The position numbers and the translations under genes were made by a program. A stretch of DNA of 64,000 nucleotides from positions 1 through 64,000 of the forward strand of contig JACQDL010000061.1 of the NCBI GenBank assembly GCA_016201065.1, in the 5' to 3' direction. Positions 1 through 64,000 of the stretch are shown here, piece by piece; the first letter of the stretch is position 1, and each line of letters opens with the position of its first letter. The notes beneath the pieces are model-generated. The model made no database searches, was not told where the DNA came from, and saw nothing but the letters and a program-made list of their open reading frames with translations. The stretch is from Actinomycetota bacterium (lineage in GTDB: Bacteria > Actinomycetota > Actinomycetes > Mycobacteriales > JACQDL01).

Positions 1-1122
1 ACGGGGGCGGCGATCACACACGTGTTGGACCCGTTCGGGGTGCCCCTGGACACCGGCGTCCTGCCGGGGGATCACGGGTTCGTCGGGGGGACCCAGCACC
101 TCAGCGGGTTGACCCTGCTGGGGGCGAGGTCCTACGACCCGGCCCTGGGGCGGTTCACCACCCCCGATCCCGTGTTGGACCCCGGTGACCCGCAGCAGTA
201 CGCGGCGTACTCCTACGCGAACAACAACCCCACCACGTTCGCCGACCCCACCGGGCTGTACTGCAACGGCCCGGACGGGTTGTGCCGAAACCCCGCCACC
301 GGTGGGTGGGGGCCGTCTACTCCACCAGCACCAGCACCAGTACTACCTGCTCCACCCCCACCAGCACCAACCCATGTCGTCAACCACTGCAACTGGACAT
401 GCCGGTGGATCAGCACCCCGGCCGGAATGGGCCTTCAGGGGGTCAAGACACTCATTGGGTCTGGCGTTCGCAATCTCGGTAGCGGCATCCACGAAGTCGG
501 CAACTGGTTCAGTGACAAGGTGGACACGGTCGCTAACTGGGTCACCTACAACCGAGAGGCGCTGAACCATCTCGCCACAGACATAGCGGGGATACTCGGC
601 GGGGTGCTCGCGATAGCCGGCGGCGGCGCCATGGCCGACGCCGGGATCGTAGTCAGTTCCACCGGCGTTCTCGCCGTCGTTGGAGTACCCGTCGCCATGC
701 TCGGTACGGCGGTGATCGCATACGGTGGTACGTTGGTCGCGGCAAGCGCCAACGACGCCGGCAAACAACTCGGCAACCTCCACAACCCACCATCTGGGAA
801 CTCCGGGAACTCGGCAACGACTCCAGTCACGTCGAAAGTTGGTGAGGACCCATTCCTGGCGAAGGCGGCAGCGAAGGCTGGAAGCGACCAGCGTGTCCAG
901 GCTGAACTAGACTCGTTGCAGTCTCAGCTGGCGCGCGGCAACATGAACCCTGGGATCGGGACAAAGTCCCTCGCTGGGACTGACGTCTCGTATGCGCGAG
1001 GCGTCAATGGCGCGCGGCTCTTCTTTAGAAACGTGGATGGTGGAATCCAGATCGTCGGAAAGGCGAGCAAGGCAAACGAATTGTCGGTAATCTCGAGGTT
1101 GATGAAGATATATGGCCAGTGA
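1..1122 (+). CDS. Rhs-family polymorphic toxin, C-terminal part (5' end outside window)
   Basis: The reading frame is open from base 1, so this is the tail of a larger Rhs/YD-repeat protein. Seen: the hallmark end of the Rhs core (YDPALGRF, then a DP, then YSYANNNP and ADPTG) within the first 90 codons. A Pro-rich linker follows, then a hydrophobic pretoxin stretch rich in Gly, Ala and Val (about codons 190-250), then a variable tip of about 100 residues. The tip ends in ARLFFRNVDGGIQIVGKASK and a short helix, a layout that recalls RelE/BECR-fold RNases; that function is inference. Base composition falls clearly in the last 200 bp, as expected for an exchangeable toxin tip. The stop codon overlaps the next gene, the probable immunity gene, by 11 nt. 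Confidence 0.88.
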   Translation, partial: TGAAITHVLDPFGVPLDTGVLPGDHGFVGGTQHLSGLTLLGARSYDPALGRFTTPDPVLDPGDPQQYAAYSYANNNPTTFADPTGLYCNGPDGLCRNPATGGWGPSTPPAPAPVLPAPPPPAPTHVVNHCNWTCRWISTPAGMGLQGVKTLIGSGVRNLGSGIHEVGNWFSDKVDTVANWVTYNREALNHLATDIAGILGGVLAIAGGGAMADAGIVVSSTGVLAVVGVPVAMLGTAVIAYGGTLVAASANDAGKQLGNLHNPPSGNSGNSATTPVTSKVGEDPFLAKAAAKAGSDQRVQAELDSLQSQLARGNMNPGIGTKSLAGTDVSYARGVNGARLFFRNVDGGIQIVGKASKANELSVISRLMKIYGQ

Positions 1123-1444
1123 TCCATTCTTGCGAATGAAGATTCATAACGCATACGTGACCTTCCTTATGGGTGAAGGTGACGATCCCGCCACGATTGA
1201 GAATGTGGATGCCGAGTTGACTTTGGAGGACGGTACCCGCTGGAGTGCAACGTTCCTGACATTGCGTGAGGTCGGCGAGATCCTCGATCGCTGGAAGGAC
1301 TCTGGAGAGTTTCTCTCCGGGGGATACCTGCGTATTCCGGATCTGATCGTAACGAGGGAAGCAGGCCTGACGGTCATGGCTGCGGCGCTACGAGATCTTC
1401 TCGAAAAGGGTGTTGAGGGGTACTTGGTTCGGTTGCCTGCGTGA
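1112..1444 (+). CDS. Probable immunity protein for the Rhs toxin tip
   Basis: A 110-residue acidic, cytosolic-looking protein with no signal peptide. Its ATG lies inside the end of the toxin gene (11-nt overlap), the usual arrangement for a toxin tip and its neutralising partner, so translation is probably coupled. An internal ATG eight codons later is an alternative start. I do not recognise a named family; the predicted pattern is alternating strands followed by a C-terminal helix. Like the toxin tip it is less GC-rich than the surrounding genome. The role is inferred from position and size only. Confidence 0.7.
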   Translation: MASDPFLRMKIHNAYVTFLMGEGDDPATIENVDAELTLEDGTRWSATFLTLREVGEILDRWKDSGEFLSGGYLRIPDLIVTREAGLTVMAAALRDLLEKGVEGYLVRLPA

Positions 1445-1469
1445 AGCCACGGCCGTTTCAAGATCATGA

Positions 1470-1849
1470 GGTGAGGCCGAGGATGGTGAATGGTCGGTCC
1501 ATGGATCGTGCGGCCCAGCAGAAGGTGGAGCGCGGTGGGTTCTGCCGGAGGCGGGCGGCGGTGCGGGGATTGGTGGGCGTTGGTACACCGAGCATGCTTT
1601 GGAGCGGATGGTTCCGCGTGCGCCGGAGGTCATGGCCCAGCTTGAGTCGCGGGCGATGGCGCGTGCTCAGGCGGCCGGGGTGAAGCCCGGGACTCCGGAG
1701 TTCGGTCAGTGGTTGGCGAAGTGCGGTCCCGACCCGCGGAACGTGCCCCGAGCGTCGTGGAGTCCGAGATCGCGAACTCTGGTTCGACCGGTGTGCGCGT
1801 GATCACGAACTCCAGTGGCGACGTCGTCACGGTGATTGCGGGGACATGA
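1470..1849 (+). pseudogene. Orphan Rhs toxin tip, startless and frameshifted
   Basis: An open frame with no start codon begins after a TGA at 1467-1469 and encodes WYTEHALERM, then an Ala/Arg-rich helix and KPGTPEFGQWLAKCGPDPRN. A single missing base in a C run near 1746-1749 shifts the frame; in the +1 frame the protein continues with PSVVESEIANSGSTGVRVIT and ends at a TGA that overlaps the next ATG (ATGA, 1846-1849). This is a complete-looking C-terminal toxin tip detached from any Rhs core, a known 'orphan CT' arrangement. The frameshift may be real decay or a homopolymer sequencing error. Confidence 0.72.
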
Positions 1850-2319
1850 TGACTGAGGACGAGCTGCGCCCGATGGTGCTGATAGGGCATCCCAGCGGTG
1901 ATCGCGTTATGATTCGGGTGCTGGGGCGACTGCGGGGTGGCGTCGATGACTACTGGGATGGGAATTGGCTTGTCAGTCCGGTGGAGATCGTGGCCGGAGG
2001 ATTTACCGCGAATGTGGGGGCCTCCCTTCGCGCTGAAGAGTTCCACGCGTTCCGGGAAGCGGTGCAGCGTTTGAACGCTGAATTGCGGGGCGAGGCGGTC
2101 TTGGAGTCGATGGAGGGGTGGCTGTCGCTCGTGGTGCGTGTCGTGTCCTCCGGCCGGCTGACGGTCATGGGTAAGGCGATCGATCGTCTCGGCGGCGGCA
2201 ACCAGCTCTTGTTCAGGATCGATGACCTGGACCAGTCCTATCTCTTGGGGATCATCGAGGCGCTCGACGAGGTCGAGGCCTTCTTCCCGGTGGTGGGCAC
2301 TTGTCCGCGTACGCCTTGA
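1846..2319 (+). CDS. WapI-family-like immunity protein
   Basis: A 157-residue soluble protein. The DDYWDGNWLVSPVEI segment followed by a 'frame' of short strands and a helix (EEFHAFREAVQRL) resembles small immunity proteins annotated as the WapI immunity family. It starts with ATG overlapping the stop of the orphan toxin tip by four bases (ATGA), so the two were coupled. Keeping an intact immunity gene beside a broken toxin tip fits protection against toxin from sister cells. Family assignment is from recall of the motif pattern, not a search. Confidence 0.72.
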   Translation: MMTEDELRPMVLIGHPSGDRVMIRVLGRLRGGVDDYWDGNWLVSPVEIVAGGFTANVGASLRAEEFHAFREAVQRLNAELRGEAVLESMEGWLSLVVRVVSSGRLTVMGKAIDRLGGGNQLLFRIDDLDQSYLLGIIEALDEVEAFFPVVGTCPRTP

Positions 2320-2420
2320 GGTGTTGGGTTCTGTACGGGCTCATGTGTAGGTCGTTCTTCGTACGGCCTCACTGGTAGGTGGGTTCCCGGCGAGTCCTGT
2401 GTGTTCTTGTCTTGGGTGTT

Positions 2421-2471
2421 GATCACCCTTCGGAGTGTCAGCCGCCAAGCAGACACGTCCGAAGGGTGATC
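2421..2471. repeat. Perfect 14-bp inverted repeat at the 5' edge of the IS21 remnant
   Basis: GATCACCCTTCGGA (2421-2434) and TCCGAAGGGTGATC (2458-2471) are perfect reverse complements. Inside them GTGTC and GACAC pair again, leaving a 12-base loop and one bulged G, so a 19-bp stem can form. It ends 7 bp before the istA ATG. It may be an IS end structure or a hairpin that shields the transposase from read-through transcription. Confidence 0.7.
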
Positions 2472-2478
2472 GCACCCG

Positions 2479-3441
2479 ATGATCCTGGATCAGGAGTCCT
2501 GGATGAACTTACGTCGTTTCCGCGCCTTGCTGGAAGCATGCGCTACCTATGCTGAGATTGGCCGCGAGTGTGGGGTCGACTGGCGTGCGGTGAAAAAGTA
2601 TCTGAAAGAGGACGCACCGGTGGTGCCGCCGGTGGGTCCGTCCCGTAGGGGCACGCAGCCGCGGGTGATCGATGCGTTGACCGGGGTGGTGGATGCCTGG
2701 TTGCGGGCCGATGTGCGGTTGAGGGCCGCGACGATCCATGAACGGCTCGTCACCCAGTACGGGTTCACGGGCAGCTATCAGCGCACGAAGATGTATGTGG
2801 CCGAAGCCAGGCCACGGATCGTTGTTGAGCTTGACGCGGGTGATGAGAACCGGGTGCGGGGGTTGCACCGCCGGTTCGAGACGGTCGCCGGGGCGCAGGC
2901 CCAGGTCGATTGGGGTGATGAGACCACGATCTTGAGTCATGTGGGGATCGGTAAGGTGTGGTCTTTTCATATGACGTTGTCGTACTCGCGTGATCCGTTC
3001 ACCTGTTATGTTGATTCGGCGGATCTGGGGTCGTTCTTCGATTGTCACCGGCGGGCGTTCACCTATTTCGGTGGGGTCCCTGGTTCGATTGTCTATGACC
3101 GCACCAAGACCGTGGTGAAAAGGCATGTGGCTGCGGGTGTCGCGGTGCCGTTGCATCCGCAGGCGGCGGCGTTCGCGGAGCACTACGGTTTCGTGATCGA
3201 TGTCCTGGCGGCCTACCGCCCGACCGGGAAGGGTCGGGTTGAGCGGCAGGTGGCGATCGTCCGTGAGCATGTCCTGGCGGGCCGGTCGTTTGGTTCCCTG
3301 GCCGGGATGGACGCCGCGTTCGCCGAATGGGCGCCGAGATCCATGGTTTGGCCGGTTCGTCGAAACGTTGACCCGCGCACGCAGCTGCACCGCCTCAGCG
3401 GACGGCGGCACGGGCGGCACATCAGGCACAAGTCGCCATGA
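2479..3441 (+). mobile_element. istA: Truncated IS21-family transposase (istA)
   Basis: The first 285 or so codons are a good IstA: an N-terminal HTH (FRALLEACATYAEIGRECGV, then WRAVKKYL), and the DDE-type core with QAQVDWGDET, IVYDRTKTVVKRH and GRVERQVAIVREHVL. Near 3335 (after AAFAEWAPR) similarity stops and the remaining 35 codons are Arg-rich and unlike IstA. The usual length is 400-500 residues, and there is no istB ATPase gene downstream. The element is therefore a dead remnant cut at about 3335. ATG 2503 (MNLRRF) is an alternative start. Its GC content is lower than that of neighbouring housekeeping genes. Confidence 0.85.
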
Positions 3442-3704
3442 GCAGCACATCAACGCCGCAATCAGGCCGACACGCCGCGCCGACACGCCGCAGATCAACC
3501 GATCCCCGCCCGCAGGCCGTCCCTAGCCCACCCAGGCTGAACAGCTACGGCTGGGTGGCCTGCCCGTGGACCACCACGAGTCCATCCGCAGACGACGACC
3601 GACGCGATCGCGGCGAGGACGACCATCAGCACCTCGACGCGATCAGTGAAGGTGGAGCGGTGGCGGTGCGGGAAGTCTGGTGGCGTGCCCGCCTGTGCGG
3701 CCAC
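3442..3704. other. Gene-free stretch between the IS remnant and the VOC gene
   Basis: Open frames here have atypical codon use and resemble nothing I know. The stretch may contain the scrambled junction left by the IS21 truncation. I see no RNA gene or clear terminator. Confidence 0.5.
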
Positions 3705-4139
3705 TCAGTCGAGACAGAACTCGTTGCCCTCGATGTCCCGCATCACGATGCACGACTCGTTCTCGTCATCGGCAGGCAGCAGTCGCACGCGCGCCGCGCC
3801 GAGCGGTACCAGCCGTGCACATTCTGCCTCGAGCGCCGCCAGACGCTCCTCACCCACGAGCCCGGTGCCGACCCGCACGTCAAGATGCAACCGATTCTTG
3901 ACGACCTTGCCTTCGGGAACGCGCTGGAAGAACAGTCGCGGGCCCGCACCTGACGGATCCATGCAGGCGAATATCGAACCCTGACGACCGGGCGGCAGCG
4001 TACGATCGAAATCGTCCCAGGTGGCAAACCCCTCGGGCGGCGGCGGCACGACGTACCCCAACACCTCGCACCAGAAACGAGCGACGCGCTCAGGTTCTGT
4101 GCAGTCGAAGGCGACCTGGATCTGCTTCACCGCAACCAT
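3705..4139 (-). CDS. VOC (glyoxalase/bleomycin-resistance superfamily) protein
   Basis: A 144-residue single-module vicinal-oxygen-chelate protein. The N-terminal strand-helix (QIQVAFDCTEPERVARFWCE, then VLGY) and the C-terminal metal-side strand (ESCIVMRDIEGNEFCLD) are typical of the Glyoxalase_6-like subgroup common in actinomycetes. The final Glu of the GNEF segment is the expected metal ligand. Such proteins form dimers; the substrate is unknown and cannot be told from sequence. The gene stands alone. Its ATG lies 6 bp after TACGAT on the minus strand, so the mRNA is probably leaderless. Confidence 0.87.
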   Translation of the reverse strand: MVAVKQIQVAFDCTEPERVARFWCEVLGYVVPPPPEGFATWDDFDRTLPPGRQGSIFACMDPSGAGPRLFFQRVPEGKVVKNRLHLDVRVGTGLVGEERLAALEAECARLVPLGAARVRLLPADDENESCIVMRDIEGNEFCLD

Positions 4140-4145
4140 AGGTCC

Positions 4146-4151
4146 ATCGTA
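4146..4151 (-). promoter_or_regulatory. Probable -10 box (TACGAT) for the VOC gene
   Basis: TACGAT on the minus strand ends exactly 6 nt before the ATG at 4139, the spacing expected of an actinobacterial leaderless promoter. There is no Shine-Dalgarno sequence. Confidence 0.5.
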
Positions 4152-4343
4152 GAGGCGCCCCAGCCATCGCCGCGCGGGTCGCGGTCCCGCGTGACGTGCG
4201 GTGGCGACCCGCTCGCGGCAGACGGGGACGTTGCGATGCGTCTTCGCTGCTGGGTGACATGGCGTCGATCACCAACCTGGCCGGCACGACTCCGTCCAAG
4301 ACACGCCACCGCCACCGGGCGGTACGAGCAGCTGGGACGGCGG

Positions 4344-5810
4344 TCAGGATCGGGACCCGGACGTCGTTTCCGGGCCCGGCGGGTCCGTGGTGAGGCGTTG
4401 GACCAAGTGCCAGGCACGCTCGACGTGGTCGAGTCGGGTGTGTGTGCCGCCGATCGCCATCCGCAGGGTGTAGGCGCCACCCACCCGGGTGTGGCTGAGG
4501 TATGCGGCGCCGGATTCGTTGATCCGGGCGTGCAGCTTCTCGTTCGGTTCGTCCGGGCCACGCAGCCGGAAACACACCAGGGACAGGTTCGCCGGCGCGG
4601 GCAGCTCGAAGCGGTCGTCGGCGCGGACCCAGCCGGCCAACGCCCCGGCCGCCGCGACGTGCCGCCGGATGTGCTCGCGCAGCCCCTCCGCGCCGTACCA
4701 GCGGATCACCGCCCACAGCTTCAGGGCGCGGAACCGGCGGCCGAGCTGGATGTGCCAGTCCCGGTAGTCGACGACCGCACCGGATTCGGTGGCGGCGTTG
4801 CGCAGGTACTCCGGCAGGATCGACAGCGCACCGAGCAGGGCACCGCGGTCGGCGACGTAGAACGCGTCGCAGTCGAAGTTGGTCAGCAGCCACTTGTGCG
4901 GGTTGGTGGCGTAGCTGTCGGCGTGCGCCAGGCCGGCGTTGAGCCAGCGCAGCTCCGGGCAGACCGTGGCGACCCCCGCGTAGGCCGCGTCGACGTGCAG
5001 CCAGATGCCGTGTGCCCGGCACAGCGCGCCGATCTCCGGCACCGGGTCGACCGCCGCGGTCGAGGTGGTACCGACGGTGGCCACCACGAGCACGGGCAGC
5101 ACCCCGGCGGCCAGGTCCGCCGCGACCAGCTCTGCCAGGTGCCCCGGGTCCATCGCCTGGGTGGACGGGTCGACCCGGACCGCCCGGAGCGCGGTCTCGC
5201 CGAGGCCGGCCACCACCACCGCCTTGGTGACCGAGGAGTGTGCCTGGTCGGAGGCGTACACCGCGCACTGCCGCCCCGCTCCGGCGAGGCCGTCACGCCG
5301 GGCCGCCCCATCGGTGGCCCGGTGCAGCGCGGCCACCAGCGCGGTGAGGGTCGCCGTCGACGCGGTGTCCTGGATCACCCCGCCGCCGGCCCCGGTGGAC
5401 CGGAACGCGGCCGGCAGGTCGAGCAGCTCGGCCAGCCAGTCGAGCACGTGCTGCTCCAGCTCGGTGCCCGCCGGGCTGGTCGCCCAGAGCATGCCCTGCA
5501 CGCCCAGCCCCGCCGAGATCAGGTCGGCCAGCATGGCCGGGCCGGAGGCGTTCGCCGGGAAGTACCCGAAGAACGACGGGTGCTGCCAATGGGTGAGGCC
5601 CGGCACGATCACCCGGTCCAGGTCCTCCAGCAGGGACTCGAAGGGTTCGCCCTGCTCCGGCGGGTGTGCCGGCAGGCCGGCCCGGACCTCGCCGGGCGCG
5701 ACCCGGGAGGCGACCGGGAGGGACTCCACCCGCTCGTGGTACGCGGCGACCCAGTCCACCGCCTGGCGGCCGTGGCGGCGGAACTCCTCCGGTGTCATGT
5801 GTGCCGGCAT
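4344..5810 (-). CDS. PLP-dependent group II (aromatic L-amino-acid-type) decarboxylase
   Basis: A 488-residue fold-type I enzyme of the aromatic-amino-acid/tyrosine decarboxylase family, full length. Seen: N-terminal THWQHPSFFGYFPANASGPA (substrate/dimer region), ASDQAHSSVTKA with the PLP-stacking His, WLHVDAAYAG with the Asp that pairs with the pyridine nitrogen, and SYATNPHKWLLTNFDC with the Schiff-base Lys. It probably removes CO2 from an aromatic L-amino acid to give an arylalkylamine; the exact substrate is not predictable. It is monocistronic. The first ATG is 6 nt after TAGGCT, suggesting a leaderless start; a second ATG four codons later is possible. Confidence 0.93.
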   Translation of the reverse strand: MPAHMTPEEFRRHGRQAVDWVAAYHERVESLPVASRVAPGEVRAGLPAHPPEQGEPFESLLEDLDRVIVPGLTHWQHPSFFGYFPANASGPAMLADLISAGLGVQGMLWATSPAGTELEQHVLDWLAELLDLPAAFRSTGAGGGVIQDTASTATLTALVAALHRATDGAARRDGLAGAGRQCAVYASDQAHSSVTKAVVVAGLGETALRAVRVDPSTQAMDPGHLAELVAADLAAGVLPVLVVATVGTTSTAAVDPVPEIGALCRAHGIWLHVDAAYAGVATVCPELRWLNAGLAHADSYATNPHKWLLTNFDCDAFYVADRGALLGALSILPEYLRNAATESGAVVDYRDWHIQLGRRFRALKLWAVIRWYGAEGLREHIRRHVAAAGALAGWVRADDRFELPAPANLSLVCFRLRGPDEPNEKLHARINESGAAYLSHTRVGGAYTLRMAIGGTHTRLDHVERAWHLVQRLTTDPPGPETTSGSRS

Positions 5811-5816
5811 GCCGGC

Positions 5817-5822
5817 AGCCTA
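5817..5822 (-). promoter_or_regulatory. Probable -10 box (TAGGCT) for the decarboxylase
   Basis: Minus-strand TAGGCT, then 6 nt, then the ATG at 5810. This matches the leaderless spacing seen at many genes in this window. Confidence 0.5.
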
Positions 5823-5896
5823 CGAGCCGGGCGGCGCTGTGCACTGGTGTTCGGCCACCGTCGATGGTCCGGGGCGCGCGCGGCTGCCGTGCCGGC

Positions 5897-5902
5897 TACC
5901 CT
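5897..5902 (+). promoter_or_regulatory. Probable -10 box (TACCCT) for the FmdB-type gene
   Basis: TACCCT with 6 nt to the GTG at 5909. Confidence 0.5.
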
Positions 5903-5908
5903 CAACGT

Positions 5909-6139
5909 GTGCCTCGCTACGAGTTCCAGTGCCGGACCTGCGACACCACCTTCGAGGTATCCCGGCCGATGAGCGAATCAGGCGGACCCGCGCCCTGCCC
6001 GGCCGGTCACGCCGAAACCCGGCGGATGCTGTCCATCGCCGGGGTTACCGGGGTCTCCGGCGGTGGTCTGCCGGTGGGCGTCGGGCAGCCGGCCGGTGGC
6101 GGTGGCGGTTGCTGCGGTGGCGGCTGCGGCTGCGGTTGA
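5909..6139 (+). CDS. FmdB-type zinc-ribbon protein
   Basis: A 76-residue protein starting at GTG: PRYEFQCRTCDTTFEV contains the first CxxC and a second ligand pair (CPAGH) follows 22 residues later. The tail is almost pure Gly with four Cys (CCGGGCGC). This is the small FmdB/CxxC_CxxC_SSSS regulatory family found near many actinobacterial housekeeping genes; the function is poorly defined. TACCCT ends 6 nt before the GTG (5897-5902), so a leaderless start explains the lack of a Shine-Dalgarno and decides against the longer upstream frame. Confidence 0.86.
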   Translation: MPRYEFQCRTCDTTFEVSRPMSESGGPAPCPAGHAETRRMLSIAGVTGVSGGGLPVGVGQPAGGGGGCCGGGCGCG

Positions 6140-6187
6140 GGACCTCGGGTTTGGCGGCTGCGGCTGCGGCTGCGCTCGTCGGCGCCG

Positions 6188-6853
6188 CTACGGCTCGACC
6201 AGCCTGATCCGGACCGCGCGGAACTGCCGCGGCACGGCCCGCAACACGTCCAGCTTCGGGTCCGGGGTGGTGAGGAACCGGTCGGTGGCGGCCGCGAACA
6301 CGCCGGCCAGCCGCGGGTCACCACGCAACGCCTGCACGGCGCGGCGGTCCCCGCCGAGCACCACCGGCCCGCCGCCGGTGGCCAGCCACGGCACCAGCAC
6401 CCGGGCCGCGACGTCGGCCGCCGCCTGCCCGGCTACCGTGACCTGCCCCTCCCGCCGCCGGGCGAACCGTTGCTGCGACCAGCCGCCCGCCGCGCTGCGG
6501 CCGTGCACCGGGCGGGAGCCGACCTTCGACGCGACCAGCGCCTCGCCGTCGAAGATCCCGACCGCGTGCCCGCCCAGCCGGGCCAGCAGCACCCCGACGC
6601 TCCGCCGTTCGCTCGCGTGGGTGACCAGCGGGTCGACCGCGCAGCCGTCATGATCGCCGAGGTGCGCCACGGGCGGGAACGGCGGGTGGCACTCCGCCAG
6701 CGCGCCGTCGGCGGCCTCGAAGGAGACCAGGTCCGGCTCGTAGCTGGTGCGCGCCACCGCGTGCCGTTCGTCGAACCCGGCCAGCCAGCGGGCGAGGCGC
6801 TCCGGGTCGATCTCCAGCCAGCGACCCCCACCCGCCGCCGGACGCGCCACCAT
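6188..6853 (-). CDS. acVLRF1-type Vms1-like peptidyl-tRNA hydrolase
   Basis: A 221-residue protein of the actinobacterial group of Vms1-like release factors (eRF1/VLRF1 fold), thought to free peptides from peptidyl-tRNA on stalled large ribosomal subunits. Seen: opening [20 protein letters not shown], a central strand pair ([18 protein letters not shown]), and the catalytic loop [19 protein letters not shown] whose Gln matches the essential residue of the family, followed by the last helix-strand unit. Length fits the bacterial stand-alone form. ATG 6853 follows TAGGGT by 7 nt and shares a 55-bp divergent promoter region with bioA. Confidence 0.86.
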
Positions 6854-6908
6854 GCGAGCGACCCTACCCGGCCGGGTGGCGCCGGGGCCGCTGACCGATG
6901 ATGGTCCG
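6854..6908. promoter_or_regulatory. Compact divergent promoters of acVLRF1 and bioA
   Basis: Only 55 bp separate the two starts. On the minus strand TAGGGT (6861-6866) lies 7 nt before ATG 6853; on the plus strand GATGAT (6897-6902) lies 6 nt before GTG 6909. Both genes appear leaderless, and their -35 regions must overlap. Confidence 0.5.
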
Positions 6909-8258
6909 GTGACCACCCGACAGCCGCGTTCCGCCCGGGACCTGTCGCTGGACGAGCTCGGAGCCGACCCGCAGCTGCTGCTGACCTGGGACCGCGACCA
7001 CGTCTGGCACCCGTACGCGAGCATGACCCGGCCCGGGCCGGCGCTGCCGGTGGTCTCCGCCAGCGGCGTCCGGCTGCGGCTGGCCGACGGCACCGAGCTC
7101 ATCGATGCCACCTCGTCCTGGTGGACGGCCATCCACGGGTACCGGCACCCGGTGCTGGACGCGGCGCTCGCCGCGCAGGCCGCCCGGTTGCCGCATGTGA
7201 TGTTCGGTGGCCTGACCCACGCACCCGCGGTGAAGCTGGCCAGGCTGCTGGTGGAGATCACGCCGGAGCCGCTGCGGCACGTGTTCTTCGCCGACTCCGG
7301 GTCGGTGGCCGTCGAGGTCGCGATCAAGATGGCTCTCCAGTACTGGCAGTCCCGGGGCCGTCCGGCGAAGTCCCGGCTGCTCACCGTGCTGGGCGGCTAC
7401 CACGGCGACACCTTCGCGGCGATGTCGGTGTGCGACCCGGTCAACGGCATGCACCAGCTGTTCTCCCGGGTGCTGCCGCGGCAGGTGTTCGCGCCCCGGC
7501 CACCGGCCGGGTTCGAGGCCCCGCTGGACGAGGCGTACCTGGCCGAGCTGACCCGGCTGGTCGAGGCCCACCGCGACGAGCTGGCGGCGGTCATCCTGGA
7601 GCCGGTGGTGCAGAACGCCGGTGGGATGAACGTCTACCACCCGGGTTATCTGCGGCGGCTGCGGGAGCTGTGCGACGAGCACGGCGTGCTGCTGATCGCC
7701 GACGAGATCGCGACCGGGTTCGGTCGGACCGGGGAGCTGTTCGCCTGCGGGCACGCCGACGTCGCGCCGGACATCCTGTGCGTGGGCAAGGCGATGACTG
7801 CCGGGTACCTCACCCTGGCGGCGACGCTGTGCACCGCGGAGGTCGCCGAGGGGATCTGCGCCGCCGAGCCGGGGCTGCTGATGCACGGGCCGACGTACAT
7901 GGCCAACGCGCTGGCCGCGGCGGTGGGGGTGGCAAGCGTCGAGCTGCTGCTGGACGGTCCCTGGCGGCGCCGGGTGGCCGACCTCGACCGGTGGCTGCGG
8001 GCGGGACTCGCCCCGGCCGCCGCGCTGCCCGGGGTCGCCGACGTCCGGGTGCTCGGCGCGATCGGCGTGCTGGAGACGCATGCGCCGGTGGATGTCACGG
8101 CCGTGCAGCGGGTTGCCATCGAGCATGGCGTGTGGCTGCGCCCGTTCGGCCGGCTCATCTACACGATGCCGCCGTACGTCCTCGACGAGGCCGGCACGGC
8201 GGCGGTGACCGGCGCGATGGTCGCCGCCGCACACACCCTCCCGGCGCCGCCTGGCTGA
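6909..8258 (+). CDS. bioA: Adenosylmethionine-8-amino-7-oxononanoate aminotransferase (biotin synthesis)
   Basis: A 449-residue class III aminotransferase converting KAPA to DAPA with S-adenosylmethionine as amino donor. BioA-specific features seen: [11 protein letters not shown] near the start, [33 protein letters not shown] (PLP phosphate loop), [13 protein letters not shown], and [14 protein letters not shown] with the PLP Lys. Other bio genes are not in this window, so the pathway is split across the genome. Starts further upstream would run into the divergent gene; GTG 6909 has a leaderless-type box 6 nt before it. Confidence 0.95.
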
Positions 8259-8296
8259 GCCGCTGGACCGTCGGTGCGATCCGGCACAATGCGGAT

Positions 8297-9034
8297 ATGG
8301 AGATCGCGGAGCACGTTGCGGCGTTGCGGCGGGACGGGACGAGGCTGGCGGACGTCGCGGCGCGGGTCGGGTTGGACGCGGCGACGCCGACCTGCCCGGG
8401 CTGGCGGATCGCCGACCTGGTCGGGCACCTCGGCGGGGCGCACCGCTGGGCTGCGGCGTACCTGACCACCGCCTCGCCCACCCGTTTTTCGGACGAGCGG
8501 GTCGCGGAGCTGCGCGCGGTGCCCGACCGGGCCGGACTGCTGGAGTGGTTCCGCGCCGGGCACGCGGAGCTGGTCGCGGCGCTGGCCGGTGCGCCACCGG
8601 ACGTCGCCTGCTGGACCTTCATGCCGGCGCCGTCGCCACTCGCGTTCTGGGCGCGTCGGATGGCGCACGAGACGGCCATCCACCGGGTGGACGCGGAGAG
8701 CGCGGTCCCGACGATCACCGGGTTCCCGCCGGAGTTCGCGGCCGACGGCGTCACCGAGCTGTTGGCCGGGTTCTTCGCCCGGTCAGCGCGGCTGCGGGCC
8801 GATCCACCGGTCTCGCTGTCGGTGCGGGCGACCGACGTCGACGCCGGGTGGACGCTCCGGATCGGAGCGGAGCGGTGCGAGGTCGTCGCCGCGGACGCTG
8901 CGGCGGATGTATCCGTGGCGGGGTCCGCGAGCGACCTCTACCTGTTCCTGTGGAACCGGATCCCGGCCGACGGCCTGGCGGTCGATGGGGACGCCTCGGT
9001 ACTTGAGCTGTGGCGTGGCCGGGCCACCATCTGA
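8297..9034 (+). CDS. Maleylpyruvate isomerase-family, mycothiol-dependent-type protein
   Basis: A 245-residue two-domain protein of the MDMPI/DinB superfamily. The N-terminal four-helix domain shows TPTCPGWRIADLVGHLGG, with the metal His, and later RMAHETAIHRVDAE, with the other His ligands. The C-terminal domain (LSVRATDVDAGWTLRI, then GSASDLYLFLWNRI) is the SCP2-like part typical of the actinobacterial family. Mycothiol is the expected cofactor; the substrate is unknown. The ATG lies 6 nt after CACAAT (8285-8290) and ends only 7 bp before the convergent lipoprotein gene. Confidence 0.9.
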   Translation: MEIAEHVAALRRDGTRLADVAARVGLDAATPTCPGWRIADLVGHLGGAHRWAAAYLTTASPTRFSDERVAELRAVPDRAGLLEWFRAGHAELVAALAGAPPDVACWTFMPAPSPLAFWARRMAHETAIHRVDAESAVPTITGFPPEFAADGVTELLAGFFARSARLRADPPVSLSVRATDVDAGWTLRIGAERCEVVAADAAADVSVAGSASDLYLFLWNRIPADGLAVDGDASVLELWRGRATI

Positions 9035-9041
9035 CGACCGC

Positions 9042-9926
9042 TCAGCCGAGCCGGGGTACTCCGCTGCTGTCCACCAGCCAGGTGTCCTCAAGGCGTTGTA
9101 GCTGGCCGGTGCTGCGCAGCTCGGTCAACGCCTGGTTGAGGCAGGTCACCAGCGGGTTGCCCCGCTCCAGGAGCAGCCCGAGCTGCTCGGTGGAGCCGCC
9201 GTCGGGCTCGAACTGGCCGACGATGGCGGAGTTGGGGATCTCCGCCGCAGTGAGGGCGAACGCCGTCGGCAGATCGGTGACCAGGCCATCGATCCGGCCG
9301 TCCAGCAGCGCCGCCTTGGCTTCCTCGGCATCGCGGAAGGTCACCGCTGCCTGCTGGGTCTTCACCACCCGGTTGACGAAGTCCAGTGAGGTGGTGGCCT
9401 CCTGCGCGCCGAGGGTCGCCCGGCGGAGTTCGGCGACGGTGGCGGTGTGGACGAACGGCGACGTCCGCATGGTGATCACGGCCTGGCTCACGGCGTAGTA
9501 GCCCGAGCTGAAGCTGACCGAGCGCAGCCGTTCCGGGGTGATCGAGATCTCGTTGACATCGAAGTCGAACGGCTTCTTCCCCGGCAGGTAGGAGGTGTCG
9601 AGCGGAGCGACGACCCAGGACACCTGGTCCCGGCGGAACCCCAGGTTCTCGGCCACCGCGTACGCGACGGCCGACTCGAAGCCCTGTCCGTTGGAGGGGT
9701 CGTCGTGCTCGAACCATGGCTCGTGCGCGGGCGTGTCGGTACCGATGATCAAGGTGCCGGCCTGCGTCAGCGGCAGCCGGTCGGGTGCGCAGCGGCTGGG
9801 TTCGCCGTCGTCGGCCAGCGGGTCGCTGCCCGCGCAGCCGGCCGCGCCGAGCGCGAGCGTCAGCAGGGCCGCGATCAGGGCCCTGCTGCGGCCGATCCCG
9901 GCACGCCGTTGTCGACGAATGATCAT
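9042..9926 (-). CDS. Solute-binding lipoprotein (amino-acid ABC transporter SBP-like)
   Basis: A 294-residue secreted lipoprotein. The basic N terminus, hydrophobic segment and lipobox (LGAAGC, Cys about residue 31) indicate membrane anchoring. The mature part has the type 2 periplasmic-binding fold of GluB/GlnH-like proteins: GTDTPAHEPWF, FDFDVNEISITPERLRSVSF and the DGLVTDLPTAF hinge. No permease or ATPase genes are nearby, so it may work as an extracellular sensor module or an orphan SBP. It is transcribed divergently from the sensor kinase at 10028; the shared intergenic region suggests linked control. A Shine-Dalgarno-like AGGGAGG lies very close to the ATG. Confidence 0.85.
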   Translation of the reverse strand: MIIRRQRRAGIGRSRALIAALLTLALGAAGCAGSDPLADDGEPSRCAPDRLPLTQAGTLIIGTDTPAHEPWFEHDDPSNGQGFESAVAYAVAENLGFRRDQVSWVVAPLDTSYLPGKKPFDFDVNEISITPERLRSVSFSSGYYAVSQAVITMRTSPFVHTATVAELRRATLGAQEATTSLDFVNRVVKTQQAAVTFRDAEEAKAALLDGRIDGLVTDLPTAFALTAAEIPNSAIVGQFEPDGGSTEQLGLLLERGNPLVTCLNQALTELRSTGQLQRLEDTWLVDSSGVPRLG

Positions 9927-9985
9927 TGCCTCCCTCGGTCAGGTCGGCGGAGATAGCTGAACGAGCGACGCGGGCAGCCCGCCGA

Positions 9986-10016
9986 CTGACATTGCGAACG
10001 ACAATTGTGATTAAAT
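9986..10016 (+). promoter_or_regulatory. Promoter of the sensor-kinase operon with an 8-bp palindrome
   Basis: CTGACA (9986-9991) and the AT-rich GATTAAAT (10009-10016) give -35/-10 spacing of 17-19 bp. The perfect palindrome ACAATTGT (10001-10008) sits in the spacer, where a repressor could block both divergent genes. This is the most AT-rich spot in the neighbourhood. Confidence 0.45.
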
Positions 10017-10027
10017 CACTCATCGCC

Positions 10028-12385
10028 ATGGTGGTGCGCGACATCGTGGAGAGCGACGCACGGTATGTCCGCAAAGTTCGGAGACTGGTGGTGAGTCGAC
10101 AAGTCGGTGCGACACGGTGGCGTCGGGCGGCGGCCGGGTCCGCCATGCCCGACCGGGAGGCGTGGCCGGCCGCCCGGTCCCGCCTGCGGTCCTGGCTCCG
10201 GCCGGTCACCGAGGCGAAGATCCGGACCAAGGTGGGGTTGATCGTCCTGGTCCCGCTCCTGGTGATCGTCACCCTGGCCGGCACCGCCGTCGCTGGACTG
10301 GTCCGCGACATGTCGTCCGCGGCCGAGGTGCAGCGGCTGGCCCGCTTCGGCGTCGTGGCCTCGGGCCTGGTGCACCAGCTGCAGCAGGAGCGGGATGCGG
10401 CAACGGTCTGGTTGGCGGCGCAGTCCGCCACCGCGAGGGCGGCCGTCAGCCGGCAGAACACCGAGACGGATCGGGCGTTCGCCGCGTTCCGTGGCGGTGA
10501 GTCCGCGTTGCACCTCTCACCCCGGGCCGAGGTGACCGGTCTGGCCCGACTTGGTGGCCAGACATCCCAGCTGTCCACCATCCGCGACGGGGTCCTGCGC
10601 CGTACGCTCGGCGTCGCGGAGTGCCAGATCCGCTACTCGGCCATTGTCGACAGCCTGCTCACCATCCGGGAGGAGATCTCCGGGGCCGGCATGACCAGCG
10701 CGTTGCTGTTGCAGGTGCGCGCGTTGGCCGCCTACTCGCGGGTGAAGGAGTACGCCTCGGCGGAGACCGCGCTGGTCAACGGGTTCCTTCTGCAGGGAGT
10801 CTTCGGTCCGGGGCAGTACCGGGCGTACTTCGGCGCGCTGTCCAACCAATGGTCGGCCTACCGCCACTTCATCGCGCTGGCGGCGCCCAGGCAGCGCGAG
10901 GTCGCGGCCGACACGGTCACCGGACCCGAGGTCGATCTGGCCAACCGGCTGGAGAGCACCATCGCCCGCAGCGACCCCGCCGCGCTGCGGGTCGATGCCG
11001 CGCAGTGGTCGACCGCGATGGCGGCGAAGGTCGAGCGGATGCGGATCGTCGAGGCTGCCCTCACCGCTGACGTGGTCCGCCTCGCCGTGGCGACGAGTAG
11101 CGCGGCGATCCGGCACACGGTGCTCGACGCGGTGCTGGCGACGCTCGCTGTGCTCCTGACGGTGGGCGTCTCGGTCGTGATGGGACGAGCCATCGTGCTG
11201 CCGGTGTCCCGGCTGCGGGCGGAGGCATTGGAGATCGCCCACGACCGTCTCCCGGCGGCGGTGCGTCGGCTCGCCGAGCCCGAGGCGGCAGCGCGGGCCC
11301 AGCACGACCCCGACGCGGAGGGTGGCCCGGCCGACGCCGAGGCGATACCGGTCCGCTCGCGCCCGGACAACGAGGTGGGGCAGCTCGGTGCGGCACTGGA
11401 CGTGATCCACCAGGAGGCCGTGCGGACCGCCGTCGAGCAGGCCAGGCTGCGCAGGGAGATCGCCGGTATGGTGGTCAACCTGTCGCGCCGCAGTCGATCC
11501 ATGGTCAACCGGCTGCTCGGGCAGCTTGACCGGATGGAGGCCGCGGAGCACGACCCGGAGCGGCTGGCTGAGCTGTTCCGCCTCGACCACCTCGCGACCC
11601 GGATGCGCCGCAACGATGAGAGCCTGCTGGTCCTCGCCGGTGCCCGGTGGCCGCGCCAGCGGGCCGAACCGGTGTCCCTGCTCGACGTCGTCCGGGCGGC
11701 ACTGTCGGAGATGGAGCAGTACACCCGGATCGACATCGACACCGTCGGGGGGATCTGGGTTCGTGGGTACGCCGGTGACGACCTGGCCCACCTGCTGGCC
11801 GAAATACTCGACAACGCCACCCAGTTCTCCCCACCCAGCAGCCGGGTCGGCCTCCAGGCGGAACAGACGGCCGGGGGTGTGCTGTTGCGCATCGACGATC
11901 ACGGGATCGGTCTGCCCGACAGCGAGCTGGCCGCCCTCAACGAGCGGATCAGCCGGGCCTCGTCGATCGAGGTCGCCGCGGACCGGCGGCTCGGCCTCTT
12001 CGTCGTGGGGCGCTTGGCCGCCAGGCTCGAGGTGGGCGTGCGGCTGCTGCCGCTGCCGGACGGGGTGCGGGCCGAGGTGCGGGTTCCGGCCGCGATCCTG
12101 CTCTCGGCCGAGCACGCCGCCGAGAGCATGGCACGGGCCGCCGCGGTCCGGCCGCTACCGGTGCGCCGGGTGCCCACCCGGACGCCATCCACCCGGACGC
12201 CCCCCACCCGGATGCCGCCCACGCGTGCTCCGGCTGCCGGGGACCCGGGCCGGCCGGAGCAGGTGCGCTCCGCGCTGTCGGCGCTGCGCCGGGGGGTCGA
12301 GCACGGTCGGTCCGGTGGTCCGGACGGTGGGCCCGTCACCCCTGCCAGCATCGCCACCACGAGGAGCAAGGAGGGTGCGCCATGA
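10028..12385 (+). CDS. Conservon-type sensor histidine kinase with nitrate/nitrite-sensing-like domain
   Basis: About 785 residues. After a basic N terminus comes a TM helix (VGLIVLVPLLVIVTLAGTAV), an extracellular region with QLQQERDAATVWL typical of the NIT sensing domain, a second TM (AVLATLAVLLTVGVSVVMG), a HAMP-like linker, a dimerization helix without an obvious HisKA His, and a HATPase_c domain (LLAEILDNATQFSPP, IDDHGIGLPDSEL). The C-terminal tail is Pro/Arg/Thr-rich. This is the CvnA-type first member of actinobacterial conservons. ATG 10028 follows the promoter closely; GTG 10091 (GGAGA at 10080-10084) and ATG 10145 are alternatives. It overlaps the Roadblock gene by 4 nt. Confidence 0.9.
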   Translation: MVVRDIVESDARYVRKVRRLVVSRQVGATRWRRAAAGSAMPDREAWPAARSRLRSWLRPVTEAKIRTKVGLIVLVPLLVIVTLAGTAVAGLVRDMSSAAEVQRLARFGVVASGLVHQLQQERDAATVWLAAQSATARAAVSRQNTETDRAFAAFRGGESALHLSPRAEVTGLARLGGQTSQLSTIRDGVLRRTLGVAECQIRYSAIVDSLLTIREEISGAGMTSALLLQVRALAAYSRVKEYASAETALVNGFLLQGVFGPGQYRAYFGALSNQWSAYRHFIALAAPRQREVAADTVTGPEVDLANRLESTIARSDPAALRVDAAQWSTAMAAKVERMRIVEAALTADVVRLAVATSSAAIRHTVLDAVLATLAVLLTVGVSVVMGRAIVLPVSRLRAEALEIAHDRLPAAVRRLAEPEAAARAQHDPDAEGGPADAEAIPVRSRPDNEVGQLGAALDVIHQEAVRTAVEQARLRREIAGMVVNLSRRSRSMVNRLLGQLDRMEAAEHDPERLAELFRLDHLATRMRRNDESLLVLAGARWPRQRAEPVSLLDVVRAALSEMEQYTRIDIDTVGGIWVRGYAGDDLAHLLAEILDNATQFSPPSSRVGLQAEQTAGGVLLRIDDHGIGLPDSELAALNERISRASSIEVAADRRLGLFVVGRLAARLEVGVRLLPLPDGVRAEVRVPAAILLSAEHAAESMARAAAVRPLPVRRVPTRTPSTRTPPTRMPPTRAPAAGDPGRPEQVRSALSALRRGVEHGRSGGPDGGPVTPASIATTRSKEGAP

Positions 12386-12795
12386 GCACCACAGGTGCCA
12401 CAAGTCCGGACCAGATCCGATGGCTGCTTGAGGACTTCGTCTCGCGAGCGGACGGGCTCAGCGACGCTGTGGCGCTGTCCTCGGACGGCCTGGTGCTGGC
12501 GGCCGTCTCGCGGTTAGCGACCGAGAGTGCGGCGAGGTTCGGTGCCATCACCAGTGGTCTGTCGCACCTGGCCCAGAGCGCCGCGTCGCTGCTCGATACC
12601 GGCGAGATCCTGCAGACCGTGGTGGAGATGGACGCCGGATACCTGCTGGTCACCCCGATTGACCAGAGGGCGTGCCTGGCGGTGGTCGCCGGCCGCGGCG
12701 CCGATCTGGAGCAGATCGGCTACGAGGTCACGGTGCTGGTCGAGCGGGTCGGCAAGGTGCTCACGCCCGCGCACCGGTCGGCGGCGGCCCGGTAG
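12382..12795 (+). CDS. Roadblock/LC7-domain protein (CvnB-type)
   Basis: A 137-residue Roadblock/LC7 protein: IRWLLEDFVSRADGLSDAVA, LSSDGLVLAAV and the second half ILQTVVEMDAGYLLVTPI are the conserved features. Such proteins are GAP-like partners in conservons, working with a DUF742 protein and a small Ras-like GTPase. The ATG overlaps the kinase stop (ATGA). The other two expected members (CvnC DUF742, CvnD GTPase) are absent; dnaE follows 147 bp later. It may pair with a distant conservon or with another GTPase. Confidence 0.9.
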   Translation: MSTTGATSPDQIRWLLEDFVSRADGLSDAVALSSDGLVLAAVSRLATESAARFGAITSGLSHLAQSAASLLDTGEILQTVVEMDAGYLLVTPIDQRACLAVVAGRGADLEQIGYEVTVLVERVGKVLTPAHRSAAAR

Positions 12796-12942
12796 CCGAC
12801 CGGCGGCTGGGCTCGCCGGGCCGGCACCCGGGTCCCCGGGGCGCGCGTCTCCGGATGGTCCTGGCCCTCCACTATGCTGGCCAGTGGCCGCGACCGGCGA
12901 GGATCGCCGCGCCCGTTCGGGTAGCCGTGGGAGGTCTTGCTC

Positions 12943-15900
12943 GTGCCTGGTAACTCCTTTGTGCATTTGCACGTCCACACGGAGTATTCCATGCTCGACG
13001 GCGCGGCAAGGCTCAAGGAACTGTTCGCCGAGTCTGGCCGACTCGGCATGCCCGCCATTGCGATGACCGATCATGGCAATGTCTATGGCGCCTACGATTT
13101 CTACCGGCAGGCGACCAGCTCCGGGATCAAGCCGATCATCGGGATCGAGGCGTATGTCGCGCCGCAGAGCCGCTTCCACAAGGCGCCGGTGCTCTGGGGC
13201 GAGCCGGGGCAGCGCTCCGACGACGTCTCGGCGGGCGGCTCCTACACGCACCTGACCATGCTCGCGGTCGACGCCACCGGGCTGCGCAACCTCTTCCGTC
13301 TGGCCTCCCGGGCCAGCCTGGAGGGCTTCTACCGCAAGTGGCCCCGGATGGACCGCGATCTGCTCGCCGAGCACGCGACCGGGATCATCGCGACGACGGC
13401 GTGCCCGTCCGGCGAGGTCCAGACCCGGCTGCGGCTCGGCCAGTACCAGGAGGCACTGAGTGCCGCGGCCGACTATCGTGACATCTTTGGTGCCGGCAAC
13501 TATTACCTGGAGTTGATGGACCACGGCATCGACATCGAGCGTCGGGTGCGCGATGATCTGTTGCGTATCGGCAGGGAGCTGGGCCTCCCGATCGTCGTGA
13601 CAAATGATTCACACTACGTGTCCAGCGCCGATGCAAAGGCGCACGACGCGCTGCTGTGCGTGCAGACCGGAAAGACGCTGAACGAGCCCGGACGCTTCAG
13701 GCTCGATGGCGACGGCTACTACCTGAAATCGGCTGCCGAGATGCGGGCGTCATGGGACGGGCAGATCCCCGGGGCCTGTGACACGACATTGCTCATCGCC
13801 GAGCGGGTCGGCGACTACGGAGAGGTGTTCGCGCACCACGACCGGATGCCCCGGTTCCCGGTGCCCGCGGGCGAGACCCAGGAGACCTGGCTGCGCCGGG
13901 AGGTCGCCGCCGGGATGACTGACCGCTATCCGGCCGGGATCGACGAGGAGCGGCGGAGCCGGGTCGAGTACGAGCTCGACGTCATCGTCCAGATGGGGTT
14001 CCCGGCGTACTTCCTCGTCGTCGCCGACCTGGTGAGGTGGGCGAAGGAGAACGGTGTGCGGGTCGGTCCGGGCCGCGGTTCGGCGACCGGCTGCCTTGTC
14101 GCGTACGCCCTCGGCATCATCGAGCTGGACCCGCTGGAACACCGGCTGCTGTTCGAACGCTTCCTCAACCCGGACCGGATCTCGATGCCCGACATCGACC
14201 TGGACTTCGACGAGCGTCGGCGCGGCGACATGATCCGGTACGTGACCGAGCGGTGGGGCGAGGACAAGGTCGCCCAGATCGTCACCTACGGGAAGATCAA
14301 GGCCAAGCAGGCCCTCAAGGACGCCAGCCGGGTGCTGGGCTACCCGTACGCGCTGGGAGACCGGATCACCAAGGCGATGCCGCCGGCGGTGATGGGCAAG
14401 GACATCCCGCTCGGCGGCATCCTGGACCCCGAGCACCCCCGATACCGGGAGGCGACCGAGCTCCGCCAGCTGATCGAGACCGACACCGACATCAAGGAGG
14501 TCTTCGACACCGCCCGCGGGCTGGAGGGACTGATCCGGCAGGCCGGCGTTCACGCGGCCGGGGTGATCCTCTCCAGCGAGCCGCTCCTCGACGTGGTGCC
14601 GATCTGGCGGCGCGACGCCGACGGCGCGATCATCACCCAGTGGGACTTCCCGACCTGCGAGTCGGTGGGCCTGCTGAAGATGGACTTCCTCGGCCTGCGC
14701 AACCTCACCGTGATCGAGGACGCGCTCATCAACATCACCGCCAACGGTGGCGAGCCGATCGTCCTGGAGACGCTGCCGCTGGCTGACCGGCCGACCTATG
14801 AGCTGCTGGCCCGCGGCGACACCCTCGGCGTGTTCCAGCTCGACGGCGGGCCGATGCGGGCGCTGCTCCGGTCGATGGCGCCGGACACGTTCCAGGACAT
14901 CGCCGCCGTGCTCGCGCTCTACCGGCCCGGGCCGATGGGCGCGAACTCCCACACCGAGTACGCCGACCGCAAGACCGGCCGCAAGCCGGTCACCCCGATC
15001 CACCCGGAGCTGGCCGAGCCGCTGGCGGAGATCCTGGACGAGACCTACGGCCTGATCGTGTACCAGGAGCAGGTCATGGCGATCGCGCAGAAGGTCGCCG
15101 GCTACAGTCTCGGCAAGGCCGATCTGCTCCGCCGGGCGATGGGGAAGAAGAAGAAGGAGATCCTCGACAAGGAGTTCGTACCCTTCTCCGAGGGCATGAA
15201 GGCCAACGGGTACTCCGCCGACGCGGTGCGCACCCTCTGGGACATCCTCGTCCCGTTCTCCGACTACGCCTTCAACAAGTCGCACACCGCCGGCTACGGT
15301 CTCGTCTCCTACTGGACGGCCTACCTCAAGGCGAACTACCCGGCGGAGTACATGGCCGCGCTGCTCACCAGTGTTCGTGACGACAAGGACAAGATGGCCG
15401 TCTACCTGGCCGAGTGCCGGCGGATGGGGATCCGGGTGCTGCCCCCGGATGTCAACGAGTCGGCCGCGATGTTCGCGCCGGTCGGCACGGACATCCGCTT
15501 CGGGCTGTCGGCCATCCGCAACGTCGGCGTAAACGTGGTCGCCTCGATCGTGCGGACCCGCAAGGAGAAGGGGCAGTTCGCGGACTTCCCCGACTTCCTG
15601 CGCAAGATCGAGGCGGTGGCGTGCAACAAGAAGGTCATCGAGTCACTGATCAAGGCGGGGGCGTTCGACTCCCTCAGGCACAGTCGCAAGGGGTTGTGCC
15701 TGGTCCACGACGTCGCGGTCGACCAGGTGATGGACACCAAGCGGGCCGAGGCGAACGGCCAGTTCGACCTTTTCGGCGGTGGGGACGAGAGCGCGGCCGC
15801 CGGCCTGATCGTGGACGTGGCGATCCCGACCGACGAGTGGGACAAGACCGAGTTGCTGGCCTTCGAGCGCGAGATGCTCGGGCTCTACGTGTCCTCGCAT

Positions 15901-16476
15901 CCGCTGCTTGGCGTCGAGCACCTGATCACCTCCCGGGTGGACCTCCCGATCGCCCAGCTCGGCTCCGACGATGTCGAGGACGGCGCCGCGGTCACCGTGG
16001 GAGGTGTCCTCTCCGGGTTGCAACGTCGGGTCACCAAGCAGGGCAAGCCGTGGGCGAGCGCGACCATCGAGGACCTGGAGGGGAGCATCGATGTCCGGTT
16101 CTTCCCGAGCACCTATGAGCAGGTGGGTGTCCAGCTGGTCGAGGACGGCGTGGTCCTGGTCAAGGGTCGGGTGGACAAGCGCGAGAGCACCGCGCAGCTC
16201 ATCGCGATGGAGCTGACCGTGATCGATGTCACCGCGCCGGCCGAGGACCGGGGCCCGCTTGCCCTGGTGCTGCCGGCGCAGCGGGTGACTCCGCCACTGG
16301 TGGAGCGGTTACGGGAGATCCTGCGCTCGCACGCCGGGACCACCGAGGTACGGATCAAGCTGCTCGGCAGCAACGGCGAGACCGTGCTGGCGCTCGCCGA
16401 GGACCTCCGCGTCGCCCGTTCGGGCGCGTTGATGGGCGACCTCAAGGCGCTCCTCGGTGCGGGCGGCATCCAGTAG
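12943..16476 (+). CDS. dnaE: DNA polymerase III alpha subunit
   Basis: About 1177 residues, the usual length of the replicative DnaE1 type in actinobacteria. Seen in order: PHP domain ([15 protein letters not shown]), C-family polymerase palm with [18 protein letters not shown] and [14 protein letters not shown] carrying the catalytic acidic residues, fingers with [20 protein letters not shown], the [20 protein letters not shown] region, [20 protein letters not shown], HhH region and C-terminal OB fold ([20 protein letters not shown]). GTG 12943 is preferred because GGGAGG (12929-12934) lies 8 nt upstream; TTG 12937 is weaker. It has its own transcription unit after the conservon pair. Confidence 0.96.
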
Positions 16477-16500
16477 CCGCTGCCGGTCCGGCCGGCCCGG

Positions 16501-17265
16501 TCAGGCCGACTCGCGGCGGAAGGTCCGGGTGCCGACGTAGAGCCCGATGACGAGCAGCCCGATGGTGTCGACCAGCCCCCACATGGTCGCCGTGGAGGCG
16601 ACGTCACCCCGGAAGAGCGCCCGCAGGCCATCGACGATGTGCTTGACCGGATTGAGGTCGGACAGCCTCTGGAGCCAGGTCGGCGCGAGCGTCATCGGCA
16701 GCAGGATCCCCGACAGCAGGAGCAGCGGGATCGCGATCCCGTTCAGCAGCGGCGCCAGCGCGTCCTCGCTCTTCAACCTCAGGGCCGCGGCGTAGGACAG
16801 CGCCGAGAACGCCGCACCGAGCAGCCCGACGGTGGCCACGCCGAGCAACGCACCGCTGACCGAGGTCCGCAGCCCGAACGGGATCGCCACGGCGGTGAGT
16901 AGGACGGCCTGCACCAGCAGGACCAGCACGTCGCGCAGCATCCGGCCGCCGAGCAGCGCGACCCGGTGCGCGGTGGTCACCCGCATCCGCTCGATGACCC
17001 CGGCGCGGTACTCGGCGATCAGCCCGAACCCGACGAACGAGGTGCCGAACACACCAAGCTGGACCAGCAGGCCGGGGACGAAGATCTTCCATGCGTCGCC
17101 CGGCGGGAGGCTCGGGGCCGCCTCGACGACCCGTTTCAGCAGCGGACCGAAGAGGGCCAGGTACAGCAGCGGCTGGATCAGCCCGATGACGACCCAGACC
17201 GGGTTGCGCAGGCTCAGGCGCAGGGCGCGGACGAACACGACCCACGTTTCGCGAAGGAGGTTCAT
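16501..17265 (-). CDS. ABC-2 type (DrrB-like) transporter permease
   Basis: A 254-residue integral membrane protein with about six TM segments: PVWVVIGLIQPLLYLALFGP near the start, then GLIAEYRAGVIERMRVTT, the conserved loop of DrrB-type permeases, and an IPLLLLSGILLPMTLAPTWL segment. With the ATPase just upstream (15-bp gap) it forms a drug or lipid exporter of the DrrAB class in the plasma membrane. The substrate is unknown. It converges with dnaE with only 24 bp between stops; I see no strong terminator there. Confidence 0.92.
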   Translation of the reverse strand: MNLLRETWVVFVRALRLSLRNPVWVVIGLIQPLLYLALFGPLLKRVVEAAPSLPPGDAWKIFVPGLLVQLGVFGTSFVGFGLIAEYRAGVIERMRVTTAHRVALLGGRMLRDVLVLLVQAVLLTAVAIPFGLRTSVSGALLGVATVGLLGAAFSALSYAAALRLKSEDALAPLLNGIAIPLLLLSGILLPMTLAPTWLQRLSDLNPVKHIVDGLRALFRGDVASTATMWGLVDTIGLLVIGLYVGTRTFRRESA

Positions 17266-17280
17266 CGAGGGCTCCGGGGG

Positions 17281-18336
17281 TCAGGCGACGAGGGAGTCAT
17301 CGCGCAGCGAACGTCCGGTGACGGACAGGAAGACATCGTCGAGCGTGGGGCGCCGGACCTCGACCGCGGCGAGACCGATCCCGTGGGCGTCCAGGTCACG
17401 CAGCAGCCCGGGCAGGACCGAGGCACCATGTGGCACCCGCACCTGCACCTGGTTGCCGTCGGTTGCCGGAGATCCGGCATCCTCCAGTGCCGCCACGATT
17501 CGTCGCGCGTCCTCGGCGTGTGCCCGGTCAGCCAGGGTCAGCAGGACGGCATCTCCGTTGATCGAGCGCTTGAGCTCCTCCGGGCTGCCGGCCGCCACGA
17601 TCGTGCCGTGGTCGATGACGAGCACCCGGTCGCACAGCGCGTCCGCCTCGTCGAGGTAGTGGGTGGTGAGGAAGACGGTGGTGCCCAGATCCTCGCGCAG
17701 TCGTCGGATGTGGTTCCACAGGTTCGCCCGGGACTGGGGGTCCAGCCCGGTGCTCGGCTCGTCGAGGAACACCAGCGCGGGGGAGTGCACCAGCCCCAGT
17801 GCGATGTCCAGCCGGCGCCGCTGCCCGCCGGACAGCGACTTGCAGGTCCGCTTCCACAGGCCGTCGAGGTCGAGCTGGGTGAACAGTATCCGAGCCTGCT
17901 CCGCCGCCCGAGCCGCCGGTAGGCCGTAGAGGCGTGCTTGGTCGACCAGTTCCTCACCGGCCAGCGCCTCCGCGTAGGCGGCACCCCCCTGGGCGACGTA
18001 CCCGATCTGGCGGCGGACGCCGACTGGATCGCGGCGCAGGTCGCACCCGGCGACCGTGGCCTCACCCGCGGTCGGCACGAGCAGCGTGGTGAGCATGCGC
18101 AGGGTGGTCGTCTTTCCCGCGCCGTTCGGGCCGAGGAAGCCGACGATCTCGCCGGCGGCGACGTCCAGCTCGATGCCGCGGACGGCCTCGACCGTGCCGG
18201 TGCGGGTCTGGAACGTCCGGGACAGTGCGCGGGCGGTGATCACGAGCGGCTCCGGGTGTGCGGCCTGCGGGACATGGGCTCCCGGGGACGGTCCATCCGG
18301 GGCCAGCACCTCGACGCGTGGTGCCAGCCGGGTCAT
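17281..18336 (-). CDS. ABC transporter ATPase, daunorubicin-resistance (DrrA) type
   Basis: About 351 residues. Walker A GPNGAGKTTTLRML, Q-loop at GYVAQGG, signature LSGGQRRRLDIALG, Walker B ALVFLDEPSTGLD and the switch His (FLTTHYLDEADALCDRV) are all present. The C-terminal 90 residues, ending PTLDDVFLSVTGRSL, are the DrrA-specific regulatory domain. It powers the downstream permease. ATG 18336 is used here; TTG 18363 overlaps the PadR stop (TTGA) and could also be the coupled start, adding nine residues. Confidence 0.93.
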   Translation of the reverse strand: MTRLAPRVEVLAPDGPSPGAHVPQAAHPEPLVITARALSRTFQTRTGTVEAVRGIELDVAAGEIVGFLGPNGAGKTTTLRMLTTLLVPTAGEATVAGCDLRRDPVGVRRQIGYVAQGGAAYAEALAGEELVDQARLYGLPAARAAEQARILFTQLDLDGLWKRTCKSLSGGQRRRLDIALGLVHSPALVFLDEPSTGLDPQSRANLWNHIRRLREDLGTTVFLTTHYLDEADALCDRVLVIDHGTIVAAGSPEELKRSINGDAVLLTLADRAHAEDARRIVAALEDAGSPATDGNQVQVRVPHGASVLPGLLRDLDAHGIGLAAVEVRRPTLDDVFLSVTGRSLRDDSLVA

Positions 18337-18359
18337 CGTGGACCGTCGATGGCTGCTCG

Positions 18360-18989
18360 TCAAGTTTGATTAGTGGTACGGCGGTCGGCGCGCCCCGGTG
18401 TGGGCATGATCCGGGCGGGGTCCTCCCCGTCGAATCCGTACTCGCCAGCCTCGATCCGTGCCGACACAGCCTCCAGCCAGGCCAGCTCGCCGGTCAGGTG
18501 CGCCTCGTGCAGCCGGAACTGCTCGACCACGAGGGCGGGTTTGAGCGGGTGGTTGCAGATGTCCTGCTCCGCCCACCGCACCCACGCCAGCCGTGCCTCC
18601 AGCTGGTGGCGGTGGGTGACCAGCGCGTCCAGCATCTCGTGGCGGGGGAGCGCCCAGGCGAAAGCGATGCCGGCCTGGAGCCACTCCGGCTGGTACGGCC
18701 GCACCGACACCAGGCACTGGCGGAGCAGGCGGAGGAACTCCTCCTCGCCGGCGGGAGTGATCCGGTACGCGGCCCGGGCGGCCGGCCCGACCGGCTCGGC
18801 CGGGGGCACCGGCACCTCGCTCAGCAGGCCGCCGCGGGTCAGCGACCGCAGCGCGTTGTAGACCGAGCCCGGGTTGAGGTGGGCCCACTCGTCGGCGTGC
18901 CAGGAGATCAGCTCCTGGCGGATCAGGTACCCGTGCGCCGGTTGGAAGATCCGCACCGCACCGAGCACCAGCAGCCTCGTGACCGACAT
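18360..18989 (-). CDS. PadR-family transcriptional regulator
   Basis: A 209-residue winged-helix repressor. The N-terminal domain shows VLGAVRIFQPAHGYLIRQEL and the recognition region GSVYNALRSLTRGGLL, and the longer C-terminal part is the helical PadR_C-like dimerization domain. It is the first gene of an operon with the ABC exporter, and probably senses a compound that the exporter removes (inference from gene order). ATG 18989 lies 6 nt after a TAGACT box that overlaps the stop codon of the upstream gene, indicating a leaderless mRNA. Confidence 0.9.
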   Translation of the reverse strand: MSVTRLLVLGAVRIFQPAHGYLIRQELISWHADEWAHLNPGSVYNALRSLTRGGLLSEVPVPPAEPVGPAARAAYRITPAGEEEFLRLLRQCLVSVRPYQPEWLQAGIAFAWALPRHEMLDALVTHRHQLEARLAWVRWAEQDICNHPLKPALVVEQFRLHEAHLTGELAWLEAVSARIEAGEYGFDGEDPARIMPTPGRADRRTTNQT

Positions 18990-18995
18990 GCGCCG

Positions 18996-19001
18996 AGTCT
19001 A
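18996..19001 (-). promoter_or_regulatory. -10 box (TAGACT) of the PadR gene overlapping the upstream stop codon
   Basis: The minus-strand TAG of TAGACT is itself the stop codon (18999-19001) of the GGDEF gene. The box lies exactly 6 nt from ATG 18989, so the PadR operon can fire independently of upstream transcription. Confidence 0.5.
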
Positions 19002-20336
19002 GGGAGCCGACCCACCCGGGGTCGTCGAGTTGGACGCGGCCCGGGTTCGCGCGCTCTTCGCCTGGTACATGGCGCCATCCGCGGCCGCGAGCAGCGACTC
19101 CGCGGTCACCTCGTCGCTGGCGGTCGCGGTCGCGACCCCGATGCTCACGCCCAGCCTGAACCGGGCACCGTTGATGCTGATCGGTTGGTCGATCGCGTGG
19201 CCGATCCGGGTGGCGACGTCCGCGGCGTGCACGGTGCACCCCGCGCCGGTCAGGATGATCGCGAACTCATCGCCGCCGATCCGGCCGACGGTGTCCGTCG
19301 CCGGGACCGCCGCCCGCATCCGCTGGGCCACCGCGATCAGGATCTGGTCGCCCGTGGCGTGACCGTGCTGGTCGTTGATCTGCTTGAACCCGTCGAGGTC
19401 CGCGAACAGCACCGCGATTCCGGCGCCGGGCACCCGCAGCGCGACACTGAGCTGGTCCAGGACCTGGGTCCGGTTGGCGAGGCCGGTCAGCGGGTCGCGG
19501 CTGGCGCGCTCGGTCAGGTCCTGTGCGGCGAGCTTCGCCGCGGTGACGTCGAGCAGGTGGACGATGACGGTCGGCTCCTCAGGGAGGCGCGCGGCGCGGG
19601 CGTGCATCCACCCCAGGCCGGCGTCGGGGCGCAGGTACCGGAAATCGCCCCGGACCGTCGCGTAGTGACCGGCTGCGAGCCGCTGGATGCTGAGCCGGAC
19701 CGCGTGCCGGTCGGCGGGTATGACGATGTCCCAGCACGGCCGGCCGGTGAGGTTCTCGATTGCCGAGCCGAGCATCCGACCCAGCGCCGGGTTGGCCGCG
19801 ATGACGACCCCGTCGGCGTTGGTGAGAAGGATGGCCGTCGGGGCGTTCGCGAACGCCGCCTGGAACCGGGCCTGCGCCGCCCGCAGCTCCGTCTGGGCCT
19901 GCTTGCGGGCCGTGATGTCGCGGACGACGACCAGCGCGGCCGGACGGCCGTCGACGGTGATCGGGGTTCCGGCCGCCTCGATGTCGACCACGGTGCCGTC
20001 CAGCCGCACGACCCGTTCCTCGACGTACTGCAGGACTTCGCGATCGTCCACCATGGTCCGCATCCGGGCCCGGGCGGTCGGCTGGTCGTCGGGGTGCATG
20101 AACGACTGCGCCGGCCTGGTCTGCAGGTCGGCCAGGCTCTCCGCACCGAAGAGCGCCAGCCCGCGCGCATTCGCGAAGACGTGGTAGCCGTCGAGGATGA
20201 CGAAGATGGCGTCCGGGGACAGCTCGACCAGCGCCCGAAACCCCTCGGCGGAGTTCAGGCCCGCAACCGGCGCAGCACTGACCTGGGCCACCTCTCGGCC
20301 CGGAGTGGAGCGCCCGACCTGCGGGCGATCTGTCAT
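18999..20336 (-). CDS. PAS-PAS-GGDEF diguanylate cyclase
   Basis: A 445-residue cytosolic protein. PAS domain 1 spans about residues 30-150 (ELSPDAIFVILDGYHVFANA to VVVRDITARKQAQTEL), PAS 2 about 155-270 (IHLLDVTA-like end), and a GGDEF domain about 280-435 with SRDPLTGLANR, VLFADLDGFKQINDQHGHATGD and intact GGDEF, so it should make c-di-GMP. The position of the inhibitory RxxD site before GGDEF reads PATD, so product inhibition at a canonical I-site is unlikely. No EAL domain and no TM segments. The last codon overlaps the PadR promoter. Confidence 0.94.
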   Translation of the reverse strand: MTDRPQVGRSTPGREVAQVSAAPVAGLNSAEGFRALVELSPDAIFVILDGYHVFANARGLALFGAESLADLQTRPAQSFMHPDDQPTARARMRTMVDDREVLQYVEERVVRLDGTVVDIEAAGTPITVDGRPAALVVVRDITARKQAQTELRAAQARFQAAFANAPTAILLTNADGVVIAANPALGRMLGSAIENLTGRPCWDIVIPADRHAVRLSIQRLAAGHYATVRGDFRYLRPDAGLGWMHARAARLPEEPTVIVHLLDVTAAKLAAQDLTERASRDPLTGLANRTQVLDQLSVALRVPGAGIAVLFADLDGFKQINDQHGHATGDQILIAVAQRMRAAVPATDTVGRIGGDEFAIILTGAGCTVHAADVATRIGHAIDQPISINGARFRLGVSIGVATATASDEVTAESLLAAADGAMYQAKSARTRAASNSTTPGGSAP

Positions 20337-20717
20337 GCGTTCACCGCCGTTGGCGTACTGCTCTCGCTAGGCCGGTCCGATCCTCACGGGCGGCAGTCCT
20401 GTCTCCTTCTGATCGGCAGGGCAGGGGGGCGGGATGACGATCTGCGCGGTCCTCGTCGACTGCCCGACCTGACCCAACTTGTGGCTGCGGCCGGTCCCGG
20501 TGGCGTCCATCGTGCGGACGATCGGTAGCGCTGGAGTCCCCACGGATTCGCCGCCCGACCGATCTGGCGTGCCGGCGTGGCTCCCCAACGACCGTATCAG
20601 GCCATTTGCCGCCGTTCTACAGCGTTGACGCAAGATCGTGCGGTGTGGGCGACTCCAGGCTCGTCAGGCCCGTTGTACGTCGAGAATCACCCATACGTGT
20701 CGCTGCCCGAACGGTCG
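20337..20717. other. Intergenic region upstream of the GGDEF gene
   Basis: 381 bp with no convincing gene: short open frames lack codon bias and known motifs. It should contain the promoter of the GGDEF gene; I see no decisive box, RNA gene or repeat. Confidence 0.4.
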
Positions 20718-21290
20718 CTATCCCGCCGGCAGGGCCAGCGGCACCCGGCGTTCGGTGACCGGTGCCAGGCACACGCTTTCGCTGCAGGCCGCGTAGCTGA
20801 GCTGCGCCCAGACGTCCCCGGCGCTGGCCGTGCGGTGCACCGGAAGTCGGATGGTCACCGGACCGTCCGGGAACACTGGCAGGGCCACGCTGACACCGGG
20901 CACCCGAAGCGCCACCACCGGCTTGTCGGCGGTCGGCTGGCCGGCCGTGGCGAGGGCACCACCGACCTCGACGCGGGTGGGTCGGCCTACGCCGTCGACG
21001 CCGGCCGGTGGCAGCTCCAGGCTGTAGAGGTGGAAGCCGGGCTGCTCCGGTGTGAACGTGGTCGCCAGCACGCCGCCCGCACCTGCCCCGGGCTCCCAGC
21101 GGAGGACGACCCGGACCCCGTTCTCACTGGTCTGGCCGGCAAGCCCGGTGGGGTTGGGCGCGGAGCCCCCACCACAGGCGGCGAGCGTGAGCGTGAGCCC
21201 GAGCGCGAGCGGGGCCGTCGCCTTCCCTGCCTGGCCGAGCCGGCGCCAGAGTCGACCTCGTCCGGACGCGACGCCGGTGCCCGGTGCCAT
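20718..21290 (-). CDS. Lipoprotein with DsbD N-terminal-like domain
   Basis: A 190-residue exported lipoprotein: basic N terminus, hydrophobic run, lipobox LAACGG. The mature part is an immunoglobulin-like domain ending in LSYAACSESVCLAPV, which has the paired-Cys pattern and position of the DsbD alpha domain. With the TlpA-like lipoprotein just upstream it suggests a cell-surface thiol-redox pair serving the adjacent cytochrome oxidase, for example reducing CuA cysteines (inference). ATG 21290 is preferred because GGAGGG lies 9 nt upstream. Confidence 0.72.
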   Translation of the reverse strand: MAPGTGVASGRGRLWRRLGQAGKATAPLALGLTLTLAACGGGSAPNPTGLAGQTSENGVRVVLRWEPGAGAGGVLATTFTPEQPGFHLYSLELPPAGVDGVGRPTRVEVGGALATAGQPTADKPVVALRVPGVSVALPVFPDGPVTIRLPVHRTASAGDVWAQLSYAACSESVCLAPVTERRVPLALPAG

Positions 21291-21371
21291 TGACCCCACT
21301 CCCTCCGGTGCTGCCGCGGTGCCGCGGTGGCCGGCGGTGGTGTCAAGACTTCCAGGGGAGCGCGACCGGCG

Positions 21372-22103
21372 CTACCCGGAGGCGAGCAGCTGCTCCACCA
21401 CCCGCTCGAGCTGCTCGCGGGTGACGGCCCCGATCACCCGTGCCGCGACCCGCCCCCGGGCGTCGACGATGAGCGTGCTCGGCACGGCGACGGCCGGGAC
21501 GAAGCCGTCGAGGCGGGCCAGCAGACCGCCATCGGGGTCGAGGAGCTGGGGGTACCGGGAGCCGATCCGGGCCAGGAACGCGCGGGCTGCCGCCGGGTCG
21601 TCGCTCTCGTCGAGGCCGACAAACCTCACCGGCCTGGCGGCGAAACGCCGGGCGGCCGCGACAAGCACCGGTGACTCGGCCTTGCAGGGATCGCACCAGG
21701 ACGCCCAGACGTTGAGCACGAGCACCGCGCTCTGCGCGGGTGATGCCGCGCTCTGCGCGGGTGATGCCGCGCTCTGCGCGGGTGATGCCGCGCTCTGCGC
21801 GTTTGGGGCGAGGGTCAGCCTGCCGCCGTCCAGGGTCGCGCCGTCCAGCTTTGGCAGGGGGCGCCGGGCCGGCACCGCGAAGGTGGCCAGCCCGAGCGGG
21901 TACGGCGACCCCCGACCCGGCGTGCGCACCGCTGGGCTGCCTGCCACGCCCGTCGCCCGGGACGCGCAGCCAGCCAGCAGGGACGCGGGCAGCACGACGG
22001 CGCACAACGCCAGCCCCAGCCCCCACGGCGCGCCGCGACCACCGCCCACACCTCCGGTCCAGACCCGACCCTGAGCGCCCCGTGACCGGTCAGCCGGTGG
22101 CAC
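21372..22103 (-). CDS. TlpA-family thioredoxin-like lipoprotein
   Basis: A 243-residue exported protein with lipobox LLAGC and a thioredoxin fold. The active site is NVWASWCDPCKAESP (CxxC), with the cis-Pro segment AVAVPSTLIVD. Homologues reduce the copper-ligand cysteines of CtaC or its chaperones, or cytochrome c precursors; location after ctaE in the same operon supports an oxidase-assembly role. Odd feature: between the first strand and the catalytic strand it has the heptad AQSAASP repeated three times plus a partial copy, an expandable linker. GTG 22103 starts 3 nt after the ctaE stop. Confidence 0.88.
   Translation of the reverse strand: MPPADRSRGAQGRVWTGGVGGGRGAPWGLGLALCAVVLPASLLAGCASRATGVAGSPAVRTPGRGSPYPLGLATFAVPARRPLPKLDGATLDGGRLTLAPNAQSAASPAQSAASPAQSAASPAQSAVLVLNVWASWCDPCKAESPVLVAAARRFAARPVRFVGLDESDDPAAARAFLARIGSRYPQLLDPDGGLLARLDGFVPAVAVPSTLIVDARGRVAARVIGAVTREQLERVVEQLLASG
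21725..21801. repeat. 21-bp in-frame tandem repeat inside the TlpA-like gene
   Basis: A 21-bp unit beginning CCGCGCTCTGCGCG is repeated three times identically (21725, 21746, 21767) and then for 14 bp more. It encodes AQSAASP heptads. Identity at DNA level points to recent expansion or contraction by slippage; copy number may differ between strains. Confidence 0.9.
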
Positions 22104-22106
22104 CGC

Positions 22107-22709
22107 TCACGTGCCGACGAAGGACGTGGTGAACGCGGTGAGGAGCGCCGACACCGCGACCCAGATCCACCACAACCCCACCATCTCCACGTGCGAGTGG
22201 TTGGCGGCCGAGAAGCGCCCCAGCCGGGCGCGGTTGCAGATCCCGATCCCGAACACCGCCGTCATCACCAGGTGCACCAGGTGGTATCCGGCCAGCACGA
22301 TGAACGACGAGGCATACGCGCCGTCCGTGGTCGGCATCGGCAGGTTGCCGAGCTGGATGGTCTGCAGGGCGGCGTCGGCGAGGACGAGAAGGAGGGCGGC
22401 CGACGAGCCGGCCAGCAGCCGCCCCCGGCGGCCGCCCCGGATGCCCAGCTCGCCCCACCGGTAGGCCACCGCGCTGAGCACCGCCACGCCGGCGATGACC
22501 CAGCCGGCGGTGGGCCCCACGGTCCTGCCGTCCTGGGGGATCCACCCGCCCTCGGTGTCGAGCGCCCGCAGGTAGAAGTAGGTGAAGACGAGGGAGAGGA
22601 CGAAGGCCGCGTCCGCGGCGATGAGCAGCAGCACCGCGAGCCGTTGCCGGCCGCGGACCTCCCCGAGCTCCTCCGGTCCGTGGGTGAGGGTCACCGTCGC
22701 GGTGCTCAT
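22107..22709 (-). CDS. ctaE: Cytochrome c oxidase subunit III
   Basis: A 200-residue membrane protein with five TM helices, the compact actinobacterial form of subunit III. Seen: LLLIAADAAFVLSLVFTYFY, SSFIVLAGYHLVHLVMTAVF and HSHVEMVGLWWIWVAVSALL, with the conserved His and Glu residues of the family. It stabilises the proton-pumping core of the aa3 oxidase. ATG 22709 overlaps the ctaD stop (ATGA), so translation is coupled; upstream in-frame codons belong to ctaD sequence. Confidence 0.93.
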   Translation of the reverse strand: MSTATVTLTHGPEELGEVRGRQRLAVLLLIAADAAFVLSLVFTYFYLRALDTEGGWIPQDGRTVGPTAGWVIAGVAVLSAVAYRWGELGIRGGRRGRLLAGSSAALLLVLADAALQTIQLGNLPMPTTDGAYASSFIVLAGYHLVHLVMTAVFGIGICNRARLGRFSAANHSHVEMVGLWWIWVAVSALLTAFTTSFVGT

Positions 22710-24643
22710 GCCGTGCCACCTTCCTGGGTCGTCGCGGCCGCGCCGGAGGGCACGGGAGCCGCGATCCGCCGGGGGGCCGGAGTGGGGGCGGCGCTCCCGC
22801 CCTCGCCGTACCCGTAGAAGTCGGAGGTGACGACCGGCAGCACGGTGAAGTTCTCCAGCGGCACCGGGGTGGGGACCTGCCACTCGAGGGTCTTGGCACC
22901 CCACGGGTTACCCGGCGCCCGCCGTCCATGGCGCCAGGAGTGGACGACGGCGTAGAGGTAGATCAACGCTCCGGAACCGATGATGTACGCGCCGATGCTG
23001 GAGACGAGATTGCCGGTGGCGAACAGCGACGGGTAGTCGGCGACCCGGCGCGGCTGGCCCGCGAGACCCACCGCGAACATGCCGAGGAACGTGACGTTGA
23101 AGCCGATCTGGATGATCCAGAAACCGATCATGCCGAGCCGTTCGTCGAGCATGCGTCCGGTCATCTTCGGGAACCAGTAGGCCAGCGCCCCGGCGAACCC
23201 GGTCAGCGCGCCGCCCATGAGCGTGAAGTGGAAGTGCGCGGTGACGAACATCGAGCCGTGCATCGCCTGGTCCACCGGGACGTCGGAGAGGTAGATCCCG
23301 GTGATCCCGCCGATGATGAAGTTCCACAGCATCGCGAACGTCGCCATCACCGGCAGCCGCATCCACACCGTGCCGCGCCACAGGGTCCCGAGCAACACGA
23401 GGATGAGCAGCCCGGTCGGGATCGAGATCAGCTCGGTCGTCAGCATGAACGGCCCGTCGAGGGCCGGCGCCCAGCCGCTGATGAACATGTGGTGCGCCCA
23501 CACGAACATGCTCAGGCCGATGATGCCGGCGATCCCGGTGACCGCCCCGAGGAAGCTGAACAGCGGCTTGCGGGCAAAGACCGGGGTCAGCTCCAGCACC
23601 GCCGCGAACGCCGGCAGCAGGATGACGTACACCTCGGGGTGCCCCATCAGCCAGAAGAGGTGGGCGTACAGCCATGCGCTGCCGCCGTGCGCGGCATCGT
23701 AGAAGACCGTGCCGGTGGTGCGGTTCAACCCCTCCAGCACCATCGCGGCCATGAACATGGGGAACGCGATGACGCCGAGCGCCACGCTGCTGACCGTGCC
23801 GAAGACGAAGATCGGGGTCCGGGTCCAGGTCATCCCGCGGGCACGCATCTTCACCGCCGTCGTGGTGATGTTCACACCGGCGATGCCGCTGGAGATCGCG
23901 AAGATGATGATCGTGATGAGGAAGCAGTCCATCCCGGCCGGCGCCTGGTCGGACAGCGGCGCGTAGACGCTCCACCCGGTCGGGATGCCGCCGAAGAAGA
24001 AGGTGGCCAGCAGCACCGGCACGGCGGCGCAGATCAGCCAGAAGCTCAGCGCGTTCAGCCGCGGGAAGGCCATGTCCCGGGCGCCGATCATGATCGGCAG
24101 GATGAAGTTCCCGAACGGCCCGGAGACCATGATGATGGTGCCGATGATCATGATGATCCCGTGCATGCCCACGATGGTGTTGTAGGTCTGCGGGCTGACG
24201 AAGCGCGCCCCCGGCCGGATGAGCTGGGTGCGGATCAGCATCGCCAGCAGCCCGCCGACGCCGAAGAGGGTCATGCTGAGCACCAGGTACTGCACGCCCA
24301 CGACCTTGTGGTCGGTGGTGAACCGGAAGTAGCGCCCGACCCCCTGGTCCTTGCCGGCGAGGACGTGCTCGTCCGCCACCGACAGGTCCCGGCCGAGCAG
24401 CCAGCGGATCGGGCCGGCGAGGGCGCCGACGCCCACCAGGAAGCCGACCGCCCAGCAGACCATGGTGATCGACACGACCCGGTCGGCACCGTAGTCGCCG
24501 GCGGACAGCAGCCAGGAGGACACTCCCCAGCCGGCGCCGGCGAGGATCAGCCCGCAGACCACACCGGTCAGGACGTTGAGCCGGGGAACGCGCCGGCGGG
24601 GCTCGCGCCCGATGGCCGTCTCGGCGACCGCGGTATCGACCAT
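22706..24643 (-). CDS. ctaD: Cytochrome c oxidase subunit I (aa3-type, A1-like)
   Basis: A 645-residue haem-copper oxidase subunit. Residues seen: low-spin haem a His in VGMHGIIMII, CuB ligands His-His in VWAHHMF and His in GHPEVY (with the Tyr cross-link), and haem a3/a His pair in TAHFHFTLMGG. GHPEVY with Glu places it in the A1 class using the D channel. A C-terminal extension of about 50 residues is Pro/Ala-rich. The N-terminal 90 residues hold two extra TM helices, as in some actinobacterial alternative oxidases. The gene overlaps ctaE by 4 nt and follows ctaC by 23 bp. Confidence 0.96.
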   Translation of the reverse strand: MVDTAVAETAIGREPRRRVPRLNVLTGVVCGLILAGAGWGVSSWLLSAGDYGADRVVSITMVCWAVGFLVGVGALAGPIRWLLGRDLSVADEHVLAGKDQGVGRYFRFTTDHKVVGVQYLVLSMTLFGVGGLLAMLIRTQLIRPGARFVSPQTYNTIVGMHGIIMIIGTIIMVSGPFGNFILPIMIGARDMAFPRLNALSFWLICAAVPVLLATFFFGGIPTGWSVYAPLSDQAPAGMDCFLITIIIFAISSGIAGVNITTTAVKMRARGMTWTRTPIFVFGTVSSVALGVIAFPMFMAAMVLEGLNRTTGTVFYDAAHGGSAWLYAHLFWLMGHPEVYVILLPAFAAVLELTPVFARKPLFSFLGAVTGIAGIIGLSMFVWAHHMFISGWAPALDGPFMLTTELISIPTGLLILVLLGTLWRGTVWMRLPVMATFAMLWNFIIGGITGIYLSDVPVDQAMHGSMFVTAHFHFTLMGGALTGFAGALAYWFPKMTGRMLDERLGMIGFWIIQIGFNVTFLGMFAVGLAGQPRRVADYPSLFATGNLVSSIGAYIIGSGALIYLYAVVHSWRHGRRAPGNPWGAKTLEWQVPTPVPLENFTVLPVVTSDFYGYGEGGSAAPTPAPRRIAAPVPSGAAATTQEGGTA

Positions 24644-24666
24644 GGGATCTCCTGAGTTACACGGGG

Positions 24667-25464
24667 TTACGACGTCGCTCGGGGCTGGGCCTGGACCCAG
24701 GAGGCGAACTGGTCGGCGCTGACGACCTGCACGGTGGTCTGCATGTACGCGTGGTACAGCCCGCAGAGCTCGGCACAGCGGATGTCGAAGGTCCCGATCC
24801 GGTCCGGCGTGACCGACGCCAGGGTCGTCTCACCCGGGTTCGCGTCGACCTTGACTCCCATCTGCACGATCCAGAACGAGTGGATCACGTCCTTGGAGGT
24901 GACCCGGAACTGCACCGGCTGGTTCACCGGCAGGACGAGCCGGTCCGCGGTGGCGTTGCCGTTGTCGGGGTAGCCGAACGACCACGTCCACTGCTGGCCG
25001 GTGACCTCGACCATCAGCGGCTGCCCGGCGGACGCGGCGCTGGGGGTCGGCCGGAGCACGGCGAGACCCCAGATCAGCAGGAACAGGCACAGCACGCTGG
25101 AGAGCACCAGCCAGACCACCTGCACCACGGTGTTTCCGCGCAGCGGCGGGGCTTCCTCGGCGGGCGGCTCGCTGCCGCGGTGCCGCCATCCGATGATGCT
25201 GTAGATGGTGACTGCCCACACAAGTGCGGCGACCGGGACCGAGGCGAGGCTGAAGGCGGTGACCGTCGACTCGATCCCGCGCATATGGGCAGACGCCGCA
25301 TCGCCCATGAGATGCGCCGGAACGAACAACGCGAATGGGGTCAGCAGCGCGCACAGCACCACGAAGATGCCGAGGATCGGCGCGATCGGTGCCCGCTTCC
25401 AGGCGGGAACCGTCGGCGGTCCACCGGGCGCGTCGGCCGGCGCCGTGGTGAGGGTGTCAGTCAT
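24667..25464 (-). CDS. ctaC: Cytochrome c oxidase subunit II (CuA)
   Basis: A 265-residue protein: cytosolic N terminus, TM1 (IAPILGIFVVLCALLTPFAL), two further hydrophobic segments, then the cupredoxin domain. CuA ligands are all visible: His in SKDVIHSFWI and the CAELCGLYHAYM motif (Cys, Glu, Cys, His, Met). GQQWTWSFGYPDNG is the aromatic electron-entry region. There is no attached cytochrome c domain, so it takes electrons from a separate cytochrome c or the bc1 complex. Unusually it has one hydrophobic segment more than the standard two. It follows the cupredoxin-like gene by 37 bp in one operon. Confidence 0.94.
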   Translation of the reverse strand: MTDTLTTAPADAPGGPPTVPAWKRAPIAPILGIFVVLCALLTPFALFVPAHLMGDAASAHMRGIESTVTAFSLASVPVAALVWAVTIYSIIGWRHRGSEPPAEEAPPLRGNTVVQVVWLVLSSVLCLFLLIWGLAVLRPTPSAASAGQPLMVEVTGQQWTWSFGYPDNGNATADRLVLPVNQPVQFRVTSKDVIHSFWIVQMGVKVDANPGETTLASVTPDRIGTFDIRCAELCGLYHAYMQTTVQVVSADQFASWVQAQPRATS

Positions 25465-25501
25465 CGAGGTGACCTTCCGTCGTGACGATTACGCGCCCGG
25501 C

Positions 25502-26182
25502 CTAGCCGACCGTGAGTGTTCCTTCCATGTAGCCCTGCGCGGACATCGGACCACCGAAGTTCGCGTAGGTGCCGTCTCCGCACGGATACTCGCATTGCCA
25601 GACATAGCTGCCGGGGCCGCCGGTGATGAACGAGAACGTGATCACGTGCGGCGCCGGGTAGCCGTTGTCGAGGACCGGAGCGTCATCGGCGACCGCGGGG
25701 AGCGGAACCGACACGAAGAGCGGGTCCTGCGAGGACGGGATCGCGTGGATCGTGAAGGTGTGGCCGACCTCCGTGGGGTCCACCTGGGTCACCGCCCTGC
25801 CGTCGACGGTCGCTGTGCCGTCGACGGTGCCGCGCACGGTGCCGAAGAAGTCGTTGTTGAGCTCGCCACCCGTGTCGTACTGCCGGATCGTCACGGTGAC
25901 CAGCGAGTGTGCCGGCACCGAGAGGCTCGACGCCGGCCCGTAGCTGACCCAGTCCGGGTGGCTGCCACCACTCGGCCCGTGCTCGCCTGCCATGCTGTCC
26001 GGCCAGGTGTCGAGCTCCAGGAACGCATGCGGCAGCTCGCCCTGTGGGGTGCTGGCGGTTCCGGAGACCTGGGCCCTGAGCTGGTGGGGTGCGGTCGTCG
26101 CGTGGGCGAGGACGGTACCGGCGAGCGCCACCGCCACCGCGCCGCCCAACAGCGTGCCGGCAACCCCGACGAATGCGCGCAT
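25502..26182 (-). CDS. Exported cupredoxin-like protein of the oxidase operon
   Basis: A 226-residue protein with an N-terminal signal or anchor segment (FVGVAGTLLGGAVAVALAGT). The C terminus reads YVWQCEYPCGDG and ends GGPMSAQGYMEGTLTV; with VGHTFTIHAIP upstream this gives a His...Cys-x3-Cys...Met set like half of a CuA or blue-copper centre, but the second His of the CuA motif is missing. It probably carries copper or electrons to the oxidase (inference from motif and operon position). It is the first gene of the minus-strand oxidase operon. ATG 26182 has a G-rich stretch 7 nt upstream; GTG nine bases earlier is possible. Confidence 0.72.
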   Translation of the reverse strand: MRAFVGVAGTLLGGAVAVALAGTVLAHATTAPHQLRAQVSGTASTPQGELPHAFLELDTWPDSMAGEHGPSGGSHPDWVSYGPASSLSVPAHSLVTVTIRQYDTGGELNNDFFGTVRGTVDGTATVDGRAVTQVDPTEVGHTFTIHAIPSSQDPLFVSVPLPAVADDAPVLDNGYPAPHVITFSFITGGPGSYVWQCEYPCGDGTYANFGGPMSAQGYMEGTLTVG

Positions 26183-26503
26183 TGTGACCACCCCAGAGCC
26201 ATACACGCGAGCGGCGCCACTTCCCCCTGAATGCGCCGTTTTCGCTGTGCCGCCGATTGTGGGCAACAGTGAATGAGAAGTCTCACATCTGTCAATAGGG
26301 AGGTGTCGATGTTCTCGGCGTGTCTGGCGAAATCGCACGGCGTGTGCTGTTAACATGCCCGAAATCATCAGATGTCGGGCGAAAGGCCGGCTATCGCATT
26401 TGCCGGTATGGTCCAGTTCGACCGCGACCGGCTTTGCCGCTCGACCGGACGGATCGGTTGCCGCACCTGGTCGCAGGCGGCCAGGTGAACCTATCATCCG
26501 CTC
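26183..26503. promoter_or_regulatory. Divergent control region of the oxidase island
   Basis: 321 bp between the cupredoxin-like gene and ctaG, with a lower GC content than its flanks. TATCAT (26492-26497) lies 6 nt before ctaG GTG 26504: leaderless promoter. TGAGAAGTCTCA (26274-26285) is an imperfect 12-bp palindrome in the part facing the minus-strand operon and may be an operator. No RNA gene is recognisable. Confidence 0.5.
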
Positions 26504-27397
26504 GTGGAGCGAGGGTGGGAGTTTGTCGGCGCATGGTCGATCGATCCCGTGCTCGTGCTGGGGATCACCCTTGCCGCGCTTGGATACCGCTCCGCTGTCC
26601 GGCGGGTGGTGCGAGCCGGCTCGGGTGGCGACTGGCCCCGGTTCAGATCGGTCGGCTTCCTCGCCGGTCTGGCTCTCCTCGGCGCCGTCCTGATGGGTCC
26701 GATCGGCGCATACGATGACACGTACTTCTGGGCCCACATGGTCCAGCACATCGTGCTCATGATGCTGGCCGCACCGTTGCTGCTGCTCGGCGCGCCGGTG
26801 CTCCTGGTGCTGCGTGTCGTCGGGGGTCCGGCGCGTCGGCGTTGGGTCGTCCCGGTGCTGCGCAGCAGGGTCGTCCGCCTGCTCACCCACCCGCTGGTCA
26901 CCTGGGCGCTGTTCGCCGCGACGTTGCTGGGCACCCACTTCTCGCCGTTCTACAACTACGCCCTGACCCATCCGCCGGTGCACCGGTTCGTCGAACACCC
27001 GCTCTACCTGGCGGTGGCGCTGCTCTACTTCTACCCGCTCATCGGCCGCAACCCGATGCCCCGGCGGGTTCCCCCGATCGTCAAGGCCCTGTCACTGCTG
27101 GCGATGATGGGTCCGGAGAGCATGACGGGCTTCTTCCTCTTCTCCTCGACGCATGTGTTCTACCCCGCGTACCTCGCGGTGGATCGTCCGTTCGGACCGG
27201 CGCCGCTGTTCGATCAGCAGCTGGGCGGGGCGCTCATGTGGGGCGGCGGAATGATCATCAGCGCGGTCTGGATCGTCGTCGCGGCGAGGGAGTGGCTGCG
27301 CGCGGAGGAGCGGACGGCGCGCCGCCTGGACCAACGGCTGCGGCGGGCGACCGCACCGTCGCGGACCGCCGAGCACACCGTCGGGCTCCCGCCGTGA
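26504..27397 (+). CDS. ctaG: caa3-type cytochrome c oxidase assembly factor
   Basis: A 297-residue polytopic membrane protein of the CtaG_2 family, needed for copper delivery to subunit I in Gram-positive bacteria. About seven TM segments; conserved features seen include YFWAHMVQHIVLMMLAAPLL with paired His, LTHPLVTWALFAATLLGTHF, PLYLAVALLYFYPLIGRNP, PESMTGFFLF and FDQQLGGALMWGGGMI. Its place divergent from the oxidase operon supports a dedicated assembly role. The GTG start is 6 nt after TATCAT. It overlaps the next gene by GTGA. Confidence 0.93.
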   Translation: MERGWEFVGAWSIDPVLVLGITLAALGYRSAVRRVVRAGSGGDWPRFRSVGFLAGLALLGAVLMGPIGAYDDTYFWAHMVQHIVLMMLAAPLLLLGAPVLLVLRVVGGPARRRWVVPVLRSRVVRLLTHPLVTWALFAATLLGTHFSPFYNYALTHPPVHRFVEHPLYLAVALLYFYPLIGRNPMPRRVPPIVKALSLLAMMGPESMTGFFLFSSTHVFYPAYLAVDRPFGPAPLFDQQLGGALMWGGGMIISAVWIVVAAREWLRAEERTARRLDQRLRRATAPSRTAEHTVGLPP

Positions 27398-27798
27398 GGG
27401 AGCGCAGCGGGGGCTGGCGCTTCGGACCAGCGCTACGGTTGCACGCCGCCCTGGCGGTGTCGGTGCCGGGCACGCTGTCTGCCGGCTGGCTCGAGCTCGG
27501 CCGTGCTCGCGCTGGCAACCAGCTCGCGTGGGCATACGCGGTGCAGTGGCCACTCATCGGCGTGTTCTGCGGCTACCTGTGGTGGCGGTTGCTCCGGGAG
27601 CTGGACGTCCGGCCGGTCGGCCCCGGGCGGGCGGGCGCGGAGCCGCCGCGGGAGGCCCCGGACGCGGTCGGTGCGGAGGCTGACCCGGCGGTCGCTGACC
27701 CGGCGATCGCCGACCCGGGCCTTGTGGCGTGGCAGCGGTACCTCGCCGAGTTGCACGCCACCGATCCGCCCGGTGGACCGACGGGGCGGGGACGCTGA
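27394..27798 (+). CDS. Small membrane protein downstream of ctaG
   Basis: A 134-residue protein whose GTG overlaps the ctaG stop. Two hydrophobic segments (ALRLHAALAVSVPGTLSAGW; YAVQWPLIGVFCGYLWWRLL) precede a Pro/Ala/Asp-rich tail, which ends in a conserved-looking WQRYLAELHATDPPGGP motif. Proteins of this design with the same WxxYLAxLHAxDPPG end occur across actinobacteria; I know of no assigned function. Coupling to ctaG suggests a membrane role in oxidase assembly, which is inference. Confidence 0.8.
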   Translation: MRERSGGWRFGPALRLHAALAVSVPGTLSAGWLELGRARAGNQLAWAYAVQWPLIGVFCGYLWWRLLRELDVRPVGPGRAGAEPPREAPDAVGAEADPAVADPAIADPGLVAWQRYLAELHATDPPGGPTGRGR

Positions 27799-27966
27799 TC
27801 CCTCGGCGGTGATGTTCGTCGGTTCATGAGAATGTGTTCATCCCGCTCTCATCCGCGCCAAAGGTCCGTTTCGGATACTTGTGCTGGCACCACTCGCCGG
27901 CTCCGGTTGCCGATCACCGGGGAGCCCGCCGGCAGTGTCGCGTTCCCCGACGCCGGGAGGCAACCC

Positions 27967-28128
27967 GTGGCGCAGGCCCCGTCCAGCTGGTGTCCCGTGT
28001 GCACCGTCGACCTCGCCGCGCAGACCGTGCGGCACTGCTCCTCGCCGACCTGCGGCTGGTTGCGGTGCGCGTGCGGCACCGTCGTGAGCCAGCACGGCCT
28101 CTGGATCGCACCGACCGGGAGGCGGTGA
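27967..28128 (+). CDS. Small cysteine-rich protein (53 aa), zinc-binding-like
   Basis: The GTG at 27967 has an excellent Shine-Dalgarno, GGGAGG, at 27955-27960 with 6-nt spacing. The 53-residue product has WCPVC, HCSSPTCGW and RCACGT: six cysteines and a His that could bind one or two zinc ions. A hairpin immediately after the stop (28129-28148) supports a real, self-contained gene. Longer in-frame versions upstream have poor codon use. Function unknown; small zinc ribbons often bind nucleic acid or partner proteins. Confidence 0.62.
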   Translation: MAQAPSSWCPVCTVDLAAQTVRHCSSPTCGWLRCACGTVVSQHGLWIAPTGRR

Positions 28129-28148
28129 GGGGACCGCCGGCGGTCCCC
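28129..28148 (+). terminator. Hairpin directly after the small Cys-rich gene
   Basis: GGGGACCG, loop CCGG, CGGTCCCC: an 8-bp GC-rich stem beginning at the base after the TGA. No T run follows, as is common for actinomycete terminators. Confidence 0.5.
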
Positions 28149-28167
28149 GGCACCATCGATCTTGACT

Positions 28168-28184
28168 CTCGAACGTCGTTCGAG
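28168..28184. promoter_or_regulatory. Perfect palindromic operator candidate upstream of NTF2-like/TetR genes
   Basis: CTCGAACGTCGTTCGAG is a perfect 7-bp inverted repeat with a 3-bp centre, flanked on both sides by TTGACT (28162-28167 and 28185-28190), which could serve as -35 boxes. The size and symmetry suit a TetR dimer; the TetR gene lies 0.5 kb downstream. Confidence 0.6.
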
Positions 28185-28190
28185 TTGACT

Positions 28191-28223
28191 GCGCGTACGG
28201 CCGGCGCCGCCCGCCGTACGCGC
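28191..28223. repeat. 11-bp inverted repeat in the leader of the NTF2-like gene
   Basis: GCGCGTACGGC (28191-28201) and GCCGTACGCGC (28213-28223) are perfect complements with an 11-nt loop. It begins one base after the second TTGACT and ends 32 bp before ATG 28256. It may be an operator, or an mRNA hairpin in the 5' leader. Confidence 0.55.
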
Positions 28224-28255
28224 GGCCGCAACCCGCGGCCAGGGAGAGAGCATCG

Positions 28256-28666
28256 ATGACCGTACCCGCGAGTCCGCACGGTGCCGACAGCCCCAGCGCG
28301 GTCGACAGCCGGTTCTTCGCCGCCCTCGTCGGGCGGGACCGGGATGCGCTGGAGGAGCTCCTCGCTGAGGACTTCCTGATGGTGGACATCGTCGCCGGGG
28401 GAGTGGTGTCCCGTTCCGCGCTGCTGGAGCTGACCGAGTCCGGCGACGTCTCGTTCGAGGCGATCGAGGCGTTCCCCGACGAGGCGGTCATCCGCGAGTA
28501 CGGCACGACCGCGGTGGTGATCGGCAGGACCGCGATGAGGGCGATCCTGCCCGGCGGGAATCCGATGAGCCTGTCCAGCCGGTACACGCATGTGTTCGTT
28601 CAGGACCATTCCGGCGGGCCCTGGCAGCTCGCCTCCGCGCAGGGCACCCGGATCGCCACCGGTTGA
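28256..28666 (+). CDS. NTF2-like (DUF4440-type) protein
   Basis: A 136-residue SnoaL/DUF4440-type cone-fold protein: SRFFAALVGRDRDALEELLA then EDFLMVDIVAGG, the central YGTTAVVIGRTAMRA strand and YTHVFVQDHSGGPWQLASAQ at the end. These small proteins act as enzymes or ligand binders; no specific role can be read from sequence. The ATG has a good AGGGAGAG Shine-Dalgarno 8 nt upstream. It is followed by a TetR regulator 35 bp later and preceded by a palindromic operator, so it is a likely regulated target. Confidence 0.84.
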   Translation: MTVPASPHGADSPSAVDSRFFAALVGRDRDALEELLAEDFLMVDIVAGGVVSRSALLELTESGDVSFEAIEAFPDEAVIREYGTTAVVIGRTAMRAILPGGNPMSLSSRYTHVFVQDHSGGPWQLASAQGTRIATG

Positions 28667-28689
28667 ACGTCGGAGCGGTCCCGCGTCGG

Positions 28690-28695
28690 TACCGT
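28690..28695 (+). promoter_or_regulatory. Probable -10 box (TACCGT) of the TetR gene
   Basis: TACCGT, 6 nt, GTG 28702: leaderless spacing. It lets the regulator be made independently of the NTF2-like gene. Confidence 0.5.
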
Positions 28696-28701
28696 GTGCG
28701 C

Positions 28702-29385
28702 GTGTCCAGACAGCCCCTGACCGGAACACGGCCCGTGACCGGAGCCGCCGACCGCATCCGCGGGCGGCCGACCCTCACCCGCGGCGATGTCATCGCCGCC
28801 GGGGCGCGGCTGCTCGACGAGGTGGGCGTCGAGGGCGTGACGATGCGCAGGCTCGCTGCGGCGCTGGGGACCGGCCCGGCGACGCTGTACTGGCACGTGC
28901 GGGACAAGGACGAGCTGTTGGTCGCGATCCTCGACGACAGCCTCCGCGACGTGGTGCCGCCGTCGGCCGGCCCGTGGGACCGGCGCCTCGTCGACGTGCT
29001 GCAGCAGTGCCGCGTGGTGCTGCGGGCCCGCCCGGCGCTCGTGCTCGTGCTCTGGTCGGCCCGGTGGGACCTCGGGCCGCAGACGCTGCGGGTGGCTGAC
29101 ACGCTGGTCGGGCTGGTCGCGGACAGCGGGTTGCCCGACGTGGAGGTGGCCGACGCGTACTTCGCGCTCTTCAGCGTCACCCTCGGCACCGTGTCGGCCG
29201 AGGTGCACACGCCGGGCAACGTGTACCCATCGGAGGCCACCGGCACCGCAACCGGGTACGCCCACCTTGACCGGTACGCACCGGGCACCGACCCGGCGCG
29301 GATGGACCGGCGCTTCGACTACGGCCTGCGGGTGATCATCGACGGCATCGCGGCCCGGGTCGCGGCGGGCAGCCCGCCGGGATGA
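28702..29385 (+). CDS. TetR-family transcriptional regulator
   Basis: A 227-residue repressor with an N-terminal HTH (TRGDVIAAGARLLDEVGVEG, VTMRRLAAALGTGPATLYWH, VRDKDELL) and a TetR_C-type ligand-binding domain (VADAYFALFSVTLGTVSAEV). GTG 28702 is chosen because TACCGT (28690-28695) ends 6 nt before it; longer frames upstream lack a Shine-Dalgarno. The palindromes at 28168-28184 and 29416-29437 are possible binding sites. The effector is unknown; drug- or metabolite-sensing is typical of this subgroup. Confidence 0.88.
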   Translation: MSRQPLTGTRPVTGAADRIRGRPTLTRGDVIAAGARLLDEVGVEGVTMRRLAAALGTGPATLYWHVRDKDELLVAILDDSLRDVVPPSAGPWDRRLVDVLQQCRVVLRARPALVLVLWSARWDLGPQTLRVADTLVGLVADSGLPDVEVADAYFALFSVTLGTVSAEVHTPGNVYPSEATGTATGYAHLDRYAPGTDPARMDRRFDYGLRVIIDGIAARVAAGSPPG

Positions 29386-29391
29386 CGTTCG

Positions 29392-29415
29392 GCAGGGTGG
29401 CAGGGTGGCAGGGTG
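29392..29415 (+). repeat. Three tandem 8-bp repeats (GCAGGGTG)
   Basis: GCAGGGTG occurs three times head to tail at 29392, 29400 and 29408, just after the TetR stop and abutting the inverted repeat at 29416. Confidence 0.9.
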
Positions 29416-29437
29416 GCGGTACGGCCCGCCGTACCGC
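29416..29437. promoter_or_regulatory. 10-bp inverted repeat upstream of the antiporter-PPTase operon
   Basis: GCGGTACGGC, CC, GCCGTACCGC is perfect over 22 bp. It shares the GTACGGC/GCCGTAC half-sites with the repeat at 28191-28223. It can be an operator for the antiporter operon or a terminator for the TetR gene. Confidence 0.55.
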
Positions 29438-29480
29438 AGGCTGGTCATGACCTGGGAGCAGCCGCACTTTGGACGGTGGG

Positions 29481-30857
29481 ATGAACGTCGCGTTGACGCC
29501 GGTTCAGTCGCTTGCACCGCACCAGGTGTTGCTGTTCCTCCTCCAGGTCGGCATCCTGCTCCTCGTCGCGATCGTTCTCGGTGCCGCCGCGAGACGGGTG
29601 GGACTGCCCGCCGTCGTCGGCGAGCTCGCCACCGGGATCGTGCTCGGGCCGTCGGTCCTCGGGCGGGCACTCGCCGGTCCGGCCGGCTGGCTCCTCCCGA
29701 CCCAGGCCGACCAGATGCATCTGCTGGACGCGATCAGCCAGTTCGCCGTTCTGCTGCTGGTCGGGATCGCCGGCGCTCACCTGGACATCCCGTTCGTGCG
29801 GCGCCGTGCCGCGGTGGTGACCCGGGTCAGCCTCGGTGGGCTGCTGATCCCGCTCACCTCGGGTGTGGTGATGGGGTACCTGGTGCCCGCATCGCTGCTG
29901 GGGTCGACCACGCCGCGGGCCACCTTCGCGGCGTTCCTCGGGGTGGCGCTGTGCGTCAGCGCCATTCCGGTGATCGCCAAGACCCTTGCGGACATGAACC
30001 TGCTGCACCGGGATCTCGGCCAGCTCACACTCGCGGCCGCGTCGATCGAGGACGCGGTCGGCTGGTTGCTGCTCTCCCTCGTGTCGGCGATGGCCGTCGG
30101 GCATGCGCGGTCCGGCCAGCTCGCAGCCTCGCTGCTCGCCCTCGTCGGTTTCATCGGGATCGCGGCGACCGCTGGTCGGGTGGTGGTGCGCTCCGCGGTG
30201 CGCGTCGCCGGCCGGTCGGCCGATCCCGGTGCGGTCTCGGCGGTGGCCGTCGTGATCATCCTGCTGAGCGCGGCTGCCAGCCAGGCGTTGGGGTTGGAGG
30301 CGGTCTTCGGTGCGTTCGTGGTCGGAGTTCTGCTGGGGTCGCCAGGGGTGTGCGACCCGCGCCTGCTGGCACCGCTGCGCACGGTCACGATGTCGGTACT
30401 GGCGCCGATCTTCCTGGCCAGCGCCGGCCTGCGGGTCGACATCGGGTCGCTGAGAGACCCCGCGGCACTGCTCGCCGGCCTCGCGATCCTCGCCGTCGCG
30501 ACGGTCGGCAAGCTGGCGGGCGGGTACGCCGGTGCCCGGCTGAGCGGGATGACCCGCTGGGAGGGCCTGGCCCTGGGGGCCGGCCTGAACGCGCGCGGCG
30601 TGATCGAGGTGGTGGTCGCGTCCGTCGGGCTGACGCTCGGAGTCCTCACCACGGCGACATACACGATCATTGTGCTGATCGCGGTGCTCACCTCGGTGAT
30701 GGCGCCGCCGCTGCTGCGGCTGGCCATGGCGCGGGTCGAGCACAGCCCGGAGGAACGGTCCCGGGCGGCTGCGCAGGCCGCGTGGCGGGCGCCGGTGCAC
30801 GGGACCGACCCACCGGCGCAGCAGGCCAGCCCGATGCCAGGCGCGTCCGGCGGATGA
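29481..30857 (+). CDS. Cation:proton antiporter (CPA2 family)
   Basis: A 458-residue membrane protein with about 12 TM segments. Family features: PAVVGELATGIVLGPSVLG, QFAVLLLVGIAGAHLDI, LCVSAIPVIAKTLADMNLLH, the ion-site segment AASIEDAVGWLL, and GLNARGVIEVVVASVGLTLG. It exchanges K+ or Na+ for H+ across the plasma membrane. It overlaps the phosphopantetheinyl transferase gene by ATGA, so the two form one operon at the edge of the biosynthetic cluster; antiporters in such clusters are often linked to export or self-protection (inference). ATG 29481 is used; TTG 29469 is possible. Confidence 0.9.
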   Translation: MNVALTPVQSLAPHQVLLFLLQVGILLLVAIVLGAAARRVGLPAVVGELATGIVLGPSVLGRALAGPAGWLLPTQADQMHLLDAISQFAVLLLVGIAGAHLDIPFVRRRAAVVTRVSLGGLLIPLTSGVVMGYLVPASLLGSTTPRATFAAFLGVALCVSAIPVIAKTLADMNLLHRDLGQLTLAAASIEDAVGWLLLSLVSAMAVGHARSGQLAASLLALVGFIGIAATAGRVVVRSAVRVAGRSADPGAVSAVAVVIILLSAAASQALGLEAVFGAFVVGVLLGSPGVCDPRLLAPLRTVTMSVLAPIFLASAGLRVDIGSLRDPAALLAGLAILAVATVGKLAGGYAGARLSGMTRWEGLALGAGLNARGVIEVVVASVGLTLGVLTTATYTIIVLIAVLTSVMAPPLLRLAMARVEHSPEERSRAAAQAAWRAPVHGTDPPAQQASPMPGASGG

Positions 30858-31540
30858 TCGAGCGGCTGTTGCCGAACTGGGTCTCGGCGGTCGAGGCGTC
30901 CGAGGACCCTCCCGACGCGGCGCTGTTCCCCGCCGAGCGGGCCGTGATCGCGCGGGCAGTGGCCACCCGCCGGGCGGAGTTCACCACGGTCCGGATGTGT
31001 GCCCGCGCCGCACTCGGCCGGCTGGGAGTGCCGGCCGGCCCCATCGTCCCCGGTCCGCGGGGCGCTCCGACCTGGCCAGCGGGTGTCGTGGGCAGCATGA
31101 CCCACTGCGCGGGTTACCGGGCCGCGGCGGTCGCCCGGTGCCGGGATGCGGTCACCGTCGGGATCGACGCCGAGCCGCACGCGCCGTTGCCGTCAGGCGT
31201 TCTCGGCGCCATCGCCCGACCCGAGGAGCTGGCCTGGCTGGCGGGCACCGGCGCCGGCTGGCCTGCCACGCACTGGGACCGGTTGCTCTTCAGCGCCAAG
31301 GAGGCTGTGTACAAGGCGTGGTACCCGTTGACCGGACGCTGGCTGGACTTCCAGGAGGCCGTCGTGATCCCCGACCCGGCGGCCGGCACCTTTGCCGCCC
31401 GGTTGCTGGTACCTGGGCCGGACGTGGCCAACCGGGTGCTGTCCGGGTTCGCGGGGCGGTTCCTGGTCGCGGAGGGTCTCATCGTCACGGCGATCACGGT
31501 CGGCAGGCAGCAGTTCGGGCCTGCCGACGCGGTGCACTGA
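30854..31540 (+). CDS. Sfp/EntD-type 4'-phosphopantetheinyl transferase
   Basis: A 228-residue enzyme that moves phosphopantetheine from CoA to carrier-domain serines. The hallmark motifs are complete: VGSMTHCAGYRAAAVA, TVGIDAEPHAPL (Mg-binding Asp and Glu) and LLFSAKEAVYKAWYPLTGRW. The opening MIERLLPNWVSAVEA matches the Svp-like actinomycete type. It should prime the seven carrier domains in this cluster (two in NRPS1, one in the PKS, ACP1, ACP2, two in NRPS2). A decayed homologue sits at 58083. The ATG overlaps the antiporter stop; it converges with the mbtH-like gene, 92 bp away. Confidence 0.95.
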   Translation: MIERLLPNWVSAVEASEDPPDAALFPAERAVIARAVATRRAEFTTVRMCARAALGRLGVPAGPIVPGPRGAPTWPAGVVGSMTHCAGYRAAAVARCRDAVTVGIDAEPHAPLPSGVLGAIARPEELAWLAGTGAGWPATHWDRLLFSAKEAVYKAWYPLTGRWLDFQEAVVIPDPAAGTFAARLLVPGPDVANRVLSGFAGRFLVAEGLIVTAITVGRQQFGPADAVH

Positions 31541-31632
31541 CCGGCTGAGATCGCCCGGGTGGCAGCATCCGTTCGCTCACGCCGTTCCCTGCGTGGCTGG
31601 CGCTTCAGATCCTGGCCGAGGCCACGGCCCGC

Positions 31633-31833
31633 TCAGCGGGCGAGATGCGCCCGCACGCTGCGCGGTCGCAGGTCGGTCCAGATCTCCTCGATGTGGTCCA
31701 GGCACTCCTGCTGGCTGCCGACGAAGCCGGTGCCGTGCCAGCCGGGTACGTCCGGCAGGTGCGTCGGCCAGATCGAGTACTGCTCCTCGTCGTTGACCAC
31801 GACCCGGTGCGCCGCGTCGTCCATGGTGTTCAC
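31633..31833 (-). CDS. MbtH-like protein
   Basis: A 66-residue chaperone of adenylation domains. Signature residues seen: VVVNDEEQYSIWPTHLPDVP, GWHGTGFVGSQQECLDHIEE and IWTDLRP. It binds A-domain N-terminal subdomains and is needed for their folding or activity; its partners here must be A1 and A2 of NRPS1, the only A domains in the operon. GTG 31833 overlaps the PKS stop (GTGA); ATG 31824 is an alternative start. It is the last gene of the long minus-strand operon. Confidence 0.95.
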   Translation of the reverse strand: MNTMDDAAHRVVVNDEEQYSIWPTHLPDVPGWHGTGFVGSQQECLDHIEEIWTDLRPRSVRAHLAR

Positions 31834-34800
31834 TCCTCTTCGACGGCGTGCGCCTGCTGCGCACGGTCCAGTTGCTCCTGTACTTCCTCCGGCGACAGCG
31901 CCAGGATCTCTGCGAGCAGGTCCGCGACCTCCTCCGGAGGCTCCTGGGGGACGGGATCGGCGGCCGCCCGGGCCCGATGCACCGCCACGGCGAGCCCGGC
32001 GATGGTGGGTGATTCGAAGACAGCGCCAGGGGACAGGTCGACCGACAGCTCATCGCGGATCCGGGAGGTGACCTGGGTGCCGAGCAGGGAATGACCGCCC
32101 AGCTCGAAGAAGTCGTCGGACGGACCGATGTCGGCGACCCCGAGCAGTTCGACCCAGATCCGCCGGATCACGTCCACGACCGGGTCACCCGACACGGCGG
32201 CCTGGGAGGGCGGCTGGGAACATGCTCTGGCAGGCAGCTCGGTGGGCGCACCGGACGGCTGCGGGTGCGTGTTCGCGGGCGTGACGCTGGCGCTGGTGCG
32301 CTCGATCCAGTGCCGCTCCCGCAGGAACGGGTGGGTGGGCAGGGCCACCCGTCGGCGCGGGTCGCCGGCCCAGACGCCGGCCCAGTCCAGCTCGACGCCG
32401 GCCAGCCAGAGGCGTCCCAGCGCGTCGGCCAGCGCCACACCGTCCGCTCGCGCGGACGCTGGCGCCCCGAGTGACGCTATCGCCGTCGCCTGCGGGTGCT
32501 GCTGGCGGACCAGCGTGCTGAGGGTCGTGCCGGGGCCCACCTCCAGCAGGGCAACGTCCTGCGCCAGCAGTACCTGGGCGCCCGCGGCGAACCGCACCGG
32601 ACGGCGCAGCTGCCGGACCCAGTACTCGGGGTCGGTCGCCTCGTCGGCCGTGAGCCAGCCGCCGGTGACGTTCGAGACAACAGGCAGCCGCGGCGGATGG
32701 AGCGCGATCCGGCGCAGGTGCTCGCGGAACGGCGCCGCCGCGCCGTCCATCATCGGCGAATGGAACGCATGCGAGGTGCGCATCCGGCGGCATTCGACGC
32801 CACGCCCGCGCAGCCGTTCCGCCAGCTCCGCCACCGCATCGGCCGGTCCGGAGGCCACCGACAGCCTGGGCGCGTTGTCGGCGGCCAGCGCCGTTCCGGC
32901 TGGGAGCAGCGGCTCCAGCTCGGCAGCCGGCAGGGGAACCGACAGCATCACACCCGCCGGCATCGCCTGCATCAGACGTCCCCGGACGGCCACGGTCGCC
33001 AGCGCGTCCTCCAGCGACAGCACCCCGGCCAGGCAGGCGGCCACGTACTCGCCGAGGCTGTGCCCCAGCATGGCGACCGGCCGCACGCCCCACTGCTGCC
33101 ACAGGCCTGCCAGCGCATAGCCCACCGCGAAGAGCGCCGGCTGGGCCAACCCGGTCGCGCGCAGCCGGGCCTCGGCGTCCCCGGCATCCATGTTGGCGTC
33201 GGGGTACAGCACGTCGCGTAGGTCCTGGTCGAGGTGCGGGCGCAGCAACGCGGCACAGTGGTCGAGCGCGTTGCGGAAGCTGGGTTCGGTGCGGTACAGC
33301 TCGTCGGCCATGCCGACGTGCTGCGCGCCCTGGCCAGGGAACAAGAAGGCGACCGGCCGATCGACCGCCTCATCCACAGCAGTGCGCACCGTCGGCGCCG
33401 GGCCGCCGTCCGGGCGGAGAACGCCGTCAAGGGCCGCCGCTGCGGTGGCCGGGGCGCGGCACACGAGGGTGATCCGGTGGGCGAACCGGCGCCTGGTGGT
33501 CTGCAGCGTGAACGCGACGTCGGCGAGTCGGGCCGCGGTGGCGCCACCCTCCCGCAAGTGCGCGGCCAGCCGTTGCCGCAGCTGCGCCAGGGCCGGCGCC
33601 GACCGGGCGGAGAGCACGAGCAGCTGGGCCGGCCGCATCGGTTCGACCGGGACCGGGACCCGGGCAGGCAGCGCGGCCCGCTCGAGCACGACATGGGCGT
33701 TGGTGCCGCCGATCCCGAACGAGCTGACTCCCGCGCGCGGCGGTGTGTCGCGCTCGGGCCACGGCACCGGCTCGGCGTTGAGCCGGAACGGGCTGGCGGC
33801 CAGGCCGAGGTCTGGCGCACCGCCGGGATCGCTGACGTACGGGTTCGGCGGGATCACCCCGTGGTGCAGGGCAAGCACCGCCTTGATCAAGCCGGCCACC
33901 CCGGCGGCGGCGTCGAGGTGGCCGATGAGCGCCTTCACCGCGCCGAGCGCGCAGCCGCCTACCGGCACCGCCGGACCGAACGCCTCGACGAGGGCACGGG
34001 CCTCGATCCGGTCGCCCAGGCTCGTCCCCGTACCGTGCGTCTCGACGTAGCTGATCGAGCCGGGCAGGACCCCGGCGGCCGCATGTGCCATCCGGATCGC
34101 AGCGGCCTGGCCCTGCACGCTCGGTGCGGTGAACCCGACCTTCACCCCGCCGTCGTTGGTGACCGCCGATCCGCGCACGACGGCGTAGATGGTGTCGCCG
34201 CCGCGCATCGCGTCCTCCAGCCGACGCAGCACCACGGCCGCCACCCCGCTGCCGCCGACCGTGCCGTCGGCGGCAGCGTCGAACGGTCGGCAGTGCCCGC
34301 TTCGCGACATGATGCCGCCGGCCACGTAGCGGTGGCCGCTACGCAGCGGCAGCCGCACGTGCGCCCCGCCGGCGAGGGCGACATCGCAGTCGTGGGCGAG
34401 CAGCGCCTGGGCCGCCAGATGCACCGCCACCAGGGACGACGAGCACGCCGTCTGCACGGTGACCGCCGGGCCGCGCAGGTCGAGGTGGTAGGCGACCCGG
34501 GTGGCCAGTGAGTCCTTGTCGTTGGCCAGCAGCAGGTCGTACTCCGTCACCCCGGCTGGCAACCGCGGGTTGCCGAGCACGTTGTGCAGCAGGTAGCTGC
34601 TCGTCCCGGCACCGGCGTAGACACCAACCACGTCGCCGGGTTCGGGGACCAGCTGACCGGATCCTTCCAGCGCCTCCCACGCGCACTCGAGGAACAGCCG
34701 CTGCTGCGGGTCGAGCAGGCTCGCGTCCCGCGGGCTGTAGCCGAAGAAGCCGGCGTCGAACAGTTCGACGTCGGGAAGCGCGCCGAACACCGGCACGTAG

Positions 34801-35027
34801 TCCGGCGACCGCAGATCCTGCTCCGGCACGCCGTCGGCCGCCAGCTCCTCGGGTGTGAACCTGCTGGTGGTCGGCACGCCGGCCAGGATGTTGCGCCAGA
34901 ACTGCGCAACGTCGGACGCGCCAGGGAACCGGCCGGCCATCCCCACCACCGCCAGGCCGCCGCCTTCTTCGCCGACCTCGTCGACGGCGCGGGTCACGTC
35001 CGGGACCGGCGACGGGTGCGCGCTCAC
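31830..35027 (-). CDS. Type I polyketide synthase module KS-AT-ACP
   Basis: A 1065-residue single module. KS about 23-450: Cys195 in TACSSSLVA, His331 in ETHGTGTSLGD, and His370 in KALIGH, where KSNIGH is usual. AT about 558-855: LFPGQGAQHVGM, Ser657 in GHSLGEY, and HAFHS (753-757), the pattern of malonyl-CoA selection. ACP about 945-1020 with Ser980 in ELGGHSLLG, followed by a C-terminal helix resembling docking tails (VADLLAEILALSPEEVQEQL). No KR, DH, ER or TE, so it adds one malonyl unit and leaves the beta-keto group. The start overlaps the NRPS1 stop by 4 nt. Confidence 0.95.
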   Translation of the reverse strand: MSAHPSPVPDVTRAVDEVGEEGGGLAVVGMAGRFPGASDVAQFWRNILAGVPTTSRFTPEELAADGVPEQDLRSPDYVPVFGALPDVELFDAGFFGYSPRDASLLDPQQRLFLECAWEALEGSGQLVPEPGDVVGVYAGAGTSSYLLHNVLGNPRLPAGVTEYDLLLANDKDSLATRVAYHLDLRGPAVTVQTACSSSLVAVHLAAQALLAHDCDVALAGGAHVRLPLRSGHRYVAGGIMSRSGHCRPFDAAADGTVGGSGVAAVVLRRLEDAMRGGDTIYAVVRGSAVTNDGGVKVGFTAPSVQGQAAAIRMAHAAAGVLPGSISYVETHGTGTSLGDRIEARALVEAFGPAVPVGGCALGAVKALIGHLDAAAGVAGLIKAVLALHHGVIPPNPYVSDPGGAPDLGLAASPFRLNAEPVPWPERDTPPRAGVSSFGIGGTNAHVVLERAALPARVPVPVEPMRPAQLLVLSARSAPALAQLRQRLAAHLREGGATAARLADVAFTLQTTRRRFAHRITLVCRAPATAAAALDGVLRPDGGPAPTVRTAVDEAVDRPVAFLFPGQGAQHVGMADELYRTEPSFRNALDHCAALLRPHLDQDLRDVLYPDANMDAGDAEARLRATGLAQPALFAVGYALAGLWQQWGVRPVAMLGHSLGEYVAACLAGVLSLEDALATVAVRGRLMQAMPAGVMLSVPLPAAELEPLLPAGTALAADNAPRLSVASGPADAVAELAERLRGRGVECRRMRTSHAFHSPMMDGAAAPFREHLRRIALHPPRLPVVSNVTGGWLTADEATDPEYWVRQLRRPVRFAAGAQVLLAQDVALLEVGPGTTLSTLVRQQHPQATAIASLGAPASARADGVALADALGRLWLAGVELDWAGVWAGDPRRRVALPTHPFLRERHWIERTSASVTPANTHPQPSGAPTELPARACSQPPSQAAVSGDPVVDVIRRIWVELLGVADIGPSDDFFELGGHSLLGTQVTSRIRDELSVDLSPGAVFESPTIAGLAVAVHRARAAADPVPQEPPEEVADLLAEILALSPEEVQEQLDRAQQAHAVEEE

Positions 35028-38000
35028 GGCCGCACCTGCCGACCGGCGCCACGCGCCCGGCGTCCGCGCTCAGCCAACGCCCGTCGACCGGCGGCCGCCT
35101 GCCCATCGCGTCCGCCCGGGGACCGGGCGCCCGCGGCGGAGTCCGGATCGGCCCCGGGCGGCTGCGCCGGGTCGGACAGGTACCGCGCGAGCATGGCGAC
35201 GGTGGGGTGCCGGAACAGCTCCAGGGTCGGCACCTGTCGGCCCACCGCAGCCTCCAACCGGGCCCGCATCCGGGCCAGCAGGAGGGAGTTGCCGCCGAGA
35301 TCGAAGAAGTTGTCGTGGATGCCCACCCGCTCCAACCCGAGCAGCTCACGCCAGATGCCGGCGACCAAGCCCTGGGTGCCGGACACCGGCGCGACGAATC
35401 CGGTGCCGAGCACGGGTCGCTCCGGTCCGGGGACGGGCAGGGCCGTGACGTCGAGCTTGCCGCCGGCCGTCATCGGCAGGTCGTCGACCACAACGAAGGT
35501 GTCCGGGACCATCCACTCCGGAAGGTGGCGCCTCAGCTGACCGCGCAGCACGTCGGCGCCGAGCGGCGCCTGGTCGCCCTCAGCCACCAGGTAGCCGACC
35601 AGCCGGGGCTGCCCGGGCCGGTCCTGGCGGAGCGCGACCCCTGCCCGGCGCACCCCGGCGCAGCCCCGCAGCCGGGCCTCCACCTCGCCGAGCTCGATGC
35701 GGTGGCCGCGGATCTTCACCTGACCGTCGCGTCGGCCGAGGAACTCCAGGATCCCCGTCGGCAGCCAGCGCACGACGTCACCGGTGCGGTACATCCTGGT
35801 CCCGGCGACGTCGGCGAACGGGTCCGGAAGGAACCGGGCCGCGGTCAGCGCCGGGTCCCCCAGGTAGCCGCGGGCCACGCCGGGGCCGCCGACGTAGAGG
35901 TCCCCGGCGATCCCGATCGGTACCGGCGCGAGCTGGGCGTCCAGCACATAGACCCGCGCGCCCGGTACCGGCCGGCCGATGGGCACCGACTCGGCGCCGG
36001 GGGTGAGCCGGGCGGTGGTGGCCGTGACGGTGGTCTCGGTCGGACCGTAGGCGTTGACCAGCTCGCGGCCCCGCGACCAGGCGTCGGCCACGTCGACGGG
36101 GCACGGTTCGCCGCCCACCGTCAGCGAGCGCAGTCGCGGCAGCGTGCCCGGGTCCATCAACCCGAGGGTGAGCGGCGGGAGGTCGGCGACCGTGATGTCG
36201 TGCCTGCGTAACGCCTCGGCCAGGTCGGGGCCCGGCGCCCGCTCGTCCGGGCCGAGCAGCCGCAGCTCGGCGCCGGCCGACAGCGCCGTCACCATCTCGC
36301 TGACCGACACGTCGAACCCGACCGAGTGGAACTGCAACACCCGTTCCCCGGGCCGGACGTCGAGCAGCGCACGTTGCCCGACGGCCAGCGAGCGCAGGCC
36401 CCGGTGCGTCGCCACGACGCCCTTGGGTCGCCCGGTCGAACCGGAGGTGTGGATCAGGTAGGCCGCGGCGTCGAGCGCGACCGGCTCCAGCTCCGGCTCC
36501 AGCTCCGACACCAGCGGCGCGGCTTCCCAGTCGAGCCCATCCACCGGCAGTACCCGAACCGGCAGGTCGCGCAGGAGGTCGGCACTGGACGGGGCGCCGA
36601 GGACGACGCCGATCCCGGCGTCCGCGACCACCTGGCGCAGCCGCTCGGCCGGCAGAGTCGGGTCGAGCGGGGCGTACACGGCGCCAGCGGCCAGCACACC
36701 GAGGAAGGACGCCACCAGGTCCGGGCTGCTGCGCAGGTGGACGCCGACGAGCGTCTCCGCGCCCGCCCCGGCGGCGAGCAGCGCCGCCGCCACGCTGCGG
36801 GCTCGCCTGTCCAGATCCCGGTAGCTGAGGGTGCGGCACCCGAGGGTGACAGCCGGTGCGTCGGGGGTGCGGACCACCCAGTCCCGCACCTGCTGCGGGA
36901 ACGCGCGGGGGTCGGCTTCCGGTGGCTCGGCGGCGGCACCGGCGCGCCGCAGCGCCGCCAGTTCCTCCGGGCCGGCCAGTGGAAGGTCGGCCACCCGACG
37001 GTCCGGGTCGGCCAGTCCGGCCGCGAGCAGGCGCTCCAGACGCTCGACGAACCGGTGGGCGGTGTCGCGGTCGAACAGTTGCGTGCGGTACTCCAGGCGG
37101 ACCTCGACCTGGTCCGGGGCGGGCAGCAGCGCGAGGGTGAGGTCGAACTTCGCCGTCCCGGTGTGCCACTCGGTGCCGCGCGCGGTGAGACCGGGCAGCT
37201 CCAGCCGTTCGGCCGCACCGTCCTCCACCGCGAGCATCACCTGGAACAGAGGCTGAGTGCCCGGATCGCGGTTCGGGCAGAACCGGTCCACCAAGAACTC
37301 GAACGGCAGCTCCTGGTCCCCGAGGGCGGTGAGCACGGTATCGCGCACCTGGCCGAGGAGCTGCCGGAACGTCGTCCCATCGTCGATCCGGCCGCGCACC
37401 ACGAGCGTGTTGACGAACGGACCGACCACGCCCTCGCTCGCCAGCAGGGTGCGACCGGCGACCGGCGAGCCCACCAGCACGTCGCGTTGCCCCGTGTGCC
37501 GGTACACGAGCGCCTGGAATGCCGCCATGAGGACGACGAACGGCGTGAGTCGCGCCCGCCGGGCCAGATCGGACAGGGCCTGGGCGAGACCGGGTGACCA
37601 GCGTGCGGTCACCCGGTCGCCGGTGTCGTCGAGCACCGCCACCCGGCGCCGGTCGGTGGGCAGGTCGAGCGCCGTCGGTGCCCCGGCGAGGGCCTGCTCC
37701 CAGCGCGCCAGAAGGTCCCGACGACGGGTCTCCAGCCGCCGTTCCTGGTCGGCGGCGACCTCGGCGAAGGGAAGCGCCGGGGGCAGCTGGGGCGTGGTCC
37801 CGGCGCGGTGGGCGGCGTAGCAGGCGGCCAGTTCGTCGTAGATGATCCGCATGCTCCAGCCGTCGCAGGCAATGTGGTGCAGGCACACCAGCAGCACCGC
37901 CAGCTCCGGGTCGGTACGCACCAGCGTCACCCGGACGAGGGGGCCGGTCGCCAGGTCGAACGGCTCGCGAGCGGCGACGTCCAACAGGCTGTTCAGCCGG

Positions 38001-40171
38001 GTGGCGTCGGCGGCGGCGAGGTCGACGACGCGCAACCGGATGCCATGGGTGCCCGGCGGGAGCACCTGTTGCCGGGGTTCGCCGTCCACCAGGGGGAACA
38101 CGGTGCGCAGCGCGGGGTGCCGGTCGGCCACCGCACGCAGCGCCATGTCCAGCGCGTCGACGTCGACGGCACCGGTGAGGTCGAACCGCTGGGCCACGTG
38201 GTAGATGGGGCTGTTGGGCCGCAGCTGGGACAGCAGCCACATCTGCCGCTGGCCGAGAGCCAGCGGTGCCAACCCGTCCGGCGCCAGAGCAGCGGGAGCC
38301 GACGGGTCCGGGTCCGGCGGGTCGGAGGCGGCGATGCGGTCCACGGCCGCGGCCAGCTCAGCGACCGTCGGGTGGTCGAACACCAGCCGCAGTGGCAGGT
38401 CGACGCCGAGGGTCGCGCTGGCCCGCGAGCGCAGCCGGCTGGCCTTCAGGGAATGGCCCCCGAGGTCGACGAAGGAGTCGTGGATCCCGACTGTCCGCCG
38501 TCCCAGAACCTCGCACCAGATCCCGACCAGGACCCGCTCGGTCGGGGTCCGCGGCCGCGCGGTGACAGTGCCGGTACTCGCGGCGCCGGTGTCCCGGTCG
38601 GGGCGGGGGAGCGCCGCAACGTCCACCTTCCCGCTGGGCGTCAACGGGAAGCGTGGCACCGTGACCAGCGCGCCCGGGACGAGGTGTGGGGGAAGGGTGC
38701 GCCGCGCGTGCGCGCGCAGCGCCTCCGCGTCGACGCCATCCCGTGGCACGGCGTAGGCGACCAGGATCAGCTCGCCGTCGTCCTGCCGGACAGCGCGGAC
38801 AACGGTCTCGGTCACCAGGCCCGAGTCGCGCAGGCACTGCTCGACCTCGCCGGGTTCGACCCGAAAGCCTCGGATCTTGACCTGGCTGTCGACGCGACCG
38901 ACGAACTCGACGACGCCGTCCGGGCGCTGCCGCACCAGGTCGCCGGTGCGGTACATCCGGGCGCCCGGTCGGGTCGTGAACGGGTCGGGCAGGAACCGCT
39001 CGGCGGTCAGCCGTGGGTGCCCGAGGTAGCCGCGGGCGACCCCGTCACCGCCGGCGTACAGCTCGCCGAGGTCGCCGGGCCGCACCGGCCGCAGCAGGTC
39101 GTCGAGCACGTAGGCGCTGGTGTTGGCGATCGGCCGGCCGATCGGGACGACGGCGTCGGTGTCGGTGAGGTCGCCGCACCGGTGGGTGGTGACAATGACG
39201 GTGCTCTCGGTCGGTCCGTAGGCGTTGCGGATCTCGGTGTCCGGGCAGTGCGCCAGCAGCCGCTGCACAGCCGCTCGGTCGGCGCGCTCACCGCCGAACA
39301 TCAGGTGCCGCAGCCCGGCGAACACACCGGGTGCCTCTTGGGCGAGCTGGTGCGCCAGCGCGGTGGTGAGGAAGAGCACGCTGACACCGTGTTCGCGCAG
39401 TCGCTGGCCGAGCCGCTCGGGCACCAGCACGTCCTGCGGTGGCAGTGGGACCAGCAGCGCGCCGTTGAGCAGCGCCACCCAGGTCTCGTAGGTCGCGGCG
39501 TCGAAGGAGATGGTCGCCGCCTGCACCACGACGTCGGCGGGCCCGACGTCGACATAGGTGGTGTTCCGCACGGTCCGGACCACGCCGCGGTGGGTCACGG
39601 CGACGCCCTTCGGCCGTCCGGTCGACCCGGACGTGAACATGACGTAGGCGAGCTGGTCGGGGTGCACCCGCACGTCCGGCCGGTGTGCCGGCAGGACGTC
39701 CAGCCGCAGCTCCGGGTCGTCGAGCAGGACCGGCCGGTCGAGGCCGGCGGGCAGCCGGTCGGCGAGATCCCCGGTGAGCAGGACGACATCCACCCCGGCA
39801 TCGCGGCACATCAGCTCCAGCCGTGGCTGCGGGTACGAGGGGTCCAGCGGCACGTAGCCGGCGCCGGCCTTCAGCGCCGCGAGGGCGCACACCACCCATT
39901 CCGCGCCCGGCCGCAGGTACACCCCGACCCGCGCCTCCGCGCCGACGCCGACGTCGCGCAGGTGGTGAGCGAGCCGGTTGGCCCGCACATCGAGCGCGCG
40001 GTAGGTCAGGGTGCGATCCGGCAGGCGCAGCGCGGGGGCGTCGGGCGTGCGGTCCGCCCACTCCTCGAAGACCGCGTGGACCGGTAGGTCGCGCGGGTAG
40101 TCGGTGGTGGTGTCGTTCCATCGGGCCAGCGTCCGAAGCAGTGCGTCGGCGCCGGTCGTCACGTCGGTCAT
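35024..40171 (-). CDS. NRPS1: A-PCP-C-A-PCP
   Basis: A 1715-residue bimodular NRPS. A1 about 30-520 (TSGSTGRPKG at 180, PSGKVDV at 512); PCP1 Ser574 in DLGGHSLK; C about 635-1060 with a canonical HHIACDG (765-771); A2 about 1085-1575; PCP2 Ser1629 in DLGGNSLL. The tail after 1670 is disordered Arg/Gly/Ala-rich. Because it opens with A-PCP it can start a chain. By hand alignment the specificity codes read DAYFMGAVI for A1 and DVSDTGAVT for A2; Asp at the fourth position of A2 is seen in codes for basic or amide residues, but I would not name the substrates. No TE or epimerase. Confidence 0.95.
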   Translation of the reverse strand: MTDVTTGADALLRTLARWNDTTTDYPRDLPVHAVFEEWADRTPDAPALRLPDRTLTYRALDVRANRLAHHLRDVGVGAEARVGVYLRPGAEWVVCALAALKAGAGYVPLDPSYPQPRLELMCRDAGVDVVLLTGDLADRLPAGLDRPVLLDDPELRLDVLPAHRPDVRVHPDQLAYVMFTSGSTGRPKGVAVTHRGVVRTVRNTTYVDVGPADVVVQAATISFDAATYETWVALLNGALLVPLPPQDVLVPERLGQRLREHGVSVLFLTTALAHQLAQEAPGVFAGLRHLMFGGERADRAAVQRLLAHCPDTEIRNAYGPTESTVIVTTHRCGDLTDTDAVVPIGRPIANTSAYVLDDLLRPVRPGDLGELYAGGDGVARGYLGHPRLTAERFLPDPFTTRPGARMYRTGDLVRQRPDGVVEFVGRVDSQVKIRGFRVEPGEVEQCLRDSGLVTETVVRAVRQDDGELILVAYAVPRDGVDAEALRAHARRTLPPHLVPGALVTVPRFPLTPSGKVDVAALPRPDRDTGAASTGTVTARPRTPTERVLVGIWCEVLGRRTVGIHDSFVDLGGHSLKASRLRSRASATLGVDLPLRLVFDHPTVAELAAAVDRIAASDPPDPDPSAPAALAPDGLAPLALGQRQMWLLSQLRPNSPIYHVAQRFDLTGAVDVDALDMALRAVADRHPALRTVFPLVDGEPRQQVLPPGTHGIRLRVVDLAAADATRLNSLLDVAAREPFDLATGPLVRVTLVRTDPELAVLLVCLHHIACDGWSMRIIYDELAACYAAHRAGTTPQLPPALPFAEVAADQERRLETRRRDLLARWEQALAGAPTALDLPTDRRRVAVLDDTGDRVTARWSPGLAQALSDLARRARLTPFVVLMAAFQALVYRHTGQRDVLVGSPVAGRTLLASEGVVGPFVNTLVVRGRIDDGTTFRQLLGQVRDTVLTALGDQELPFEFLVDRFCPNRDPGTQPLFQVMLAVEDGAAERLELPGLTARGTEWHTGTAKFDLTLALLPAPDQVEVRLEYRTQLFDRDTAHRFVERLERLLAAGLADPDRRVADLPLAGPEELAALRRAGAAAEPPEADPRAFPQQVRDWVVRTPDAPAVTLGCRTLSYRDLDRRARSVAAALLAAGAGAETLVGVHLRSSPDLVASFLGVLAAGAVYAPLDPTLPAERLRQVVADAGIGVVLGAPSSADLLRDLPVRVLPVDGLDWEAAPLVSELEPELEPVALDAAAYLIHTSGSTGRPKGVVATHRGLRSLAVGQRALLDVRPGERVLQFHSVGFDVSVSEMVTALSAGAELRLLGPDERAPGPDLAEALRRHDITVADLPPLTLGLMDPGTLPRLRSLTVGGEPCPVDVADAWSRGRELVNAYGPTETTVTATTARLTPGAESVPIGRPVPGARVYVLDAQLAPVPIGIAGDLYVGGPGVARGYLGDPALTAARFLPDPFADVAGTRMYRTGDVVRWLPTGILEFLGRRDGQVKIRGHRIELGEVEARLRGCAGVRRAGVALRQDRPGQPRLVGYLVAEGDQAPLGADVLRGQLRRHLPEWMVPDTFVVVDDLPMTAGGKLDVTALPVPGPERPVLGTGFVAPVSGTQGLVAGIWRELLGLERVGIHDNFFDLGGNSLLLARMRARLEAAVGRQVPTLELFRHPTVAMLARYLSDPAQPPGADPDSAAGARSPGGRDGQAAAGRRALAERGRRARGAGRQVRP

Positions 40172-41313
40172 CGGACACCTGCCAAGGTCGTCGGGGCCTC
40201 GAGTGCGGCCTTTGTCTCCCGGAGGAAGAGCAACGCGTCCCGGCCGTTGACCACCCGGTGGTCGTAGGCGACGCCGATGGTGGTGACCTGCCGGGGGACC
40301 ACCTCGCCACGGTCGTCAAGGATGAGCTCGCGCCGGACACCGCCCAGGCTCACGGCGCACACCAGATCCGGCGGCACGAGCGGTACAGCCACGGTGACGT
40401 CGGCCTCCCCCTGCAGCGAGACCACGATCGTGGCGCCGGTGAGGTCGGCGGTCCGGAAGGTCCGCGACGTGGCCCGCTCGCGGAAGTCCATCAGCACGTC
40501 GGCCAGTTGCGTGCAGGCCATCTCCTGTGCGTCGCGGACAACCGGGATGAACAGTCCGGTGCCGACATCGACCGTGACCCCGACGTGCGCGCCGTCCACC
40601 AGCCGCACGCTGCGGCCGTCATAGTTGGTGCCGAAGAAGAGCGGGAACCGCTCCCGCAGCCCGGCGAGCGCCTTGACCAACAGCTCGGGCAGCCCGACCA
40701 GGCAGCGGGTGCTGCGGCTGAGTCGGCGGGCCAGGTCGGTCGCCTGCTCGACGTCCACCGACACGGCGGTGAACGCCGCCGGCACGGTGCGGTGCGACTC
40801 GGTGACGACCGCAGCCACACCCTGCTGTGATCGCGGCAGCAGATGCACCCGCCCCGGCACCGCGTCGGTCGGAGCGGGTGCCGGGCCCACCGGGGTCGCG
40901 AGCTGCTCCACGTCCTCGCGCCGGACGACGGACCGGCCGAGGGCCCGCACCCGTTCGAGCGGGATCCCCAGCTCCTCGATCAGCGCCCGGGCCGGCCCGG
41001 TGAGCACCACACCGTCCTGGCCGGCTGCCGCTGCGGCGCCGCTGGGCGGTGCGGCGGCCAGGAAGCGCTGCCGTTCGCTTTCGGCGGCGAAGACGCGGCC
41101 GATGACCTCGCCCGGCCGGCATTCGCCACCCACAGCGACGACGTGGTGCAGCACGCCGGCGCCTTCGCAGACCAGCTCCTCGGCCGTCTTCGAGGTCTCC
41201 AGCACCACGACCGCGTCGCCGCGGCGGATGACCGCACCGTCGTCGACCAGCCAGTCCAGCAGGACGTAGGTGCGGTCGTTGGTGTTGAGCCGGGGCACCA
41301 CCACGTCAGCCAC
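40168..41313 (-). CDS. 2-oxoacid dehydrogenase E2 (acyltransferase) subunit
   Basis: A 381-residue E2 with a lipoyl domain (VVVLETSKTAEELVCEGAGV, lipoyl Lys about residue 42), a subunit-binding domain (VVLTGPARALIEELGIPLER, then VRALGRSVVRREDVEQL) and a CAT-type catalytic domain. The active-site segment reads DHRVVNG: the His (about 352) is kept but the usual Asp is Asn. With the adjacent E1alpha and E1beta and no E3, it should pass an acyl group from lipoyl to an acceptor, probably the cluster's ACP rather than CoA (inference by analogy with the Nap/Qnc C2-unit loaders). GTG start; overlaps the E1beta stop by 8 nt. Confidence 0.92.
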   Translation of the reverse strand: MADVVVPRLNTNDRTYVLLDWLVDDGAVIRRGDAVVVLETSKTAEELVCEGAGVLHHVVAVGGECRPGEVIGRVFAAESERQRFLAAAPPSGAAAAAGQDGVVLTGPARALIEELGIPLERVRALGRSVVRREDVEQLATPVGPAPAPTDAVPGRVHLLPRSQQGVAAVVTESHRTVPAAFTAVSVDVEQATDLARRLSRSTRCLVGLPELLVKALAGLRERFPLFFGTNYDGRSVRLVDGAHVGVTVDVGTGLFIPVVRDAQEMACTQLADVLMDFRERATSRTFRTADLTGATIVVSLQGEADVTVAVPLVPPDLVCAVSLGGVRRELILDDRGEVVPRQVTTIGVAYDHRVVNGRDALLFLRETKAALEAPTTLAGVR

Positions 41314-42334
41314 GATCGATCCCCCTTCGCAGGTAGTCCTTCACCATGTGCCGGATGTCCTCGTCCTGGACCAGGACCTCGTGCTCCAGGTGCGCCGTGC
41401 TCGGGACGACAGCGTCGCGGGCGTGCAGCTGCCGCACGGGAGCGCGCAGCCGGCCCCACAGCCGGGTGTGCACGTCGTGGGCGATGCCGGCACCCCAGGT
41501 GCCGCCCGCGGTGCTGTCCTCGACCACGACCACCTGCTGGGCCGCCGCGAGCACCGGGAGCAGCGGCTCGACGTCCAGCGGGTACAGCTGCGCCGGCACG
41601 AGCACCTCGGTCACGATCTCGTCCACCAGCAGCAAGGTGCGGGCCGCGGCCAGCGCCCGGCCCGCCAGTCCGCCCGGGCAGACCAGTACGCAGTCGGGCG
41701 CCCCGACGTCCTCAACCCGGGCTCGCGCCACCGACTGGGGGCCGAGGAGGTCGAACCCGAACAGGTCGTCCACCCGGCCGTCGCGGTGCGTCCGCTCGGT
41801 GTAGAGCACCTTGTCCTCGAACAGGATCGTGGGGCGTCCCCGCGCAAGGATCGCCGCGAAGATGTCACCGGCGTCGTGGAACGGCGAGAGTTCGAACAGC
41901 ACCAGGTTCGGGACGCCGAGGAAGTGTTTCTGCAGGCTCTGGCTGTGGGTCGGGCCATAGCCGCGGCGGCCTCCGGTGGGGCAGCGGATCACCAGCCGGA
42001 TCGGCACGACCCGGCCGAACATGGTCACCGCCTTGCTGGCGAAGTTGACGATCTGGTCGAACGCCAGCGTGACGAAGTCCGAGAACATGATCTCGGCGAT
42101 GGCCGTCTGTCCGGTGAGCGCCAGCCCGCCGGCAACGCCGACCAGGCCACCCTCGCTGATCGGAGTACCCAGCACACGGTCGGGGTGGCGGGTGGACAGG
42201 CCGTGGGTGACCTTGAACGCGCCACCGTACGGGTCGGTGATGTCCTCCCCGAGCAGGTACACCTTCGGATCCCGGTCCAGCAGGTCGCCCAGCGCCCGGT
42301 TGAGGTTCTCGACCACCCGCTCGGTATGGCTCAC
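41306..42334 (-). CDS. 2-oxoacid dehydrogenase E1 component, beta subunit
   Basis: A 342-residue transketolase-fold subunit of the PDH/acetoin-dehydrogenase type. Seen: VYLLGEDITDPYGGAFKVT, the TPISEGGLVGVAGGLALTG segment with the ThDP-activating Glu, the IRCPTGGRRGYGPTHSQS loop, and C-terminal EVLVPAQLYPLDVEPLLP. Together with the alpha subunit it decarboxylates a 2-oxoacid, or cleaves a ketose as in the Nap/Qnc systems, to form the acyl-lipoyl intermediate. The ATG overlaps the E1alpha stop (ATGA). Confidence 0.94.
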   Translation of the reverse strand: MSHTERVVENLNRALGDLLDRDPKVYLLGEDITDPYGGAFKVTHGLSTRHPDRVLGTPISEGGLVGVAGGLALTGQTAIAEIMFSDFVTLAFDQIVNFASKAVTMFGRVVPIRLVIRCPTGGRRGYGPTHSQSLQKHFLGVPNLVLFELSPFHDAGDIFAAILARGRPTILFEDKVLYTERTHRDGRVDDLFGFDLLGPQSVARARVEDVGAPDCVLVCPGGLAGRALAAARTLLLVDEIVTEVLVPAQLYPLDVEPLLPVLAAAQQVVVVEDSTAGGTWGAGIAHDVHTRLWGRLRAPVRQLHARDAVVPSTAHLEHEVLVQDEDIRHMVKDYLRRGIDRG

Positions 42335-43227
42335 GAATCCTCCCCGGTCACGGGTGGCCGCCGCAGGACGTCCTCCGACGCCGCCGCGACCCGGTCACGC
42401 TGCCGCTCGTCGGCCTGCCGCACGAGATCCGGGAATGCCGCGGCGTACTGGCGCAGCCAGTCGTTCTCATGCAGCCGGGCCAGGTGGTCGGCGTCGCGGG
42501 TGTCATCGCCCTTGCTGTGCGGACCGAGCCGCGTGGTGTGGAACTCCACCACGAGCGGTGCCGGTCGCTCCCGGACGGCGTCCAGATCGGAGCGCAGCTG
42601 GCGCCGGATCGCCGCGAGGTCCACCGAGTCGACCGGTACGTGCCGGATCCCGAACGCGGCGGCGCGGGCGGCGATCGAGCCGGCCAGGTGCCGGTGGGTC
42701 GGGGTGGACTGCGCGATCCCGTTGTGCTCGACCACGACCAGCAGGGGCAGCTGCCACAGCGCGGCGATGTTGAGCGCCTCGTACACCGCACCCTCGCCCC
42801 AGCTCCCGTCGCCCACATAGGCGACCGCGAGCCGGCCGGGTTCGGCGTCCCGGAGCCGCAGTGCGACGCCGGCCGCGACCGGGAGGCTCTGGCCCTGCAC
42901 GCCGGTCGACAGGTATCGGTCCCGCAGCAGGTGCTGGCTGCCGCCGACACCGTGGCAGACCGCGCCGCGCCGTCCGGTGATCTCGGCGAGCAGGCCGTGC
43001 GGGTCGTCGAAGCGCGCGAGGTAGTGGCCGTGCCCGCGGTGGTTGCTGAACACCCAGTCGTCCGGGCGCAACAACGGTTGCAGGGCGACCGGCACGTACT
43101 CCTGGCCGAGGCAGGTGTGCGTCGTACCCGACACCAGGCCCTCGGCGAACAACCGCAGCACGGTCCGCTCGACATGCCTGATCAGCAGCAGCAGGTCGAG
43201 GTCGGCCGGTGCCGGCTCGGTCAGCAT
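42331..43227 (-). CDS. 2-oxoacid dehydrogenase E1 component, alpha subunit
   Basis: A 298-residue thiamine-diphosphate enzyme subunit. The ThDP/Mg motif GDGSWGEGAVYEALNIAALW to VVEHN is intact (GDG...N), and VFSNHRGHGHYLARFDDPHG and HGVGGSQHL are the usual active-site segments. In place of primary metabolism it sits in the NRPS/PKS operon between ACP1 and E1beta, so it probably makes a two- or few-carbon acyl unit for an ACP. ATG 43227 overlaps the ACP1 stop (ATGCTGA); a GTG 24 bases earlier also opens the frame but would overlap by 31 nt. Confidence 0.94.
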   Translation of the reverse strand: MLTEPAPADLDLLLLIRHVERTVLRLFAEGLVSGTTHTCLGQEYVPVALQPLLRPDDWVFSNHRGHGHYLARFDDPHGLLAEITGRRGAVCHGVGGSQHLLRDRYLSTGVQGQSLPVAAGVALRLRDAEPGRLAVAYVGDGSWGEGAVYEALNIAALWQLPLLVVVEHNGIAQSTPTHRHLAGSIAARAAAFGIRHVPVDSVDLAAIRRQLRSDLDAVRERPAPLVVEFHTTRLGPHSKGDDTRDADHLARLHENDWLRQYAAAFPDLVRQADERQRDRVAAASEDVLRRPPVTGEDS

Positions 43228-43478
43228 GGCTCCTCCCGCGCCAGCATCCACGAGTCCGCGACCAGCGACACCACGTCCCGGACGGTCGTGGCGGACAGGT
43301 AGGCGCGCAGGTCCAGCCGGATGTCGAGGCGGTCCTCGAGCGCGGTCAGCAGCTGCAGCGCGGACAGGCTGGTCCAGGGATGCAGGGACTCGAAGCGGGT
43401 GGCGTCGTCGAGGTTCTCGGCCGGGACGCCGGTCACCTCCTCGAGTAGCCGGATGACGGTCGTGAGCGGCTCAGGCAT
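43221..43478 (-). CDS. Stand-alone acyl carrier protein ACP1
   Basis: An 85-residue four-helix carrier protein. The phosphopantetheine Ser is in HPWTSLSALQLLTALEDRLD (the Ser of TSL); the usual Asp before it is Thr. Genes on both sides overlap it: the FkbH-like stop by 8 nt and the E1alpha ATG by 7 nt. It is therefore the best candidate to accept both a glyceryl-type unit from the FkbH-like enzyme and an acyl unit from E1/E2. It will need the Sfp-type transferase at 30854. Confidence 0.88.
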   Translation of the reverse strand: MPEPLTTVIRLLEEVTGVPAENLDDATRFESLHPWTSLSALQLLTALEDRLDIRLDLRAYLSATTVRDVVSLVADSWMLAREEPC

Positions 43479-45372
43479 GGGCGGGCACTCCCTCGTCCTC
43501 GGGTGCGGTGGGGTCTTCGAGGGTGATCCAGTCCGGCAGCAGCGACGCCGGTGCGGGCAGCGGCAGGTCGTAGCGCACGCCGCCGTCCGGATCCTCGGTG
43601 CGGGTGAACCCGGCGGAGTCGAGGAACTCCCGGACCGGGTCGTTGCGCCCGCTGGGCCGCCAGCGGGCGCTCAGCCGTGGTGCTCCGGCCCGGCCGGCCT
43701 GGTTCACCACCGCCGACAGCACGGCGTGCTCGATGCCGCGGCCGAAGACGCGGCAGCTCATGACGAAGTTCTCCATCTCCCAGCCGTCGGCGGCCAGAGC
43801 CACCCACACCCCGCCCACCACGCCCTCGTCGCCGAACCGGTCCGCCACGGTGAACGCGAGCACCAGGTGGTTCGCGGACGCCGCCATGGCGCGGGTGCGG
43901 GCCTCCGGGCGGGTTCCGCCGGCGAGGTTGAACTGGTTCGTGCGCCGCTCCAGCTGGACCACCCGGAGCAGGGTGGCGCTGTCCGCGGGGCGGATGGTGA
44001 CCCGCAGGTCGAGATCGCGCAGGTAGTCGGCGGCCGACTCGAACGACGCGGCGACGTCGGCACGCCGTGCGCGCGCCCGGTACAGCTGGGTGCGCTCGCG
44101 GTCGGTGTCGCCGACCGCCAGGACGTCGAAGTGTCCGCGGGCGAGCAGGGTCGCGACGTGACCAGCGGGGTCGCCGGCAAGGTGGAGCACCTCGACGTCG
44201 GGCAACTCGCGCCGGATCAGCGCGCACTCGAAGCGGGAGTCGTCGGCGAACACGAAGCTGTCCAGGCGCAGGTCGAGGGTGCGGGACAGCTCGCGCAGGT
44301 TGTGATCCTTGCGGCCCCAGTTGACCGCCCGCGCGACAACGTCGTCCGGGCGCAACACCAGGTCCGGGTGCCGGGCGAACACCTCCTCGACCGCAGCGGG
44401 ATCGTTCTTGCTGCACAGCGCCAGCAGCACACCTTGCTGCCGCAGTGTGAGCGCGACCCGTTGCAGCTCGGTGTAGCAGTTGCCCGGGTAACCACCGCCG
44501 ATCTCCAAGCCGTCAGGGCCGTCGTCGCCGAGCACCCCGCCCCAGAGCGTGTTGTCCAGGTCGAGGACGAGCACCTTGCGGCCAAGACCGGCTACGGCCC
44601 GCGCCACTGTGGTGGCCTCCTGCGCGTAGTGCCGCTCGACGGCGGGCGTCCATGCCATCGAGGCGAACCGGTAGAGCCGGTCGTCGCGGACCGGGCCGGG
44701 GTGATCGACGAGCAGCGCCTCCAGATCGAGCACCTGTACCGATGGCAGCAACTCCGGCAGCTCCAGAAGACCCAGGTTGAACTCCCGCCACACGCGCCCC
44801 AGCGCCGCCTTCGACCGGTGCGCGATCACCGCTCGGTGCTCCGCGGGCGACAGCGGCACGGTGTGCAACAGCACCGTCCCTGGGATGCGCGCCGTGAAGC
44901 CGGCCAGCGCGCCGCGCAGCGCGCCGAGCCGGTCGGCGAGCACCTGGCGCAGCGCCTGCGGGGCGGCAGGGTCCCAGGACTGCGGCAGCACGGCGCCGTC
45001 GTGCAGCAGGCACAGGGTCAGGTCGGGGTCGAATCGGGCCAGCACCGATCCGGGGTCGGCCAGCTGCACCATGAGCTGGTCGAACCCGGCGAGCTGGAAG
45101 TGCGGCGCGATGCCGCCGCGCAGCAGCAGCACCCGCAACATGGGGACCACGGACTCCGCCGTGAAGGTACCGGTGACGCCGACCCGCATCGGGCGCAGTG
45201 GCCGGTCCGGCGGCGTGATCAGACCCGGCGGGACACCCTCCAGCAGCCGGCCGGCGGCGGCCAGCTCAGCGTTCCCGGTCACCCGACCCAGCGCGTCGCG
45301 CAGGTCCGGGTCCGGAGCGGCGCCCGCGGCGCGAACACGTCGGATCCGTTCCAGTACGTTCCCGTCGTCCAT
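43471..45372 (-). CDS. FkbH-like HAD-IIIC protein with intact catalytic motifs
   Basis: A 633-residue protein. An N-terminal FkbH-type domain (about 60-250; MRVGVTGTFTAESVVPMLRV, then FDQLMVQL) is followed by the HAD domain: DLDNTLWGGVLG (271-282), CSKND (320-324) and FADDSRFE (375-382), all intact. The C-terminal GNAT-like part holds ERRTNQFNLAGG and ENFVMSCRVFGRGIEHAVL. Characterised relatives load a glyceryl unit from 1,3-bisphosphoglycerate onto an ACP and remove the phosphate. No methoxymalonate genes (FkbI/G/K-type) accompany it, so the unit is probably used as a glyceryl group. It overlaps ACP1. Confidence 0.93.
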   Translation of the reverse strand: MDDGNVLERIRRVRAAGAAPDPDLRDALGRVTGNAELAAAGRLLEGVPPGLITPPDRPLRPMRVGVTGTFTAESVVPMLRVLLLRGGIAPHFQLAGFDQLMVQLADPGSVLARFDPDLTLCLLHDGAVLPQSWDPAAPQALRQVLADRLGALRGALAGFTARIPGTVLLHTVPLSPAEHRAVIAHRSKAALGRVWREFNLGLLELPELLPSVQVLDLEALLVDHPGPVRDDRLYRFASMAWTPAVERHYAQEATTVARAVAGLGRKVLVLDLDNTLWGGVLGDDGPDGLEIGGGYPGNCYTELQRVALTLRQQGVLLALCSKNDPAAVEEVFARHPDLVLRPDDVVARAVNWGRKDHNLRELSRTLDLRLDSFVFADDSRFECALIRRELPDVEVLHLAGDPAGHVATLLARGHFDVLAVGDTDRERTQLYRARARRADVAASFESAADYLRDLDLRVTIRPADSATLLRVVQLERRTNQFNLAGGTRPEARTRAMAASANHLVLAFTVADRFGDEGVVGGVWVALAADGWEMENFVMSCRVFGRGIEHAVLSAVVNQAGRAGAPRLSARWRPSGRNDPVREFLDSAGFTRTEDPDGGVRYDLPLPAPASLLPDWITLEDPTAPEDEGVPAHA

Positions 45373-45435
45373 CGGCCGTCCCTTCCGGATGATCCCGTCT
45401 GCCCGGTGTGTCGGTGCTGGTCGTTGATCCGTCCG

Positions 45436-46458
45436 TCACACCCGCAGGACGGTGCAGACCCAGTGCGTGCCGCTGCTCGTGCTGGTGAGGGCGACCAGAT
45501 CGCCATCGGACAACTCACCCGCCGCGAGGTGCTGCTCCAGGCTCAGCAGCTGATCCGCGCAGCCGACGTGGCCGTGTTCCAGGGCCAGCTCGACGTTGGT
45601 GCGCTCCAGCGGCACGTCCAGGTCCTTGGCCAGCTCGGTGAGCTGCTTGAGGTTGTCGTGGAGGTGCACGACGCGGGCCAGGTCGGCGATCTCGATGCCG
45701 GCCCTGGTGCAGGCGGCCTCGACGACCTCGCGCTGGCGCGCCCGGAGCGTCGCGACGAAGCTGAACATCCGGCGGACGTCGCCGTCGAAGAACACCTCAA
45801 GCCGCTCGAACGGGCTGCGTACCCTCGGCTGGTCGGGGTCTCCGGCGGTGAACGGGTGGGCCGCGCCACCGCGGTCCATCCGCATGAAGTCCGCGTAGCG
45901 ACCGTCGGTGAGCACGTGCGTGGTGAGCCAGCGGCAGCGGCCGTGATCCCGGCGGAGCACGGCCGCCGCGGCGCCGTCCGAGAACACACTGGTGTTGATC
46001 TCCATGCGGTTCCAGTACGGCTCGCAGACCCGGTTGGCGCCGACCAGCAGCGCGGTCCGGTACTCCGCGTGGGTGGCGAACCTCCCGGCGACCGCGTCGA
46101 AGCCGGCGACGCCGCCGCCACACGCCTGACTGAGCAGCACCGCCTCTGCGCGGTGCGCGCCGAGCCCGGCCTGGGTGGCCGCGGCCGGGTCCCAGTACAG
46201 GTACTCGACGAGGTCGGAAACGGCCAGGACGACCAGGTCGACATCCGCGGCGTCGACGCCGGCCGCCGCCAGCGCGCGCCTCCCGGCGTCGACGGCGAGA
46301 TCGGTGAGGCCGACGCCGTCGGGTGCCCGGTGGAAGCCGCGGTACCCCCAGCTCGCGACCCGCTCCAGATCGTCGGTGTACCGGGGGGCCGCCTCGGCGA
46401 CGTCCGCGCGGTCGCCGAGGACGTGGCCGAGGCCGAGGATCCCGAACACCGCGCTCAC
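45436..46458 (-). CDS. KAS III-like (FabH-type) ketosynthase/acyltransferase
   Basis: A 340-residue thiolase-fold protein. The nucleophile Cys113 is in LLSQACGGGVAGF. The His region reads VVHLHDNLKQL, and the segment normally GNTSAA (with the third catalytic residue Asn) reads EHGHVGCADQLL. Cys-His-Asp variants of this family act as acyltransferases (CerJ/ChlB3-type) rather than condensing enzymes, so transfer of an acyl group from an ACP to O or N, or C-C bond formation with a glyceryl-type unit as in tetronates, are both possible. GTG start overlapping the next upstream gene's stop. Confidence 0.86.
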   Translation of the reverse strand: MSAVFGILGLGHVLGDRADVAEAAPRYTDDLERVASWGYRGFHRAPDGVGLTDLAVDAGRRALAAAGVDAADVDLVVLAVSDLVEYLYWDPAAATQAGLGAHRAEAVLLSQACGGGVAGFDAVAGRFATHAEYRTALLVGANRVCEPYWNRMEINTSVFSDGAAAAVLRRDHGRCRWLTTHVLTDGRYADFMRMDRGGAAHPFTAGDPDQPRVRSPFERLEVFFDGDVRRMFSFVATLRARQREVVEAACTRAGIEIADLARVVHLHDNLKQLTELAKDLDVPLERTNVELALEHGHVGCADQLLSLEQHLAAGELSDGDLVALTSTSSGTHWVCTVLRV

Positions 46459-48152
46459 CCCCGCTCGATCGTCACGTCGAGCCGCAGCGGCCGGCCGGCC
46501 ACCGCTGACCAGTCCCGTCCAGCCGCCTCGCCCAGGAAGCGCAGCGCGGACCCGTTGACGCCCGTGTCTCGCGCGGTGACGGTGAGCCGGTCGCAGCCGG
46601 CCCGGCCGGCCCGCCCCACCAGCTCCGCCAGCACGGCCGCCTCAACGCCCTTGGCGAGCACCGGGCAGGACACCGAGAACAGGTCGACGACGCCCACGGC
46701 CCCGTCTAGGAGCCGCATCCGGACCGCCGCTCCGAGTCCGTAGTCCGCGAGCCGGTCCCGGATCGTGACGGCGAGCAGCCCGTCGAGGCCGGCCGCCAGA
46801 TCGGTGAGATCGCTCGGCCGGCCGAGGGTGAAGTCCTTGGCCCGCGCGACCAGCTCGGCGATGTCGGCCAGGCGGTCGACCGGTGCTGGTCGGATCTCGA
46901 GCCGCACGTCGAGTCCGGCGACGTAGTCAGCCAGCGACATGGCGGCGGCCGGTCCGGTCGCGGCAGTGACCGGGGGCGGGCGGCCGGGCGCCAGCGGCCG
47001 GGCGCCGGCGTCAGGGTCGCCGGCGTCCGGGTCGGGGAGTCGGTCGAACAGGCCGCTCGCCAGCAGCTGCGCGGGCCACTCCTCCGGCTCCCCGGCGAGG
47101 ACGACGGTTCGGGCGTCGTGCTGGCGGCTACCGAGGTCGTCGGCGAGCAGCGGATCCGTGGTGATCACGGCCACCGCACCCGCCAGCTCGTCGGCGTCCG
47201 CTGCCAGCGCACGCACCTGGTCGCGCGCGGGTCGGCGGTCGACCGCCCAGCCCGGAGCCAGGTCGCGCAGCAGCTCCGGGAACGCCGTCACCAGAGGACC
47301 CAAGGCCACGCGTCCGGGCGATCCGCGCAGCGCGACCCGGAGGCCGGCGGCGTGCAGCTGGAGCAGCGGCTCCCGCAGCGCGGTCACGGCGTCGAGAGCC
47401 TGGGTGCCGGCGGCGCCGGTCCGGTCCGGCGAGACGTCGACCGCCAGCAGGGCGTCGCCGTCGAGGACGACGACCCGGTGGCGGCGGGCGTGACGCAGGG
47501 CAATGATCCGGCCCAGCTGGTCACCCAGCCGGGCGTAGAGCTCCTCGGTGTAGGGCACTCTGGCGTACCGGAACATCGCGGGGTGGAACGCGCGCGCGAG
47601 GCCGACCCGGCGGACCGCCTCCTCGGCGTCCGCCACCAAGACGTTCGGGCGCCCGGCCAGCAGCTGCCGGACCGCCTCCCGGGCGGCGGTCGCCGCGGCC
47701 ACCACGCCACCCGGATCCGCAGCGTCACCGACCCCCTCGGGTCGCCGGTCGGGGATCTCGGGCAGCACGACGAGCAGGCACGACCCCCACCACCGGGCCG
47801 CGGCCGAGGCAGCCTCCACGACGCCGACCAACTCCTCCACCCAGCCGCGCCGGGCGGACACCGGACCGAGCTCGGTCAGCCGGGGCGCCACCACGAGCAC
47901 GTCGGGCCGGGACCGCGCGAACCCGCCCGAGTCGTCCAGGCACTGCTGGGTGATCTGGTTGGCCGGGCCGACCTCCACGGACGCCGCCAGCCCGGCCCGG
48001 TGCAGCGCCATGCCGAGGTAGGGCACCAGCGGGTCGGCCGTGTAGCTGGCCAGCACACCCACCGTGAGCTGGGGCGCCTGCTGGCTCCCGCGCACCTGCC
48101 GCCACCGGGCCCGCAGCGCGCGCAGGTCGCCATCCGGATGTGTGTCGCGCAT
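46455..48152 (-). CDS. Degenerate FkbH-like protein (HAD motifs lost)
   Basis: A 565-residue paralogue of the gene at 43471 with the same order of parts: N-terminal FkbH-type domain (LTVGVLASYTADPLVPYLGM), HAD-like middle and GNAT-like C terminus (FSVSCPVLAKGVEAAVLAEL). The HAD motifs are damaged: DLDNT is replaced by DGDAL (231-235), the Lys motif CSKND by RGSPG (276-280), and FADDS by TTDPL. ERRTNQFN has become VARAKDFT. The frame is intact with good codon use, so it is a maintained pseudo-enzyme, possibly a carrier-protein binder or acyltransferase. It is 8 bp from ACP2, mirroring the FkbH/ACP1 pair. Confidence 0.85.
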   Translation of the reverse strand: MRDTHPDGDLRALRARWRQVRGSQQAPQLTVGVLASYTADPLVPYLGMALHRAGLAASVEVGPANQITQQCLDDSGGFARSRPDVLVVAPRLTELGPVSARRGWVEELVGVVEAASAAARWWGSCLLVVLPEIPDRRPEGVGDAADPGGVVAAATAAREAVRQLLAGRPNVLVADAEEAVRRVGLARAFHPAMFRYARVPYTEELYARLGDQLGRIIALRHARRHRVVVLDGDALLAVDVSPDRTGAAGTQALDAVTALREPLLQLHAAGLRVALRGSPGRVALGPLVTAFPELLRDLAPGWAVDRRPARDQVRALAADADELAGAVAVITTDPLLADDLGSRQHDARTVVLAGEPEEWPAQLLASGLFDRLPDPDAGDPDAGARPLAPGRPPPVTAATGPAAAMSLADYVAGLDVRLEIRPAPVDRLADIAELVARAKDFTLGRPSDLTDLAAGLDGLLAVTIRDRLADYGLGAAVRMRLLDGAVGVVDLFSVSCPVLAKGVEAAVLAELVGRAGRAGCDRLTVTARDTGVNGSALRFLGEAAGRDWSAVAGRPLRLDVTIERG

Positions 48153-48160
48153 GTCGCCCC

Positions 48161-48409
48161 CTAGACCTTGGCGCCCTTGGCGCGCATGACGTCCCGGACC
48201 TGACCGATCGAGCGCAGGTCGCGGATCTCGCGGTAGGAGAAGGACAGGCCGTACGCCTCCTCGAGGGTCACCATGAGCTGGAGATGCCGCAGGCTGGTCC
48301 AGGCCGCGAGCGTGTCCGGGCCGGCACCGTCGACCACCTCGGTCGGGTCGACCTCGAACACCTCGGCGACGACGCGGACGAACTCGCCGCCCGCCCCCGG
48401 CGCGCTCAC
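48161..48409 (-). CDS. Stand-alone acyl carrier protein ACP2
   Basis: An 82-residue carrier protein. The attachment Ser is in LAAWTSLRHLQLMVTLEEAY; as in ACP1 the residue before it is Thr rather than Asp. The C-terminal helix YREIRDLRSIGQVRDVMRAK is typical of ACPs that travel with FkbH-like proteins. GTG 48409 overlaps the exporter stop (GTGA). Adjacent to the degenerate FkbH-like gene, it is a natural partner for that protein or for the KAS III-like enzyme. Confidence 0.87.
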   Translation of the reverse strand: MSAPGAGGEFVRVVAEVFEVDPTEVVDGAGPDTLAAWTSLRHLQLMVTLEEAYGLSFSYREIRDLRSIGQVRDVMRAKGAKV

Positions 48410-49833
48410 GGCTCCACCGGCGCTGGCTCCAGCGCCGGCCCCGCCCCCTCGGGGCGCGGCGCGGTCCGCGACCCGTCCGGGCGCTCGCTGGGCTGCCGCC
48501 GGCCGGGTGGTGGCTCGAGATCGACGTCCGGCAGGATGCTCTCGATCCGCCGGATGTCGGGCACCGCGAAACCGATGACGGCGACCGCCGCGCCGAGCAG
48601 GCCGACGATGACGTACATCAGCCCGATGCCGGCACCGGGACCGGTCCCGACCAGGTCCGCGAACAGCCGGGCGCCGGTGTGGCCCGGACGCATCCACGGC
48701 TCAAGCACCCGGTCCACGAGCGGACCGGCGATCAGGGCGGCCAGCGGGATGGTGAGGTCCTCGACGAACTGGCGGGCGGCCATCACCCGCCCCTGAGCAT
48801 GCGGTACGACCTTTTCCTGGAAGAGGGTCTGCGCGTAGCCGTCGATGAACGGAATGCACAGGTGAACGACGAGCAGGGCGACCGCCCACGCCACCCAGTT
48901 CTGCCCGACGCCGTACAGCACCCGGCCGACGAGGCTGAACACCATGATTGACACCAGCACCCTGCGCATCTTGTGTGGCGTCCGCGGCAGTGTGCCGAGC
49001 AGCACCGCGCCGGTCACCCCACCGATCGCCGCGAGCGTCTGCACCAGGCCGACCTGCGCCTCGTCGTTGCCGGTCCGGGCCAGGATCAGTGGGATCAGGA
49101 GCAGGAAGCCGACGGAGGCGAAGAGGTTGATCGAGAACATGATCGCCTCGAGGAATGCCAGCGGACGCCGGGCCCGGAGGTAGCGGAAGCCGTAGAGGGC
49201 GTCCTGCCACAGGCTCGCCGGTCCGGCCTCACCGCTGGCAGGGATCGGTGGCAGGGTGACCAGCAGCGTCACCCCGATCGCGGCGAGGTACGACAGGACG
49301 TCGATCAGCAGGACCACGCGGATGTCGGTGTGGGCGAGCAGCGCCGCCGCGAGCCCCGGGGCGAAGATGACCGGGACCGACCGGACCGCGAACATCATCG
49401 CGTTGGCCCTCGGGTAGGCGCCCCGCTCCACCATCACGGTGATCGTCGCCGAGTAGGCCGGTCCCTGGAACGCGAGGAAGGCGCCGGTCGCGGCGTTCAC
49501 CGCGTACAGCTGCCACATGCTGACCGAGTGGGTGGTGAACAACACCAACACCGCCAGGGTGGCCACGGCCGACCCCACGTCGCTGAGCACGATCGTGAGC
49601 CGCCGGCTCCATCGGTCGATGAGCGCGCCGGCCACCGGGCTGAACACCACGGTCGCCGTGAAGGCGCAGAAGGTGAGCATGACGAAGTCGGTCGCCCGCC
49701 CGGTGGCCTCCCACACCCAGATGCTCAGGGCGAAGTTCGTCATCCGGGTCCCCACCGCCGACAGCAGCTGGCCGAACCAGATGGTGGTGAACCCGGCAAA
49801 CCTCGAAGGTCGTCGTAGCGCCGTCACGGTCAT
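48406..49833 (-). CDS. MFS exporter (DHA3/EntS-like)
   Basis: A 475-residue major-facilitator protein with 12 TM helices. DHA3-type features: IWFGQLLSAVGTRMTNFALS at the start, PVAGALIDRWSRRLTIVLSD (motif A) and VVPHAQGRVMAARQFVEDLT between the halves. The tail after about 430 is a Pro/Arg-rich cytosolic extension. Position inside the operon, overlapping NRPS2 and ACP2 by 4 nt each, marks it as the probable exporter of the cluster product. ATG 49833 overlaps the NRPS2 stop. Confidence 0.93.
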   Translation of the reverse strand: MTVTALRRPSRFAGFTTIWFGQLLSAVGTRMTNFALSIWVWEATGRATDFVMLTFCAFTATVVFSPVAGALIDRWSRRLTIVLSDVGSAVATLAVLVLFTTHSVSMWQLYAVNAATGAFLAFQGPAYSATITVMVERGAYPRANAMMFAVRSVPVIFAPGLAAALLAHTDIRVVLLIDVLSYLAAIGVTLLVTLPPIPASGEAGPASLWQDALYGFRYLRARRPLAFLEAIMFSINLFASVGFLLLIPLILARTGNDEAQVGLVQTLAAIGGVTGAVLLGTLPRTPHKMRRVLVSIMVFSLVGRVLYGVGQNWVAWAVALLVVHLCIPFIDGYAQTLFQEKVVPHAQGRVMAARQFVEDLTIPLAALIAGPLVDRVLEPWMRPGHTGARLFADLVGTGPGAGIGLMYVIVGLLGAAVAVIGFAVPDIRRIESILPDVDLEPPPGRRQPSERPDGSRTAPRPEGAGPALEPAPVEP

Positions 49834-52800
49834 CCCCTCTGGTGGTGGTCGTGGTACTGGTCCCGCTGTTCGTCGAGCAGGCATCCGGCGGCGAGGCGGC
49901 GCAGCCGGGCGAGCGTGCCGTCGAGCAGCCGCTGCGCGGTGCTCCGGCGGTATGCCGTCGTGCCGTAGCTGAGGTCGACCCGCAGTCGGCCGGCGACCAT
50001 CGACCCGGCGACGTCGACCGGGAAGGGCCAGCGGCCGTCGGGGTCCTCGGTGGAGCCGTAGGGCGCGGTGCAGACCTCGAACCAGGGCTGTTGGCCGGGC
50101 ACCTCGTCGAAGCCGAAGTTGCCCATGTAGTTGACCGCGAGCCACGGGTACCCGTGCTCGGTCAGCCGCCGCCGTACGTCGAGGTCGCGGGATCCGTAGC
50201 GCAGCGCGCCGTACCCGATCCCGTTGCGCGGTACCCGACGCAGCTGACGGACGACGTCGGCCGCACCGTCGACGTCCGTGGCGTCCATGCGCAGCCGGAG
50301 CCGGATCGGGTAGAGCACCTGGAACCAGCCCACCGTGCGTGAGACGTCCACGTCGTGGAAGAGGTCCTCGCGGCCGTGCCCGGTGGTGGCGAGGGCGCAC
50401 ACGTCGCTGCCGGCGCTGTCGGCCACGGTCGCGGCGACCGCCCAGACCAGCAGGTCGCGGATGCCGCCGCCGACCCGCCGCGCGGCCTCGTGCAGGCCGG
50501 CTGTCACCTCGCCGTCGAGCGCGTCGCCGATCCCACCGAGGGTGCCCAGCGTGGTGGCCCCCGACGGGTCGTCCGGGGCCACCACGGCCGCGCCGTCGGC
50601 GTGCTGGTCGAGCCAGAACGGCAGCTCCGCCTGGGTCGTCGCGCGGTTGGCCCAGGCCGCGAGCCGGTGGCTCCAGGCGAGGTAGGACGTGGTCCGGCCG
50701 GGCAGCACCGGCGTACTGCCGCACTCCAGCTGCCCGCACAGGCTCTGCAGGTCGTCCAGCAGGATGCCACGGGACACCGCGTCGACCACCAGGTGGTGCG
50801 TCACGATCAGCAGCCGGTCCCGGTGCGGCGCCGGGAGCCGCACATGGAGCACCCGCACGGTCGGACCGGCGTGCAGGTCCAACTGGGTCTGTTCGGTGGC
50901 GGCAAGCCGCTCGACCGCGGTGTCGAGGTCGGCTGGACCGGTCGTACGTAGGTCGTGGCTGGTAAACGGAACGGCGTCCGCGACCGGCGCGCAACGCTGC
51001 CGCCAGCCGCCGGTGGCGTCAGGGTCGCTGTCGAAACGCAAGCGCAGCGCGTCGTGGTGTTCGACCAGCAGCCGGACGGCGGTGCCGAGCGTCGCGGGCG
51101 CGACCGGCCGCACCACCTCCAGGTAGTAGGGATGGTTGAAGTGAGCCGGGCGGCGCATCCGCGGCGCGAGCTCGGTGAGGAACCAGCTCTGGGCGGGGGT
51201 GACCGGGCCGGCCTCGGCCGGCGCTGGCGTGGCGCCGTCCGGTGCGCCCACGGTGGCGGTGGCCGCGACGCCTCCGGCGTCAGCCAGCACGCACAGCTGG
51301 GCGATGGTGGGATGCGCGACGAGCTGCCGTGGCGTGATCGACACGCCCGCCGCCGTGGCCTGGTGCACCAGCCGCATGGCGAGCAGCGAGTCCCCGCCGA
51401 GGTCGAAGAAGTCGTCGTGGACGCCGACCTCCGGCAGCCGCAGCAGGTCGGCCCAGATCGCGGCCAGCAGCCGCTCCCGAGGCGTCCGGGGCAGGGCCGA
51501 CGCCCGGTTCGCGACCCGTCGGTACCCGTTGTCGACCGCGGACCGGATCGCGGCCGCCGTCGGTAGGTCGGCGGCCAGGTCGACGTATCGTTGCGCGGTC
51601 GTCGGCGGGTTGTCCGCGCTCGCCACGGTTGGGATGTCGTCCGGGCCGGCAGTGTCGAGCAGCCACAGCCGCGCCGCGATGCCGCCCAGCGGCTGGTCGG
51701 CCGGCAGCAGGAGTACGGTCGCGGCGGGGTGGGCGGTGCGTACCGCCGCCACGACCTCCGGGTCGCGGTGCAGCACCAGGGCCTGCGACGGGTCGCCGAG
51801 CCCCGCCACCACAGCCGGCAGGTCACCGGGGTCGCCCGGTGCCACCCGGGCGGCACCGGCGGCCACCAGCGCGGCCAGATCCGGCGCGCCGGGGGCGGCC
51901 GTGAGGACGACGTCCCGGCCTCGCGCCGCTTGGTCGCGCACCAGGCGGCCGACGTCGCCGGGGGTGCCGGCAGCCGGGTCGAGCACCAACCTGTCCGGGT
52001 GCCGCCGCAGCCCGCGGTCGGCGGCGCGGGCAACCAGGGTGCCTGCGATGACCTCGAGCGCTGCGGTGTCGGTGGGGGAGGCCGCGTACCGCCGGGCCCA
52101 TGCCGCGACCGGTTCGACGCTCACGTGCGCGTACCTCGCGCACGCCCGGCGCAACCGTTGGGTCACGTCGGCCACCATTCCGGGCCAGGGATCGTGGGCA
52201 CCGGCGAGCGCGCCGGGCACCACCCCGATCAGCAGCGGGGCTGGGTTCCGCAGGCGGAACCGACGGACCGCCTCGACGAGATCGCGCAGTGCACCGTCCA
52301 GCCGGGTGGCCGCAGCGGGCAGGGCACGCGGTGCGGACAGGTCAGCGCCGGTCAGCCAGTCCTCCCAGCGCAGCAGCACCACGGCGAGGCCGTCCGGATC
52401 GGCGAACGGTCCATCGATGTCCAACAGCGGCCGGAGTACCTGGCAGCGGCCGGCGGGGAGCAGCTCCAGCCCCGGGCGCACCTGCGCCGCCCAGAACCGT
52501 GCCGTGGCGAGCACCGGCTCGACCGGGAAGGATGCCGCGACGGTCACCCGGTGCCCATGAGCGCGGATCGGTGCCGGCGCCGGAACACGACCGCGGGTCG
52601 GGCCGATCGGCTCGTCCGGCCGTGCCAGCAACTCGGATACCGTCGCGGTAAAGCGGTCGAGCAGCCGCCGGGCGCGCCGCGGTGCGGACAGGTCGGCGCG
52701 GTAGGTCAGGTCGGCCCGCAGCTCGCCGTCACCCCAGCTGAGGGTGAGGAAGAGGTCGAAGTCGACGCCCGGCGCGCCCACCTCGATCGGCTCGACGTCG

Positions 52801-55800
52801 AGGCCGGACAGCCGCGGCGTCTCGTCAACGAGGTCGAGCAGGTTGAAGACGCTCTGGAACAGCGGGTGCCGGGAGGCGTCGCGGGGCAGCCGCAATGCCT
52901 CCACGATCCCGGCGAAGGGCACACCCTTGTGCCGATAGGCCTCCAGCCCCGTGGTGTGCACGCGGCGCAGCAGCCGACGGAACGACGGCCACCCGGTGAG
53001 GTCCAGCCGGAATGGGAGCAGGTCGGTGCAGCACCCGATCAGCCGTTCCAGCTCCGGCCGGTCCCGGCCGGCCCACGGCACGCCGACCACCAGGTCCGAC
53101 TGCCCGCTCTCGTGCCGCAACAGCACCGCGAACGCGGCCAGCAGCACGGTGAACGGCGACACCCCTTCGGCCCTGGCCAGCTCGCGTACGGCGGCCCCGA
53201 GACCGGCGGGCAGCGTCGCCGCCTGGTGGCCGGCCCGATCCGAGCGGACCGCCGGACGCTCGTGGTCGATGGGCAGGTCGATCGCGGTCGGAGCGCCGTG
53301 GAGGGCCCGCCGCCAGTAGGCGACGTCCGCAGCGGTCGCGGCGGCGTCCTGGCGCTGCCGTTCGTCGTAGGCGACGTCGCCGAACTGCAGCGGCAGCGGG
53401 GGCAGCGGCGACGGGAGGCCGGCGACGAATGCCCCGTACAGCTCGACAAGCTCGTCCAGGAAGAGGCTCCAGCTGGTGTTGTCGCAGATGATGTGGTGCA
53501 TGCCGATGAGCAGTAGGTGCTGGTCGTGGCCGGTGACCAGGAGCCGCACCCGTAGCAGCGGCCCGGTCGCCAGGTCGTACCGGTTCTCGACGTGCCGGTC
53601 GATCTCCACGCGGGCGGCAGCGTCGCGCTCGGCCATGGACCGGTCGGTGAGGTCGATCGGCGCCAACCAGCAGTCCAACTCGGGGTGGACGACGGGGGCC
53701 GCCTCGCCGCGGCGGCTCGTGAACGTGGTACGCAGGGACTCGTGCCGGGCCACGATCTCCGCCACGGACCGGCGCAGCGCCGTGACGTCGAGCGGACCGG
53801 TCAGCCGCGCCGCGAAGGTAGTGTTGTGTCGCGCCGTGTCGGCGTTGAGTTCGGCCAGCGCCCACAAACGCTGCTGGGTCGAGGACGCCACCGGTTCGGC
53901 ACCGGACGGAGCGGGCCCCAGTGGAGTGGTGGACTCGGTGGCGTCGTCCAGCAGCCGAGCCAGCTGCTCCACGGTCGGGTTGGTGAACAGCGCGTAGAGC
54001 GAGACGTCACGGCCGAACTCGGCCTTCACCTGGGACAGCACCTGGGTGGCCACCAGCGAGTGGCCGCCGAGGGAAAAGAAGTCGGCGGTGACGCTGACCC
54101 GATCGACCGGCAGCATCCGCTGCCACAGCGCAGCCAGCCGCTCCTCGGTGGGTGTGCGGGGCGCGACGTACGCGTGGTCCGCAGTCGCCGGGGGGCGGAC
54201 GGGCACCAGCCGCTCCAGCAGGGCGGCCGGGTTCGCCATCGTCTCCGTGACCAGGACGGCCCGCTCGGCCCCGGCTGGCGTGGCCAGCCGACCCGGTCCG
54301 AGCAGGCCGCCCGACCCGTCGGGAATCCCGTGGAGCAGGCGGCCGATCTCGGCCGCGAGCAACGCGGAGTACCGCGCGGTGTAGGGGACGTGCCCGAGCC
54401 GGTCGGCCTGCTCGTCGGCGACCGGGTCGGCCGAAACGTCGGCCGTGGATCCGTCCGGGTCCCGCGCCCAGACCACCCGCGTCCCGGGCACGCGGGAGCC
54501 CAGCAGGGCAAGCCCGTCGTCCAGCCGGCCCAGGACTGTGGCCCACTCGCCGTCCCGGAAACGACCCGAGGCGGGGCACACCACGAGCAGCAGCGGTGCC
54601 GTGGTCTGGCGTCGGTAGGCCCGGACCCCGGACTCCAGGTCGGTCATCGCGGCGTCGAGGATCGTCGCGGCCGCCGCCGGGCCCTCCTCGGGGTCACACC
54701 GGCGCAGCCAGTCCTGCCAGCGGATCAGGCAGACAGCAGCCGCCCGGTCGGCGGGAGCGAACAAGTGCTGGATCAGCTGGCCGTAGCCGACCGGGGTCAC
54801 CCCAACGGGCACTCTCAGCAGCCGCAGCCAGGCCTCGAGCGGGGCCCGGACAAGGTCCGCAGTGAAGGTCGCGGCCAGGGCCACCTCGTCGCGCCGCAGC
54901 GCGCCGAACGACGCCAGCGGCCGCTCGGGCTCATGGGCCGCATCGGCCAGCTCGGTGAAGCCGTCGACCGCGGCCGACACGAGCCCCTCGACCGTTTCGT
55001 CCAGATAGAGGTCGGTGTTGTAGTGAACGGCACCATGCAGGCCGTCAGCGCCCCTGGTGAGGGCGATGAAGAGGTCGAAGTCGGTCAGGTCCGAGTCGAC
55101 CGGAACCTGCGCCACGGTCAGCCCGGCGGCGGTCAGGGACTCCTCACCCGCCTCCGCGACGGTCAGCATCACCTGGAACAGCGGGTTACGGCTGGGGTCC
55201 CGCCGGCCGCCCACCTGCTCCACCACCCGCGCGTAGGGCGCCTGCTGGTGCTGGAACGCCGCACTCACCGCGCGATGGGTCAGGGTGAGCAACTGCTCCA
55301 CCGTGGGGTCGCCGGACAGGTCGAGCCGCATCACCAGCACGTTGGCAAACGAGCCGATCAGCGGTTCGAGCTCGGTGCGCGGCCGTCCCGCCGACGGCAT
55401 TCCCAGTGTCACGTCGTCCTGGCCGTTGAACCGGCGCAGCAGAGCCGCGAACCCGGCCAGCAGGACAGCGTTGAGGGTGGCGCCCGCGCCGCGCCCCTGC
55501 CGCGCCAGGCCGTCGGTCACGACGGCGGAAAGGACGAACTCCCGGTGCCGGCCGCGGTGGGACTGCACAGCCGGACGCGGGTGGTCGGGCGGCAGGGTGC
55601 ACTCCGGTGGCAGGCCGTCGAGCCGGTCGCGCCAGTAGGCAAGGTGCTGCTGCATCACGGCGAGCGCCGCGGGTTCGCGATACCGCCGGGCGTGGTCGAC
55701 GAACTGGGTGGTCAGCGCGGGCAGCCGGGCCGGCCCTTCGCCCGAAAGCTCGCCGTAGAGCGCGACCAGGTCGCGTGTGAAGACGTCCGCGGACCAGGCG

Positions 55801-56306
55801 TCGAAGATGATGTGGTGAGCGGTGACCAGCAGCACATGACGGTCATCGGCGATGGCGAGCAGGCGGGTGGCGAGCAGCGGCCCCCGGGTCAGCGAGAACG
55901 ACGTCGCGGAGTGGGCGGTCGACGCCCGGCCCACGGCCTGCCGGCGCGCGTCGTCCGGCAGGGCCCTGAGGTCGGTGACCGGCATGGGCAGCCGCAGACG
56001 TTGCCTGGCGTGCTGGGCGATCCCGCCGTCGTGCTCGGCGAAAACGGTGCGCAGTGCGTCGTGGCGGGCGACGACCGCGTCGAGCGCACCGTGCAGCCGC
56101 GGAACGTTGAGCGGTCCCTCGAGCCTCAGCGCGAACGGGACGTTGTATGCCGGCGAACCGGGCTCACGTCGGTCGAGGAACCATAACTGTTCCTGGGTGA
56201 ACGAGACGGGCGATGGATTCTCGGTCTTGCGGCGCAGGCGCAGCGCGAGGAGCTCTCGCTGTTCCGGCGTGAGATCGGCGAGCGTCCGCTGGAGACCGTC
56301 CGTCAT
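49830..56306 (-). CDS. NRPS2 without A domains: C-FkbH_N-PCP-C-FkbH_N/pseudo-HAD-PCP-E-like
   Basis: About 2158 residues. C1 (about 35-460) has HHIIFDAW. A domain at about 473-660 then replaces the A domain: VALAATFTADLVRAPLEAWL, CLIRWQDWL and DRLGHVPYT match FkbH N-terminal domains. PCP1 Ser750 in SLGGHSLV. C2 (about 800-1225) has HHIICDN. A second FkbH-type N-terminal domain (about 1250-1430; VTVAASFPVEPVL, VVLLRWEDWL) is followed by a HAD-like part without catalytic residues (RLVLDPAAG, VVLTAAPG, LVLHRDPEV; to about 1595). PCP2 Ser1640 in DLGGDSLL. E-like domain (about 1695-2150): THHLVVDAVS, TVGWFQVLYP, NYMGNF, but TTGHGRE in place of EGHGRE. ATG 56327 is an alternative start. First gene of the operon. 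Confidence 0.88.
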   Translation of the reverse strand: MTDGLQRTLADLTPEQRELLALRLRRKTENPSPVSFTQEQLWFLDRREPGSPAYNVPFALRLEGPLNVPRLHGALDAVVARHDALRTVFAEHDGGIAQHARQRLRLPMPVTDLRALPDDARRQAVGRASTAHSATSFSLTRGPLLATRLLAIADDRHVLLVTAHHIIFDAWSADVFTRDLVALYGELSGEGPARLPALTTQFVDHARRYREPAALAVMQQHLAYWRDRLDGLPPECTLPPDHPRPAVQSHRGRHREFVLSAVVTDGLARQGRGAGATLNAVLLAGFAALLRRFNGQDDVTLGMPSAGRPRTELEPLIGSFANVLVMRLDLSGDPTVEQLLTLTHRAVSAAFQHQQAPYARVVEQVGGRRDPSRNPLFQVMLTVAEAGEESLTAAGLTVAQVPVDSDLTDFDLFIALTRGADGLHGAVHYNTDLYLDETVEGLVSAAVDGFTELADAAHEPERPLASFGALRRDEVALAATFTADLVRAPLEAWLRLLRVPVGVTPVGYGQLIQHLFAPADRAAAVCLIRWQDWLRRCDPEEGPAAAATILDAAMTDLESGVRAYRRQTTAPLLLVVCPASGRFRDGEWATVLGRLDDGLALLGSRVPGTRVVWARDPDGSTADVSADPVADEQADRLGHVPYTARYSALLAAEIGRLLHGIPDGSGGLLGPGRLATPAGAERAVLVTETMANPAALLERLVPVRPPATADHAYVAPRTPTEERLAALWQRMLPVDRVSVTADFFSLGGHSLVATQVLSQVKAEFGRDVSLYALFTNPTVEQLARLLDDATESTTPLGPAPSGAEPVASSTQQRLWALAELNADTARHNTTFAARLTGPLDVTALRRSVAEIVARHESLRTTFTSRRGEAAPVVHPELDCWLAPIDLTDRSMAERDAAARVEIDRHVENRYDLATGPLLRVRLLVTGHDQHLLLIGMHHIICDNTSWSLFLDELVELYGAFVAGLPSPLPPLPLQFGDVAYDERQRQDAAATAADVAYWRRALHGAPTAIDLPIDHERPAVRSDRAGHQAATLPAGLGAAVRELARAEGVSPFTVLLAAFAVLLRHESGQSDLVVGVPWAGRDRPELERLIGCCTDLLPFRLDLTGWPSFRRLLRRVHTTGLEAYRHKGVPFAGIVEALRLPRDASRHPLFQSVFNLLDLVDETPRLSGLDVEPIEVGAPGVDFDLFLTLSWGDGELRADLTYRADLSAPRRARRLLDRFTATVSELLARPDEPIGPTRGRVPAPAPIRAHGHRVTVAASFPVEPVLATARFWAAQVRPGLELLPAGRCQVLRPLLDIDGPFADPDGLAVVLLRWEDWLTGADLSAPRALPAAATRLDGALRDLVEAVRRFRLRNPAPLLIGVVPGALAGAHDPWPGMVADVTQRLRRACARYAHVSVEPVAAWARRYAASPTDTAALEVIAGTLVARAADRGLRRHPDRLVLDPAAGTPGDVGRLVRDQAARGRDVVLTAAPGAPDLAALVAAGAARVAPGDPGDLPAVVAGLGDPSQALVLHRDPEVVAAVRTAHPAATVLLLPADQPLGGIAARLWLLDTAGPDDIPTVASADNPPTTAQRYVDLAADLPTAAAIRSAVDNGYRRVANRASALPRTPRERLLAAIWADLLRLPEVGVHDDFFDLGGDSLLAMRLVHQATAAGVSITPRQLVAHPTIAQLCVLADAGGVAATATVGAPDGATPAPAEAGPVTPAQSWFLTELAPRMRRPAHFNHPYYLEVVRPVAPATLGTAVRLLVEHHDALRLRFDSDPDATGGWRQRCAPVADAVPFTSHDLRTTGPADLDTAVERLAATEQTQLDLHAGPTVRVLHVRLPAPHRDRLLIVTHHLVVDAVSRGILLDDLQSLCGQLECGSTPVLPGRTTSYLAWSHRLAAWANRATTQAELPFWLDQHADGAAVVAPDDPSGATTLGTLGGIGDALDGEVTAGLHEAARRVGGGIRDLLVWAVAATVADSAGSDVCALATTGHGREDLFHDVDVSRTVGWFQVLYPIRLRLRMDATDVDGAADVVRQLRRVPRNGIGYGALRYGSRDLDVRRRLTEHGYPWLAVNYMGNFGFDEVPGQQPWFEVCTAPYGSTEDPDGRWPFPVDVAGSMVAGRLRVDLSYGTTAYRRSTAQRLLDGTLARLRRLAAGCLLDEQRDQYHDHHQRG

Positions 56307-56454
56307 TCCGCCCCGTCCCCTCGCCATGGGTCTCCGCGGCCGCAGTCATGAAGCGCGGCGTGCGAGCCGGCGGAGCTGCCCAGCGTCGGTGTCGTCTCCG
56401 AGAAGAGAGTCGTGCGGTGCATCTGGATACGCACCTGTCGGGTGATTTCCTCGG

Positions 56455-56872
56455 CCCCGGTCTTGAACCTGGGTTGGTGGCGGGTTCCGGTGTCGGTGGG
56501 CTTCTTCACCCGGTAGTGGTTGTGGCGGGCGCGTTTGACCACGCGGGGGTAGGAGCGGTGTCGACGGGCCGGGTTGAGGTTGCGGCGGCGGACGATGCGC
56601 ACGGTGCGCAGGTACTTGATCGATCGGGATCGATGTCAGCCTCGGTTGCCGCTCGACAGACAGGGGCGCTGATCGCGTGGTGGGTGAGCAGGTAGCCGTA
56701 GATCTCCCGGCGGACCATGTCCGGGCTCTTGGACCGCAGCACCCGGCCCGGGCGCCCTCGACGAGCCGCTGGCGGGGGCGTGCCGCGGATGCCTCGGGTT
56801 GACCAACACCGAGCCATACGACCCGTCGGGCAGGATCGTCAACACCGGCAGCCTCAGATCGGCCTCCACCCG
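56455..56872 (-). pseudogene. IS4-type transposase remnant
   Basis: Pieces of a transposase C terminus lie in different minus-strand frames: ADLRLPVLTILPDGSYGSVL, then SKSPDMVRREIYGYLLTHHA, then YLRTVRIVRRR and RHRSYPRVVKRARHNHYRVK. The order is right for IS4-family C termini, but at least two frameshifts and an internal deletion separate the pieces, and the N-terminal half is missing. It sits between the first NRPS gene and the metallophosphoesterase, just outside the cluster boundary. Confidence 0.7.
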
Positions 56873-57228
56873 TCAGCGCCGCCCCGGAGGCGGTCACCTA
56901 GTCGGTAAAGGAGGAGAAGTTGCGGTCGGCGATGGGCGCAGTTCCCCTGCAGCTATCCGCATTTCCCGCGATGGGTTCTCCGCAATCGTCTCACCGATCA
57001 GCTTCCTCGAAACATCGATAGGTGACGCTGGCCCGTTCCGCTATATCGCGGCATCCGCCAGCCCGCCAATCCGGCCCGTCGCCAGGACGTCATGGCAGGC
57101 AAGCGTGGGGTCTGGTTATGACCATAACGCGAGGACGCGCAGCGAAAGTGTGGAACCGCGGGTCACGTTCCGGACTAGTGCGGAAGCTTCGGCTCGACGG
57201 GCGCGATCCGGCTGCCTACGCTCGCGTG
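56873..57228. other. Non-coding stretch upstream of the metallophosphoesterase
   Basis: No convincing gene. TACGCT (57217-57222) is the probable -10 box of the metallophosphoesterase, 6 nt before GTG 57229. The promoter of the 24.7-kb NRPS operon should lie between 56328 and about 56450 on the minus strand, but no clear box is visible to me. Confidence 0.45.
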
Positions 57229-58086
57229 GTGATCGAGGAGAGCGCGGACCTGGCTGCCTTGCTCGCCATCAGCGACCTGCACGTCGGCCACCCGGAGAAC
57301 CGGGACGTGGTCGACTCGATCCGACCCCGCCAGCCTGGCGACTGGTTGATCGTCGCCGGTGACGTGGCCGAACGCGTCGCCGACATCGAGTGGGCCCTGG
57401 GTCTGCTGGCCGAGCGGTTCGCGAAGGTGGTGTGGGCGCCAGGCAACCATGAACTCTGGACCCATCCGCGAGACCCGTTCCAGCTCCGCGGGGTCGAACG
57501 GTACGAGCACCTGGTCCGGCTCTGCCGGGAGCTGGGGGTGCTGACTCCGGAGGATCCGTACTCGCTGTGGACCGGCGCGGGCGGACCAACGATCGTCGCG
57601 CCACTGCTCATCCTCTACGACTACACCTTCCGGCCGGCCGGCGCCGCGACGAAGGCGGAGAGCCTGGCCAAGGCCTACCGGGCCGGCGTGGTGTGCACCG
57701 ACGAGGTGGTCCTGCACCCCGATCCGTACCCCAGCATCGACGCCTGGTGCGCGGCACGCGTGGCGCTCAGCGAGGCCCGGTTGGCGACTCTGCCGCCGCA
57801 GCTACCGACGGTCCTGGTCAGCCACTTCCCGCTGGTCCGGGAACCTACCCGGATACTGCGCCACCCGGAGTTCGCCCAGTGGTGCGGCACCCGGCGGACC
57901 GCCGGCTGGCACACCCGGTACCGGGCCGCGGCCGCGGTCTACGGTCACCTCCACATCCCGGGTACGACCTGGTATGACGGCGTGCGGTTCGAGGAGGTCT
58001 CGTTGGGTTACCCGCCGGAGTGGCGGCGCCGAGGCGGGCCCGCCGGCTTACGCCAGATCCTGCCGGGCCCCGGGAGCGTCCTGTGA
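57229..58086 (+). CDS. Calcineurin-like metallophosphoesterase
   Basis: A 285-residue enzyme with the binuclear-metal motifs AISDLHVGH, DWLIVAGDVAE, VVWAPGNHELW, VLVSHFPL and VYGHLHIP, all intact. This subfamily (FEEVSLGYPPEWRRRG near the end) is regularly encoded next to an Sfp-type phosphopantetheinyl transferase in actinomycetes, and here too a transferase remnant overlaps the stop (GTGA). GTG 57229 is chosen because TACGCT lies 6 nt upstream and the frame before it lacks family similarity; much longer starts (for example 57022 or 57118) are open but unsupported. Substrate unknown. Confidence 0.9.
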   Translation: MIEESADLAALLAISDLHVGHPENRDVVDSIRPRQPGDWLIVAGDVAERVADIEWALGLLAERFAKVVWAPGNHELWTHPRDPFQLRGVERYEHLVRLCRELGVLTPEDPYSLWTGAGGPTIVAPLLILYDYTFRPAGAATKAESLAKAYRAGVVCTDEVVLHPDPYPSIDAWCAARVALSEARLATLPPQLPTVLVSHFPLVREPTRILRHPEFAQWCGTRRTAGWHTRYRAAAAVYGHLHIPGTTWYDGVRFEEVSLGYPPEWRRRGGPAGLRQILPGPGSVL

Positions 58087-58260
58087 TCGAACTGATCCTG
58101 CCCGCGTCGGTGGCCGCCAGGGGTGGTTGGCAGCATGACGCACTGGCAGGGCTACCGGGCGGCAGCTGTGGCCCACGCCGGTGACCTGGCCGGGATCGGG
58201 ATCGACGCCGAGCCCCACGAGGCGCTTCCTGACGGGGTCGGCTGGCTGGTCACCACCGGC
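58083..58260 (+). pseudogene. Decayed Sfp-type phosphopantetheinyl transferase
   Basis: GTG 58083 overlaps the metallophosphoesterase stop and begins IELILPASVAA, like the start of the family. The frame then breaks and about 70 residues are missing; a different frame continues VGSMTHWQGYRAAAVAHAG and GIGIDAEPHEALPDGV, which align with the intact transferase at 30854. The KEAVYKAWYP motif and the rest are absent. Internal deletion plus frameshift: non-functional. Confidence 0.85.
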
Positions 58261-58528
58261 GAGGACCGGCGCGGACCGGCGCGGGCTGGTCGAGCTGGTC
58301 AGCCGTCCGGTCATCCACCCGGCAGCGGCCTCGACTACTACGTCCGGGGTCCGCGCTGGTTGGAGACCGCCCGCGAGGCGTGCGCCAGCGGTGATCCGCG
58401 GGCCGGGGAACTCGGGCGGCCTGCGGTGGTGCCCGGCGAGCCGACCGGGTACGTGCTGGTGGAGGTCTACTGGGAGGCCGCCGGCCTGACGATCGCGGGC
58501 GGCGCCTCCAAGGTGCTGCTGGATACCG
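58261..58528 (+). other. Unassigned open stretch between two gene remnants
   Basis: The frame containing LDYYVRGPRWLETAREACAS and TGYVLVEVYWEAAGLTIAGG runs through here and looks protein-like in codon use, but I do not recognise it. It is probably a further scrap of a deleted gene. Confidence 0.4.
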
Positions 58529-58859
58529 TTGCGACGCGAACTCGCCCAGGCCACAGCCAGCCTGCGAGCTGAGTCGGCGTGGACCGAACTGGCCAAGCTG
58601 GGTTTCTTCGGCATTGGCCTGCCCCTTGAGGTGGGCGGCGGTCCTCGTCCGGATCGGCCTGTTGGCGCTGCGAGCGGCCAGGGGAACACGTGGCCCGGCG
58701 GGAGCAGTTCGGCCGCCGGTTGATCGAGTTCCAGACGGTCGGGCACCGGTTGGTGAGTCTGGTCGCGGCGGCCGAGTTCGCCCTCCAGCAGTGGGACGAT
58801 GAGGCCGGTGCGCCGGCGGCGGACGAGGCCGACCCCCCAACCCCCCGAGGAGTTTCCGG
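58529..58859 (+). pseudogene. Acyl-CoA dehydrogenase scraps
   Basis: One frame reads AWTELAKLGFFGIGLPLEVG, the N-terminal entry segment of acyl-CoA dehydrogenases. After a gap another frame reads RREQFGRRLIEFQTVGHRLV, then SLVAAAEFAL, the C-terminal FAD/dimer segment. About 200 intervening residues are missing. The remnant ends just before the Shine-Dalgarno of the next gene. Confidence 0.75.
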
Positions 58860-60050
58860 ATGACTGTCGGCAAGACCGCCCCGAAGAGCGCCACGAAGGC
58901 CGCATTGACGCGCCTGACCTGGGACCAGGTGCTGGCCCACCGGATGCGGGTGCACCACCTGGACACCCCGGCGCCGGTCGGTGATCTGCTGGAGGTCGTC
59001 GACCGGATCTGCTGCCTGCACGCGCAGCTGCTCTCCAGCGCGGAGCTGTCGCTGTGGGCCCGGGTGGCGGGCGTCACCGCGGGCGAGGCGGAGCGAGCCC
59101 TCTGGGACCGGCGGGATCTGGTGAAGATCTGGGCGATGCGCGGCACGTTGCACCTGGTCGCCGCCCGGCACTATCCGGTGTGGCAGGCTGCGTTGGGGAC
59201 CTACCGGCACTACACCAAGCCGAGCTGGTCCAAGTATTTCAAGATCACCCAAGAGCAGCTTGCCGTCATGCTGCCGGCGATCGATGAGGCGCTGTCAGGG
59301 CGGATGCTCGGCCGGGATGAGCTCGCCGACGAGGTGGCGCACCGGACCGGAATCCCGGAGCTGGCCGACCGGTTGCGGGACAACTGGGGCGCGACCCTGA
59401 AACCGTCGTCGTTCCTCGGCCAGCTCTGCTTCGCCCCCAACCGGGGGCCGAACGTCCAGTTCACCAGCCCCCGGTCGTGGCTGGCCGCGCCGCCCGCCGC
59501 GGTGGACGCCGGTGCCGCGCTGGCGACGGTGACCCGCCGGTACCTGAGCGCCTACGGTCCCGCGTCCCGGGAGGACTATGCCCGATGGTGGGGGCACTCG
59601 CCCGCCACCGCGGGGCGCCTGATCACCGGGCTCGGCGACGAGGTCGTGGCGGTTGACGTCGAGGGGGTGTGCGGCTGGATGCTCGCCAGCGACGCCGAGG
59701 CGGCCGCCACCTCGGCGGGACCGGGCGTGGCTCGGCTCCTGCCCGCCTTCGACCCATGGGTGATCGGCGCCTCGCGCAACGTCAGCGCGTACATCGCCGA
59801 TCAGTTCCGCGATCTGGTGTACCGCCCGCAGGGCTGGATCTCGCCGGTGGTGCTGGTCGACGGCCGCATCGTGGGCACCTGGCGGCACGACGTCGCGCGC
59901 GGCCAGGTGACGGTGACGGTGGCGCCGTTCCCGGCGGTCGGCCCGTTGAGCGACGCCCGGGGCTGGGCCTACGCCGCGGTGGAGGCGGAGGCCGCCCGGC
60001 TGGCCGACTTCCTTGGTGGCTCGCTGTCCTACCATCTCGGGGCGGCGTAG
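58860..60050 (+). CDS. Winged-helix DNA-binding domain protein (HTH_42/AlkZ-like superfamily)
   Basis: A 396-residue protein of the large actinobacterial winged-helix family related to the AlkZ/YcaQ DNA glycosylases. Seen: RICCLHAQLLSSAELSLWAR, VKIWAMRGTLHLVAARHYP, a central RYLSAYGPASREDYARWWGH and the C-terminal LLPAFDPWVIGAS, LVDGRIVGTWRHDVARGQVT. Whether it repairs DNA is not known for this branch. The ATG has GAGGAG (58847-58852) 7 nt upstream. It is intact in the middle of decayed genes. Confidence 0.88.
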   Translation: MTVGKTAPKSATKAALTRLTWDQVLAHRMRVHHLDTPAPVGDLLEVVDRICCLHAQLLSSAELSLWARVAGVTAGEAERALWDRRDLVKIWAMRGTLHLVAARHYPVWQAALGTYRHYTKPSWSKYFKITQEQLAVMLPAIDEALSGRMLGRDELADEVAHRTGIPELADRLRDNWGATLKPSSFLGQLCFAPNRGPNVQFTSPRSWLAAPPAAVDAGAALATVTRRYLSAYGPASREDYARWWGHSPATAGRLITGLGDEVVAVDVEGVCGWMLASDAEAAATSAGPGVARLLPAFDPWVIGASRNVSAYIADQFRDLVYRPQGWISPVVLVDGRIVGTWRHDVARGQVTVTVAPFPAVGPLSDARGWAYAAVEAEAARLADFLGGSLSYHLGAA

Positions 60051-60322
60051 TTCCCGGACACCGCCTGGGGTTTCCGGGACCCGAGCGACACCCGGCGGGC
60101 ACGCGGGACCGACGCGCTGGCGTGGGTCACCTCGCACCCGTTCCGCGAGACCACCGCGACGATCCTCGACGAGGTCGGCCTCAGCTCTCGCGTGGTGGCC
60201 GACCAACTCGGCCACGCCCGGCCGCCGATGATCCAGGACGTGTGCTTGCGTTGGGGTGTGGTCGCGCGGCGGCCGCGCTGGACCGGGCGTTCGGCTACGG
60301 GTCAGGCGAGTCCGATGGGTAA
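60051..60322 (+). pseudogene. Tyrosine recombinase (integrase) C-terminal fragment
   Basis: Begins immediately after the preceding stop with FPDTAWGFRDPSDTRR and continues WVTSHPFRETTATILDEVGL, then SSRVVADQLGHARPPMIQDV. The HxxR and LGH catalytic segments of phage-type integrases are present, but the nucleophile position reads QDVCL: Cys instead of Tyr. A frameshift near 60265 moves the true C terminus (ALDRAFGYGSGESDG) to another frame, ending at 60322. The N-terminal two thirds are missing. Confidence 0.82.
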
Positions 60323-60553
60323 AGCATGGGCCGGGTTCAGGCGGGTGATTGCCTCTCCCCGTTTGACCTGGAACGATGGTGCGCCGGACGAAGCGGCACA
60401 CGAACCGCATACACCCTGATTCCTGGTGATCCGTTGCCGGTGCGTGTGGCCAGGTCGCGGGGCGTTGGCGGTGCCCGGTGGGCGCCCGGAGGTTCTCGGT
60501 TGGGGTGCTCCCGCCGCTGCCGATTGTCGCTCGATGAGGGGTGGCGTCGTCTC

Positions 60554-61036
60554 ATGATTGCGGAGGATGCGCTGGCTGGCTGGTACGTCCGTCCGGGTAT
60601 CCAGGGGCGCTGCTATGTGCGGGACGGGCACGCGGTGGTGCGGTTCCTGGATGAGTTGTCCGGCGAGTTGGGTCGGCTGCGCGCCGGGCTGGTCGGGCTG
60701 ATCCGTGTGGATCAGTACGTGCGGGCAGTCCGGGTGGATCGAATGCGCGTCGAGGTGCGGGCTGCCCGGGAGGGTCGCTCGGATGCGGGCGGTGATCCGG
60801 TGGGGACCACCGGTGGCGCGCAAGGCCGCACTGCACGGACCCGCCCACCGCCCGCCCGCGGACCCCGACCGGAGAAGCAGTGGAAAGACCGGGCGCACCC
60901 GCGGTCCCTTCGTGGCCAAACACCACCGGCCGCACAGGGATCCACAACACCCGGTAACCGCGAACCCAAACCAGGTCGGTGGATCCGGGTTCAGAGGGCC
61001 GTGATCATGGCGACGGAAGCGTCAGGGGGGCATTGA
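60554..61036 (+). CDS. Hypothetical protein, uncertain
   Basis: A 160-residue frame from ATG 60554 with actinomycete-like third-position GC, opening MIAEDALAGWYVRPGIQGRC and followed by an amphipathic helix (VRFLDELSGELGRLRAGLVG). The last 70 residues are Pro/Arg-rich low-complexity sequence. The opposite strand is also open. It may be a remnant of the integrated element. I recognise no family. Confidence 0.35.
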   Translation: MIAEDALAGWYVRPGIQGRCYVRDGHAVVRFLDELSGELGRLRAGLVGLIRVDQYVRAVRVDRMRVEVRAAREGRSDAGGDPVGTTGGAQGRTARTRPPPARGPRPEKQWKDRAHPRSLRGQTPPAAQGSTTPGNREPKPGRWIRVQRAVIMATEASGGH

Positions 61037-61056
61037 GGGTGGTCCATACTGGGCGA

Positions 61057-62088
61057 GTGCCAGACGGAGTGCCGACTGCGCGAGGGCGCTTCGCCGTCCA
61101 GCGACCGATGATCCGCTCCGCTCTCGCTGGGACCGTGGTGGTGCTCGTCCTGGGTGCGCCATGGTTGCTGGCGGGGATCGGGAGCGGCCGACTGCCTGTG
61201 GTGTCCGGGGTGGTGGCGTGGCGCAACTTGGCCACTGCCGCGTTGTGCGGGCTCGTGCTGCTGATGGCCGTCCTGGGCCTGAGCATCCGGTGGAGGTCTG
61301 TCGCGGCCGGTGGGGGTGCGCCGCTGGCGGTGCTGGCGATGGTGGGCATCGTTGTGCTCGCCGGTCGCGGCTTCGCAGGTGGGGCCGGGCAGGGGCCGGA
61401 CGGCGGGCAGTTGCGGGTGTTGTCCTGGAACACCAACGGTGGTCTGGTCGATGCGGTGACGATCGCGCAGGAGACGCTGGTTCAGGACGCCGACGTTCTG
61501 GTCCTGCCCCAGATTGCCGACCCACAGTATCTGCGGCTCCAGCAACTACTGCGAACCGGCGGCTACGCCGGGCTGCGGCGCATCGGGGCCGAGACGGCGG
61601 TTTTTGCTCGTGTCAGGTACCAAGTGGCGGACCAGCAGGCCTTCGATGCCAATCCGGAACGTCAACTGATTGTTCGCCCCGATGGGTGGGGTGGTCCAAC
61701 GATCGTGGCTGTGCACCTGGACATCCCGTTTCTGCCGGGCGGGAACGGTTTCTGGAACCGTCAGGTTGACCAGCTCGCCGTGTTGTGCTCCGCCGCGTCG
61801 GCCCAGGATGTGGTGCTGGTCGGCGACCTCAACGCGACTATCGACAATCTGGCTGGAACTGGGCTGGCCGCCTGTACGGATGCGGCAGTTGCGGCCGGGT
61901 CCGCCGGTGTCGGCACCTGGCCAAGCTCCCTGCCAGGCGTGCTGGGCATTTCGATCGACCATGTGCTGGTCCACGGCGTCCACGTCCGGTCCACCGGTTT
62001 CGTCGTACTCACCGACCAAGACGACAGCGGAGCCAGGCACCGGCCGGTGCTGGCCACCCTGACAACCTCGACTACGCCCTACCAGTAG
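61057..62088 (+). CDS. Endonuclease/exonuclease/phosphatase-family membrane protein
   Basis: About 343 residues. Three TM segments near the N terminus (IRSALAGTVVVLVLGAPWLL; LATAALCGLVLLMAVLGLSI; LAVLAMVGIVVLAGR) precede an extracellular EEP domain: LRVLSWNTNGGLVDA, VLPQIADPQYL, VLVGDLNATID and ISIDHVLVHG. The usual Glu after QI is Ala-Asp-shifted (PQIAD), so metal binding may be altered. Such proteins act on phosphoesters or lipids at the cell surface; substrate unknown. GTG 61057 follows CATACT by 6 nt (leaderless pattern); GTG 61039 has AGGGGGG 8 nt upstream and is a fair alternative. Confidence 0.8.
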   Translation: MPDGVPTARGRFAVQRPMIRSALAGTVVVLVLGAPWLLAGIGSGRLPVVSGVVAWRNLATAALCGLVLLMAVLGLSIRWRSVAAGGGAPLAVLAMVGIVVLAGRGFAGGAGQGPDGGQLRVLSWNTNGGLVDAVTIAQETLVQDADVLVLPQIADPQYLRLQQLLRTGGYAGLRRIGAETAVFARVRYQVADQQAFDANPERQLIVRPDGWGGPTIVAVHLDIPFLPGGNGFWNRQVDQLAVLCSAASAQDVVLVGDLNATIDNLAGTGLAACTDAAVAAGSAGVGTWPSSLPGVLGISIDHVLVHGVHVRSTGFVVLTDQDDSGARHRPVLATLTTSTTPYQ

Positions 62089-62260
62089 CCGCCGGGCTCG
62101 CATGCACGAGTGAATCGGCCTCGTCGGGTCTGGTCGACTCGAATGAGGTAGAAGCCGCGTACAGTACTAAATCGGGAAAATCGGCCACACTGTGACCATC
62201 CAACGAGCTGACCCGCCGAAGCCGGGAACCAGGATCATCGCGTCAGATGTCCTGCGATGG

Positions 62261-62300
62261 TGGTGCGCCGCCAGGGACTCGAACCCCGAACCCGCTGATT
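62261..62300 (-). other. 3' end of a tRNA-Lys-like gene, probable att site
   Basis: On the minus strand, 40 bases match the end of an actinobacterial tRNA-Lys(CTT) as I recall it: anticodon-stem 3' side (AATCAGCGGG), T arm GGTTCGAGTCCC and acceptor end GGCGGCGCACCA with encoded CCA. The 5' half (GCGCCGC acceptor strand, D arm, anticodon) is absent on the other side, so it is not a working gene. Such 3'-end duplications are left by integrases that insert into tRNA genes. Confidence 0.7.
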
Positions 62301-62855
62301 CAAGATCGACTGTTCTGGTTGTTCCCCGTTGCTCCCCGATGTCGCCTCTCACCTGCGACGATAGGCAACGAAGCTGCCGTGACGGTCAACGTTGTTACCC
62401 GTTCGTTCAGGTCGTTTTCGATGCGTAGACCATGCGGGACGATCGCACCGGTCGGTCTCTCCGCGCGGAAACCGCAGTCCCGGTTAGTCGGTACTGGCTC
62501 GCGATAGTGCGAACCCCGAGCGCCAGTCACCGGAGGGGCGAGTTCATGGTCGAATCGAAGCACGCTTTACACCCTTCTCGATAAGTGCCAAATGGTGACA
62601 ATAACGACTATGCGGGCATGCGTCTAACGGGAGGTATCCTGTCCGCGGAGGTGGTTTGTATTCTCTCTCTCTCTGCCCCTGGACGCCTCTGACGAAGGGG
62701 AGTCCCGAAACGCCCGAGGAGACACCGTAGGACCGCTGCTAGCTCGCGGCTGGTCGTCTGATGCGGGAAGGCCACTGCGGGGCCACCCCTAGGGAGTAAT
62801 TCCTAGGCGCGGTGCGGTGCGCCGCGGTCAAGTCTCCATAATAGGAGATTCGCGT
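62301..62855. other. Low-coding stretch after the att-like sequence
   Basis: Lower GC than the rest of the window, with a short CT microsatellite (62663-62674) and several small inverted repeats, for example CCTAGG twice at 62789-62806 around GAGTAATT. I see no gene. Confidence 0.4.
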
Positions 62856-62895
62856 GGCGTCGCGCGGACCCTGATGATCGGGTCCGCGCGACGCC
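62856..62895 (-). terminator. Strong bidirectional-type hairpin after the HTH gene
   Basis: GGCGTCGCGCGGACCC (62856-62871) and GGGTCCGCGCGACGCC (62880-62895) form a perfect 16-bp stem with an 8-nt loop, 14 bp past the stop of the minus-strand HTH gene. No T run, as usual in this group. Confidence 0.75.
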
Positions 62896-62909
62896 TGCTT
62901 GTGACTTGC

Positions 62910-63257
62910 CTATCGGCCCCAGCGTTGTTGGGCAGCTTGGCGGGTGGTGCCCAGGCGGGCCGCGATTTCGGCCCAAGAGTAGCCGGCCTGTCGGAGACCG
63001 ATGACGGCATCCTGCGTGGCGCGCTCCAGCTCGTCGGCCAGGGAGAGAAGGTCGGGTAGGGCCTCGACGTCGCCTGCGGCGATGCGGCGACCGTGGGCGC
63101 GGATGATCCGGCGGGCGAACGCTGCATAGTCGGGGTTCTCCACGCGGCCGCTGCGACGTCCTGGTGTCTGGCGGGGCTCTGGTGTCGGGGTCGGGGCAAT
63201 GCCATGATCGGGTGTCAATGCCGCATTGACGGTGGTTTCGTTGTTGTGGCTGGTCAT
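62910..63257 (-). CDS. Small helix-turn-helix protein of integrative-element type
   Basis: A 115-residue protein: Thr/Pro-rich disordered N terminus, a helix with YAAFARRIIRAHGRRIAAGD, then EALPDLLSLADELERATQDA, and a C-terminal HTH, AGYSWAEIAARLGTTRQAAQ. I associate this layout with actinomycete plasmids and integrative elements. The ATG has a weak GGAAG Shine-Dalgarno. The open frame continues far upstream but that part has no similarity and poor composition. A strong hairpin follows. Confidence 0.75.
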   Translation of the reverse strand: MTSHNNETTVNAALTPDHGIAPTPTPEPRQTPGRRSGRVENPDYAAFARRIIRAHGRRIAAGDVEALPDLLSLADELERATQDAVIGLRQAGYSWAEIAARLGTTRQAAQQRWGR

Positions 63258-63916
63258 GGGTGTCTTCCGCCGTGTGCTGGTGGTTGCCCGCGAGGGGGCT
63301 GGCCGGGGCGGGCGCCCCCTTGGGGCCTGCCCGTTTCGGCGGCCGGCTGCGGCGGTGCAGGGGTCCCCGGCGGAAGGGTCGGAGGGGTCGTCTGTTCGGA
63401 CAGCGCAGCGGGGTCTTTCCCGGCCCTCGCCGCTGGACAGGGACGGCTCGTCGGTGCTGGGCCGGGAAAGATCGTCCGAGCGGATGCGCCCCGCAGTGCC
63501 CTTCCGGTGGGGTGGCGCCGCTGCTACCTGCCCCCCGGAAGGTGACCACGGTTCCCCGGCCGTAGGCCGGGTCCGCGCCGTAGGTGCCGACCTACCGTGC
63601 GGGCTGACCACACCCGAGTGCCACGGGCTCGGCGGCCCGAACTCGGAGCAGGTCGCAGCCGGCCGCCGACGACGTTGGCGGCGGTCTCGGGTCAATCGGT
63701 CCGCGTCAGGGGCTGGCCGGGCGCCGCGCCGGGACCGGCGCCGCCAGCGCCGCACGCCCGGCGGGCCGCGTCCGGCCAGAGGCCCGCGTAGCGGGCCGCC
63801 TTGATCTAGTACAGGCGAATTCGGCAGTAGGTCGTTGGTTGCTCGTCGGCGTCGGCGCAGCGGTCGGGTGGGTTCGCGGAGATGCGGTTGCGGTGTGGCC
63901 GGGTAGCGTCGTCGGC
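63258..63916. other. GC-rich stretch without recognised genes
   Basis: Open frames exist on both strands, but none has recognisable motifs. It may be a regulatory or spacer region of the integrated element; a small repeat, GTAGGT-GCCG-ACCTAC, lies at 63580-63595. Confidence 0.4.
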
Positions 63917-64000
63917 GTGTCGAGCGGTGGTGGCGAGGAACCCGTGGTCGGTGGCGCGTTGACGGCCGAGGATGCCGGTCGGGTGCTGTCGTCGGCGTGC
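63917..64000 (+). CDS. Possible start of a gene running out of the window
   Basis: GTG 63917 opens a frame without stop to the window end (28 codons, SSGGGEEPVVGGALTAEDAG). Codon use is genome-like. The Shine-Dalgarno is not clear; TAGCGT (63904-63909) lies 7 nt upstream, again the leaderless pattern. Too short to identify. Confidence 0.35.
   Translation, partial: MSSGGGEEPVVGGALTAEDAGRVLSSAC

Follow-up and report, generated by a model that had tools for sequence, protein, structure and literature searches.

The pseudo-FkbH protein encoded in the window (the whole stretch of DNA analysed here, 64,000 nucleotides long) probably loads the adenylation-less modules of a nonribosomal peptide synthetase (NRPS) from outside. 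For the more specific reading, in which this FkbH homologue, psFkbH, acts only as a transferase and passes a hydroxyacyl unit in trans from the carrier protein ACP2 to the X-T modules of the NRPS, the chances appear about even. The C-X-T modules lack both phosphatase and transferase, and psFkbH lacks the phosphatase; since the two are complementary in this way, trans-loading is the simplest account. Loading from outside is considered probable because the modules found with psFkbH lack just the transfer half that it has kept.

The psFkbH gene (46455..48152, minus strand; 565 aa with an ATG start) belongs to an operon of 13 minus-strand genes that are closely spaced or overlapping. The adenylation-less NRPS (49830..56327) is encoded first, followed by an MFS transporter (48406..49818) and by ACP2 (48161..48409), a carrier with an intact WTSL serine that adjoins psFkbH on the same strand. 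ACP2 ends at 48161 and the psFkbH ATG lies at 48152, so that the 8 bp of spacing in the original prediction is confirmed, as is a full-length frame of FkbH origin, located on the minus strand. A KASIII-like protein (45436..46458) overlaps the psFkbH stop by 4 nt. After it come a canonical FkbH of the glyceryl-ACP synthase type with the full HAD motif set (43471..45372), its partner carrier ACP1 (43221..43478), and a glycolyl-type cassette composed of an E1-alpha-like ThDP protein of 306 aa (42331..43251), an E1-beta-like protein of 342 aa (41306..42334) and an E2-like protein of 381 aa with a lipoyl domain (40168..41313). An NRPS with the domains A-T-C-A-T (35024..40171), a PKS module (KS-AT-ACP, 31830..35027) and an MbtH-like protein (31633..31833) complete the operon. 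psFkbH and ACP2 were also said to repeat the FkbH-ACP1 arrangement; the pairing is indeed repeated, but the order differs, with FkbH preceding ACP1 and ACP2 preceding psFkbH. Cytochrome c oxidase genes (COX1, COX2, COX3 and CtaG-type) at 22107-27397 adjoin the biosynthetic cluster.

The first NRPS, of 2165 aa, has three condensation and two carrier domains in the order C-X1-T-C-X2-T-C and no adenylation domain; Pfam finds only Condensation and PP-binding in it. X1 (54192..54896, minus strand; NRPS aa 478-712) occupies the place of an A domain. X2 (51528..52580, minus strand; NRPS aa 1250-1600) is a second domain of the same NEX type and includes a stretch that by eye resembles a HAD remnant. 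These two FkbH-derived domains were overlooked in the original prediction. psFkbH had no significant pairwise blastp match in the NRPS, and X1 and X2 are visible by profile comparison only. X1 aligns with the FkbH N domain at E 1.3e-8 (175 columns), with psFkbH at 5e-16 and with X2 at 1.4e-31; for X2 the values are 3e-6 with FkbH and 3.7e-10 with psFkbH. No Pfam family was found in psFkbH, FkbH, X1 or X2. Among PDB structures, the X1 model (pLDDT 86.7) matches BF1531 and GDSL esterases, at E 1.6e-5 to 3.8e-5. Judged from sequence, X1 and X2 are N-terminal domains of FkbH that stand alone, the phosphatase and transferase having been lost, and the C-X-T modules look like FkbH-bearing NRPS modules after loss of those two parts. 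The three condensation domains carry HHxxxD motifs (HHIIFDA, HHIICDN and HHLVVDA), whose presence decides nothing on ester formation.

The closest printed precedent is BurF/BurH. In the part of the malleicyprol work available, BurF is a noncanonical NRPS module that contains NEX, a domain like the N-terminal one of FkbH, and receives an alpha-hydroxy acid on its T domain by loading in trans (PMC12304814). Its authors suggest that NEX mediates contact with the transfer protein, the other FkbH subdomains having possibly been lost from BurF (PMC12304814). The X1/X2 domain appears to be this NEX, matched by description and not by BurF sequence. As in BurF, the window NRPS has an FkbH N-terminal-like domain beside T and no A domain. 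A single NEX is described for BurF in that part of the paper, whereas the window has two and a separate FkbH-derived transferase. BurF loading used BurJ, BurH and ATP, while no stand-alone A domain was seen within the window; an A domain of this kind encoded outside the window could charge these T domains. FkbH domains are known to take the place of A domains in NRPS modules, where they charge T with glycerate (PMC8949500, seen in part). The C-FkbH-T modules of vioprolide and cystomanamide described there resemble the window NRPS in having FkbH material at the A-domain place, but their FkbH loads in cis (PMC8949500); the window NRPS keeps the N part only, the transferase being a separate gene.

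Bare X1 domains and psFkbH occur together. The X1 profile has matches in 21 of 397 genomes. Outside psFkbH clusters, 14 regions from 12 of these genomes were read, and in all 14 an intact HAD and C domain follows the X1-like domain, in free-standing proteins or inside NRPS or PKS-NRPS proteins. G325 is known from the match alone, with X1 and A1 matches in one 3742-aa frame. When the 20 other X1 genomes were searched with A1, matches of psFkbH type that span the N domain, at E 2.4e-67 or better, were obtained in eight (G239, G381, G278, G393, G392, G222, G357 and G246). psFkbH is thus found in 9/9 genomes with bare X1, the window included, and in 0/12 with complete FkbH only; G357 holds both kinds, and the G246 locus, L152, is broken. 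Some of the nine genomes are closely related to one another (Micromonospora, Lentzea and others), so these are not nine independent events and no significance is claimed. L152 (7962-14780) contains a tandem X1-X2-like frame without C or T, an ACP2-like carrier, E1/E2 and a short-cut psFkbH. It was considered as a minimal version of the system and rejected, since transposases lie around and inside it and its psFkbH is truncated.

The family was collected in several searches. The KASIII protein has matches in 31 of 397 genomes of the order, and psFkbH was present at 6 of the 20 places read. A scan with a 7-row psFkbH alignment gave 16 loci among named genomes, hosted by Lentzea, Micromonospora, Kutzneria, Saccharothrix, Actinophytocola and a Streptomyces diastatochromogenes contig. 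Of these, five had already appeared among the earlier six; adding L065 and the window brings the number of distinct loci to 18. Contig ends cut two of them inside psFkbH (L097, L098), leaving 16 full-length members. A contig scan with psFkbH alone produced 221 pattern matches and no relative, and in a phylum-wide A1 search (396 genomes) the window's own psFkbH was recovered, all other matches being weaker and of FkbH type. A link to foxicin through S. diastatochromogenes was rejected: the FkbH of that pathway is part of a PKS-NRPS protein, and no such cassette stands in the list of its genes, in the part of the paper seen (PMC5318452).

ACP2 is present at all 18 loci, while the possible suppliers of its acyl group vary. 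KASIII, FkbH, ACP1 and E1/E2 occur together at six loci (the window, L065 and L084-L087, with the E2 of L087 cut). Six others (L091-L096) have KASIII, FkbH and ACP1 with E1/E2 not nearby; genome-wide, no E1-alpha match at E 1e-40 was found for L091, L092 and L095, the L093 genome has one match on another contig, that of L094 has two at 37-38% identity, and the one in the L096 genome belongs to the L083 locus. At four loci (L083, L088, L090 and L097) E1/E2 are found and no FkbH or KASIII is seen; the first three were read 10 kb past psFkbH, and in L097 the contig ends inside psFkbH. Kutzneria L089 has E1/E2 and KASIII about 16-21 kb away from psFkbH, and L098 is the remaining locus, cut by its contig end. 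In genome-wide searches the KASIII family is absent from two of the genomes that have such loci with no FkbH nearby, G780 (only a 30% match) and G786 (none). FkbH genes lie elsewhere or in other clusters in five of six genomes searched (those of L083, L088, L089, L090 and L097, and G246, the one without). With FkbH absent near three loci and KASIII absent from two genomes, neither is obligate at the locus, and a dependence of psFkbH on either is weakened by L083, L088 and L090.

Several related layouts and motif variants were seen alongside. In L069-L073, a sister layout, KASIII, an ACP2-like carrier, E1-alpha, E1-beta and E2 stand by NRPS genes and neither FkbH nor psFkbH is present; L074-L079 have KASIII, FkbH and ACP1 only. 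L094 (9974-12526), from Actinophytocola xinjiangensis, has psFkbH fused to KASIII in a frame of 851 aa, a single case and possibly an assembly error. The window KASIII-like protein keeps its Cys and has HDN and GHVGCADQ at the places of the FabH His and Asn motifs; among the matches listed, a GHxGxADQ-type sequence is common to most KASIII relatives from FkbH-type and E1/E2-type clusters. The usual acyltransferase motif of E2 proteins is HxxxDG. The window E2 (lipoyl Lys stretch LETSKTAEE) has HRVVNG at this place, with an Asn common to the E2s of L065, L084-L086, L069-L073, L152 and L169. For L083, L088, L090 and L097 no E2 was matched in the comparison of this motif.

psFkbH is recognizable as an FkbH relative despite its divergence. 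TIGR01686 matches it with 55.3 bits (5.4e-15) over aa 405-546 only, below the cut-off of 146.65, versus 288 bits for the neighbouring FkbH; a profile-profile alignment of psFkbH with FkbH gives E 4e-38 over 485 columns. Taken with the TIGR01686 match, this value indicates that the likeness is not chance. A PDB sequence search with psFkbH gave nothing meaningful. Its predicted structure (mean pLDDT 82.6) aligns with BF1531 (3slr) over residues 7-374 (Z 28.5, rmsd 5.0, 353 aligned), and three parts can be distinguished. The SGNH-like N domain (aa ~25-225) resembles a GDSL protein over residues 28-217 (Z 14.8, rmsd 2.7, 159 aligned), the HAD remnant (~221-371; degenerate core at 47040..47492, minus strand) resembles the HAD protein MDP-1 over residues 221-371 (Z 12.5, rmsd 3.6, 137 aligned), and the GNAT-like C domain (~414-565; 46458..46913, minus strand) resembles a GNAT acetyltransferase over residues 416-565 (Z 13.8, rmsd 2.5, 125 aligned). 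The SGNH-HAD-GNAT order and the SC motif are shared with the FkbH family of glyceryl transferase/phosphatases such as OzmB (TIGR01686). Unlike that family, psFkbH has no working HAD motif set, scores far under the cut-off and lacks the canonical RTNQF.

An unlikely alternative, though one to be taken seriously, is that psFkbH is a true pseudoenzyme: devoid of catalysis, it would serve FkbH, KASIII or ACP2 as a scaffold or allosteric partner. The loss of several catalytic motifs would fit this, as would the KASIII fusion in L094 and an N domain that has the lowest dN/dS of the three psFkbH parts in five of eight close pairs. The C domain argues against a dead protein: D466, G472, S495, C496 and N533 (numbering of the window's psFkbH) are invariant in 48/48 FkbH-type proteins aligned, so that the Asp, Gly, Ser, Cys and Asn of the GNAT domain are kept in 16/16 psFkbHs, and with them the C-terminal SC motif. 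The supposed partners FkbH and KASIII are, moreover, missing from the loci and genomes named above, and the 'non-catalytic partner' offered as one option in the original prediction fits less well with L083, L088 and L090, which have psFkbH, ACP2 and E1/E2 and no FkbH nearby. The other option, a transferase without phosphatase activity, is consistent with the retained GNAT-fold domain and its Cys. This Cys may act as an acyl carrier in psFkbH; in the literature searched, with partial coverage, no documentation of a role for the Cys of canonical FkbH was found.

It is also conceivable, if rather improbable, that psFkbH delivers the hydroxyacyl group not to the NRPS but to KASIII, or from one free carrier to the other (ACP1 to ACP2). 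ACP2 adjoins psFkbH and KASIII follows with its short overlap, and the L094 fusion could tie psFkbH to the KASIII step instead. L083, L088 and L090 hold psFkbH and ACP2 with no ACP1, FkbH or KASIII nearby, and such a role would leave the tight link between psFkbH and bare X domains unexplained.

The phosphatase part is where psFkbH has changed most. HAD motifs II, III and IV are kept in none of the 16 psFkbHs and are intact in 18/18 stand-alone FkbHs and in 14/14 other complete FkbHs; the latter are free-standing or NRPS-embedded, and thus not all are C-FkbH-T modules. The complete set (DxDxT, S-K-N, Lys, DD) is likewise found in 0/16 psFkbHs versus 18/18 stand-alone FkbHs. This family alignment, named beforehand as a check, bears out the loss of phosphatase motifs, with some corrections of detail. 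DGDAL does replace DLDNT in the window protein, and both Asp residues of DxD survive; full DxDxT is present in no member, DxD alone in 10/16, and in the other six it is lost. RGSPG is present too, but replaces the SKND stretch (motif II) and not the Lys motif, a separate element (GRKDHN) that is also lost by alignment. The acidic FADDS loop is gone as predicted, with ITTDP in its place, and RTNQFN has changed to RAKDFT, so that substrate-binding residues may perhaps be lost as well. Invariant columns in the HAD stretch fall from 46 in FkbH to 2 in psFkbH; the corresponding numbers are 19 and 37 for the N domain and 33 and 15 for the C domain. The HAD stretch is 70 residues at its shortest and partly deleted in Lentzea, and the alignment of such divergent remnants is uncertain. 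That psFkbH is still an active glyceryl-ACP synthase for ACP2, like a normal FkbH, is therefore very improbable: the DxD kept in some members, the window's included, speaks for it, and the family-wide loss of motifs II-IV and the reduced HAD core speak against it.

Selection and phylogeny indicate a maintained protein. All 16 full-length psFkbHs fall into a single clade (support 100/98) in a tree built from 48 C-terminal domains, and dN/dS over the whole protein is 0.23-0.49, indicating purifying selection, in 8/8 close pairs. Together with the 18 loci that include ACP2, these results argue that psFkbH is not a decaying copy. A functionless gene, for which motif loss and the clearly broken L152 amid transposases might be cited, is hardly credible and largely refuted on sequence grounds, given the purifying selection, the frame open in all 16 members and the conserved operon position.

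For the preferred reading, trans-loading of the X-T modules, a sequence of steps can be proposed. ACP2 would carry a small hydroxyacyl unit, presumably glycolyl supplied by the E1-alpha/E1-beta/E2 cassette; where a cluster has FkbH, ACP1 and KASIII, glyceryl might also, or instead, be found on it. The C domain of psFkbH would take the unit off ACP2, and the X domains would serve as landing sites for psFkbH, allowing it to load the T domains next to them in trans. The NRPS condensation domains would then build the unit into the chain, forming esters if its hydroxyl is the nucleophile. Both the identity of the acyl group and the direction of transfer between psFkbH and ACP2 are putative.

The supply of glycolyl has parallels. 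SclQ1-4 and QncN/L/M are reported to make and attach a glycolyl unit (PMC6335953, seen in part). By description, these cassettes, like the window, comprise an ACP, a ThDP protein, a pyrimidine/C-terminal protein and a lipoyl-acyltransferase (PMC6335953); the lengths are near equal (76/305/338/386 aa in Qnc/Scl versus 82/306/342/381 aa in the window), a likeness of lengths and not of sequences. The window operon thus holds the E1-alpha, E1-beta, lipoyl E2 and ACP by which a glycolyl cassette is recognized. No FkbH homologue is named for Qnc/SclQ in the text available (PMC6335953), whereas FkbH, psFkbH and KASIII share the window operon. The tetronate glycerate-utilisation operon also groups a FabH-like protein, FkbH and a stand-alone ACP (PMC7489565, in part); the window differs in having a full E1/E2 set instead of a lone Agg4-type acyltransferase. 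An Agg5-type dehydratase is absent from the 13 operon genes of the window, which therefore does not class with the tetronate operons.

A wider view, put forward tentatively and with somewhat less confidence than the transferase role itself, is that FkbH has been split much like a trans-AT system, with the N domain kept twice in the NRPS as a docking site, the phosphatase lost and the transferase acting in trans, fed by ACP2 as a dedicated carrier on which interchangeable suppliers would place glycolyl or glyceryl. In titles and abstracts of the literature searched, with partial coverage, no phosphatase-less FkbH with such A-less modules was found. NEX function is directly testable here, because the domain and the transferase are separate proteins. 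If the proposal is true, psFkbH is a trans-acting hydroxyacyl transferase for adenylation-less NRPS modules. Such modules are a standing puzzle of genome mining; a trans-loading partner recognizable from its sequence would allow prediction and would offer a route for glycolate or glycerate units into peptides.

Follow-up and report, generated by a model that had tools for sequence, protein, structure and literature searches.

Results

An NRPS whose modules lack adenylation domains

The window, by which we mean the whole 64,000-nucleotide stretch of DNA analysed here, carries a biosynthetic operon in which all of the genes described below lie on the minus strand. The gene for NRPS1 (49830..56327) begins with ATG and specifies a protein of 2165 aa with the domain order C1-X1-PCP1-C2-X2-PCP2-C3. 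In the initial annotation the end coordinate of this gene (49830-56306) was 21 bases too short. A Pfam scan recognised three Condensation and two PP-binding stretches. The first two condensation domains, C1 (54912..56213, residues 39-472, HHIIFDAWS) and C2 (52599..53885, residues 815-1243, HHIICDNTS), are followed by a terminal, epimerisation-like C domain, C3 (49863..51230), which matches TIGR01720 in part and has the GHGRE motif without the preceding Glu (TTGHGRE). A motif table showed that the window C domains retain HHxxxD and that both carrier domains retain their Ser, in LGGHSL for PCP1 (53958..54179, residues 717-790) and in LGGDSL for PCP2 (51288..51509, residues 1607-1680).

The adenylation domain of an ordinary C-A-PCP elongation module is missing from NRPS1. 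No AMP-binding domain was detected by Pfam at E≤1, and a motif search found none of TSGSTG, YGPTE, YRTGD and GRxDxQVK, each of which occurs twice in the adjoining NRPS2 (35024..40171, A-PCP-C-A-PCP). With an A-domain profile, X1 and X2 gave negative bit scores, whereas the true A domains each reached about 750 bits. These three lines of evidence rule out a degenerate A domain as the identity of X1 or X2 and bear out the earlier observation that both inserts lack the adenylation core motifs.

X1 and X2 are FkbH N-terminal domains stripped of catalytic parts

Pfam has no model that matches either FkbH protein of the operon, FkbHa or FkbHb, and we therefore built our own profiles. An N-domain profile derived from 30 intact FkbH N-domains, with X1 and X2 excluded, was searched against the 551 ORFs of the window. 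It matched X1 at residues 478-667 (E=5.6e-30) and X2 at residues 1249-1425 (E=2.5e-20), followed by FkbHb (1e-18), FkbHa (1.4e-13) and then noise at E of about 2. The proposal that the inserts are FkbH-type N-terminal domains was thus upheld, and the profile searches gave the opposite of what ordinary or degenerate A domains, or sequences unrelated to FkbH, would have given. The initial annotation had also aligned the inserts with the N-domains of the FkbH proteins of the same operon. X1 and X2 align strongly with each other (z of about 20), whereas their direct pairwise alignments with FkbHa (z of 4.8 for X1 and 3.8 for X2) and FkbHb (1.6 and 1.1) are weak; judged from sequence, it is the family profile that links the inserts to FkbHa and FkbHb by homology. 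The GHVPYT motif that had been cited as shared is confined to X1.

X1 (54324..54896, residues 478-668) is an SGNH-type N-domain with neither a HAD nor a GNAT domain. X2 is longer because it has kept a degenerate HAD segment: its N-half (52008..52583, residues 1249-1440) is the FkbH N-domain, and in its C-half (51528..52007, residues 1441-1600) LVLDPAAG replaces DxDxTLW. Structure models were made of X2 and FkbHb, while X1 was assigned by sequence alone. In the X2 model the N-domain (pLDDT 80) resembled 3slr (Z 18.6) and SGNH/GDSL esterases (Z of about 13), and the C-half matched HAD folds (Z 8.7). A HAD profile scored this remnant at E=0.004, against 7e-44 for FkbHa. The HAD catalytic motifs (DxDxT, S/T, K, DD) are accordingly absent from both inserts. 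For a C-terminal GNAT-like domain ahead of the PCPs there was no room and no match, and TIGR01686 does not hit NRPS1. Alignments and the HAD profile showed that erosion or outright deletion of the HAD part is common to all double-X proteins, and that the SGNH-like N-domain is always left. In Lentzea the X N-domains have dN/dS values of 0.21-0.44; constraint on X domains is somewhat weaker than on C and PCP domains.

In an FkbH tree, X1 and X2 clustered with in-cis FkbH domains and apart from stand-alone FkbH proteins; branches are long, and the finer placement within the in-cis group is unsure. This separate position, together with the weak pairwise scores, led us to reject direct descent from the operon's own FkbH genes. 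FkbH regions in place of an A domain are already known from the NRPSs for vioprolide, cystomanamide, foxicin (FoxBII) and aeruginosins (AerB), in which C-FkbH-PCP modules keep HAD and GNAT domains and are reported to load glyceryl. NRPS1 shares with these the FkbH region between C and PCP and the lack of an A domain, and differs in its dead or absent HAD and missing GNAT domains. Since the tree groups the inserts with in-cis FkbH domains, the NRPS1 modules are best read as C-FkbH-PCP modules minus their catalytic parts, and not, as had been proposed, as modules in which an A domain was exchanged for a docking domain.

A pseudo-FkbH partner and the supply genes

FkbHb (46455..48152) has the three-domain layout and the GNAT core of stand-alone FkbH glyceryltransferase/phosphatases of the OzmB type: an SGNH-like domain, a HAD domain and a C-terminus that models as a GNAT fold. 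Unlike them, it consistently lacks the catalytic residues of the HAD domain: 12/12 FkbHb orthologues have lost the Ser of motif II, the Lys of motif III and the Asp of motif IV, all of which are present (with Ser or Thr in motif II) in 36/36 other FkbH sequences. All 48 FkbH sequences, the 12 FkbHb orthologues included, retain the Asp, Ser, Cys and Asn of the GNAT core. FkbHb is further distinguished by Pro or Val for the Arg beside the conserved Cys, and by Lys or His for the Asn of TNQF. This pseudo-FkbH character of the second FkbH-like protein, the conserved partner, had escaped the initial annotation. FkbHa (43471..45372) has an intact HAD (DLDNTLWGG) and GNAT domain with all of the expected residues and looks like an ordinary family member.

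FkbHb is adjoined by ACP1 (48161..48409), which has an uncertain start codon and scores below the Pfam threshold but resembles the ACP of related clusters, and an MFS exporter lies at 48406..49833. The remaining genes encode a KASIII-like protein of the same size class as NapE/DinQ (45436..46458), ACP2 (43221..43478), E1alpha, a ThDP enzyme of a glycolyl-type cassette (42331..43251), the transketolase-like E1beta (41306..42334), an E2 with a lipoyl domain (40168..41313), NRPS2 and a KS-AT-ACP PKS module (31830..35027). Genes for acyl-ACP supply thus lie within the NRPS1 operon: E1alpha, E1beta, lipoyl-E2, two ACPs, KASIII and an intact FkbH. Neither the cluster nor the tested flanking genes, which are non-biosynthetic, yielded a free-standing A domain.

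As in the Nap, Qnc and Scl cassettes, E1alpha, E1beta, lipoyl-E2 and a small ACP stand in one operon. With KASIII included, the set resembles, by content and size, the glycolyl/hydroxyethyl-ACP cassettes NapB-E, QncL/M/N, DinQ/S/T/U and SclQ1-4 (PMC6335953 for the SclQ1-4 gene content and sizes), with the match extending to SclQ1-4 and NapB-E/DinQ-U. A tetronate-type FkbH/KASIII/ACP pathway would fit FkbHa and KASIII, but the E1alpha/E1beta pair points to a glycolyl cassette. Self-resistance through a copied 2-oxo acid dehydrogenase, as for dynaplanin, was set aside: the dynaplanin cluster is unrelated and the target there is a cellular E2.

FkbHb accompanies the double-X protein

The genome survey for C-FkbH_N-PCP proteins suggested by the initial annotation identified the double-X architecture in 12 further actinobacterial genomes, and the ORF and architecture are conserved in at least four actinobacterial genera besides the window. 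FkbHb was present in 13/13 genomes, the window included. In a survey of one genus (probably Streptomyces; 393 genomes), exactly three genomes had FkbHb, and these were the three with the double-X protein. A contig profile scan with X1 alone gave no match; one based on aligned X domains from the window and from Streptomyces gave ten loci, at one of which (L032, Bifidobacterium) no homologous cluster was seen.

The supply genes vary between clusters. FkbHa is a conserved member of the Micromonospora and Lentzea clusters and always co-occurs with KASIII. The E1/E2 set is absent within about 19 kb in the Lentzea genomes examined. In the stretches seen, FkbHa/KASIII is absent from the Streptomyces NBC_01136 and Streptosporangium clusters, and the three genomes of the one-genus survey have neither the E1/E2 set nor FkbHa/KASIII; stand-alone AMP-ligase genes lie near those three clusters. 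No KASIII was seen in five clusters, all with FkbHb. Because of this variation, the unit may differ between clusters or be loaded otherwise.

Discussion

Because the HAD domains of the NRPS1 modules are dead or deleted and the GNAT domains are gone, PCP1 and PCP2 are very probably not chargeable in cis. With no cis loader, no free-standing A domain and the supply genes in the operon, loading in trans from an acyl-ACP, as the initial annotation had supposed, is the natural reading, although its chemistry is inferred. NRPS1 would be a bimodular NRPS, both modules deriving from C-FkbH-PCP ancestors that lost their catalytic parts. A small hydroxyacyl unit on a stand-alone ACP would be charged onto PCP1 and PCP2, with FkbHb as the probable transferase, either by an ACP to Cys to PCP relay or directly from ACP to PCP. 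The X domains would dock or align FkbHb and the acyl-ACP, by analogy with the AT-docking remnants of trans-AT PKSs. In the window the unit would most likely be glycolyl, which E1alpha, E1beta and lipoyl-E2 would form from a ketose phosphate as in Nap/Qnc/Din/Scl, and/or a glyceryl unit from FkbHa; C1 and C2 would then couple it to the peptidyl-ketide chain. We put the chances of this model as a whole, with FkbHb as loader and X domains as docking remnants, at about even. The changed Arg beside the Cys and the changed Asn of TNQF count against FkbHb as the transferase, and it may not be the transferase, since proteins of the KASIII type have been proposed as the loaders of tetrahydroisoquinoline pathways.

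Trans-acting A domains that serve C-PCP modules are known in general, and an A domain of NRPS2 or from elsewhere in the genome might load amino acids onto PCPs flanked by inert spacers. The AMP-ligase genes near the three surveyed clusters would suit such loading, yet both A domains of NRPS2 have their own PCP, no further one lies in the flanking genes tested, and neither the strict company of double-X protein and FkbHb nor the FkbH origin of the modules would be explained; we consider it unlikely. FkbHa, catalytically complete, in the same operon and conserved in Micromonospora and Lentzea, could instead place glyceryl on PCP1 and PCP2 directly from 1,3-bisphosphoglycerate, with FkbHb only a scaffold. 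This is distinctly unlikely: five clusters, those of Streptomyces NBC_01136 and Streptosporangium and the three from the one-genus survey, combine a double-X protein and FkbHb with no FkbHa in the stretches seen, and the constant pairing of FkbHa with KASIII suggests that it has a separate job.

The gene content is also that of the tetrahydroisoquinoline hydroxyethyl pathways, in which the KASIII-type DinQ has been proposed as the loader and transfer by the C domain of DinL is proposed as well, and in which the accepting NRPS DinL takes a hydroxyethyl unit and carries an inactive A domain between C and PCP. The KASIII-like protein or C1 and C2 might likewise move the unit from ACP to chain, leaving editing or tailoring, for example, to the X domains and FkbHb. 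We regard this as quite improbable, for FkbHb is found in all five clusters in which KASIII is unseen. The dead activation domain of the Nap/Qnc/Din/Scl systems is an A domain; in NRPS1 its place is taken by an FkbH remnant, which has a pseudo-FkbH as partner. Finally, the modules might be decaying or skipped, with the chain passing unloaded PCPs or the genes non-functional. The weaker constraint on X domains and the visible erosion of the HAD segments accord with decay, but the conservation across genera, the intact PCP serines and HHxxxD motifs of the window protein and dN/dS values well below 1 make it very improbable.

The modules of trans-AT polyketide synthases have lost their loader in cis, of which a remnant stays behind, and rely on one that is free-standing. 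Trans loading of NRPS1 by FkbHb would be analogous in all three respects, in other enzyme families, on another carrier type and with docking that is inferred. Somewhat short of an even chance is the more specific proposal of a split FkbH system, in which the SGNH-like N-domain has become a dedicated docking platform and the pseudo-FkbH and an ACP load successive PCPs in trans. If true, NRPSs would have their own equivalent of trans-AT systems, with one loader fed by exchangeable supply genes.

Our literature search, to which subscription journals were mostly closed, found no publication that treats this cluster or connects FkbH with SGNH. As a rule, an NRPS module can use only substrates that an A domain adenylates. 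A conserved module type that has no activation domain and receives its unit from acyl-ACPs through a trans loader would, if confirmed, explain how hydroxyacyl units enter; the loader and docking pair would then be portable for engineering. Selection has here preserved a single part of FkbH, the N-domain, and the system would therefore offer a handle on its function. The usual A-domain specificity rules do not cover double-X clusters, whose products would therefore be mispredicted.

Identity of the inserts in NRPS1

NRPS1 is a single ORF of 2165 aa (49830-56327, minus strand) with three condensation (C) and two carrier (PCP) domains, and a domain search of the whole protein found no AMP-binding domain. 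None of the A-domain core motifs occurs in NRPS1; the neighbouring NRPS2 (35024-40171, minus strand) has two complete A domains with these motifs. The inserts between C and PCP, X1 (with linker, residues 478-716) and X2 (residues 1249-1600), scored negatively against a profile built from the A domains of the clusters, in agreement with the initial annotation that no adenylation domain lies there.

The inserts had also been aligned with the two FkbH-like proteins of the operon, the intact FkbHa (43471-45372, minus strand) and the pseudo-FkbH FkbHb (46455-48152, minus strand). X1 and X2 share ~33-38 percent identity (z ~20 over shuffles); their direct comparison with FkbHa or FkbHb was weak (z 1 to 5), so that alignment was not secure from the operon's proteins alone. 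The homology was instead established with a profile of 30 intact FkbH N-terminal domains that included no insert. Among 551 window ORFs, this profile matched X1 (E=5.6e-30), X2 (E=2.5e-20), FkbHb (~1e-18) and FkbHa (~1e-13), with no further match below E ~2. At Z 18.6 across 295 residues, the AlphaFold model of X2 (pLDDT 80, pTM 0.74) matched BF1531 (3slr), a solved structure of an N-terminal part together with a phosphatase domain; no other PDB entry is clearly related to FkbHa by sequence. SGNH/GDSL esterases were matched by the first half of the model (Z ~13) and HAD phosphatases by the second (Z 8.7), where LVLDPAAG stands in place of the catalytic motif DxDxTLW. These matches indicate that X1 is, as judged from sequence, an SGNH-type N-domain alone, and that X2 is such a domain plus a HAD remnant.

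Origin and distribution of the modules

Vioprolide and cystomanamide (PMC8949500), foxicin (PMC5318452) and the aeruginosins (PMC10143770) are known cases in which FkbH takes the position of an A domain. An intact in-cis module in Caballeronia (L025) carries C, FkbH N-domain, HAD (DCDDTLWKG), GNAT and PCP in one chain, whereas X1 and X2 lack GNAT and have HAD broken or absent. In a tree of 73 N-domains, whose long branches make fine placement unsure, X1 and X2 grouped with in-cis domains (87/84); FkbHa and FkbHb, which are stand-alone proteins, were separate from that group (91/91). It follows that the NRPS1 modules most likely descend from C-FkbH-PCP modules through loss of their catalytic parts; this origin differs from the one initially proposed, as does their key partner, FkbHb.

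Long PKS/NRPS proteins (~4,600 aa) that resemble foxicin FoxBII and have C-FkbH at their end (L011, L016-L018, L043-L062) are common in one surveyed genus, where 60 of 393 genomes had an N-domain match and most of these 60 carried such a protein. A conjugative Ensifer plasmid (L021, 10001-10591) encodes a very large SDR-annotated protein in which the FkbH N-domain and the HAD motif are intact.

A genome survey for C-FkbH_N-PCP proteins, as initially suggested, found the NRPS1 (double-X) architecture in 12 genomes besides the window (n=13): Streptomyces plasmid NBC_01136 (L019), Streptosporangium, S. diastatochromogenes, Micromonospora (two), Lentzea (four) and three further genomes of the genus with 393 surveyed, taken as Streptomyces; L024 and L066 carry only part of the protein. 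The N-domain is kept throughout the alignment and no aligned protein has a GNAT part. HAD motif I is broken wherever HAD remains, and the Lentzea proteins have HAD wholly deleted from both inserts. Among Lentzea species dN/dS was 0.21-0.44 for the N-domains and 0.17-0.29 for C1, C2 and C3, indicating that the N-domains are constrained, slightly less than the C domains.

The terminal C3 (49863-51230, minus strand) is epimerisation-like (TIGR01720 match). TTGHGRE or AVAGHGRE/P replaces EGHGRE in all family members where C3 was seen, the window included. C3 thus lacks the Glu on which E domains depend for catalysis, and its role may lie in release or condensation instead of epimerisation. It ends the line, and no thioesterase was found in the cluster of the window.

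FkbHb is the conserved partner

FkbHb accompanies the double-X protein in 13/13 genomes, and in the clusters examined the stretch also includes a small ACP gene (ACP1 in the window). The association held in both directions: among the 393 genomes FkbHb occurred in exactly the three with the double-X protein, and was absent at E<=1e-25 from the 57 others with N-domain matches. In an alignment of 48 FkbH proteins (36 intact, 12 FkbHb), the HAD motif II Ser (Thr in one), motif III Lys and motif IV Asp were present in 36/36 intact proteins and 0/12 FkbHb; the GNAT Asp, Ser-Cys and Asn were present in all 48. The predicted structure of FkbHb shows SGNH, HAD-like and GNAT folds in that order. Taken together, residues and folds indicate that the HAD chemistry of FkbHb is lost and its GNAT chemistry probably kept.

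Supply genes

The window operon also encodes E1alpha, E1beta, lipoyl E2, KASIII, a second ACP and the intact FkbH. Compared by gene content and sizes, this set is like SclQ1-4 (scleric acid; PMC6335953) and NapB-E/DinQ-U (tetrahydroisoquinolines; PMC7570522), which were assigned to glycolyl/hydroxyethyl-ACP synthesis from ketose phosphate. DinL, which accepts the unit in the dnacin pathway, contains an A domain that is inactive (PMC7570522) and so offers a functional precedent for modules of the type C-(dead activation domain)-PCP.

The fixed core across clusters is a KS-AT-ACP protein, the double-X protein and FkbHb. The NBC_01136 and Streptosporangium clusters have E1/E2 and no FkbHa; those of Lentzea have FkbHa and KASIII and no E1/E2. 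Three surveyed clusters (L063-L065, flanks L069-L074) combine the double-X protein and FkbHb with stand-alone AMP-ligases, with no E1/E2, FkbHa or KASIII nearby, and may thus be supplied with a different acyl unit.

E2 acyltransferases usually carry DHRxxDG. The lipoyl E2 (40168-41313, minus strand) has DHRVVNG, with the same Asn in its Streptomyces orthologue, perhaps linked to ACP rather than CoA as acceptor. The ACP2 and E1alpha ORFs overlap by ~30 bases (43221-43251, minus strand), so the listed E1alpha GTG start may be too early.

A proposed split system for loading

The PCPs of NRPS1 have no loader in cis, and the protein keeps the HHxxxD motifs as well as the serines of both PCPs. Of the flanking genes, those tested (cytochrome oxidase, antiporter, phosphoesterase, AlkZ) were non-biosynthetic and included no free A domain. 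The initial annotation of the inserts holds, and the earlier proposal that the PCPs are loaded in trans is plausible as a general idea. PCP1 and PCP2 would be charged by FkbHb from acyl-ACP, the X domains would be docking remnants, and the unit in the window cluster would be glycolyl or glyceryl. What is new here is the split: these FkbH-type NRPS modules would form a system of a putative docking remnant and a loader acting in trans.
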